Shown here: in pieces, positions 1-32,038 of the stretch | Numbering within the stretch: position 1 is the stretch's first letter | How the letters are laid out: every line of letters begins with the position of its first letter | From: Sphingomonas bacterium | GTDB lineage: Bacteria; Pseudomonadota; Alphaproteobacteria; Sphingomonadales; Sphingomonadaceae | Length of the DNA stretch: 32,038 nucleotides | Direction of reading: 5' to 3' | Assembly: GCF_903644055.1 (NCBI RefSeq) | Contig: NZ_CAHJXD010000002.1 | Span: 1 to 32,038, forward strand | Made by a program: the position numbers and the translations under genes | Notes under the pieces: model-generated | What the model was told of the DNA's origin: nothing | Database searches by the model: none | Seen by the model: only the letters and a program-made list of their open reading frames with translations

Positions 1-79
1 TCGCGACGAACAGGCGTAGCTTGCCTTCGGCGGTCTGCACCTCGGCGATGTCGATATGGAAGTAGCCAATCGGATAGGT

Positions 80-105
80 CCCTTCGACAGGCTCAGGACA
101 GGCTT
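80..105. repeat. Short dispersed sphingomonad-type repeat, copy A
   Basis: The stretch reads cccttcgac, then ggctcaggacaggctt. On the transposase strand it encodes PVLSLSKG. It sits exactly between RKIK and TYPIGYFHID of the transposase, where the family normally runs straight on. Its insertion length, about 23 bp, shifts the frame. This element is common in sphingomonad genomes, and here it has landed inside a mobile gene. Confidence 0.65.
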
Positions 106-123
106 GATCTTGCGCTTCGGTTC

Positions 124-150
124 CCCTTCGACTTCGCTCAGGACAGGCTT
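124..150. repeat. Short dispersed sphingomonad-type repeat, copy B
   Basis: This is a second copy (cccttcgac, ttcgctcaggacaggctt), 18 bp from copy A and in the same orientation. On the transposase strand it encodes PVLSEVEG between GDK and EPKRK. Unlike copy A it appears to keep the reading frame. Two copies within 70 bp of one pseudogene suggest independent or tandem insertion. Confidence 0.65.
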
Positions 151-562
151 GTCGCCTGCCACCTCCGGCAACCGGCTGATGCCGTGGCGTTGCAGGCAGC
201 GGTGCAGCGACGAGCGCGTCAGATGCGGGATCGTCGCCTGGAGCGCGAAAGGCAGTCGTCCAGCGGTAGCAGAGTGTGCCTACGGAAGGCGACGATGATC
301 GCTTCCTCCCTGATGGTCAGTACCGTCGAATGCGCGTCCTTGGGACTGGTCCTTGACCGCGGTGCGCTTCTTCCACTTGGCAACGGTCTTCTGGTTGATG
401 CCGTAGCGCTTGGCCAGCACTCTCAGGCTCTTGACTATGCTGTATCACTCGAAGAACCGCCTCTGTCGTCGTGGCGCTCCCGTATAGAACCTGTCCCATA
501 GCGCATCCCTCCAGTCGCCCGCGGAGATGCACTATCAAAGGACAGGATCAAACACATAGGCT

Positions 563-590
563 GGATTTGGTGGGTCGGGTCTGAGGTGGA
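563..590. repeat. Left copy of 28-nt direct repeat bracketing the region
   Basis: These 28 nt match 31899-31926 at 26 of 28 positions (differences at 572 and 580), in the same orientation. The copy lies about 65 bp upstream of the transposase start at 499, so it may belong to an IS terminus. It begins ggatttggtg and ends ctgaggtgga. The two copies are the only obvious sequence shared by both ends of the window. Confidence 0.6.
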
Positions 591-644
591 CGCAGGACTG
601 TCATTGAGCAGCATCACATTGTGCCGGCCAGCGCAGCAGAACGG

Positions 645-785
645 CTACGTTGACAGCTTCAAAGGTGGCCTGCGCGACGAGTGGCAGTGACTGTTCTCAA
701 CGCAGTTGTTGGCGAAGCACCCGATTTCTTGCTTCTCGATATTGCCATCGCAGCCTTGTAGGACGCCAAATAGCTCAAGCGCCAT
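645..785 (-). CDS. Small truncated ORF of unknown function
   Basis: This is a 46-codon ORF starting MALELFGVLQGCDGN. It begins 15 nt after the stop of the SMP-30-like gene on the same strand. Its start is preceded at about 5 nt by a near-perfect ribosome binding site (ggaggagg). The C-terminal half looks like random translation. I do not recognise the protein. The strong ribosome binding site and operon-like spacing suggest the intact beginning of a third gene in the TetR/SMP-30 operon, cut off by the IS-associated rearrangement to its left. It could also be a real small protein or a chance ORF. Confidence 0.35.
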   Translation of the reverse strand: MALELFGVLQGCDGNIEKQEIGCFANNCVENSHCHSSRRPPLKLST

Positions 786-799
786 GTCCTCCTCCAAGG

Positions 800-1753
800 T
801 TAGCGGGTCATACTCACAGGAGTAAGCCGGAACGAGCCCGGCGTCGTGCCGCGCTTGGCTGGGTCGAAGAGATACGACAATTGTCCCTGCACGTACCAAA
901 TCTTTCCAGCATAGACGTCCACGCCGGTTGGGGCAGCGACGCCTTCCGCTAGCGTATGGATCTCGGCATGGTCGCCCGAGACGCTGACCCGATCGATATG
1001 CCCGTCCCCTTCGGCGAGCGCGAAATCCAGGCCGCCGATCGGCCGCATACCGTCCGGCGAGACGAGGGGGCGTGAAAGGGTGAGTCTGGTGACCTTGCCC
1101 GCCTTGCCGTCTCGGCCGACTTCCACGCGATACAGCTCACCACTGCGGACATTGTTCAGATAGAGATTGCCGTCGCCGCCGAACGCGATGCCGTCCAGCC
1201 CCCCGCCCTTGGGGGCGTTCAGAATGGGATCGCTCAGCCAGGTCTCGAGCGCGGTCGCACCGGGCCGCCAGCGATAGACCTGCGGCGCGCCGGTATCGGT
1301 GACGAGGACGGACCCGTCCCTGGCAACCGCCATGTCGTTGCAGACCGGCTTCTCGCCCGGCAGCGGCAGGCTGACCTTGCCTTCGCCGGTGCGCAGGTCG
1401 AAACCCTTCAGCAGATGCCCGGCGTCGGCGCCCGTCACGACCAGACCTCGTGCGCTGAAGTCGTTGGTGCAGACCCACAACATGCGGTTCCGCTTGTCCG
1501 CGAGCACGCCGTACAGGGAACCGGCGCCATAGGCGCCCGGCTTGATCCAGAGCTCGGCCTTGCCCGTCTTCATCGACGCCCGGACGACCCCGCCGGTCAT
1601 GCTGCCGGCATAGGCCGTCCCGTCCGCGGCGATCGACACGCTCTCCGGGAAAAGGCGGTCGCCCGGCAGCGGAATGGCTTCGGGCGTGCTTGCGGCCGTC
1701 AGCAGCATCAGCGGGAACAGGACGCCCAGCGCCCGTGCGGTTGACCTCTTCAT
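800..1753 (-). CDS. Secreted SMP-30/gluconolactonase-like beta-propeller protein
   Basis: The product has 317 aa. An N-terminal signal peptide (MKRSTARALG, then a hydrophobic run to about residue 25) is followed by repeats of the SMP-30/gluconolactonase/LRE type. These include the DGTAYAG strand, PVCNDMAVARDGSVLVTD (residues about 140-157), and GGLDGIAFGGDGNLYLNN, a metal-site-like Asn/Asp region. The protein should be periplasmic. Family members are calcium-dependent lactonases or simple propeller binders, and the substrate cannot be told here. The start at 1753 is supported by aaaggaggctga directly upstream. It follows the TetR gene by 45 nt on the same strand, so the two are probably co-transcribed. 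A role in amine breakdown is only suggested by proximity to the aau-type genes. Confidence 0.75.
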   Translation of the reverse strand: MKRSTARALGVLFPLMLLTAASTPEAIPLPGDRLFPESVSIAADGTAYAGSMTGGVVRASMKTGKAELWIKPGAYGAGSLYGVLADKRNRMLWVCTNDFSARGLVVTGADAGHLLKGFDLRTGEGKVSLPLPGEKPVCNDMAVARDGSVLVTDTGAPQVYRWRPGATALETWLSDPILNAPKGGGLDGIAFGGDGNLYLNNVRSGELYRVEVGRDGKAGKVTRLTLSRPLVSPDGMRPIGGLDFALAEGDGHIDRVSVSGDHAEIHTLAEGVAAPTGVDVYAGKIWYVQGQLSYLFDPAKRGTTPGSFRLTPVSMTR

Positions 1754-1798
1754 TCAGCCTCCTTTTGAACGAGATGATCCTCGCCGTTGCCTCCGGGA

Positions 1799-2491
1799 TC
1801 AGGCAGCCTGCTTCGTCCGGCGCATCTTGGAAATACGCAGGTCGCCGGGAGACAGGCCCTTGACCAGGTTCAGCAGCGAATTCACCGCCATGATCTTGAT
1901 CTGGGGCATCTGGCCTTCCCACGGCTTCTGATAGCCCGCGAAGATCGTGGTTCCTTCCATCGTCGCGCTGATGAAGAGTGCCACCATGCAGCATTCCTCC
2001 TCGTCCAGCCGAGGATTGACCGCGCTGACGGCGGACGCGATTCCGCGCTGCGCGCGTGCGTAGAAGTCCTGGACGAGCGCGTTGACCTTCTCGTCATGGT
2101 TGGCGAGCGCCCAAAGCTCGGGGAAAAGATTGGTCGTCAGCTTGGAGCGGATGTCGTCCAGCGTGAAGGCGATCATGCGGCGGAGGCGCTCTTCGGGCTG
2201 ATCGACCGTGCCCTCGCGCAAGCCGGCGGAAATATCGGCATAGCCATTGAGGATGGCTTCCAACAATTGCTGGACCAAATCTTCCTTGCGCGGGAAATAA
2301 TAGCTGAGATTTCCCACCTTCATGCCGCATTCCGCCGCAATCCGGCGTAACGTGAACGCCCGCGATCCTTCCTCGACGAGCACGCTCAACGCAGCCCGAA
2401 GGATGTGCTCGATCGTCTCCGTGCCGCACGCATAGGCGCCCGGTCGCACCCTTATACGCAGCGGCGGGACGCTTTCCTGATCCTGCTCCAT
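1799..2491 (-). CDS. TetR/AcrR family transcriptional regulator
   Basis: The product has about 230 aa with a typical N-terminal TetR DNA-binding domain: TIEHILRAALSVLVEEG, FTLRRIAAECGMKVGNLSYYFPRKEDLVQQLL at about residues 25-75 (HTH recognition helix GMKVGNLSYYF). An all-alpha ligand domain follows (MIAFTLDDIRSKL, and later MVALFISATMEGTTIFAGY). I chose the ATG at 2489-2491 because ggag lies about 8 nt upstream; a further in-frame start gives 245 aa. It lies between the cytochrome c gene and the SMP-30-like gene on the same strand, 97 nt downstream of the aau-type operon end. It is therefore a candidate regulator of that operon, of itself, or both. The inducer is unknown. Confidence 0.85.
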   Translation of the reverse strand: MEQDQESVPPLRIRVRPGAYACGTETIEHILRAALSVLVEEGSRAFTLRRIAAECGMKVGNLSYYFPRKEDLVQQLLEAILNGYADISAGLREGTVDQPEERLRRMIAFTLDDIRSKLTTNLFPELWALANHDEKVNALVQDFYARAQRGIASAVSAVNPRLDEEECCMVALFISATMEGTTIFAGYQKPWEGQMPQIKIMAVNSLLNLVKGLSPGDLRISKMRRTKQAA

Positions 2492-2587
2492 AACTCCATT
2501 TTCCTTTTGCGGAGTCCGCCCATGCCATCGAAACAAGCTTATGCAAGTCTGCGGTCCTTGATCTCGATTAGATGCGAATTGCTCCGG

Positions 2588-3100
2588 TTAGTTCCGTGCA
2601 GGCGTCCCTTGCGATGGAAAAAGCTGTCGTAACGAGGCAGGCGCCTTGCACGTGCGCACAAGGCGCTCGACCAGCGCGGCGCGCAGTGCCTTCAAAGAAG
2701 CGTCGTTCAGCGCATGCGGGCGCTCGCGCGCCACTTCTTCCGCGGTGAAGGGCGGCGCATCGGCGGGCGCGCTCGCGCCGCCGAGATCGAAGACGACATA
2801 ATTGAGGAGGTCGGCCAGTTCCGCATTGTCGGTGATGCGCGAGTGGGAGACGTTCGGCAGCCGGATCAGATAGGCGCGCGCGTCGGGCCGACAGAGGAAA
2901 TAGCCGACGCGGTCGCGCAGCACGGGCAGCAACGCCGGCGCCGAATTGCCGGTGATGCCATGGCAGCCGCCGCAATTCTCGATATAATCCGATCGCGCCT
3001 GAACGGGATCGGCGATCTTGCCGACCGCTCCGCTCGCGATCGCCGCACCGGCGGCGCCGCAGGCAAGGAAGATCAGCGCCGCGAGGCGGATGTCCGCCAT
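2588..3100 (-). CDS. Mono-haem c-type cytochrome of the amine dehydrogenase operon
   Basis: The product has 170 aa with an N-terminal hydrophobic export segment (residues 4-25) and a single haem motif CGGCH at residues 43-47, within YIENCGGCHGITG. A globular part follows (LIRLPNVSHSRITDNAELADLLNYVVFDL). There is no methionine after the haem motif, so the usual Met axial ligand is missing; His near residue 87 (PNVSHSR) is a possible sixth ligand. It starts 9 nt after the light chain gene, so it is the last gene of the aauBEDA-like operon. Genes for mono-haem cytochromes are known next to aromatic amine dehydrogenase genes. It probably accepts or relays electrons from the TTQ enzyme in the periplasm, or helps in cofactor maturation. 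Confidence 0.8.
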   Translation of the reverse strand: MADIRLAALIFLACGAAGAAIASGAVGKIADPVQARSDYIENCGGCHGITGNSAPALLPVLRDRVGYFLCRPDARAYLIRLPNVSHSRITDNAELADLLNYVVFDLGGASAPADAPPFTAEEVARERPHALNDASLKALRAALVERLVRTCKAPASLRQLFPSQGTPARN

Positions 3101-3109
3101 GGCTTGCTC

Positions 3110-3655
3110 CTATTGCGCGGCACCCACCAGCACCGCCGTCGAGCAATGATATTCCATGCTGCTCGTGCCGAAGCACCAGATGATATTGTTGTTGAGCTGC
3201 TGGAGGTAGAGCTGCGTCTCGCGATCGGTATTGTCGCAGCCGCACTGGCCGCACGCCGGCTTGCCGCAGCAGTCACGATAGGCGATCAGATAGGCCTTGC
3301 CCTGATCCGGGTTGATGCAGGTGCCGACCCAGGAAATCGGCGACGGCTGCGCGCCGGCCGGGCAGGCGTTGACCGCACCGCCGCAGCAGGAGCAGAGCGA
3401 GCCGTCGATCGCGCAATAGCGCCAGTAATCGCACTTCGTATCGTCCTTGGTCTGCGCGCTGCGGGCGAAGCTGGTCTTGGCCTCCACCGAACGATCCGGC
3501 TTCTGCGCCTCCGCCCGGCTGACGGGCAGCAGCGGGAAGGCGGGCGCCGCGACCAGCACGGCACCCAGCTTCGTCAGCAGGCCGCGCCGCGAGCTGGACC
3601 CCGCGAACCGCCGCAGCAGGCGTTCGCCGATGACGTCGGCCTTCGAGCTGTCCAT
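3110..3655 (-). CDS. aauA: Aromatic amine dehydrogenase light (beta) chain, TTQ-bearing
   Basis: The product has 181 aa and is the catalytic small subunit of a tryptophan-tryptophylquinone amine dehydrogenase (RCH2NH2 to aldehyde plus ammonia, periplasm). A twin-arginine-like leader (SSRRGLLTKLG, residues 21-31) ends near AEA at 48-50. The cofactor pair is Trp109 (PSPISWVGTC) and Trp160 (NNNIIWCFG). The catalytic-base Asp128 (AYRDCCG) and Asn156 are present. These numbers coincide with those I know for Alcaligenes AADH. Fourteen cysteines include Cys91 and Cys135, which methylamine dehydrogenase lacks as I recall its sequence, so the chain is AADH-like rather than MauA-like. Position 172, Thr in AADH, is Ser here (HCST). 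The start at 3655 follows agggaaggg; a longer reading is possible but lacks that site. The chain should be co-exported folded with its partner. Confidence 0.9.
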   Translation of the reverse strand: MDSSKADVIGERLLRRFAGSSSRRGLLTKLGAVLVAAPAFPLLPVSRAEAQKPDRSVEAKTSFARSAQTKDDTKCDYWRYCAIDGSLCSCCGGAVNACPAGAQPSPISWVGTCINPDQGKAYLIAYRDCCGKPACGQCGCDNTDRETQLYLQQLNNNIIWCFGTSSMEYHCSTAVLVGAAQ

Positions 3656-3686
3656 ATTCTGCCCTTCCCTGAAATAGTGACCGCGC

Positions 3687-4286
3687 TCAGGCCTTGACCT
3701 TGAGCCCGTTGATATAATCCTGCACCGAACGCAGCCCCATCTCATGCGCTACGATGAGGCTCTCGAGATGTTCGCGGCTGTTGACCAGGCCCTTCGAAAG
3801 CACCGTCCCCGCCGCATCCATCAGGACGGCGTGCGGCAGCTTGTCGACGTGGAAGGCGTGGCCGACTTCGGGGCCGTTGATGAACCGGTAATTTTCCAGG
3901 CCCTGCGCGGCGATCATCCGACGCTGCACCTCCACATCATCGTCACCGACGAAGACCAGTTCGACGCGCTCGGCCTTGGCAAAGGATTTGGCGGCAGGGA
4001 TGAGGTTCTTGCACAGCGGGCATTCGGCCGAGACGAACATCAGCAGCCGCATCGCGGCGCCATGCAGCGCGCCGCCGATTTCCACGGTTTTGCCGTCGAG
4101 CGCGGTGAGGTGGAGATGGGGCGCGGCATCGCCGACGGCCGGGCCGCGATCGTTGGTCAGCGCACCAGCGGGGGCCACCCGCATGTGCAGCACGCCGACC
4201 TGCCTGGCGAGCGCCAGCAGGCCGACCGAAAGGCCGAGGATCACGAGCCAGGACAGGCTCTGCGAGACGAGGAGGGCAGTCAGCAT
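3687..4286 (-). CDS. aauD: Thioredoxin-like amine dehydrogenase maturation protein, MauD/AauD type
   Basis: The product has 199 aa. One N-terminal membrane anchor (residues about 8-28, LSWLVILGLSVGLLALA) is followed by a periplasmic thioredoxin-like domain (GDAAPHLHLTALDGK). The active-site motif CPLC is at residues 89-92 (SAECPLCKNLIP), and the cis-Pro region is KLPHAVLMD. MauD-type proteins are required for correct disulfide formation in the cysteine-rich light chain, which here has 14 Cys. The gene lies between aauE and aauA, with 40 nt to the former and 31 nt to the latter, the usual B-E-D-A order. The start at 4286 fits the membrane anchor; aagga lies about 10 nt upstream. Confidence 0.88.
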   Translation of the reverse strand: MLTALLVSQSLSWLVILGLSVGLLALARQVGVLHMRVAPAGALTNDRGPAVGDAAPHLHLTALDGKTVEIGGALHGAAMRLLMFVSAECPLCKNLIPAAKSFAKAERVELVFVGDDDVEVQRRMIAAQGLENYRFINGPEVGHAFHVDKLPHAVLMDAAGTVLSKGLVNSREHLESLIVAHEMGLRSVQDYINGLKVKA

Positions 4287-4326
4287 CGGCGGCGTCCTTG
4301 TCGATGAACGTGTCGGTAGGGCGTAG

Positions 4327-4863
4327 TCAGGCAGCGAATGGCGATGAGGCCGAAAGCGCCAGCAGCGCATCGAGCAACAGCAGGAGCAGGCAGGCGGCGA
4401 TGCCGGCGGCGGCGGCCAGCGCCAGGCTCACGACAGGCAGCGCACCGGGCGCGAGGAGCAGCGGCAGCAGTGCTGCGGCGAGCAGCACGTTGCGGAGCAC
4501 CAGCGCCCGGTGCAGCGACTGCCGCAGTCCGCCGAAGCCGCAGCCGCAGTCGATATGGCTGCGGCCGCGACGGATGTTCTTGTCCATGGCAAAGGCGAAG
4601 ATCAGCAGCAGCACGGCCGCGGGCGCGGCGGCATAAGCGGCGGGCCGTCCGCCGACGAGCAGCGCCGCGCCGAGCAAAAGTTCCGCCCAGGGCAGAAGCG
4701 TCGCCGCCGGCCGCACCAGCGGCGCAGGCAGCAGGCGGTAGTTGGCGATCACCGCCGGCAATAAAGCGCGATGCCGTAACTTGCCGAAGGCGGCCCAGCA
4801 GAACAGGATCCCGATGCAGGTTCCCGCCGCCGCGCCGAAGGAAAGGGCGAGCATCCCGAGCAT
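4327..4863 (-). CDS. aauE: Membrane protein for amine dehydrogenase maturation, MauE/AauE type
   Basis: The product has 178 aa, rich in Ala and Leu, with about four membrane segments (near residues 3-23, 50-68, 75-93 and 120-170, the last probably two helices). It has the MauE/DoxX-like layout. The loop MDKNIRRGRSHIDCGCGFGG carries the paired cysteines (HIDCGCGFG) typical of MauE. It probably passes redox equivalents across the membrane to the MauD-type partner. The start at 4863 lies 4 nt after the aauB stop, so translation is probably coupled. Upstream in-frame starts would overlap aauB and add a basic, proline-rich tail that does not look like the family. Confidence 0.85.
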   Translation of the reverse strand: MLGMLALSFGAAAGTCIGILFCWAAFGKLRHRALLPAVIANYRLLPAPLVRPAATLLPWAELLLGAALLVGGRPAAYAAAPAAVLLLIFAFAMDKNIRRGRSHIDCGCGFGGLRQSLHRALVLRNVLLAAALLPLLLAPGALPVVSLALAAAAGIAACLLLLLLDALLALSASSPFAA

Positions 4864-4867
4864 CGCC

Positions 4868-6130
4868 TCAGCCGCCGGTGATGGTCGAGGGCGTCGGCTT
4901 GGGCGCGGCTTCGGCCAGCGGCGCGGTTGCCGGCGTACCGACATCGGCAACGTAGATCATGCCTTGGCCGGTCTTCTCGATCTTGCGCTTTTCTTCCATG
5001 GTCTTGGCGTCGAGCACGTAGGTGGTGCCCTCCTTGTCGTTGACGAAGATCAGCGGCGCCGCATCCTGCGTCACCTCGATATTGTTGACCGGGCTCTTCA
5101 GGGGGCGGCGCTTGACCACCTTGCGCTGCGCCAGATCGAGATCCCAAATCTCGTCGCCGCCTTCCTTGTGCGACCAGAATTCACCCTTGTGCATGAGCAC
5201 GAAGACATGACCGCTGAGCTTGTGCATCGCCATCAGCGCGCCGCCGCCGGGAAGCCAGTTGACCACCAGCGGCCTCGTCTCGCCCTTGGGGACGCCTGCG
5301 GCTTCCTGGATCGAGAAAGGTGGCGCGATGCTGGGCGCGGGCCCCATCGTCGCCTCGTAGACCAGCCCCGAATAGCTGATGAAGATCGTCCGTTTCTTGG
5401 TCTTGTCGTAGACCGAGTTGCTGAAGATCGGATCGGCGGTCGCCGAGAAGAAGGGTGCGCTGTGCGTGATCTTCGGCTTGGCCGCCGTTGTATCGACCGT
5501 GGCGAGCGAACCGTCCGAGCAGAGCGCCGAGAAACCGACGCCGGGATTGGGGATCAGGCTGGCGCAGCCGGGCAGCTCGATCGCCCGGACGAACTTGCGC
5601 CTGACCAGATCGACCATGTTGACCGACGAGGCCGGATCGTAATTGTAGACGTAGGCGGTGCTGCCGTCGTCGCTCAGGATGAAGTTGGTCTTGAAGCCGC
5701 CGACGATGATGTGGCCGGGTATCGGGATCTCGGCTTGCAGCTTCAACTGCGTCGTATCGTAGATCGCGACGAAATCCTGGCGCGTGCCGCGATCGCTCTT
5801 CGTCCAGATCGTGTCGGCGACGTAATAATATTTGCCGGCGGGATCGATCGCGATGTCGGCGCGGCTACTGTTGTCGACTTCGCCGCGCATCTTGCCGGTG
5901 GCGCCGTCGAAGATGCGCGTGCCGCCGAGGCCGTAGCCGCCGCGGACATATTCCCACTGCGGTTGCGGCGGAAGCATCGTCAGCGTGGTCGCCTCTTCGG
6001 CCTTCAGCTCGGTCGGCTGCGGCTGGGGGGGCGCCGGCGGCGTCTCGGTGACCTGCGCCGAAGCCGCACCGGCGACGAGGATCGCCGCGCTTGCCAGCAG
6101 AGCCCGCCATGTGGAAGCTGCGACCGTCAT
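4868..6130 (-). CDS. aauB: Aromatic amine dehydrogenase heavy (alpha) chain
   Basis: The product has 420 aa. A signal peptide of about 25 residues ends ASA before QVTETPP. A proline-rich linker then leads to a seven-bladed propeller of the amine dehydrogenase heavy-chain family (YVYNYDPASSVNMVDLVRRK, GRADIAIDPAGKYYYVADT-like blade edges, GEFWSHKEGGDEIWDLDL). The heavy chain frames the active-site channel over the TTQ subunit in an alpha2beta2 periplasmic enzyme. It is the first gene of the minus-strand operon aauB-aauE-aauD-aauA-cytochrome c, divergent from the cytochrome gene at 6304. The aau symbol rather than mau rests on the light chain being AADH-like. The actual amine, aromatic or aliphatic, is not shown by the sequence. 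Confidence 0.88.
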   Translation of the reverse strand: MTVAASTWRALLASAAILVAGAASAQVTETPPAPPQPQPTELKAEEATTLTMLPPQPQWEYVRGGYGLGGTRIFDGATGKMRGEVDNSSRADIAIDPAGKYYYVADTIWTKSDRGTRQDFVAIYDTTQLKLQAEIPIPGHIIVGGFKTNFILSDDGSTAYVYNYDPASSVNMVDLVRRKFVRAIELPGCASLIPNPGVGFSALCSDGSLATVDTTAAKPKITHSAPFFSATADPIFSNSVYDKTKKRTIFISYSGLVYEATMGPAPSIAPPFSIQEAAGVPKGETRPLVVNWLPGGGALMAMHKLSGHVFVLMHKGEFWSHKEGGDEIWDLDLAQRKVVKRRPLKSPVNNIEVTQDAAPLIFVNDKEGTTYVLDAKTMEEKRKIEKTGQGMIYVADVGTPATAPLAEAAPKPTPSTITGG

Positions 6131-6303
6131 TGGCTCACCCCTCGAATTCGTTTCACCGGCAAAGGCTGGACGATCGTCAAGAGTTCGTCAAGCGACATTT
6201 TCCGCCGAAACCGGTCCGCTGGAAGGTCGCGCGCTTGACCAAAGCTTGAAGGATGACCTAGACCTTTTCCGCCCATGCGCGATCCGGCGAGGGCGTGCTG
6301 GAG
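6131..6303. promoter_or_regulatory. Divergent control region between aauB and cytochrome c
   Basis: This 173-nt stretch separates two divergent periplasmic genes. An exact 8-bp direct repeat tcgtcaag occurs at 6174-6181 and 6185-6192, an 11-bp period of about one helical turn. That is the layout expected for a regulator bound on one DNA face. A plausible sigma70-like promoter for the rightward gene is ttgacc at 6235-6240 with tagacc at 6259-6264, an 18-nt spacer. Which protein binds is unknown; the TetR protein at 1799-2491 is one candidate. Confidence 0.4.
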
Positions 6304-6777
6304 ATGCCTGTGAAGCCTGTCGTTCCTTTGCTTGGCGCCATGATCGCTCTTGCCGGACCAGCGAACGCGCTGCCCCCGGCGCAGCTTTTCGCGCAGCGCT
6401 GCGCGATGTGTCATCAGGCCACGGGCGCGGGGTTGCCCGGCCAATTTCCGCGTATCGCGGGCCGCGCCGCCAGCATCGCGCAGAGCCCGGCGGGCCGCCA
6501 TTACCTGGCGCTGGTCCTGCTCAACGGCATGGTCGGCACGATTTCGGCGGACGGACGATCGGTCAGCGGGCTGATGCCGTCGATGGCGGCGCTGCCCGAC
6601 GGCGACATCGCGGCGATCCTGACGCATGTCCTCACGCTGGGGACGCCCGCGAAGGGCAAGAAGCCCGCGGCCTTCACCGCGGCGGAGATCGCGGCGGTGC
6701 GCAAGGAAGGTGGCCTCTCGGCGACCGCGGTCGGAAGCGAGCGCGCCAAGCTCGCGGCGAAGGGATTGCTGCCCTAG
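6304..6777 (+). CDS. Periplasmic mono-haem cytochrome c
   Basis: The product has 157 aa with a signal peptide (residues 1-22, ending ANA). The haem motif CAMCH is at 33-37, followed by QATGAGLPGQFPRIAGR, as in class I cytochromes. The probable Met ligand is M91 or M94 (SGLMPSM). The C-terminal part (FTAAEIAAVRKEGGLSATAVGSER) resembles cytochromes tied to dehydrogenases. It is divergent from the aauB operon across a 173-nt control region, which suggests it accepts electrons from the TTQ enzyme. No blue copper protein (azurin or amicyanin) gene is visible in the window. A GTG at 6295 would add three residues; I prefer the ATG at 6304. Its stop codon shares the four bases 6774-6777 (ctag) with the stop of the convergent MFS gene. 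Confidence 0.82.
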   Translation: MPVKPVVPLLGAMIALAGPANALPPAQLFAQRCAMCHQATGAGLPGQFPRIAGRAASIAQSPAGRHYLALVLLNGMVGTISADGRSVSGLMPSMAALPDGDIAAILTHVLTLGTPAKGKKPAAFTAAEIAAVRKEGGLSATAVGSERAKLAAKGLLP

Positions 6778-7916
6778 CGCAGCGCGAGATCGAGACGCGT
6801 CACCGGTGCCACGATGCCCGATCGCGCGAAGGCCGAAGCAATCGCGGCGGCGAGGCATATGCAGCAAAGCACGGCAAGCGCCGGGAGACCGTCCCAGCCG
6901 ACAGCCATCGCGCCGAGCGGCGTGCCCGCCGCGGTGGCGAGCGTCTGAGCGAACCATACGTTACGGCGCTGCTCCGCTCCGGAGCATAGCGCGATGGCCC
7001 AGGCGGAGAAGCGGATGGTCGCGAAGGTCGATCCCGCGTTGAACAGCGCCATCGCTCCCGCATAAGCGGTCAGACCCGATGTCGCCGGAAGCAGCAGGGG
7101 CATCAGTATCCCACCGCCGCAAACCAGTGCCGTGATCCATGGCTCCCGACGCGGCGCGCTGAAGGACGCGAGCAGGGCGGCCGGCGCGCTGGCCAGGGAG
7201 GCGGCCGCGATGGCCAGGCCGGCCACCGCTCCGTCGATATGCAGCCCCGCCCCGACGGCGCCGATATAGCTCCAGACCATCATCGTCGTCGCGATCAGCA
7301 GTACGGCGGCGAGCAGCGAGAAAGGGGGCGGGGGGACGGCCGCTCGGCACGCTCGCTCCGGCGGGCATTGCGGCTCGGCGTCGGCCTCCTCGCGTTCGAG
7401 GAGCGTGAGCAGCGCGATGGTCAGCGGTGCCGCGGCAAGCATGGCGATCGCCGTCGCCGCGCCCCATCGCGCGCCCACCAGCGACAGCGAAGCCATGACG
7501 ACGGTCGCGAGGAACTGCTGCCCCAGCATGATGATCCCGATGGTACGGTGCGGTCGTTCCTTGGCCGCCGCGGCCGCGGCGCGATCGAATAACAGCCCCA
7601 TGGCCAGGCCGAGCAGCAGGCGCAGCAGCAGGACGCTGGGAAGATCCCGCGCGAGCGCCAGGCTCAGGCTCGCGGCGACGCCGACCATCGCCGCTGCGAG
7701 CGCCGCCGGATGCCGCGAGGCGAAGCGCGCGCGGCAGCAGAGCAAGGCGCCCGCGCTGAACCCCAATTGCCCCGCGCCCGTCACCCAGCCGAAGCTCGCC
7801 AGCGATACGGCGCCTCTATCTGCCAGTTGCGCCAGGAAGATCGGCTCGATGCCTGCGTGAAGCATTGCCAGCGTCGCGACCGATCGGTCGCGGGCGTTGC
7901 CCCAAGAGATCGCCAT
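6774..7916 (-). CDS. MFS-type membrane transporter
   Basis: The product has 380 aa, strongly hydrophobic, with about 10-12 predicted membrane helices in two halves. The halves are joined by a polar, proline-containing loop (REEADAEPQCPPERACRAA, around residues 188-215). The first half holds an MFS-like turn (FASRHPAAL) between helices 2 and 3. Short family-specific motifs are weak, so the substrate cannot be assigned. The start at 7916 (MAISWGNARDRS) has ggagg about 8 nt upstream; a longer reading adds a charged, unlikely N-terminus. It lies between a cytochrome gene and a sulfotransferase gene. Transport of the amine or a breakdown product is possible but only a guess. Confidence 0.7.
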   Translation of the reverse strand: MAISWGNARDRSVATLAMLHAGIEPIFLAQLADRGAVSLASFGWVTGAGQLGFSAGALLCCRARFASRHPAALAAAMVGVAASLSLALARDLPSVLLLRLLLGLAMGLLFDRAAAAAAKERPHRTIGIIMLGQQFLATVVMASLSLVGARWGAATAIAMLAAAPLTIALLTLLEREEADAEPQCPPERACRAAVPPPPFSLLAAVLLIATTMMVWSYIGAVGAGLHIDGAVAGLAIAAASLASAPAALLASFSAPRREPWITALVCGGGILMPLLLPATSGLTAYAGAMALFNAGSTFATIRFSAWAIALCSGAEQRRNVWFAQTLATAAGTPLGAMAVGWDGLPALAVLCCICLAAAIASAFARSGIVAPVTRLDLALR

Positions 7917-8032
7917 CCAATCGCCTCCGTCGCCAGACGAGCGCCCGTGACGCCCGGCCTTCGACGGCATTCTCCCCGCGGGCGGCGCGTTTTCGCGCAC
8001 TCGCTCCGAATCGGATCATTCCGCGAATCCGG

Positions 8033-9850
8033 TCAGTGCGCAAGCAACTCTTGGGGAACGTTCGGATAAGCATCGACCAGAGGTCCCAGCGTCTCGATCA
8101 GCGGCTGCAACTTGTCCTCGAATCGCCGCCAATGCGCGACCGCATCGGTGAAGATCGGGGTGCGCACCTGCTCCGAGCTTGCGGTGCGGACCGCGCGCTC
8201 GTTCTGCCAGAAGGACAGGCACGCCTCCTCGAAGGGCAGGTCGAGATGCGCCAGCAGCCGCTCGACCTCGCGGCGCGTGTCGGCGACCATGCGCTCGTAG
8301 ATCACGCGATGGACGGCGCCCGGCGCGGCCGCGTCGAACGCGGCCATCGATGCGACATAGTCCCGATAATAGCGGCCGACCTCGATCAGATCGTAGGAGA
8401 AGGCCTGGCCGCGCGCGAAATGCTGCTTCCAGGCCGAAAAGCAGCAGCCGACCGGGTGGCGCCGCGCATCGATGATCTTCGCGTGGGGCAGGATCAGCTT
8501 GATCAGGCCGACATGCTCCCAATTGTTCGGCATCTTGTCGATGAACAGAGGTTCGCCCGTCCGCCGGTGGACGCGGGTGCGCTCGATATATTCCTCGCCC
8601 AGGCGCAGGCGATCCTCGGGCGTGAGCGAGGCGACCATCGTAGGAAAATCCGGAAACTCGCCCTCGTCGACGCGCGATTTCAGCCGTCCGGCGATGATCA
8701 TCATCTCCGGCAGCTCCATCGTTCCTTCCACCTGGCTGTGGCTGGCGAGGATATGCTCGACCAGCGTCGAGCCGGATCGCGGCAGGCCGACGATGAAGAT
8801 GGGATCGGGGGCCGGGCAGCCGCCCTCACCGCGTTCGGCGAGGAATGCGCCGGTGAAGGTCTTCGCGGTCGCCTCCGCCTCGGCGGAAAATTCGGCCGCG
8901 TCGTGCGGCACCATCGTACGGCGCAGGCGGTTGCCGCGCTCGTAATGGCGGAAGGAGCCGGCATAGTCCTTCGCATCCTCCAGCGCCTTGCCCAGCGCGA
9001 AATGGAGATGGAAGATGTCCTCCTGCCGATCGGAGCCGAGCGTATCGAGCGCGCGTTCCATGGCGGCGATGTCTTGGCCGCCCAGCTTCACGGTCTTGAG
9101 GTTGGCGAGGCTCCACCACGCTTCGCCCATCGCCGGCTGGTAGGTCACCGCCTGGCGATAGGCGTGGACGGCATCGGCCTGCTTGCCCAGCGTCTTGCGC
9201 ACATGCCCCAGGTTCTGCCAGACCTGCGGCTGGCGCGGGTGCAGCGCGAGCAGCCGCTCGTAAATCTCGCCCGCCTGCTGCTGTTCGCCCAGGCGAACCA
9301 GCACGGTCGCCTTCAACAGATCGTAGCCGGGATTCTTCAGCGGAGAGGTGACGAGAAGCTCGGCATGCGCCAGCGCCTCGGGCAGGCGGTTGTTCTGGAG
9401 GAGCAGCCGGATCAGGAAATCGCGCGCCAGATCGAAACCGGGGGCGAGCTGCACCGCGCGTTCGACCAGCGCCAGCGCCTCGGTCATGTCGCCACGCCGC
9501 CAGTGGATCTCGCCCAGCAGGCGGCTGGCTGCCGGGTCGTCGGGTTGCCGCTCGAGCGACGCCTTGAGGATCGTCTCGCCGGCGTCGAGGTGTCCCTCGT
9601 TCATCGCCACCGCCGCCTCGAGCAGTTCGGGATTGCGCGAGGAAGCGTGAACGCCGGACAGATCCGCGCGCCAGGCATCTTGCGCGCGGCCCGCCTTCCG
9701 AAGCTCGCTTGCCAGCAGGAACCAGTCGGCGGCGGCCGTCGGCTGCTGCCGGGTCAGGCTTTCCAGCGCGGCGATGGCCTGCTTGGTATCGCCCGCCGCG
9801 CTCGCGGCCCGTGCGGCCTCCCGGATCGCCTCCGTCGCTACACCGATCAT
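8033..9850 (-). CDS. TPR-repeat sulfotransferase-family protein
   Basis: The product has 605 aa. The N-terminal half (residues about 1-310) is a chain of tetratricopeptide repeats, for example GEIHWRRGDMTEALALVERA and LGHVRKTLGKQADAVHAYRQ. The C-terminal half is a sulfotransferase-3-like domain. The 5'-phosphosulfate loop IFIVGLPRSGSTLVEHIL lies near residue 355 and the 3'-phosphate region DARRHPVGCCFSAW follows. No signal peptide is visible, so it should be cytosolic. The start at 9850 begins MIGVATEAIREAARA; a much longer in-frame reading adds low-complexity sequence and is rejected. The gene is divergent from TonB receptor 1. TPR-sulfotransferases are often found beside TonB receptors in sphingomonads, but what they sulfate is unknown. 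Confidence 0.85.
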   Translation of the reverse strand: MIGVATEAIREAARAASAAGDTKQAIAALESLTRQQPTAAADWFLLASELRKAGRAQDAWRADLSGVHASSRNPELLEAAVAMNEGHLDAGETILKASLERQPDDPAASRLLGEIHWRRGDMTEALALVERAVQLAPGFDLARDFLIRLLLQNNRLPEALAHAELLVTSPLKNPGYDLLKATVLVRLGEQQQAGEIYERLLALHPRQPQVWQNLGHVRKTLGKQADAVHAYRQAVTYQPAMGEAWWSLANLKTVKLGGQDIAAMERALDTLGSDRQEDIFHLHFALGKALEDAKDYAGSFRHYERGNRLRRTMVPHDAAEFSAEAEATAKTFTGAFLAERGEGGCPAPDPIFIVGLPRSGSTLVEHILASHSQVEGTMELPEMMIIAGRLKSRVDEGEFPDFPTMVASLTPEDRLRLGEEYIERTRVHRRTGEPLFIDKMPNNWEHVGLIKLILPHAKIIDARRHPVGCCFSAWKQHFARGQAFSYDLIEVGRYYRDYVASMAAFDAAAPGAVHRVIYERMVADTRREVERLLAHLDLPFEEACLSFWQNERAVRTASSEQVRTPIFTDAVAHWRRFEDKLQPLIETLGPLVDAYPNVPQELLAH

Positions 9851-10200
9851 CCTCTTCGACGCCCCGCCTTGCCGCACTTGCGAGGCTAAGACGCGCGTCA
9901 AGCTTTGTCGATGAGGATCGAAAAGACACGGGGTGGGCATCTTCGAAAAAGAGGCCTCCATGCTGCTTGACAGCGACACATTCATGACGAGTATGCAAAC
10001 CTTGACGGTCGCCAAACAAGGACTCATGTCGTCGATCAACGCTCGATATGCGAATGATGTGAGGGGGGCCGGAGACGGTTTTGTTCGGACGGATCGGCCG
10101 GCCGGATGGGGAGCCAAAGGCAAGAGACTTAGGGATCTAAGCGCGCCGCGACGGGGAGAGGACAAGGAGAATGGCAACGTAGCAATCAGGGGGTTCGCAG
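9851..10200. promoter_or_regulatory. 350-nt divergent intergenic region before TonB receptor 1
   Basis: No convincing gene lies here. It must carry start signals for the sulfotransferase gene (leftward) and the receptor gene (rightward). A good -35 box ttgaca occurs at 9967-9972, but the best -10 candidates (tatgca at 9992, 19-nt spacer, or agtatg at 9990) are weak. A second ttgacg lies just downstream. A clear ribosome binding site (caggggg) precedes the receptor start. Confidence 0.3.
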
Positions 10201-12882
10201 ATGAAGAGCATGGCGATTCGGTGCCGAAAAGGGGGCGCTTTGCTGTTGGGGACGACGACGTTCCTGACTCCATTTCTCGTCGGCGGGCAGGCCCCGGCGC
10301 AGGCGGTGATGACGGTGGCATCGGCCGATCCGGCTCCGCCGCGTTCCGATCAGCAGGGCAATGCCGATACCGGCCTCGGCGATATCGTCGTGACCGCCAC
10401 GCGCAAGGCGGAGAGCATCCAGCAGGTCCCGATCTCCATCCAGGCGCTGGGCGCACAGAAGATGGAAGAGAGGCAAGTGAAGGGGCTGACCGACGTCGCC
10501 GCCTTGCTTCCCTCGGTTTCCTTCGCCGGCCTGGGGCCGGGGCGCACGACCCCCTATTTCCGCGGCATCGTTCCCGCGGGCGGCAATTACGCCTCGGTCG
10601 GATATTATCTGGACGATATGCCGATCACCGGCACCAGCCCGCCCGATATCCACATCTACGACGTCGAGCGCGTCGAGGCGCTCTCCGGTCCGCAGGGCAC
10701 GCTGTATGGCGCCGGCTCGCTGGCGGGCACCCTCCGCTTCATCACCGTCAAGCCCAAGTTCGACAAATTCGAGTTCGGCTACGATCTCGAGGGCAACAAA
10801 TATGGCGGCGGCAACTTCGGCGGCCAGGCCGAATCCTACATCAATGTCCCCGTGCGCGACAATATCGCGATCCGCGCTATGGGCTATTATCGTCACGATG
10901 GCGGATATATCGACAACAAGCCGAACAACGGCAAGTTCAATGACGGCAGCTCGTCGACGCTCACCTTGGGCGACAACAATCCGGCGACGTCCTATACCTT
11001 GAGCAACGCCTCGATCGCCAAGGACAATTACAACCCGATCTACGAATATGGCGGCCGTATTCAGGCGCTGTGGGAAATCGCGCCGGGCTGGAGCATCACG
11101 CCGCAGATCACCGCGCAGCGGCAGATCGCTTATGGCTATTTCGGCTATGATCCGCGCGTCGGCGACCTGCAGGTGCATGATTATGATCTCACCCGTCAGG
11201 ACGACAAATGGTTCCAGGCGGCGCTATCGATCCACGGCCATATCGGCGACTGGGACGTGGTTTCGTCGACGGGCTATTTCAAACGGAAGACCAACCTGCG
11301 CAACGATTATACTTATTATACGGTCACTTATGATCGCTTCGGCTCGGGATACGAAAATTATCTGCAATTCTTCGACAAGAATAGCTGCACGGGGTCGGGT
11401 GCGACGTTCAAATGCAACAGCCTGATCAACCCGACCCAATATTTCCATGCCGTGACCAATAATCGGGAGATCACGCAGGAAGTCCGCGTGACCACGCCGA
11501 AGCATTGGCCTTTCGACATCACCGTCGGCGGATTCTATCAGGGCCGTAAGCAGGAGAACAATACCTATTACGCCATCCATGGCCTGGATCAGATCGCGGG
11601 CTACACCAGTACGGGCGGGGGCGACAGCAATCCGGCGGGTTTTGGCATTCCGGTCGCCAACGGCGGCACAATGATCCTCGGCTCGCCGGCGGTTAAGAGC
11701 GATGGTTTCTACATCTCCGAAACCGACCAAATATATAGCGACGAGGCGATCTTCGGTGAAGGCCATTACAATATCACGCCCAAATTGAAGATCACCGGCG
11801 GCATCCGTTACTTCTGGACGAGCTACAAGACGCTCGGCTTCAACGGCGTGGCCGGCTCGGCCGCGAACACCATCACATCATTCTTCGTGCCGACCGGAAC
11901 CTATGGTTGCCCGATACCGCTGCCGGCCGAGCGCCTGCAATGTCTGAACTCGAACTTCGCCGCCAAGGACGAGGTCGGGCGATATTCGGAACATGGCGAG
12001 ACGCACAAGGCCGCGCTGGATTGGCAATTCACGCCATCGAAGATGGTCTATTTCAACTATTCCACCGGCTTCCGTCCCGGCGGCTTCAACCGGCCGCTGC
12101 GCATCCGCAACATCGGCGTGGCGACCGTGGCGCCGTTCAAGTCCGAAAAGCTCACCAATTACGAATTGGGCATCAAGACGACGTGGAACAATATCTTCCG
12201 CTTCAACGCGGCGATCTACTTCGAGCAGTGGAACAATATCCAATATGGCGTGGTGGTTTCGGGCGCGCAGGGCGCGGGCATTACCGGCAATGCCGGCAAG
12301 GCCCAGGTCAAGGGCGTCGAATATGACGCCGATCTGAGGCTCGGCAAGTTCACCGTGTCGACGTCGGGCGCCTATAACGACGCCAAGCTGGACGGCAACT
12401 TCTGCAACTTCGCGTTCAATGCCGCATCCTTGTCGATCGCCCAATTGGGGAGTTGTACGCTGGGCGCGATCGTGCCCGGTTCCAGCCCCCCGACCCCGCA
12501 GGTCGCCGCGGCCGACGGCACCCGCCTGCCGCGCCAGCCGAAGTTTAAGGGCACGAGTTCTATCCGCTTCGACAGCAGCCTGGGCGATTATGGCGTCTAT
12601 CTGCAGGGTGCCGCACTCTACCAGACCGGCGCGACGCAGGACTTGAACGTCTTCAACGATGCGTTGCTGGGTGACACGAAGGGCTTCGTTTCCTTCGATT
12701 TCTCGGGTGGGTTCAAGAAGAACAATTGGAGCGTCGATCTCTTCATCCAGAACGCGTTCGACAAGCGCGGTCAGTTAACCAAGAATACCTTCTGCTCGAT
12801 CACCTTCTGCTCGGGCTCGTCGCGGACCTTCATCATCAAACCGCAATTCTTCGGGATAAGATTTGGCCAGAAGTTTCAGTAG
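10201..12882 (+). CDS. TonB-dependent outer-membrane receptor 1
   Basis: The product has 893 aa. A signal peptide (MKSMAIRCRKGG, hydrophobic to about residue 33, ending AQA) precedes a plug domain opening with IVVTATRKAESIQQVPISI (about residues 62-80). The plug continues through YFRGI and the VERVEALSGPQGTLYGAGSLAGTL segment typical of these receptors. A 22-strand barrel follows and ends in an aromatic residue (FGIRFGQKFQ). No N-terminal anti-sigma-interacting extension is present. It imports an unknown ligand using TonB energy. The start has aggggg about 8 nt upstream. Its neighbours are a TPR-sulfotransferase (divergent) and a tiny cytochrome-like gene (downstream). The ligand could be an amine or an amine conjugate processed by the enzymes encoded here. 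Confidence 0.93.
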   Translation: MKSMAIRCRKGGALLLGTTTFLTPFLVGGQAPAQAVMTVASADPAPPRSDQQGNADTGLGDIVVTATRKAESIQQVPISIQALGAQKMEERQVKGLTDVAALLPSVSFAGLGPGRTTPYFRGIVPAGGNYASVGYYLDDMPITGTSPPDIHIYDVERVEALSGPQGTLYGAGSLAGTLRFITVKPKFDKFEFGYDLEGNKYGGGNFGGQAESYINVPVRDNIAIRAMGYYRHDGGYIDNKPNNGKFNDGSSSTLTLGDNNPATSYTLSNASIAKDNYNPIYEYGGRIQALWEIAPGWSITPQITAQRQIAYGYFGYDPRVGDLQVHDYDLTRQDDKWFQAALSIHGHIGDWDVVSSTGYFKRKTNLRNDYTYYTVTYDRFGSGYENYLQFFDKNSCTGSGATFKCNSLINPTQYFHAVTNNREITQEVRVTTPKHWPFDITVGGFYQGRKQENNTYYAIHGLDQIAGYTSTGGGDSNPAGFGIPVANGGTMILGSPAVKSDGFYISETDQIYSDEAIFGEGHYNITPKLKITGGIRYFWTSYKTLGFNGVAGSAANTITSFFVPTGTYGCPIPLPAERLQCLNSNFAAKDEVGRYSEHGETHKAALDWQFTPSKMVYFNYSTGFRPGGFNRPLRIRNIGVATVAPFKSEKLTNYELGIKTTWNNIFRFNAAIYFEQWNNIQYGVVVSGAQGAGITGNAGKAQVKGVEYDADLRLGKFTVSTSGAYNDAKLDGNFCNFAFNAASLSIAQLGSCTLGAIVPGSSPPTPQVAAADGTRLPRQPKFKGTSSIRFDSSLGDYGVYLQGAALYQTGATQDLNVFNDALLGDTKGFVSFDFSGGFKKNNWSVDLFIQNAFDKRGQLTKNTFCSITFCSGSSRTFIIKPQFFGIRFGQKFQ

Positions 12883-12977
12883 AAGACGCGCCGGGCAGTG
12901 ACGCCGGGGCTCGACGGCTGGTCGGGAGTGAGACGCTGACCTTGCGATTCTCACTCCCTCATCCGTGTCGTCACGCA

Positions 12978-13253
12978 ATGTGGCTGGCGCCGATGGCGAT
13001 GCTCGCGTCGCTGGCGGCGCTGCCCGGTCCGGCGCGCGCGCAGGAAGATCATTCGGGGCTGACCAGGGCGAGCTTTCGTCGCAACTGCCTGCTCTGCCAC
13101 AGCGCCGCGGCGCCCGAGGGCGTAGCACCCGAGATATTGTCAGGGCTGCACGCCTCCTCTCCCGGCGTCAAACCGCGGGATGCGATGCCCGGCGTCATCT
13201 GCCAGCGTCGCTGCGAAGCCTGCAAGGTTCCGGACCCTTCCGCCACGAAGTGA
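12978..13253 (+). CDS. Very small secreted c-type-cytochrome-like protein
   Basis: The product has 91 aa: a signal peptide (MWLAPMAMLASLAALPGPARA), then a mature chain of about 70 residues with one haem motif CLLCH at 37-41. The haem motif is followed not by a normal cytochrome fold but by a short tail with three more cysteines (VICQRRCEACKVP). The start is uncertain: the ATG at 12978 has no clear ribosome binding site, and a TTG at 12942 would add 12 residues. It lies 95 nt after TonB receptor 1 on the same strand. At this size it may be a reduced electron carrier or a haem- or metal-binding lipoprotein-like partner. I do not know a named homologue. Confidence 0.55.
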   Translation: MWLAPMAMLASLAALPGPARAQEDHSGLTRASFRRNCLLCHSAAAPEGVAPEILSGLHASSPGVKPRDAMPGVICQRRCEACKVPDPSATK

Positions 13254-13293
13254 GGCACCTAGTCTAAAGGCTGTCCTGTCAAACTGAACGTCA

Positions 13294-13312
13294 CCCCGGC
13301 CCTGAGCCGGGG
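13294..13312. terminator. GC-rich hairpin between convergent genes
   Basis: A perfect 7-bp stem ccccggc/gccgggg surrounds the 5-nt loop cctga. It lies between the cytochrome-like gene ending at 13253 and the convergent regulator ending at 13400. No clear U-tract follows on either strand, so it may act as a bidirectional terminator or simply be a copy of a palindromic intergenic repeat of the kind common in sphingomonads. Confidence 0.45.
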
Positions 13313-13399
13313 CGACAAGAGATCAACGCCAACAGGACCGACTCTAACATGACGGGCACAACATTTGTCCTGCGCCCTGTCTGCAAAGCGCCGATCGGG

Positions 13400-14383
13400 T
13401 CAGGAGCGTCTCGCCTCCAGGCTGGCACGGCTGGGCGGATAGCCGAACTGCCGCCGGAAAGCGCGGGAAAACTGGCTTGATCCCGCAAAGCCGCTGGATA
13501 CGGCAACCGCCGTTACGGAAAGGCCCGTGGTCCGCAGCAGCTGGTCTGCGTGATCCAGCCTGATACGCAGGTAGGTCTTGCCCACCGTCTCGCCCACATA
13601 GCGCAGGAACAGGCGTTCGAGCTGGCGGATGGACACGCCGGCGGTGGCCGCAAGGGTAGGGCGATCGAGGGGATCTTCGGCATGGGTATGCATGGCAGCC
13701 AGCGCTTGGAGGACGCCTTCATGGTTCACGCGATAACGCTCCGCGAGGCCCAGCCGCTGCGATCTGTCGGCTCGCCTGGCGCTCGTCCGGATGAACCAGT
13801 CGCCAACGCCGGCGGCGAGCGCATGGCCATGGTCGCGTTCGATGAGTTCGATCGCCAGATCGAGGCCGGCGGTGCCGCCCGCGCAGGTCAGCCGCTGGCG
13901 GTCGATCACGTAAAGACTGGCGTCGAGATCGAGAAACGGGAAGGCTTCACGCAAGGCGGGCTCGTGCTCCCAGTGGATCGTGGCGCGATACCCGCCGAGC
14001 AGGCCGGCGCGGGCAAGAAGGAACGGCCCGCCCGATACGCCGGCGAGCGTTACGCCCCGCGAGGAGAGCTGTCTCAACCAGGCGAACGTGGCGGCGTCGC
14101 AGAAGGAAGACGGATCACCGGCCGCGAACACGAACAATGTATCGCATGCCAGCGCATCGCCCACCTTCGCGGATGCGACGATGCTGGCCCCGTTCGAGGC
14201 GACCGCAGGCGAGCCGGCGAGCGACACGTGAGTCCAGCGGTAGAGTTCACGCCCGGCCAATTTGTTGGCGGCGCGAAACGGCTCGATGATCGATGCATAG
14301 GACATGAGCGCGAAGCCGTTGACGAGCAGCAGCCCGATCTTACGCAAATCGCTTCGTCCGAGTTCGATGTCGCAATTCGTCAT
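13400..14383 (-). CDS. AraC-family regulator with GATase1-like (DJ-1/PfpI) sensor domain
   Basis: The product has 327 aa. Residues about 15-185 form a DJ-1/PfpI-like domain (KIGLLLVNGFALMSYASIIEPFRAAN, LAGVSGGPFLLARAGLL, TCAGGTAGLDLAIELI). It lacks the nucleophile Cys of the enzymes: the elbow reads VSGG. Residues about 225-320 are an AraC-type double HTH (ATAGVSIRQLERLFLRYVG and AVSSGFAGSSQFSRAFRRQFG). This is the architecture of GbdR, CdhR and SouR, which respond to methylated amines such as glycine betaine and sarcosine. It is divergent from mgdA across a short control region, so it is a good candidate activator of the mgd operon, perhaps sensing N-methylglutamate or a related compound. 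That ligand is inference. I prefer the ATG at 14383; a TTG at 14443 gives a longer form. Confidence 0.85.
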   Translation of the reverse strand: MTNCDIELGRSDLRKIGLLLVNGFALMSYASIIEPFRAANKLAGRELYRWTHVSLAGSPAVASNGASIVASAKVGDALACDTLFVFAAGDPSSFCDAATFAWLRQLSSRGVTLAGVSGGPFLLARAGLLGGYRATIHWEHEPALREAFPFLDLDASLYVIDRQRLTCAGGTAGLDLAIELIERDHGHALAAGVGDWFIRTSARRADRSQRLGLAERYRVNHEGVLQALAAMHTHAEDPLDRPTLAATAGVSIRQLERLFLRYVGETVGKTYLRIRLDHADQLLRTTGLSVTAVAVSSGFAGSSQFSRAFRRQFGYPPSRASLEARRS

Positions 14384-14507
14384 GATTGCGTCGCTTAGCG
14401 GTAAACAATGCCGCTCGAAAAGCGATAGTTTCCTATAAGGCAAACCTATTTCCGGCAGGTGGACGATTTCTCCGCGCTATTCGATCTTCGGTCTCGCGGG
14501 GAATGCG
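14384..14507. promoter_or_regulatory. Control region between AraC-type regulator and mgdA
   Basis: About 124 nt separate the two divergent starts. An inverted repeat agcgg (14397-14401), 9-nt spacer, ccgct (14411-14415) is a possible operator half-site pair. A tataag box lies at 14434-14439. The conserved N-terminus of the mgdA product actually begins within this stretch (from about 14466), so the true leader is shorter than the drawn gap. Confidence 0.35.
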
Positions 14508-15725
14508 TTGACGGGCCATCGCCGATGGCAACGGGCCTGGCGCGACGCGCAGCCCAAGGATAGCTACGATGTCATCATTATCGGAGGTGGCGGCCACGGC
14601 CTCGCCACCGCGCATTACCTGGCCAAAAATCACGGCATCACCAATGTCGCGGTGATCGAAAGAGGCTGGATCGGCGGCGGCAATGCGGGCCGCAACACGA
14701 CGATAATCCGCTCCAATTACGGCCTGCCGGGCAACGAGCCTTTCTACGAATGGTCGATGAAACTGTGGGAGGGGCTGGAGCAGGAGCTCAATTACAATGC
14801 GATGGTCAGCCAGCGCGGCGTTCTGAACCTCTACCATAGCGATGGTCAGCGGGATGCCTTCGCCCGGCGCGGCAACGCGATGCGGCTGCACGGTGCCGAT
14901 AGCGAATTTCTCGATCGCGACCAGGTTCGCAAACTCGCCCCCTTCCTGAATTATGATTACAGCCGCTTTCCCATTCTGGGCGGCCTGCTCCAGCCGCGCG
15001 GCGGAACCGCGCGGCACGACGCGGTCGTCTGGGGCTATGCCCGGAGCGCCTCCCAACGGGGTGTCGATATCATCCAGAATTGCGAGGTTACCGGCTTCCT
15101 GACCGATGCTTCGGGCGCGATCACCGGGGTCGAGACCAGCCGCGGCAGGATTCACGCCGGCAAGGTCGGAATGGCCGTCGCCGGCAACAGCTCCCGCGTG
15201 GCGGCACTGGCCGGCCTGAGCCTGCCGATCGAGAGTCACGTGTTGCAGGCGTTCGTCAGCGAAGGATTGAAGCCGATCATTCCGGGCGTCATCACCTTCG
15301 GCGCCGGGCATTTCTATATCAGCCAGTCGGACAAGGGCGGCCTCGTCTTCGGTGGGGATATCGATGGCTATAACAGCTACGCCCAGCGTGGGAATCTCCC
15401 GGTCGTCGAGGATGTCTGCGAAGGCGGCATGGCCGTCATGCCGATGATCGGCCGGGCCCGCCTGCTGCGGAGCTGGGGCGGGACCGTCGATATGTCGATG
15501 GACGGCTCACCGTTCATCGATCACGGGCCGCTTCCGGGCCTCTATGTCAATGCGGGCTGGTGCTATGGCGGGTTCAAGGCCACCCCGGCATCGGGCTGGT
15601 GCTTCGCCCACCTGCTGGCGACCGACCGCGCGCACGATACCGCCGCCGCCTTCCGCCTCGACCGGTTCGTGACCGGCGATCTCATCGACGAAAAGGGCCA
15701 GGGCGCCCAGCCGAACCTTCATTGA
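14508..15725 (+). CDS. mgdA: N-methylglutamate dehydrogenase subunit A, sarcosine-oxidase beta-like
   Basis: The product has 405 aa from the TTG at 14508, but the same frame is open from 14439 and encodes RYSIFGL before this start, a segment conserved in SoxB proteins. Translation therefore probably begins upstream, at an unusual codon. The FAD-binding motif is VIIIGGGGHGLATAHYL, and the flavin ring of conserved residues is GWIGGGNAGRNTTIIRSNY. His170 in GGTARHDAVVWG matches the His that carries covalent FMN in heterotetrameric sarcosine oxidase. The C-terminal YVNAGWCYGGFKATPASG is also typical. The subunit oxidises the N-methyl group. With mgsABC and gmaS in the same region, N-methylglutamate is a better substrate guess than sarcosine. 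It is the first gene of mgdABCD-purU. Confidence 0.88.
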   Translation: MTGHRRWQRAWRDAQPKDSYDVIIIGGGGHGLATAHYLAKNHGITNVAVIERGWIGGGNAGRNTTIIRSNYGLPGNEPFYEWSMKLWEGLEQELNYNAMVSQRGVLNLYHSDGQRDAFARRGNAMRLHGADSEFLDRDQVRKLAPFLNYDYSRFPILGGLLQPRGGTARHDAVVWGYARSASQRGVDIIQNCEVTGFLTDASGAITGVETSRGRIHAGKVGMAVAGNSSRVAALAGLSLPIESHVLQAFVSEGLKPIIPGVITFGAGHFYISQSDKGGLVFGGDIDGYNSYAQRGNLPVVEDVCEGGMAVMPMIGRARLLRSWGGTVDMSMDGSPFIDHGPLPGLYVNAGWCYGGFKATPASGWCFAHLLATDRAHDTAAAFRLDRFVTGDLIDEKGQGAQPNLH

Positions 15726-15738
15726 GGCCATAGCCGCC

Positions 15739-15990
15739 ATGCGTATTCCCTGCCCATTTTGTGGCGAACGCGACGCTCAGGAATTCGTCTATCGCGGAGA
15801 CGCTGCTCCGCAGCGGCCGACCGACGACTCCGATTTCCATGAGTATGTCTACGTGCGGAAAAATCCGGCAGGGCAGCTTTCGGAGCATTGGTATCATGCC
15901 CAGGGGTGCCGCAACTGGATCATCGTGACGCGCGACACCCAAAGCCATGAAATCTTTGATGCTGTTCTGGCATCGGAGGCGCGGCGATGA
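15739..15990 (+). CDS. mgdB: N-methylglutamate dehydrogenase subunit B, sarcosine-oxidase delta-like
   Basis: The product has 83 aa. Zinc-binding residues seen in SoxD proteins are all present: Cys5 and Cys8 (PCPFCGERD), and His53 and Cys57 (HWYHAQGCRNW). The C-terminal NWIIVTRDTQSHEI is highly typical of the family. It is the small structural subunit of the heterotetramer. It starts 13 nt after mgdA and its last four bases form ATGA with the mgdC start, so translation is coupled. Confidence 0.92.
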   Translation: MRIPCPFCGERDAQEFVYRGDAAPQRPTDDSDFHEYVYVRKNPAGQLSEHWYHAQGCRNWIIVTRDTQSHEIFDAVLASEARR

Positions 15991-18938
15991 GCCGCCTTCC
16001 GGTCGGCGGCCTCATTGATCGGGCGCGGCCGCTGCGCTTCACATTCGATGGTAAGGCGCTGTCCGGCTTTGAAGGCGACACGCTCGCCTCCGCGCTGGTC
16101 GCCAATGATGTTCGCCTCGTCGGCCGGTCGTTCAAATATCACCGCCCGCGCGGTATCCTGACGGCAGGCAGCGAAGAGCCGAATGCGCTCGTCACGCTGC
16201 ACAGCGGGGCGTGGGCCGAACCCAATACCCGCGCCACGACCGTCGCGCTGCGCGAGGGGCTCGAAGCCAACAGCCAGAATCGCTGGCCGAGCCTCGCCTT
16301 CGACATTCTCGCGGTCAATCAACTGGCTGCGCCGTTGTTCGTCGCCGGCTTTTACTACAAGACCTTCATGTGGCCCGCCAAATTCTGGGAGAAGGTCTAC
16401 GAACCGCTGATCCGGCGTGCGGCGGGGCTCGGCAAGCTTTCGATGGAGCCCGATCCCGACTTTTACGATCGGGAGCATGGCTTTTGCGATCTGCTGGTCA
16501 TCGGTGGTGGACCGACGGGACTTGCGGCGGCGCTCGTCGCCGGGCGGGCGGGGCTCAGGGTGATCGTCGCGGACGCCGACACCCGCCCGGGGGGGCGCCT
16601 TCTTGCCGAAAGGCATGTGATAGACGGGATGACCGGCGACGCTTGGGCGGCGACGATCGCGGACGAGCTGGCCGCGCTACCCAATGTCCGGCTGCTTTCG
16701 CGCACCACCGTGTTCGGCGCGTATGACGGGCACGAATATGGCGCCATCGAGCATATCTGCGATCATGTGGCGGTGTCCCGTGGCCAGCCACGGCAGCGGC
16801 TGTGGAAGATCGTCGCGCGCAGGGCTATCCTTGCGACAGGCGCAATCGAGCGCCCGCTGGTGTTCGGCGGCAATGACAGGCCGGGCGTGATGACCGCTTC
16901 GGCCGTATCGACCTATGTGAATCGCTACGCCGCAGCCCCGGGCGAGGCTGGCGTCGTGTTCACGACCACCGACAGCGGCTGGACGACGGCGCTCGATCTG
17001 ATCGCCGCCGATGTCGGGATCAGCGCCGTCATAGACCCGCGCGACACCTTGCCGGCCGCCGCCGGGGAAGTGCGTGCCAGCGGTGTCGAGATCATGGGGG
17101 GCGCCGTCGTCACCGATGTTTGTGGCAGGACGGTCAAGGCGGTGGACGTGCGCACCGCCGATGGCCGCTCGCGACGGATCGGCGCGGATTTCGTGGCGAT
17201 GGCCGGCGGCTGGAATCCGGCGATCGGCATCGGCAGCAATCTGGGGGCGAGACCCGTCTGGTCGGATGCGATCCACAGCTTCGTGCTCGAGGCCGCGCCG
17301 CCGGGGATGCGTACAGCAGGGGCCGCCGCCGGGAAGCTGGATCTGACCGCGGCGCTGCGAACCGCCGTCGAGGCCGCGACCGTGATCGCCGAAGATGCCG
17401 GCAAGACCGTTGGCCCGATGACCTTTTCGACGAGCGATGATCCGGCGTGCATCACGCCGCTCTGGCATGTCGGCGCGCGCCGATCGAAGGCCTTTGTCGA
17501 TTTCCAGCATGACGTGACGGACAGCGATGTCGCGCTCGCAGCGCGCGAAGGCTTCGTCTCGATCGAGCACCTCAAACGCTACACCACGCTCGGCATGGCG
17601 ACCGACCAGGGCAAGACCAGCCAGTTGAACGGCCATGCCCTGCTGGCGACCGCGACCGGAAAATCGATGGCGGAAACGGGCACGGTACTTTCGCGCGCGC
17701 CTTATCTGCCTGTCTCCATCGGTGTCCTCGCGGGTCACCATCGCGACGAGAATTTCCGGCCGGTTCGCAAGACCGCCAGCCATGGGTGGGCGGTGGAGGC
17801 CGGGGCGATCTTCGTCGATGCCGGGCAATGGAAACGTGCGCAATGGTTCCCGTTACCGGGCGAGAGCGATTGGCAGGAGACGGTCAACCGCGAGGTGAAC
17901 ATGGCCCGCAGCGCCGTCGGCATTTGCGACGTATCGACGCTGGGCAAGATCGATGTCCACGGGCCGGATGCCGGGCGGTTGCTCGATCGTCTCTATATCA
18001 ACACCTTCTCGGGCCTGCCGATCGGCAAGGCGCGCTACGGCGTGATGCTGCGCGAGGACGGTATCGTGATGGACGACGGCACCACCACCCGCTTCGACGA
18101 AGATCGCTTCTACGTTACCACCACCACCGTGAACGCGGCGAAGGTGATGCAGCATATCGATTATGCGCGGCAGGTGCTGTGGCCCGAGCTGGACGTTCAG
18201 GCGACATCGGTGACCGAACAATGGTCTACTTATTCAGTCGCGGGGCCGGAAGCCCGGGCGCTGGTGCAGCAATTGTTTCCGGCCAGGGATCTGTCGAACG
18301 AAGCCTTCCCGTTCATGGCCGCAGGCGAGCTGGAGTGGCAGGGCATTCCCGCCCGGCTCTTCCGCCTCTCCTTCTCCGGAGAACTCGCCTACGAAGTCAG
18401 CGTCCCCGCTGTCTTCGGCGATCGCATGATCCGCGCGATGTTCGAGATCGGCCGCCCGCTCGGAGCCACTCCCTACGGCACCGAAGCTCTTTCGGTGATG
18501 CGGATCGAAAAAGGCCATGCGGCTGGCAACGAATTGAACGGGCAGACGACGGCGGGCGACCTCGGCATGGGCCGCATGATGTCCAAGAAGAAGGATTTTA
18601 TCGGCCGCGTCATGGCCGGCCGGCCGGGCCTGCTCTCGCCGGATCGCGCGACGCTCATCGGCTTGAAGCCCGCCGATGGCCATTCCAGAATTCGCGCCGG
18701 TGCGCATCTGCTGCCCCCCGGGGCGGCGGCCGTTGCGGCCAATGATGAGGGATATGTGACCTCGGCTGCTTTTTCCCCGACGCTTGGCCACCCTATCGCA
18801 CTCGGACTGCTGGCGCGAGGCGCGCTACGGCATGGCGAAAGGATCGTCGTCCACGATCCGGTGCGCGGGGCCGATGCCGAGGCGATTATCTGCAATCCGG
18901 TGTTCGTCGATCCGGAAGGGGTACGCGTCCGTGGCTGA
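15987..18938 (+). CDS. mgdC: N-methylglutamate dehydrogenase subunit C, sarcosine-oxidase alpha-like
   Basis: The product has 983 aa in three parts. Residues about 10-95 form a 2Fe-2S-ferredoxin-like fold without its cysteines (FTFDGKALSGFEGDTLASAL, GRSFKYHRPRGI). Residues about 165-420 form an NAD(P)/FAD-binding half (LLVIGGGPTGLAAALVAGRAG at 168). After a linker (TLGMATDQGKTSQLNG near 533), the C-terminal 370 residues form a GcvT-type folate domain (AVGICDVSTLGKIDVHGPDA, ALSVMRIEKGHAAGNELNG). The folate domain traps the released methyl carbon on tetrahydrofolate, which fits purU two genes downstream. Length and domain order are normal for SoxA-type subunits. It overlaps mgdB by 4 nt and mgdD by 8 nt. 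Confidence 0.93.
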   Translation: MSRLPVGGLIDRARPLRFTFDGKALSGFEGDTLASALVANDVRLVGRSFKYHRPRGILTAGSEEPNALVTLHSGAWAEPNTRATTVALREGLEANSQNRWPSLAFDILAVNQLAAPLFVAGFYYKTFMWPAKFWEKVYEPLIRRAAGLGKLSMEPDPDFYDREHGFCDLLVIGGGPTGLAAALVAGRAGLRVIVADADTRPGGRLLAERHVIDGMTGDAWAATIADELAALPNVRLLSRTTVFGAYDGHEYGAIEHICDHVAVSRGQPRQRLWKIVARRAILATGAIERPLVFGGNDRPGVMTASAVSTYVNRYAAAPGEAGVVFTTTDSGWTTALDLIAADVGISAVIDPRDTLPAAAGEVRASGVEIMGGAVVTDVCGRTVKAVDVRTADGRSRRIGADFVAMAGGWNPAIGIGSNLGARPVWSDAIHSFVLEAAPPGMRTAGAAAGKLDLTAALRTAVEAATVIAEDAGKTVGPMTFSTSDDPACITPLWHVGARRSKAFVDFQHDVTDSDVALAAREGFVSIEHLKRYTTLGMATDQGKTSQLNGHALLATATGKSMAETGTVLSRAPYLPVSIGVLAGHHRDENFRPVRKTASHGWAVEAGAIFVDAGQWKRAQWFPLPGESDWQETVNREVNMARSAVGICDVSTLGKIDVHGPDAGRLLDRLYINTFSGLPIGKARYGVMLREDGIVMDDGTTTRFDEDRFYVTTTTVNAAKVMQHIDYARQVLWPELDVQATSVTEQWSTYSVAGPEARALVQQLFPARDLSNEAFPFMAAGELEWQGIPARLFRLSFSGELAYEVSVPAVFGDRMIRAMFEIGRPLGATPYGTEALSVMRIEKGHAAGNELNGQTTAGDLGMGRMMSKKKDFIGRVMAGRPGLLSPDRATLIGLKPADGHSRIRAGAHLLPPGAAAVAANDEGYVTSAAFSPTLGHPIALGLLARGALRHGERIVVHDPVRGADAEAIICNPVFVDPEGVRVRG

Positions 18939-19434
18939 GGATCTGTCCATCTCGACTCGCAGCGGTTTCAGCCTGGCCACCATCATGGCTCGCAAGTCGA
19001 GCGATCCCGAAGCGCTTTCGCGTAAGATCGGCGTCCCCCTGCCGTCAGGTCCCCGGACCAGCAAGGCCGGTAGCCTGATGTTGATCGGCACCGGTCCGGG
19101 CGTCTGGCTCGCTTTCTCGGATAAGCCGGCGATCGATTCAGCCGAGCAGTTGCAGGCCCGGGTCGGGGCACTGGCATCGGTGTCTGATCAATCGAGCGCC
19201 TATTCGGTGCTTCGTCTCGCGGGCCATGATGCACGGCGGCTGCTCCAGCGCGGCGTAGCGATCGACCTGCATCCGAGCCAGTTCGGTCCCGGGCAGGTGG
19301 CCACCAGCATGATCGCACATATCGGCGTTATTCTGTGGCAGGTCGATGATCTGCCGACCTACGAGATAGCAACTTTCCGCAGCTTCGCCGAAAGCTTCCG
19401 CCACTGGGTCGACGTCACCGAGCGTGCGCTCTGA
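18931..19434 (+). CDS. mgdD: N-methylglutamate dehydrogenase subunit D, sarcosine-oxidase gamma-like
   Basis: The product has 167 aa starting at GTG 18931, which overlaps the mgdC stop by 8 nt and has ggaagggg about 9 nt upstream. Typical SoxG features are SLMLIGTGPGVWLAF, YSVLRLAGHDARRLLQRGVAIDLHP and the C-terminal FRSFAESFRHWV. It is the smallest-conserved structural subunit of the complex, cytoplasmic. An earlier in-frame start inside mgdC is open but does not match the family N-terminus. Confidence 0.88.
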   Translation: MAEDLSISTRSGFSLATIMARKSSDPEALSRKIGVPLPSGPRTSKAGSLMLIGTGPGVWLAFSDKPAIDSAEQLQARVGALASVSDQSSAYSVLRLAGHDARRLLQRGVAIDLHPSQFGPGQVATSMIAHIGVILWQVDDLPTYEIATFRSFAESFRHWVDVTERAL

Positions 19435-19447
19435 TGTCCTGCCCAAA

Positions 19448-20323
19448 ATGAATGACGAGACCATGATGACCACATCGCATCTGCTTGCGTTATCCTGTCC
19501 AAATCAGCCTGGAATCGTCGCACGCGTGACTGCGGAGATATTCAAAGTCCGTGGCGATATCCGCGAAGCCCACCAGTTCGACGACGGCGCGACCAACCGC
19601 TTCTTCACACGCATCGTTTTCACGCTTCCCGATGACCAGGATCCGGCCGTCTTCAGGCGCTCCTTCGAACCGATCGCCGACCAATATGACATGATATGGT
19701 CTTTTCGCCCGCTGAGCGTGCGCCAGCGTGTTCTCCTGATGGCGTCGAAGTCGGATCATTGTCTTGTCGATCTGCTCTATCGCCAGAGGATCGGCGAGCT
19801 CAACATGGATGTGGTCGGGATTATCTCGAACCACCCACGCCAGACCTATGTGGATACCAGCTTCGGCGATATTCCTTTTCATCATCTGCCGATCACGCGG
19901 GACACCAAGCAGCAGCAGGAAGCGCAGATCAAGGCGATCGTTGAGGAGACCGGTGCGGACCTCGTCGTCCTCGCCCGCTACATGCAGATCCTGTCGGACG
20001 ACCTCAGCACGTTTCTGTCCAATCGGTGCATCAACATCCACCACAGTTTCCTGCCCGGGTTCAAGGGCGCGAAGCCCTATCATCAGGCCCATGCGCACGG
20101 GGTGAAGCTCATCGGGGCGACCGCGCACTATGTGACGGCCGATCTCGATGAAGGCCCGATCATCGAGCAGGATGTGGAGCGCATCAGCCACCATGACACG
20201 CCCGAGGATCTCGTCCGCAAGGGTCGCGATATCGAACGGCGGGTGCTGGCGCGCGCGGTCGCCTTGCATCTCGATGGCAGGTCCCTGCCGAACGGCGGCA
20301 AGACCGTCGTGTTCAGGGACTGA
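19448..20323 (+). CDS. purU: Formyltetrahydrofolate deformylase
   Basis: The product has about 291 aa. An N-terminal ACT-like domain (LLALSCPNQPGIVARVTAEIF) precedes a formyltransferase fold. Catalytic residues are in NIHHSFLPGFKGAKPYHQA (Asn-His) and TADLDEGPIIEQDV (Asp). It releases formate from 10-formyl-THF. In this setting it would drain the C1 units loaded onto folate by MgdABCD, as in many NMG-pathway clusters. The start is uncertain between the ATG at 19448, the ATG at 19463 and a GTG at 19424 inside mgdD; none has a strong ribosome binding site, and coupling to mgdD is likely. A folD-like fragment follows immediately. Confidence 0.93.
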   Translation: MNDETMMTTSHLLALSCPNQPGIVARVTAEIFKVRGDIREAHQFDDGATNRFFTRIVFTLPDDQDPAVFRRSFEPIADQYDMIWSFRPLSVRQRVLLMASKSDHCLVDLLYRQRIGELNMDVVGIISNHPRQTYVDTSFGDIPFHHLPITRDTKQQQEAQIKAIVEETGADLVVLARYMQILSDDLSTFLSNRCINIHHSFLPGFKGAKPYHQAHAHGVKLIGATAHYVTADLDEGPIIEQDVERISHHDTPEDLVRKGRDIERRVLARAVALHLDGRSLPNGGKTVVFRD

Positions 20324-20328
20324 CGGCG

Positions 20329-20415
20329 ATGGCCAAGATCATCGATGGAAAGGCCGTCACACTGTCGTCCGCAAGATGCAGGAGCACCGGTCGCAGGACG
20401 CTTCGGAATGCGTGA
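20329..20415 (+). pseudogene. folD: Probable folD 5'-end remnant
   Basis: Directly after purU, with 5 nt between them, a reading frame begins MAKIIDGKAV, the usual opening of FolD (methylene-THF dehydrogenase/cyclohydrolase). After 10 codons the similarity stops, and the frame ends at 20415 after 28 codons. FolD would be the missing step between the methylene-THF made by MgdABCD and the formyl-THF used by PurU, and it often sits beside purU in such clusters. I infer a deleted folD; about ten matching residues make this likely but not proven. Confidence 0.5.
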
Positions 20416-20488
20416 TGAAGCGCATCGTCCGGGATGCAGGCCGGGATGAGGCCGCGTGTAACGTCGGTAATCGGGCGATGAATGGGGA

Positions 20489-21190
20489 ATGACAGCGAAT
20501 CTGTCAGCGGCTAAGATCACCAAAGCAGCCGGCCGACAGGGGGTCATGATCAAGGTCAAAGCACAGACGGCAGCGCCGATCGACGACCTGACGACCGGTT
20601 CATCAGCGCCGGTGGTTCCGGAACGCAATTTGGAAAGAGCTCTGGGAAACCAGATCAGATCGCTTCGGCGTCAACAGGATCTTTCTGTTACCGACCTGGC
20701 AAGTGCGGCCGGAATTTCGACAGGCATGCTCTCGAAGATTGAGAATGGCGCGATCTCGGCATCGCTGGCGACGCTGCAATCCATATCCACCGTGCTCCAG
20801 GCTCCCTTATCCTCGCTGTTCGCATCCTTCGAAGAGCGGCAGGATTGCTCATACGTGCCGGTGGGCCGGGGGGTGACGATCGAGCGGCGTGGCAGCAAGG
20901 TCGGGCATGTCTATCAGTTGCTCGGGCATGTGCTGCGCGGGGACGTAGCCATTGAGCCCTATCTGATTACGCTGAGGAACGATGCCGCGCCCTATACGAG
21001 CTTCCGGCATAGCGGGATCGAGTTCATTTATATGCTGAAGGGAGAGATACGGTATCGGCATGGCTCGGAGGTCTATGCTCTGAACGAGGGCGATTCCCTG
21101 CTGTTCGACAGCAGCGCACTTCACGGTCCCGAGACGCTCTCCGGCACGGAGACCGTCTATCTCTCGATCATCATATATCCGCGAACCTGA
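20489..21190 (+). CDS. XRE-cupin transcriptional regulator
   Basis: The product has 233 aa. Residues about 48-105 are an XRE-type HTH (LGNQIRSLRRQQDLSVTDLA, then GISTGMLSKIENG), and residues about 155-230 are a small beta-barrel cupin (FRHSGIEFIYMLKGEIRYRHG, YALNEGDSLLFDSSALHGPE). This layout is common for regulators of amine, amino-acid and polyamine metabolism (PuuR-like). It stands alone between the mgd-purU and mgs-gmaS groups on the same strand and is a good candidate regulator of one or both. The start could also be the ATG at 20546, which follows aggggg closely. The first 45 residues are unlike the family core and may be partly non-coding. Confidence 0.87.
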   Translation: MTANLSAAKITKAAGRQGVMIKVKAQTAAPIDDLTTGSSAPVVPERNLERALGNQIRSLRRQQDLSVTDLASAAGISTGMLSKIENGAISASLATLQSISTVLQAPLSSLFASFEERQDCSYVPVGRGVTIERRGSKVGHVYQLLGHVLRGDVAIEPYLITLRNDAAPYTSFRHSGIEFIYMLKGEIRYRHGSEVYALNEGDSLLFDSSALHGPETLSGTETVYLSIIIYPRT

Positions 21191-21238
21191 TGTGATCTAC
21201 GGAGCCTTTCCTGCCACGAAAATCTTGTTCCTAGCATA

Positions 21239-21267
21239 TTGACGCGGGAGTTGGCCTTGTCTAGCCT
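21239..21267 (+). promoter_or_regulatory. Possible promoter upstream of mgsA
   Basis: A ttgacg -35 box (21239-21244) is followed after 17 nt by tagcct (21262-21267), a weak -10. It lies 31 nt before the mgsA start in the 107-nt gap after the regulator gene. It would make mgsABC-gmaS a separate transcript. The evidence is sequence resemblance only. Confidence 0.3.
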
Positions 21268-21297
21268 GAACCGGAACAGTGCTGGGATCTTCGAAAT

Positions 21298-22173
21298 ATG
21301 TGCGGAATAGTTGGACTGTTCCTTAAAGATCAGTCTCTTGAAAGTAGATTAGGCGAACTTCTCTCGGAAATGCTGGTCATCATGACCGGTCGCGGGCCAG
21401 ACAGTGCTGGATTCGCCGTCTATGGCGAAGGCTCTGATGGTCAGATCAAATTGACCGTTCGTGGCGTTGACTTGGCCGGGCTTGCAGAATCGCTCGGTTC
21501 CGGTGTGACAGGCATATTGCGGGACACGCATCTTGTGCTGTCGGTTCCCGCTGCAAAGGAAGAAGCGGTGCGGGCCCAGCTCGCCGTCACGCGCCCGGAT
21601 CTCGTCGTCACAGGGGCCGGGCAAAGGATGGAGCTCTTCAAGGAGATCGGCCTGCCTGTGGACGTCTCGCGCCGCTTTGGCCTGCCGAACATGGCCGGTA
21701 CGCACGGCATCGGCCATACGCGAATGGCAACCGAAAGTGCCGTGACCACCGACGGCGCCCATCCTTTCTCGACCGGCTCCGATCAATGCCTGGTCCACAA
21801 TGGCTCCCTGTCGAACCACCGGTCGCTGCGTCGCGTGCTGGAAGCCAAAGGACTGAGCTTTGCCACCGACAATGACAGCGAAGTCGCGGCCGGCTACATC
21901 ACTTCGAAGCTTGAAGAGGGCGCCACGCTTGCCGAGGCGCTCGAGGCCAGTCTGAGCGATCTGGACGGCTTCTTCACCTTTGTCGTCGGTACGGAAAGCG
22001 GCTTCGCCGTCCTGCGCGATCCGATTTCCTGCAAGCCGGCGGTGATGGCCGAGACCGACCAATATGTCGCGTTCGGTTCCGAATATCGCGCGCTCGCGCG
22101 TCTGCCGGGTATCGAAAAGGCCCGTGTCTTCGAGCCGGAGCCGGCGCGTGTCTATGCGTGGGAGCGTATTTGA
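21298..22173 (+). CDS. mgsA: N-methylglutamate synthase subunit A, class II glutamine amidotransferase
   Basis: The product has 291 aa. It opens MCGIVGLF, so Cys2 becomes the N-terminal nucleophile after Met removal. Other class II amidotransferase marks are MTGRGPDSAGFAVYG, GHTRMATES and LVHNGSLSNHRSLRR. It corresponds to the glutaminase-like domain of glutamate synthase. In N-methylglutamate synthase it releases methylamine from gamma-glutamylmethylamide and passes it to the synthase subunit. Its stop TGA shares one base with the mgsB start. Homologues are also called GlxB. Confidence 0.92.
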   Translation: MCGIVGLFLKDQSLESRLGELLSEMLVIMTGRGPDSAGFAVYGEGSDGQIKLTVRGVDLAGLAESLGSGVTGILRDTHLVLSVPAAKEEAVRAQLAVTRPDLVVTGAGQRMELFKEIGLPVDVSRRFGLPNMAGTHGIGHTRMATESAVTTDGAHPFSTGSDQCLVHNGSLSNHRSLRRVLEAKGLSFATDNDSEVAAGYITSKLEEGATLAEALEASLSDLDGFFTFVVGTESGFAVLRDPISCKPAVMAETDQYVAFGSEYRALARLPGIEKARVFEPEPARVYAWERI

Positions 22174-22862
22174 TGCGGACGATCGACCTGGCCGTTACGG
22201 GCCGCCGCGCGCTCAATGCCGAACTTCACGCCTTGCCGGAGGGGACCAACGAAACGCAGTGGCGGGTGGAGAATCCCGAGGGCGCGCATGCGCTCGCGGT
22301 CGGTGTCGATGCGCCGATCACGATCGAGATCGTCGGGCATGCCGGTTATTATTGTGCGGGCATGAACAAGCAGGCGACGGTCATCGTCAGCGGCAATGCC
22401 GGCGTGGGCGTCGCCGAGAACATGATGTCCGGCAAAGTCCATGTGAAAGGCGATGTCAGCCAGTCCGCGGGCGCGACGGCGCATGGCGGCCTCCTCGTGA
22501 TCGATGGCGATGCGTCGGCGCGCTGCGGCATATCGATCAAGGGTGTCAGCATCGTGGTGAAGGGTTCGATCGGGCCGATGAGCGCGTTCATGGCCCAATC
22601 CGGCACGATGCTTGTGCTGGGAGATGCCGGCGATGCGCTTGGCGACTCGATCTACGAGGCGCGTTTGTATGTTCGCGGGCAGGTGAAGAGCCTTGGCGCG
22701 GATTGCGTGGAAAAGGAGCTTCGGCCCGAGCATTTGCAGGAAATCGCAGATCTTCTCGCCGAGGCAGGGCTCGATGGATCGGTCAATCCCGCCGACTTCA
22801 AGCGATATGGGTCCGGTCGTTCGCTCTACAATTTCCACGTCGACAATGCGGCATCGTACTGA
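22173..22862 (+). CDS. mgsB: N-methylglutamate synthase subunit B, GltB C-terminal beta-helix-like
   Basis: The product has 229 aa starting at the ATG at 22173 (TGATG overlap with mgsA; gggag about 7 nt upstream). The sequence is a run of GXGXG-type repeats (AGYYCAGMNKQATVIVSG, NAGVGVAENMMSGKVHVKG, GDASARCGISIKGVSIVVKG) forming the right-handed beta-helix of the glutamate synthase alpha subunit C-terminus (FwdC/GltB type). It is a structural partner in the MgsABC complex. Homologues are called GlxC. Confidence 0.92.
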   Translation: MRTIDLAVTGRRALNAELHALPEGTNETQWRVENPEGAHALAVGVDAPITIEIVGHAGYYCAGMNKQATVIVSGNAGVGVAENMMSGKVHVKGDVSQSAGATAHGGLLVIDGDASARCGISIKGVSIVVKGSIGPMSAFMAQSGTMLVLGDAGDALGDSIYEARLYVRGQVKSLGADCVEKELRPEHLQEIADLLAEAGLDGSVNPADFKRYGSGRSLYNFHVDNAASY

Positions 22863-22873
22863 GGATCCGATAA

Positions 22874-24205
22874 ATGGACGTGAACAATATTCCGAAGACG
22901 CTGCCGCGGCATTCGGCCACTTTCGATCCCTATACGATGTCGGAAATCCGCCGCGCGGCGGCGACGGGCATCTATGACATACGTGGTGCCGGCACGAAGC
23001 GCGCCCTGCCCCATTTCGATGACTTGCTGTTCCTCGGCGCGTCGATCTCCCGCTATCCGCTCGAAGGCTATCGGGAAAAGTGCGCGACCGACGTCTGGCT
23101 GGGCACGCGGTTCGCGAAGAAGCCCATCCACCTCCAGATTCCGGTCACGATCGCGGGCATGAGCTTCGGCTCATTGTCGGCGCAGGCCAAGGAGGCGTTG
23201 GGCCGTGGTGCGAGCCTGGCCGGAACCTCGACGACGACAGGCGACGGCGGCATGACGTCGGAAGAGCGCGGCCAGTCGAAGACGCTCATCTACCAGTATC
23301 TTCCGTCACGCTACGGGATGAACCCGGACGATCTGCGCAAGGCCGACGCGATCGAGATCGTGATCGGGCAGGGCGCCAAGCCCGGCGGCGGCGGCATGCT
23401 GTTCGGGCAGAAGATTTCGGATCGCGTTGCGCAGATGCGCAACCTTCCCAGGGGCATCGACCAGAGATCGGCCTGCCGCCACCCCGATTGGACCGGCCCC
23501 GACGATCTCGAGATCAAGATCGAGGAACTGCGGGAGATCACCGACGGCGATAAGCCGATCTACGTCAAGGTCGGTGCCACAAGGCCCTATTACGATGTGG
23601 CTCTGGCCGTGAAATCCGGTGCCGATGTCGTTGTCCTCGATGGCATGCAGGGCGGGACGGCGGCGACGCAGGAAGTGTTCATCGAGCATGTCGGTATCCC
23701 GATCCTCGCCGCGATCCGTCCTGCCGTGCAGGCGCTGCAGGACCTCGGGATGCATCGCAAGGTCCAGCTCATCGTTTCGGGCGGCATACGCAACGGGGCC
23801 GATGTCGCGAAGGCGCTGGCGCTGGGTGCCGACGCGGTCGCCATCGGCACCGCCGCTCTCGTCGCGCTCGGCGACAACGATCCGGCATATGCCGAGGCTT
23901 ATGCCCAGCTTGGCACCGAGCCCGGCGCCTATGACGACTGGCAGGAAGGTCGCGATCCGGCCGGGATCACAACGCAGGATCCTGAACTGGCAGCCCGGCT
24001 TGATCCGGTCGCCGCCGGCCGGCGTCTCGCCAATTACCTCGCCGTGCTGACGCTCGAGGCGCAGACCATCGCCCGGGCATGCGGCAAAAGCCACCTGCAC
24101 AATCTGGAGCCGGAAGATCTCGTCGCGCTCACGATCGAGGCCGCCGCGATGGCGCGCGTTCCTCTCGCCGGCACTAGCTGGATTCCCGGCGGCGGAGGCT
24201 TCTGA
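22874..24205 (+). CDS. mgsC: N-methylglutamate synthase subunit C, FMN glutamate-synthase-like
   Basis: The product has 443 aa. The FMN-binding TIM-barrel of glutamate synthase is clear: VTIAGMSFGSLSAQAKEALG, GQGAKPGGGGMLFGQKI, IYVKVGATRPYYDVALA, VVLDGMQGGTAAT and VSGGIRNGADVAKALALGADAVAIGTAAL. The segment after the last motif, where large glutamate synthases carry three cysteines for a 3Fe-4S cluster, reads LGDND, then DPAGITTQDPELAARL, without those cysteines. The subunit makes N-methylglutamate from 2-oxoglutarate and methylamine. Its start follows gagga by about 8 nt, and the gene is 11 nt after mgsB. Homologues are called GlxD. Confidence 0.92.
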   Translation: MDVNNIPKTLPRHSATFDPYTMSEIRRAAATGIYDIRGAGTKRALPHFDDLLFLGASISRYPLEGYREKCATDVWLGTRFAKKPIHLQIPVTIAGMSFGSLSAQAKEALGRGASLAGTSTTTGDGGMTSEERGQSKTLIYQYLPSRYGMNPDDLRKADAIEIVIGQGAKPGGGGMLFGQKISDRVAQMRNLPRGIDQRSACRHPDWTGPDDLEIKIEELREITDGDKPIYVKVGATRPYYDVALAVKSGADVVVLDGMQGGTAATQEVFIEHVGIPILAAIRPAVQALQDLGMHRKVQLIVSGGIRNGADVAKALALGADAVAIGTAALVALGDNDPAYAEAYAQLGTEPGAYDDWQEGRDPAGITTQDPELAARLDPVAAGRRLANYLAVLTLEAQTIARACGKSHLHNLEPEDLVALTIEAAAMARVPLAGTSWIPGGGGF

Positions 24206-24267
24206 CCTGTGTGAATAATATTGCGGGAAGCCTTGATTGAGGTCTGCGACTTGGGGGGTAACGATAC

Positions 24268-25566
24268 GTGTCGATCGATTTGACGAAGCTCGCCGCAGAT
24301 AAAGAGATCAAGTATTTCCTGATCTCCTATACGGATCTGTTCGGCAGCCAGCGAGCCAAGCTGGTTCCGGCGAGCGCGATCGCCGGCATGCAAAAGAATG
24401 GGGCGGGGTTCGCCGGCTTTGCCACCTGGCTCGATATGTCTCCGGCCGACTCCGATCTTCTCGCGCTGCCGGATCCCGAAAGCCTGATCCAGTTGCCGTG
24501 GAAACCGGATGTGGGCTGGCTTGCCGCTGATCTGTGGATGAACGGGAAACGGGTCGAGGCCAGCCCGCGTAATGCTCTCAAGCGCCAGATCGCGAAGGCA
24601 GCCGAACTGGGCCTACAGATGAAGACCGGCGTCGAATGCGAATTCTTCCTGATAACGCCGGATGGCGAGCGCATTGCGGATCAGGCCGATACGCAGAGCA
24701 AGCCCTGTTATGACCAGCAGGCCCTGATGCGCCGTTATGATGTCATCACGGAAATCTGCGACAGCATGCTCGCGCTCGGCTGGCAGCCATATCAGAATGA
24801 TCATGAGGATGCGAACGGCCAGTTCGAGATGAACTGGCATTATGACGATGCTCTTCTCACTGCGGATCGACATGTATTCTTCAAATTCATGGCGAAGTCG
24901 ATCGCGGAGAAGCATGGGCTTCGCGCAACATTCATGCCGAAACCGTTCATCAACCTCACCGGTAACGGCTGCCACATGCATGTGTCGCTTTGGCGCAGCG
25001 AGACCAATGCGTTCGAGGACGCCGCCGGCGCCGATGGACTGTCGGATCTGGCGCTCCATTTCATTGGCGGCGTCATCAATTCCGCCGATGCGTTGGCCGC
25101 ATTCCTGAATCCGACGATCAACAGCTACAAGCGGATCAATGCGCCGCGGACCGCTTCTGGAGCGACGTGGGCACCCAATTCGGTGACCTGGACGGGCAAT
25201 AACCGCACGCACATGATCCGTGTGCCTGACAGTGATCGCTTCGAGCTCCGTCTGGCCGATGGTGCGACCAATCCCTACCTGATGCCCGCGGCGACGCTTG
25301 CGGCCGGCCTGGACGGCATTTCGGCACGCCGTGATCCCGGTCCGCGGCTCGACATCAATATGTATACGGACGGTCATTCGATCGCCGACACCAAGAAGCT
25401 GCCGCTCAATCTGCTCGATGCGCTGCGGGCACTCGAAGCGTCTGCCGTCATGCAGGAAGGGTTGGGCGAGGTCGTTCCGGCCTATCTCAAGCTTAAAAAC
25501 TCCGAGTGGAACGATTTCTGCCGGCATCTGACTGATTGGGAGCGTGGCCACACGCTCGATTGCTAG
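24268..25566 (+). CDS. gmaS: Gamma-glutamylmethylamide synthetase (glutamine synthetase family)
   Basis: The product has 432 aa starting at GTG 24268, with gggggg about 9 nt upstream. It has a glutamine synthetase beta-grasp (YFLISYTDLFGSQRAKLVP) and a catalytic domain with TGVECEFFL. The segment EDANGQFEMNW at 180-190 is characteristic of GmaS and used to recognise it. It also has GNGCHMHVSLW, then NSYKRIN and the RFELRLADGATNPYL region. It joins methylamine to glutamate with ATP, the entry step of the NMG pathway, in the cytoplasm. It follows mgsC by 62 nt and probably shares its transcript. Confidence 0.93.
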   Translation: MSIDLTKLAADKEIKYFLISYTDLFGSQRAKLVPASAIAGMQKNGAGFAGFATWLDMSPADSDLLALPDPESLIQLPWKPDVGWLAADLWMNGKRVEASPRNALKRQIAKAAELGLQMKTGVECEFFLITPDGERIADQADTQSKPCYDQQALMRRYDVITEICDSMLALGWQPYQNDHEDANGQFEMNWHYDDALLTADRHVFFKFMAKSIAEKHGLRATFMPKPFINLTGNGCHMHVSLWRSETNAFEDAAGADGLSDLALHFIGGVINSADALAAFLNPTINSYKRINAPRTASGATWAPNSVTWTGNNRTHMIRVPDSDRFELRLADGATNPYLMPAATLAAGLDGISARRDPGPRLDINMYTDGHSIADTKKLPLNLLDALRALEASAVMQEGLGEVVPAYLKLKNSEWNDFCRHLTDWERGHTLDC

Positions 25567-26003
25567 GCGAGGAGTGGTTCGCCCAGGCCGACACCATGGG
25601 GGGATGTGTTTTCTACCGCGTGATCGTCGAGGAAGCGGGTCGGTGGACGTCCTGTGGGTTGACGGGCCGGCTGGCCGGTAGCCATCCGACATCCCTATTT
25701 TCCGGTCGGGGAATCAAGCATTTGCAAAGCGATCAGGCCCGGAGCCTGAGCGCCGGAGGGGCTGCTCGAGGACGGCCTCAATTACCCCAAACTGCAAAAT
25801 ATTCCTGAGAAGAAAATCTGTTGACATGTCCGAATCGATCGGTATCAATCTGCCATAGTTGGTTTGTTCTTCAATCGCTGATCTTAGCGAACTAAAGAAG
25901 TAATTATACTAATAGATACCGGAGGGGAATGCTGACGCGGACACGATGCTAACAAGCGCGTGCCAGTGGGGAAGTATTATGTTATCTATATAGGGGGAAT
26001 TAC
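25567..26003. promoter_or_regulatory. 437-nt intergenic region before TonB receptor 2
   Basis: No convincing gene lies here; a 90-codon open frame starting inside gmaS lacks features. From about 25800 the base composition turns AT-rich, unlike the surroundings. A good candidate promoter is ttgaca (25821-25826) with tatcaa (25843-25848), a 16-nt spacer, over a loosely palindromic ccgaatcgatcgg. A strong ribosome binding site (aggggga) precedes the receptor start at 26004. The leader from this promoter would be about 150 nt, long enough for further control. Confidence 0.4.
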
Positions 26004-28856
26004 ATGGCCGATCGTAGATTTCGCCATCGGGCCGTTGCGATACTTCTGATTGGCACAGCGGGTGTGTGCGCGCATTCGGCTTCTGCGCAGTCTGTAATAT
26101 CCTCCTCTTCCGCCGCCAAGTCGGGCGAAAGCCAGACCGATAGCGCAGGAAGCGACGCGATTGTCGTTACCGGCACCCGCATTGTCCGTGACGGATATCA
26201 GTCGCCCACCCCGACCACCGTGCTCGGCGTCGAGGAGCTTCAGCGCAAGGCGCCGATAAACATCGCCGATCAGGTCAACCAGCTCCCGTCGCTGGCTGGA
26301 AGCTCCCGGAACAACACCAACAGCATCAGCGGTGGCGGCATCGGCGTGAACTCGCTGAACCTGCGTAACCTCGGCGTGACGCGCACCCTGATCCTGCTCG
26401 ATGGTCAGCGCATGCCGGCGGCCACCACGGGCGGCGCCGTCGACGTCAACACGATCCCGAACAACTTGGTCAAGCGCGTGGACATCGTGACCGGCGGCGC
26501 TTCGGCGGCATGGGGCTCCGATGCGGTCGCAGGCGTCGTCAATTTCGTGCTCGATAAGGATTTTACTGGGATCAAGGGCGATATCGTGGGCGGCATCACC
26601 ACCTACGGCGACGATCCAACCTTCAAGGCTTCCATCGCTGCCGGCACCCACTTCGCCGACGGTCGCGGTCACATCATGGTCAGCGGCGAAGTCGCCTATG
26701 ACGACGGCATTCGAAAGATGCCGCGTTCCTGGTTCCGCGGCACCAAGCAGCTTTTCAGCCCGACCTATACGGCGACCAATGGCCAGCCCGAACTCCTCGT
26801 CCGCGAGAATGTCGGCTACACCACGCTGGCGCCCGGCGGCATCGTGACGGCGGGGCCGCTGCGCGGCCTCTATTTCGGGCCGAACGGCACGCCCACCCAG
26901 CTAAATTACGGCTCGATCGTTCGCGATCCCAGCATGGTCGGCGGCGACTGGCAGGTCACCGATTTCGCGACCACCACCGAAAGCCTGCTGCCGACCGTCT
27001 CGCGCCAGAACGCGTTCGGCCGCGCCAGCTATGAAATTTTCGACAATGTCGAAATCTATGGCCAGTTTTCCTACGGCCGGTCGAAGGTCAAGGAGTTGAG
27101 TTCGCCGCAATATCAATTCGGCGGGCTCACGATCCAGCGCGACAATGCGTTCCTGCCGGCCTCGGTTGTGTCACGGATGCAGTCGCTCGGGCTGACGAGC
27201 CTGACGATAGGCACGAGCAACGACGCGATCGGCCCGGTTCCCTATACGGGCACCCGCGAAATGTATCGGTATGTGGTGGGTGCGAACGGCAAGTTCCGCG
27301 CGCTCGGCACCGACTGGTCGTGGGATGTCTTCTACAACCGCAACATTACCGATCTTTACCAAAATTCGCGCGTCGGCGTGAATGCCAACTATGCCAGGGC
27401 GATCGACGCGGTGATCGGACCGAACGGCTCGATCGTCTGCCGTTCGACGCTTACGGACCCGACGAACGGCTGCGCACCGCTCAATATCATCGGCACCGGC
27501 GTCGCGACGCAGAGTGGCCTGAACTACGTCCTCGGCAATTCGGTCCTCAACAACAAATTCACCCAGCAGGAATATGCCGCCTCGATGCGCGGCGAGCCCT
27601 TCTCGACCTGGGCAGGCCCGGTTTCGGTGGCATTCGGCGTGGAGCATCGGAGCGAAGCGTCCAGCGGCACCAACGATCCGATCTCGCGCACGAACGGCTT
27701 CTTCTACGGAAACTACAAGCCGCTCAATGGCTCGTACAAGGTGACGGAAGGCTTCTTCGAAACCGTCGTCCCGCTTGTGAAGGATACCTCCTGGACCAGG
27801 TCGCTCGATTTCAACGGGGCGGTCCGCATCACGGATTACAGCACATCCGGCCGCGTCACGACGTGGAAGGTCGGTGGCGTCTGGAAGCCGATCGATGACA
27901 TCACGCTTCGTATCACGCAGTCCCGCGATATTCGGGCCGGCAATCTTTCGGATCTTTATCAGGTGGGCCGGACGGGCACGATCTCGATCAACGATCCGGC
28001 GCGCAACAACGAATCCTACACGATCGTGTCGAGCACGGTCGGAAATACCGAAATCAAGCCCGAAAAGGCCAGATCGTTCAATGTCGGCGGCGTCGTCCAG
28101 CCACGCTTCCTTCCGGGCTTTTCGATCGCGGTCGATTACTTCTCGATCGACGTCAGAGGCGTGATCGCAACCCTGACCGCGCCCAACCTCCTCAATCTTT
28201 GCTACACCGGCGGCGATCAAAGCCTCTGCCAGTTCGTCGCCCGCAATTCGGCCGGATTGATCTCTACGATCACGCTGAAGCCGGTCAATCTCGCGCGGCA
28301 GAGGGTGCGCGGCATCGATTTCGAGGCCAGTTATCAGGTGCAGTTGAGCGATATTTCGTCGTCCTTGGGTAACGGGCGGTTTACGCTGCGCGCGCTGGCC
28401 AGCCATTATCTGCAAGCCGTCACGGATACCGGCATCATCGGGAACGTCCCGCAAGTGGCGCTGGGTGCTGCCGAAGGGACGCCGCGCTGGCGCTACCGGG
28501 TCGAGGGCACCTATTCCAACGAGCGCATCACCGCTTCGATCACCGGGCGCGGCGTCAGCTCCGGCGTTCTCTCGCCTATGTATATCGAATGCACCACCAA
28601 CTGCCCGGTCTCGACCGCCAACAACCGGACGATCGACAATAATCATGTCGACGGCGCGCTCTACTTTGATGCGTCTTTCAGCGTGAAGATCACACCCGGT
28701 CTCGAGAGCTTCCTGGTGGTCGAGAATTTCACCAATAAGGATCCGGCACAAGTTGCCAGCGGGACCAGCGTCGCCGGCGCGCAATGGGGTGTCTCCGGCC
28801 TCTATTACGATCTTTACGGCCGCACGTTCCGGGCCGGCATCCGCTTCAAATACTGA
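26004..28856 (+). CDS. TonB-dependent outer-membrane receptor 2
   Basis: The product has 950 aa. A signal peptide (MADRRFRHRAVAILLIGTAG, cleavage near ASAQS) precedes a plug domain opening with IVVTGTRIVRDGYQSPTP. The plug continues with NSLNLRNLGVTRTLILLDGQR and VKRVDIVTGGASAAWGSDAV, the layout of the large sphingomonad/xanthomonad receptor group. The long barrel ends YGRTFRAGIRFKY with a terminal aromatic residue. It is unlike receptor 1 in the plug motif and length, so the two probably take different ligands. Positioned 168 nt ahead of the flavin oxidase, cytochrome and RidA genes on the same strand, it is the likely import route for their substrate. Confidence 0.93.
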   Translation: MADRRFRHRAVAILLIGTAGVCAHSASAQSVISSSSAAKSGESQTDSAGSDAIVVTGTRIVRDGYQSPTPTTVLGVEELQRKAPINIADQVNQLPSLAGSSRNNTNSISGGGIGVNSLNLRNLGVTRTLILLDGQRMPAATTGGAVDVNTIPNNLVKRVDIVTGGASAAWGSDAVAGVVNFVLDKDFTGIKGDIVGGITTYGDDPTFKASIAAGTHFADGRGHIMVSGEVAYDDGIRKMPRSWFRGTKQLFSPTYTATNGQPELLVRENVGYTTLAPGGIVTAGPLRGLYFGPNGTPTQLNYGSIVRDPSMVGGDWQVTDFATTTESLLPTVSRQNAFGRASYEIFDNVEIYGQFSYGRSKVKELSSPQYQFGGLTIQRDNAFLPASVVSRMQSLGLTSLTIGTSNDAIGPVPYTGTREMYRYVVGANGKFRALGTDWSWDVFYNRNITDLYQNSRVGVNANYARAIDAVIGPNGSIVCRSTLTDPTNGCAPLNIIGTGVATQSGLNYVLGNSVLNNKFTQQEYAASMRGEPFSTWAGPVSVAFGVEHRSEASSGTNDPISRTNGFFYGNYKPLNGSYKVTEGFFETVVPLVKDTSWTRSLDFNGAVRITDYSTSGRVTTWKVGGVWKPIDDITLRITQSRDIRAGNLSDLYQVGRTGTISINDPARNNESYTIVSSTVGNTEIKPEKARSFNVGGVVQPRFLPGFSIAVDYFSIDVRGVIATLTAPNLLNLCYTGGDQSLCQFVARNSAGLISTITLKPVNLARQRVRGIDFEASYQVQLSDISSSLGNGRFTLRALASHYLQAVTDTGIIGNVPQVALGAAEGTPRWRYRVEGTYSNERITASITGRGVSSGVLSPMYIECTTNCPVSTANNRTIDNNHVDGALYFDASFSVKITPGLESFLVVENFTNKDPAQVASGTSVAGAQWGVSGLYYDLYGRTFRAGIRFKY

Positions 28857-29024
28857 CCGATCTGAACAGGCTAGGCAGGGGTTTTCCGGGATGAGCCGTC
28901 TTTCAATCGCTGGCGCTCCTTCGATCATAGGGATCCCCGCCGCCGCCGCGCATAGCTTTGTCGAAGCCTGCTCGCACGGGCGCCGCCCGCGTGAGAAGCA
29001 GCAATCCCGGTAAGGAAAAAAGCA

Positions 29025-30608
29025 ATGGACCTACCCTCGGTATCCCGTCGATCCCTGCTAAGCCTTATCGGGACGGTCGCCGGTTCGTCGGCCATGTATC
29101 AGGCCATGGCGGCAATGGGGCAGACGCAGGAGTCCCATTATACCGGCCCGCTCAAGCTGGACGGCGATCCCAAGGGGGCCTCGGTCGTCATCCTCGGCGC
29201 CGGGCTTGCCGGCATGACCTCCGCTTATGAGCTCAAGAAGGCCGGCTACAAGGTCACGGTTCTCGAATATCAGGACAGGACCGGCGGGCGAAACTGGTCA
29301 ATTCGGGGCGGAGATACCATCCGTGAGATCGGATCGACGCAGAGGTGCGAATTCGATGCCGGCTTTTATCTCAATCCGGGGCCTTGGCGGATTCCGTACC
29401 ACCACCACGCGATCATCAATTATTGCCGCGAATTTGGCGTCGCGCTGGAGCCGTTTCACCAGATCAACAACAATGCATTCGTGCACAATACAGCCGCTTT
29501 TGGCGGCAAGCCGAAGCGGTATCGCGAGGTCGAGAACGACTTTCACGGGCATGTCGCCGAGTTGCTGGCGAGGGCGACGAACCAGAGCGCGCTGGATCAG
29601 AGCGTCTCCAAGGAGGATCGCGAGATCCTGCTCGAGGCGCTCAAGAACTGGGGCGCCCTCGACAATCAGTATCGCTATGCCAAGTCGGAGCTGGTGTCGG
29701 AACGGCGCGGATATGACGTGCTCGTCGGTGCCGGCTCGATCCCGCCGGTTTACTCACAGCCGCTGGAACTCGACGAACTGCTGCAATCGCGGCTCTGGAG
29801 GTCGCTCGCGGGATCGCACAGCTTCGATATGCAGCCTACCATCTTCCAGCCGGTCGGCGGCATGGGCAAGATCGGCGATGCCTTCGCGCGGGAGATCGGG
29901 CCCGGCGTCATCAAGATGAATTGTCGCGTCGTGAAGATCGATCAGGACGATAAGGGCGTTACCGTGAGCTATGTGGATCCGCTGAAGGGCGGCCCCACGC
30001 AGACGATCGCCGCGCAATGGTGCATCAACACCATCCCGGCGCCGGTTCTTTCCCGTCTGCCCATGCAGATCAGCAGCAGCTTGCGGGCCGCGATCGATGC
30101 GGTCGCGCCTTATGGCACCAATTTCAAGGCCGGCCTACAGATGAAGCGCCGGTTTTGGGAGGAGGATGAGCTGATCTTCGGCGGCTTCAGCAACACCAAT
30201 CTGTCGATTCGTCAGATCGGCTATCCCAACAGCGCCTATGCCACACGCGGCAAGGGCGTGCTGCTGGGGGCCTATATCGGCGGCCCCGGCTGTTACGAAT
30301 ATGCGGTGATGGATCCGAAGGATCGGCTGAAGCGGATCGTGGCCGAGGGCACTCAAATCCACCCGCAATATCGGGAAGAATATGAAAACGGGATCACGGT
30401 CGCCTGGAGCCGAATTCCGTGGACGATGGGCTGCCTCTCCAATTGGACGGAGGAGCGCCGGAAGGAGCATTATGAGGCGCTCATCGCCATCGATGGCCGG
30501 ATGATGCTCGCTGGGGAGCATGCATCTTACGGTATCTGGCAGGAGCATGCGATCCTGTCGGCTCTGGATGCCGTCAAGCGTCTTCACGCACGCATCACCG
30601 CTGCATGA
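29025..30608 (+). CDS. Tat-exported flavin amine oxidase/dehydrogenase
   Basis: The product has 527 aa. The N-terminus SRRSLLSLIGTVAG (from residue 7) is a twin-arginine signal, implying export with FAD bound. The FAD-binding Rossmann motif is VVILGAGLAGMTSAYEL (GAGLAG at 58-63) with Glu81, and RTGGRNW follows at 85-91. The C-terminal AGEHASYGIWQEHAILSAL is the second FAD contact of flavin monoamine oxidases (MAO, LAAO, nicotine oxidase group). It should oxidise an amine C-N bond to an imine in the periplasm. The ATGA overlap with a cytochrome c gene suggests cytochrome rather than oxygen as acceptor, as shown for the nicotine enzyme NicA2. The start has aaggaaa about 9 nt upstream. The substrate is unknown. 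Confidence 0.88.
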   Translation: MDLPSVSRRSLLSLIGTVAGSSAMYQAMAAMGQTQESHYTGPLKLDGDPKGASVVILGAGLAGMTSAYELKKAGYKVTVLEYQDRTGGRNWSIRGGDTIREIGSTQRCEFDAGFYLNPGPWRIPYHHHAIINYCREFGVALEPFHQINNNAFVHNTAAFGGKPKRYREVENDFHGHVAELLARATNQSALDQSVSKEDREILLEALKNWGALDNQYRYAKSELVSERRGYDVLVGAGSIPPVYSQPLELDELLQSRLWRSLAGSHSFDMQPTIFQPVGGMGKIGDAFAREIGPGVIKMNCRVVKIDQDDKGVTVSYVDPLKGGPTQTIAAQWCINTIPAPVLSRLPMQISSSLRAAIDAVAPYGTNFKAGLQMKRRFWEEDELIFGGFSNTNLSIRQIGYPNSAYATRGKGVLLGAYIGGPGCYEYAVMDPKDRLKRIVAEGTQIHPQYREEYENGITVAWSRIPWTMGCLSNWTEERRKEHYEALIAIDGRMMLAGEHASYGIWQEHAILSALDAVKRLHARITAA

Positions 30609-31006
30609 GCAAGCTGAAGGGAAAGCCTGTGAAAACCAAATTCTCTCGCGTGTTGCTGCTTGCAACGATTGCGGCTTGCGCGTCCGGTGAGGCGTCGGCC
30701 CAGCAACGGCCGACGAAGACCGGAAAGCAGGTCTTCGAGACGGTCTGCCAAGCCTGCCATCTCCCGGGAGGCGTCGGTGACGCGGGAACCTATCCGGCGC
30801 TCGCCAAGAATCCGAAACTTCAGAACGCTCAATATCCGGCTTACGTCGTCGTCAACGGGCTAAAGGCCATGCCGGCCTTAGGCGCCCTGCTGAACGATGC
30901 GGAGATCGCCGGTGTCGTAACCTATATTCGAACGAACTTCGGCAACAAATACAATAAGCCGGTCACGCCCGAAGACATCAAGGCTCTGCGCAAACCGGTC
31001 AAATAG
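30605..31006 (+). CDS. Cytochrome c partner of the flavin amine oxidase
   Basis: The product has 133 aa with a signal peptide ending ASA (about residue 32), haem motif CQACH at 48-52 followed by LPGGVGDAG, and a probable Met ligand at 89 (GLKAMPALG). It is a normal small class I cytochrome. The ATG at 30605 overlaps the oxidase stop (ATGA). An in-frame GTG at 30629 has a better ribosome binding site (aagggaaag) and gives a cleaner signal peptide, so translation may begin there. It is the likely electron acceptor for the flavin enzyme, feeding the respiratory chain. Confidence 0.88.
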   Translation: MSKLKGKPVKTKFSRVLLLATIAACASGEASAQQRPTKTGKQVFETVCQACHLPGGVGDAGTYPALAKNPKLQNAQYPAYVVVNGLKAMPALGALLNDAEIAGVVTYIRTNFGNKYNKPVTPEDIKALRKPVK

Positions 31007-31076
31007 ATCGGCCGCTCATGGCCGATAGAATCCAAGATCATTCCGCCGGAATACCGGTTTCGCGAAAGGTTCGTTC

Positions 31077-31586
31077 ATGCGCATGTTCCTAGCTGCCGCC
31101 TGTGTCGCTGCGATCCTGGGTGCCGCTGCCGCGCCGGCCGCCGACATAGTGCGCCACCAGCTTACGCCACCGGGGCTGATCCTGCAGAGCGCCACGGTCC
31201 CTGCCGGCGCCGAGATGCTCTATCTGTCGGGCCAGCTCGCCAGCCCGATAGATCCGGCCAAGAAGCCTGCTCCCGGCGCGCCGCTGACGCGGGCCGATTA
31301 CGGCGACACCAAGACGCAGACGATCAGCGCGCTCACCAATATGAAGCAGGTTCTGGCCGAGCGCGGCTACAAGATGTCGGACGTCATCACGATGATGACA
31401 TATTTGGCCGCTGATCCCGAACTTGGCGGGAAGTTGGATACTGCCGGATATAACGAAGGATTCAAGATGTTCTTCAAGACGGCGGAAAATCCAGAAACAG
31501 TTACGCGTGCTAGCGTACAGGTCGCTGCACTGGTAAATCCGGCCTTGCTTGTCGAGATTGTCGTCGTCGCGGCGAAAAACCGTTAA
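31077..31586 (+). CDS. Secreted RidA-family imine deaminase
   Basis: The product has 169 aa: a signal peptide (residues 1-22, MRMFLAAACVAAILG, ending PAA) followed by a YjgF/RidA domain (LYLSGQLA, QTISALTNMKQVLAERGYKMSDVITMMTYL). Arg144 (VTRASVQVAAL) and Glu160 (LLVEIVVVA) match the Arg and Glu needed for imine hydrolysis in RidA, so it appears active. RidA proteins are usually cytosolic; an exported form next to an exported imine-producing oxidase suggests it completes the hydrolysis of the imine in the periplasm. It lies 70 nt after the cytochrome gene; aaagg precedes the start by about 7 nt. Confidence 0.88.
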   Translation: MRMFLAAACVAAILGAAAAPAADIVRHQLTPPGLILQSATVPAGAEMLYLSGQLASPIDPAKKPAPGAPLTRADYGDTKTQTISALTNMKQVLAERGYKMSDVITMMTYLAADPELGGKLDTAGYNEGFKMFFKTAENPETVTRASVQVAALVNPALLVEIVVVAAKNR

Positions 31587-31722
31587 ACTAATCTGTGGTA
31601 AATGTGTATGAGTGTAATGAATCCCATGTATACGGTGTATTGTGCCAACAGCGGATGACGCTGGAAGAGGTCGAAGCCCATTGTCGAGCAGCTTACGACA
31701 AGCACCGGCAGTGAAGTGTCGC
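31587..31722. other. Short unassigned stretch after RidA
   Basis: No terminator hairpin or recognisable gene was seen directly after the RidA stop. A short plus-strand frame (MTLEEVEAHCRAAYDKHRQ) ends near 31714 and looks protein-like but cannot be placed. The stretch is the junction between the catabolic genes and IS debris. Confidence 0.3.
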
Positions 31723-31863
31723 TCAAATGGAAATCGACGCTGCGGTGCCATCCTGCCTTGATCGGTCTGAGGTTCGTACGTGATCGAGAACGCTGGATGT
31801 TATCCTGGCGAGTTTGACGCAGCCGAGGATGTTGGCGGCGAGTTCGTCATAGCGTGTAGCGAT
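31723..31863 (-). pseudogene. C-terminal fragment of an IS5-type transposase
   Basis: On the minus strand the frame reads IATRYDELAANILGCVKLARI and then an altered tail ending at a stop at 31723-31725. The IATRYDxLAANFL pattern is the typical C-terminus of IS5-family (IS427-like) transposases. The upstream part of the gene is missing: sequence similarity stops at about 31863 within a few bases. It marks the right boundary of the accessory region. Confidence 0.7.
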
Positions 31864-31898
31864 GTGACCCCATTACTTGAGCGACCTTTGTAGTCGCG

Positions 31899-31926
31899 GG
31901 ATTTGGTGTGTCGGGTGTGAGGTGGA
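31899..31926. repeat. Right copy of 28-nt direct repeat bracketing the region
   Basis: It matches 563-590 at 26 of 28 positions in the same orientation. It begins about 35 bp beyond the IS5-type fragment. The sequence from here to the window end has no recognisable gene. The copy could be a shared IS terminus or a junction left by recombination. Confidence 0.6.
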
Positions 31927-32038
31927 GCGGTGTGTCTCTTTGAGCCATGTTTTGCAGACAGCTGGGCACCCGCATCAACGTGTCGCTGGCGGCGGTAGGG
32001 CATGCCGAGAGCATGGTTTGCCTCTCTGCCGTCTGAAG

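Follow-up and report, generated by a model that had tools for sequence, protein, structure and literature searches.

Rid proteins are understood to protect cytosolic PLP enzymes from imines, so what would a Rid protein do if it were exported, alongside a flavoenzyme and a cytochrome c that also carry export signals? The question is raised by a locus in a window, the whole 32,038-nucleotide stretch of DNA analyzed, from a Sphingomonas bacterium. Our main reading, to which we give a probability of roughly 0.75, is that the operon deaminates L-amino acids outside the cytoplasm and belongs to the known lao-cccA-ridA type.

Gene arrangement and its conservation

Four genes, for a TonB receptor, an oxidase, a cytochrome c, and a Rid protein, lie co-directionally on the + strand at 26004-31586; this layout had been read from the sequence alone, and the coordinates and Pfam matches confirmed it. 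The flavoenzyme of the L-amino-acid oxidase (LAAO) family, the cytochrome c, and the Rid protein are encoded in one co-directional cluster, as in a lao-cccA-ridA operon. The TonB-dependent receptor (26004..28856, + strand; Pfam Plug and TonB_dep_Rec_b-barrel) has 950 aa and an N-terminal signal peptide. Since 36 of the 79 related oxidases have a TonB receptor gene no more than 4.5 kb away, substrate uptake through the window's own receptor is plausible. When 25500-32038 was scanned for promoters and terminators, no signal exceeded that of shuffled sequences.

Within the family, Rid was present in 20/20 oxidase genomes among the 119 genomes compared (Fisher test, 9e-18, kinship uncorrected); this test used 33 of 39 Rid rows, excluding a second fragment in G029, weak second matches in G083, G011, and G001, and the weak genomes G095 and G115. 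At the phylum level, 24 of 398 genomes shared Rid (n = 25) and the oxidase (n = 27) (4e-34, kinship uncorrected). When the data were pooled, 12 of 58 oxidase genomes were without Rid and 8 of 54 Rid genomes were without the oxidase at the thresholds used; the larger genome searches scored the first few candidates per genome, and match-less genomes may be overcounted. A Rid gene lies within 4.5 kb of 47/79 oxidases, and a contig search with the window oxidase returned 2 loci only. The order oxidase-cytochrome-Rid is retained across several classes and also outside the phylum. The predicted exported Rid and the oxidase are conserved across Pseudomonadota and in one Campylobacterota (Campylobacteraceae) MAG, so that the triplet does occur beyond this genome, a check that the sequence-only reading had proposed. 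Plasmid-borne examples were also found; 36 plasmid records matched, and 10 of these, picked for variety, were inspected. Beyond the four genes, the largest recurrent ORF family near oxidase or Rid loci was found in 14 of 88 loci, and no neighbor family hinting at the substrate was present in most of the 88.

The flavoenzyme and its cytochrome c

The second gene (29025..30608, + strand) encodes a 527-aa flavoenzyme of the LAAO family (PF01593, E = 3.1e-48) with a Tat signal, probably a cytochrome-c-linked dehydrogenase. It had been taken for a NicA2-type oxidase; however, the leading PDB matches are L-amino-acid oxidases instead, and no entry named NicA2 appeared in the best 60 of 94 matches or in the best 60 of 107, the latter also containing none named nicotine oxidoreductase. 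The best match, to roLAAO of Rhodococcus opacus (2jae, E = 2.8e-86), covers residues 47-525, a full-length similarity in which 176 of 469 aligned residues are identical. By sequence, the window oxidase is thus assigned to the bacterial LAAO (roLAAO) family and not to the NicA2 type. Its Arg122 and Tyr417 align with Arg84 and Tyr371 of roLAAO (chain index 83 and 370), which we take to be the substrate-carboxylate binders; a literature search for these two residues in that role found no statement. Arg122 is kept in 79/79 oxidase relatives and Tyr417 in 63 of them. The "amine" first proposed as the substrate gives way on this alignment and conservation to an alpha-amino acid, which appears likelier than a simple amine.

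The cytochrome gene (30605..31006, + strand; PF13442/PF00034) encodes a class I (c6-like) cytochrome c with a CQACH motif and a Sec signal peptide. A GTG at 30629, in frame and preceded by GAAGGGA, is an alternative start; with it, the signal peptide looks more typical and 20 nt separate the oxidase and cytochrome genes. We consider this start more likely than the ATG at 30605. Because of this alternative, the 4-nt overlap of the two genes described earlier is not certain: it stands with the ATG start and disappears with the GTG.

A cytochrome c gene adjoins 52 of the 79 related oxidases, including 49/49 in the window's clade. On the oxidase tree, from which the partial match L110 was excluded, the cytochrome label required 2 changes versus 22.7 with shuffled labels, and 0/500 shuffles were as low (kinship uncorrected); the labels of L164, L168, and L183, which the automatic filter had missed, were assigned manually. 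Given the co-occurrence and tree counts (kinship uncorrected), the gene arrangement is more than chance.

A Tat signal together with an adjacent cytochrome c has been proposed as a rule that marks a dehydrogenase (PMC12224317). The N terminus of the window oxidase reads SRRSLLS followed by a hydrophobic stretch, a Tat motif, with the canonical AxA cleavage site absent, and the adjacent cytochrome c gene carries its Sec signal. The NicA2/Pnao-CycN pair and its kin are alike in having a Tat flavoenzyme of the flavoprotein amine oxidoreductase superfamily and an adjacent Sec cytochrome c, although those enzymes were collected as NicA2 relatives, whereas the window enzyme is of the LAAO type (PMC12224317); RidA has no occurrence in the main text of that paper. 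The cytochrome-c-linked chemistry suggested by the sequence-only reading is supported as likely, through the Tat signal and the adjacent cytochrome c across the clade. In the literature consulted, no assay of any branch member showing cytochrome rather than oxygen use was found.

The Rid protein and its signal peptide

The last gene (31077..31586, + strand; PF01042) encodes a Rid protein of 169 aa that is of the Rid3 type and predicted to be exported. Its best PDB matches and closest solved relatives, PFL_1385 (9bkc) and PSPTO_3006 (9bka), are classed as Rid3 (PMC5619798), a group in which the active-site Tyr is replaced by Ile and the catalytic Arg and Glu are kept (PMC4433059). The window protein has Arg144, Glu160, and Ile35, the last equated with Tyr17 by nearness to the N terminus and not by TdcF alignment, and on these residues we assign it to the Rid3 type. 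Each of the three was found in 52/52 aligned relatives (52 of 53 rows, L037 being omitted); the catalytic pair was indeed intact, as claimed, and is invariant as well. Imine hydrolysis has been measured for Rid3 homologues: PFL_1385 and PSPTO_3006 hydrolyze imines that an LAAO makes from amino acids (PMC5619798).

Export signals had been claimed for the oxidase, cytochrome, and Rid, and all three were found to carry them by motif or heuristic. The window Rid begins MRMFLAAACVAAILGAAAAPAA. By a home-made heuristic, 53 of the 59 related Rids scored carry a signal peptide (the 59 being those returned as loci by the Rid searches, with the Rid of G079, one of five further good family matches, scored as L103), and 6 of the 53 had a lipobox. 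As a control, the heuristic flagged 8 of 29 RidA-model members, among which, by eye, 7 had genuine-looking signal peptides and 1 was false. Rids outside the scored 59 (L124, L125, L126, and L133; genomes G031, G118, G035, and G076) had a signal peptide by eye. Six had no called signal: L041 has a broken frame, L042 and L043 are remote Rids, L102 (G729) is a fragment, and L097 and L099 (G707 and G759, one genus) are intact. The last two, the only intact close relatives without a signal peptide, start MSDSIQRTS, as does the chain of PSPTO_3006, which also has no signal peptide, unlike the window Rid. In the oxidase adjoining them, the Tat hydrophobic stretch contains Glu, Lys, and Asp, and there is no adjacent cytochrome. 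This amounts to one event, in one genus, in which oxidase and Rid both lost their export signals. With 53/59 related Rid loci bearing a signal peptide, the export prediction of the sequence-only reading holds.

Literature searches found no report of an exported bacterial Rid. The words "signal," "periplasm," and "export" have no occurrence in the main text of PMC5619798, and no exported Rid was found in the available portions of PMC7688666 (nicotine, Rid6) or PMC8854710. OngD, a RidA of chitin oxidation, was considered as a precedent and rejected; it is a 127-aa protein whose pathway is placed in the cytoplasm (PMC9537276).

Proposed working and alternatives

The sequence-only reading had considered the system undescribed, and this was mostly wrong because its parts are already covered by PMC5053998, PMC12224317, and PMC10805672. 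The lao-cccA-ridA operon of Gluconacetobacter diazotrophicus PAL5 (GDI2456-2454), the founding case, in which lao converts Trp to indole-3-pyruvate, shares with the window the LAAO-family, cytochrome c, and Rid genes and the Tat signal on the LAAO; IAA formation from Trp was absent in lao Tn5 mutants and stood at 5% in ccm mutants of an earlier study cited there (PMC5053998). The roles of its cytochrome and Rid are presented as hypotheses, and in the available text no discussion of Rid export was found (PMC5053998). The window unit differs in its additional TonB receptor and in the methylamine genes alongside. In Chlamydomonas, LAO1 with LAO2/RIDA is likewise a periplasmic LAAO whose RidA partner comes from the same gene cluster; unlike the window, however, it is algal and is described as making hydrogen peroxide, and no mention of a cytochrome c in the cluster was found in the available text (PMC10805672). 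What stands of the claim to novelty is that the Rid is predicted to be exported in most relatives examined, a feature that apparently has not been noted before.

The signal sequences (by motif or heuristic), the gene order, and the conservation of both are direct observations, and the unit may work as follows. The TonB receptor would bring a free amino acid, a derivative, or a small peptide into the periplasm, where the Tat-exported flavoenzyme, with Arg122 and Tyr417 holding the alpha-carboxylate as the roLAAO alignment suggests, would take a hydride from an L-amino acid to give an imino acid. From the reduced FAD, electrons would flow to the cytochrome c of the operon and then to a terminal oxidase, with little peroxide, by extension of the PMC12224317 rule, which was measured on related Tat- and CytC-bearing enzymes outside this branch. 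The Sec-exported Rid3, whose homologues have the measured activity (PMC5619798), would then convert the imino acid to a 2-oxo acid and ammonia, presumably in the same compartment.

The enzyme could instead be a true O2-using periplasmic L-amino-acid oxidase that makes peroxide, with the cytochrome c serving otherwise, for example, in peroxide removal. The closest solved relative, roLAAO, bears the name oxidase, and among the 27 relatives that have no cytochrome next to them, 24 carry an RR motif and a hydrophobic stretch, so that export does not need the cytochrome; however, the cytochrome c gene adjoins every oxidase of the window's clade, and the combination of Tat signal and adjacent CytC predicted dehydrogenases in stopped-flow work (PMC12224317). 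We regard this reading as unlikely. Doubtful too is that the exported Rid works for the TonB receptor or for some other periplasmic reaction and not on the oxidase's imine. No oxidase was present in the stretch taken around seven TonB receptor-Rid pairs (L016, L107, L121, L122, L127, L131, and L132) or around further lone Rids; against this, the catalytic Arg and Glu are invariant, the three-gene order is kept in several classes and another phylum, and the two export signals decay together in G707 and G759. A Rid for the oxidase's imine, as first suggested, is supported, and so is the conservation of the predicted exported Rid with the oxidase.

Upstream in the window lie gmaS, mgsABC, and a sarcosine-oxidase-like mgd, which we take to be N-methylglutamate-pathway genes, and methylamine-dehydrogenase-like genes. 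The substrate might then be an N-methyl amine or N-methyl amino acid whose released methylamine feeds these genes, but we regard this as improbable. The oxidase is commoner in family genomes with gmaS (6/10 versus 14/109, P = 0.0015, kinship uncorrected), and in G011 the two genes are 18 kb apart; however, relatives of gmaS, mgsC, soxB, and the MADH heavy chain were found in none of the 88 other loci (approximately 6 kb per side, less at contig ends), and a 437-nt gap and the TonB receptor gene separate gmaS from the oxidase. With this absence and a weak genome-level association, a methylamine link was rejected as a conserved feature; the upstream genes are a local peculiarity.

Returning to the deamination unit, we consider the chances about even that there is an extracytoplasmic Rid branch (the Rid3 clade found here) that acts outside the cytoplasm as a pathway imine hydrolase and does not serve to protect PLP enzymes in the cytosol. 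Its members would share a compartment with a Tat-exported amino-acid dehydrogenase linked to cytochrome c, and both signals would be lost together on a move to the cytoplasm. If true, the amino-acid-oxidase branch would come under the cytochrome-c-linked dehydrogenase rule, as NicA2-like enzymes do. An exported Rid that is conserved and tied to an imine source in the periplasm would then need another reason to exist, which may be product clearance, throughput, or the shielding of some envelope component, and the three-gene system would offer a simple setting in which to test its role.

The four-gene unit and its published precedents

The unit consists of a TonB-dependent receptor (26004-28856), a flavoenzyme of family PF01593 (the oxidase; 29025-30608), a cytochrome c (30605-31006) and a protein of the Rid imine-hydrolase family PF01042 (31077-31586), all on the + strand, as the sequence-only reading had correctly observed. 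The oxidase has a Tat-type start (SRRSLLS, then a hydrophobic stretch), and Sec-type signals are found at the start of the Rid protein and the cytochrome c. The 4-nt overlap reported between the oxidase and cytochrome genes exists with the ATG start of the cytochrome; however, it is lost with the alternative GTG start at 30629, which is as good or better.

The oxidase had been labelled NicA2-type, an assignment that proved to be wrong: the solved relatives ranking first are L-amino-acid oxidases (LAAOs), the best being 2jae from Rhodococcus opacus (E 2.8e-86, residues 47-525). A profile made from six oxidases of the window's own genome matched 2jae at E 1.9e-135, followed by more L-amino-acid oxidases, L-glutamate oxidases and one entry titled only "Amine oxidase." Arg at position 83 and Tyr at position 370 of the 2jae chain, presumably the Arg84 and Tyr371 that hold the substrate carboxylate, align with R122 and Y417 of the window oxidase. 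R122 is conserved in 79/79 oxidase relatives and Y417 in 63/79. Because of the LAAO-family match and these carboxylate residues, the substrate is more likely to be an L-amino acid than a simple amine. The same genome (a 2.41-Mb assembly of 297 contigs, rated 92% complete) carries five further full-length oxidase paralogues (contigs C250, C155, C140, C12 and C117; loci L011-L015), four of which have their own adjacent cytochrome c.

The suggestion that this gene set represents an undescribed system was too strong, since neither the triplet nor the idea is new: both are preceded by published work (PMC5053998, PMC10805672 and PMC4433059, as far as the available portions of these papers go). In Gluconacetobacter, a lao-cccA-ridA operon encodes an LAAO with a Tat signal, a cytochrome c and a Rid protein; Tn5 insertions in lao abolish the production of IAA from Trp, and an earlier study found IAA at 5% in cytochrome maturation mutants. 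The cluster is retained in Caulobacter and Xanthomonas, and the cytochrome and Rid were hypothesized to be helpers of the LAAO (available portion of PMC5053998). LAO1 and LAO2/RIDA of Chlamydomonas are located in the periplasm (PMC10805672, in part), and clustering of Rid3 genes with amine oxidase genes is on record (PMC4433059, in part). The best solved relatives of the window Rid, PFL1385 and PSPTO3006, are classed as Rid3 and hydrolyse imines from an amino-acid oxidase as well as, with D-arginine dehydrogenase, iminoarginine (available portion of PMC5619798).

Predicted export of the Rid proteins

A survey of signal peptides on Rids across genomes, which had been put forward as a check, gave a positive outcome: 53/59 Rid loci had a signal peptide by a heuristic comprising a hydrophobic 10-mer, a positive n-region and small residues following. 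A lipobox was present in 6 of these 53; therefore, there are two export-signal types with the same destination. Among 29 control loci matching the RidA model TIGR00004 in 59 family genomes, the heuristic flagged 8, a rate far below that of the Rid loci. The control is not clean, since 7 of the 8 flags, on other Rid-like proteins, look like real signal peptides by eye and 1 looks false; none of the six canonical-looking RidAs was flagged. Sphingomonad Rid-like proteins outside the window Rid clade on which signal peptides are apparent by eye are L187, L189, L195, L198, L210, L211 and L212.

The six negative loci comprise a broken frame (L041), a fragment (L102), two remote Rids (L042 and L043) and two intact, close Rids from one genus, L097 (genome G707) and L099 (G759), which start with MSDSIQRTS and have no signal peptide. 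The neighbouring oxidases in G707 and G759 retain TRREAL, carry Glu, Lys and Asp in the would-be hydrophobic stretch and have no adjacent cytochrome c. In L167 (G562, which shares genus code g418), their sister on the tree, the Tat stretch is retained and the Rid is exported. From these sequences, the pattern reads as one event in which oxidase and Rid were jointly relocated to the cytoplasm. The G707 Rid is close to PSPTO3006 (E 9.4e-73), whose chain also begins MSDSIQRTS.

The window's genome encodes one additional exported Rid adjoining a TonB receptor. An exported Rid directly adjoins such a receptor at L016 (2353-6030) and likewise at L107, L121, L122, L127, L131 and L132, with no oxidase within the stretches taken; these pairs may act on the products of an unlinked oxidase.

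Co-occurrence and genomic neighbourhood

Of 119 family genomes, 26 carried a close Rid at E<1e-20 (28 at a threshold of E 0.001). The oxidase, at E 1e-40, was found in 20, every one of them among the 26 (Fisher 9e-18, kinship-uncorrected). The class sample (337 genomes) had Rid in 11, oxidase in 19 and both in 10 (p 2e-13), and the phylum sample (398 genomes) had 25, 27 and 24, respectively (p 4e-34), both also kinship-uncorrected. A few genomes are common to these samples; after pooling, Rid is present in 54 genomes, the oxidase in 58 and both in 46.

Among the 79 oxidases placed on a tree, cytochrome c was adjacent in 52 and not in 27, with 2 label changes versus 22.7 expected from shuffled labels; within the window's clade (SH-aLRT 99), it was adjacent in 49/49. 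A Rid lay within 4.5 kb of 47/79 oxidases and a TonB receptor within the same distance of 36/79. Outside this clade, in other classes of the phylum, an adjacent two-haem cytochrome replaces the single-haem protein at L166, L174 and L179; these oxidases are divergent, and their cytochrome is c4-like by eye.

The oxidase-cytochrome-Rid order is also present in one Campylobacteraceae MAG and in 5 of 10 loci examined from 36 plasmid records with a match (Comamonas, Microvirga, Sulfitobacter, Paracoccus and Ketogulonicigenium). Judged by eye, a signal peptide is present on all five plasmid Rids; the other five loci have no Rid within the stretch. Cytochrome c adjoins the oxidase in 10/10, by annotation or CxxCH frame. 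The oxidase-cytochrome pair exists in another phylum: in a Deinococcus radiodurans plasmid record (L217, 3161-5545), an oxidase from this family with an RR signal has a cytochrome c gene upstream, with no Rid in the stretch.

Upstream of the unit are genes for soxB/soxA/soxG (sarcosine-oxidase-like), purU, a PuuR-like regulator, GATase/GXGXG/glutamate-synthase proteins and a type III glutamine synthetase. As a set they resemble the N-methylglutamate route for methylamine; the sox, purU, glutamate-synthase-like and glutamine synthetase genes lie at 14508-25566 (+). Methylamine-dehydrogenase-like genes (3110-6130, -) score 178 and 142 bits for the small and large subunits, below the NCBIfam cut-offs of 197 and 454; the surrounding set (2588-6130, -), which also includes a MauD-like gene and an ORF with CGGCH that matched no Pfam family, may encode an aromatic or other amine dehydrogenase. 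Relatives of four of the upstream methylamine genes were found in 0/88 other loci within the stretches taken. Relatives of gmaS occur in 10/119 family genomes, 6 of them with the oxidase (p 0.0015, uncorrected), and a methylamine link is a lead only. Ahead of the contig end, a short stretch with interrupted frames (about 31790-31860, -) resembles, by motif, the end of an IS5-type transposase.

Proposed working of the unit

Substrate would enter through the TonB receptor, and the exported flavoenzyme, judging by its family and the Arg/Tyr pair, would oxidise an L-amino acid. The exported Rid would then hydrolyse the imino acid at its predicted location, by an activity known from homologues. Classically, it is PLP enzymes of the cytosol that such imines damage. 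Clade-wide pairing and a stopped-flow rule (available portion of PMC12224317) suggest that the electrons would pass to the paired cytochrome c. Wider searches near the topic in the open-licence PMC literature found no measured cytochrome linkage for the LAAO branch, and the same literature, supplements aside, yielded no statement on export of this unit's bacterial Rid. In conclusion, the periplasmic mechanism is plausible and has for the most part been proposed in print before; the new points, as far as our searches extend, are the general occurrence of Rid export and the coupling between it and export of the oxidase.
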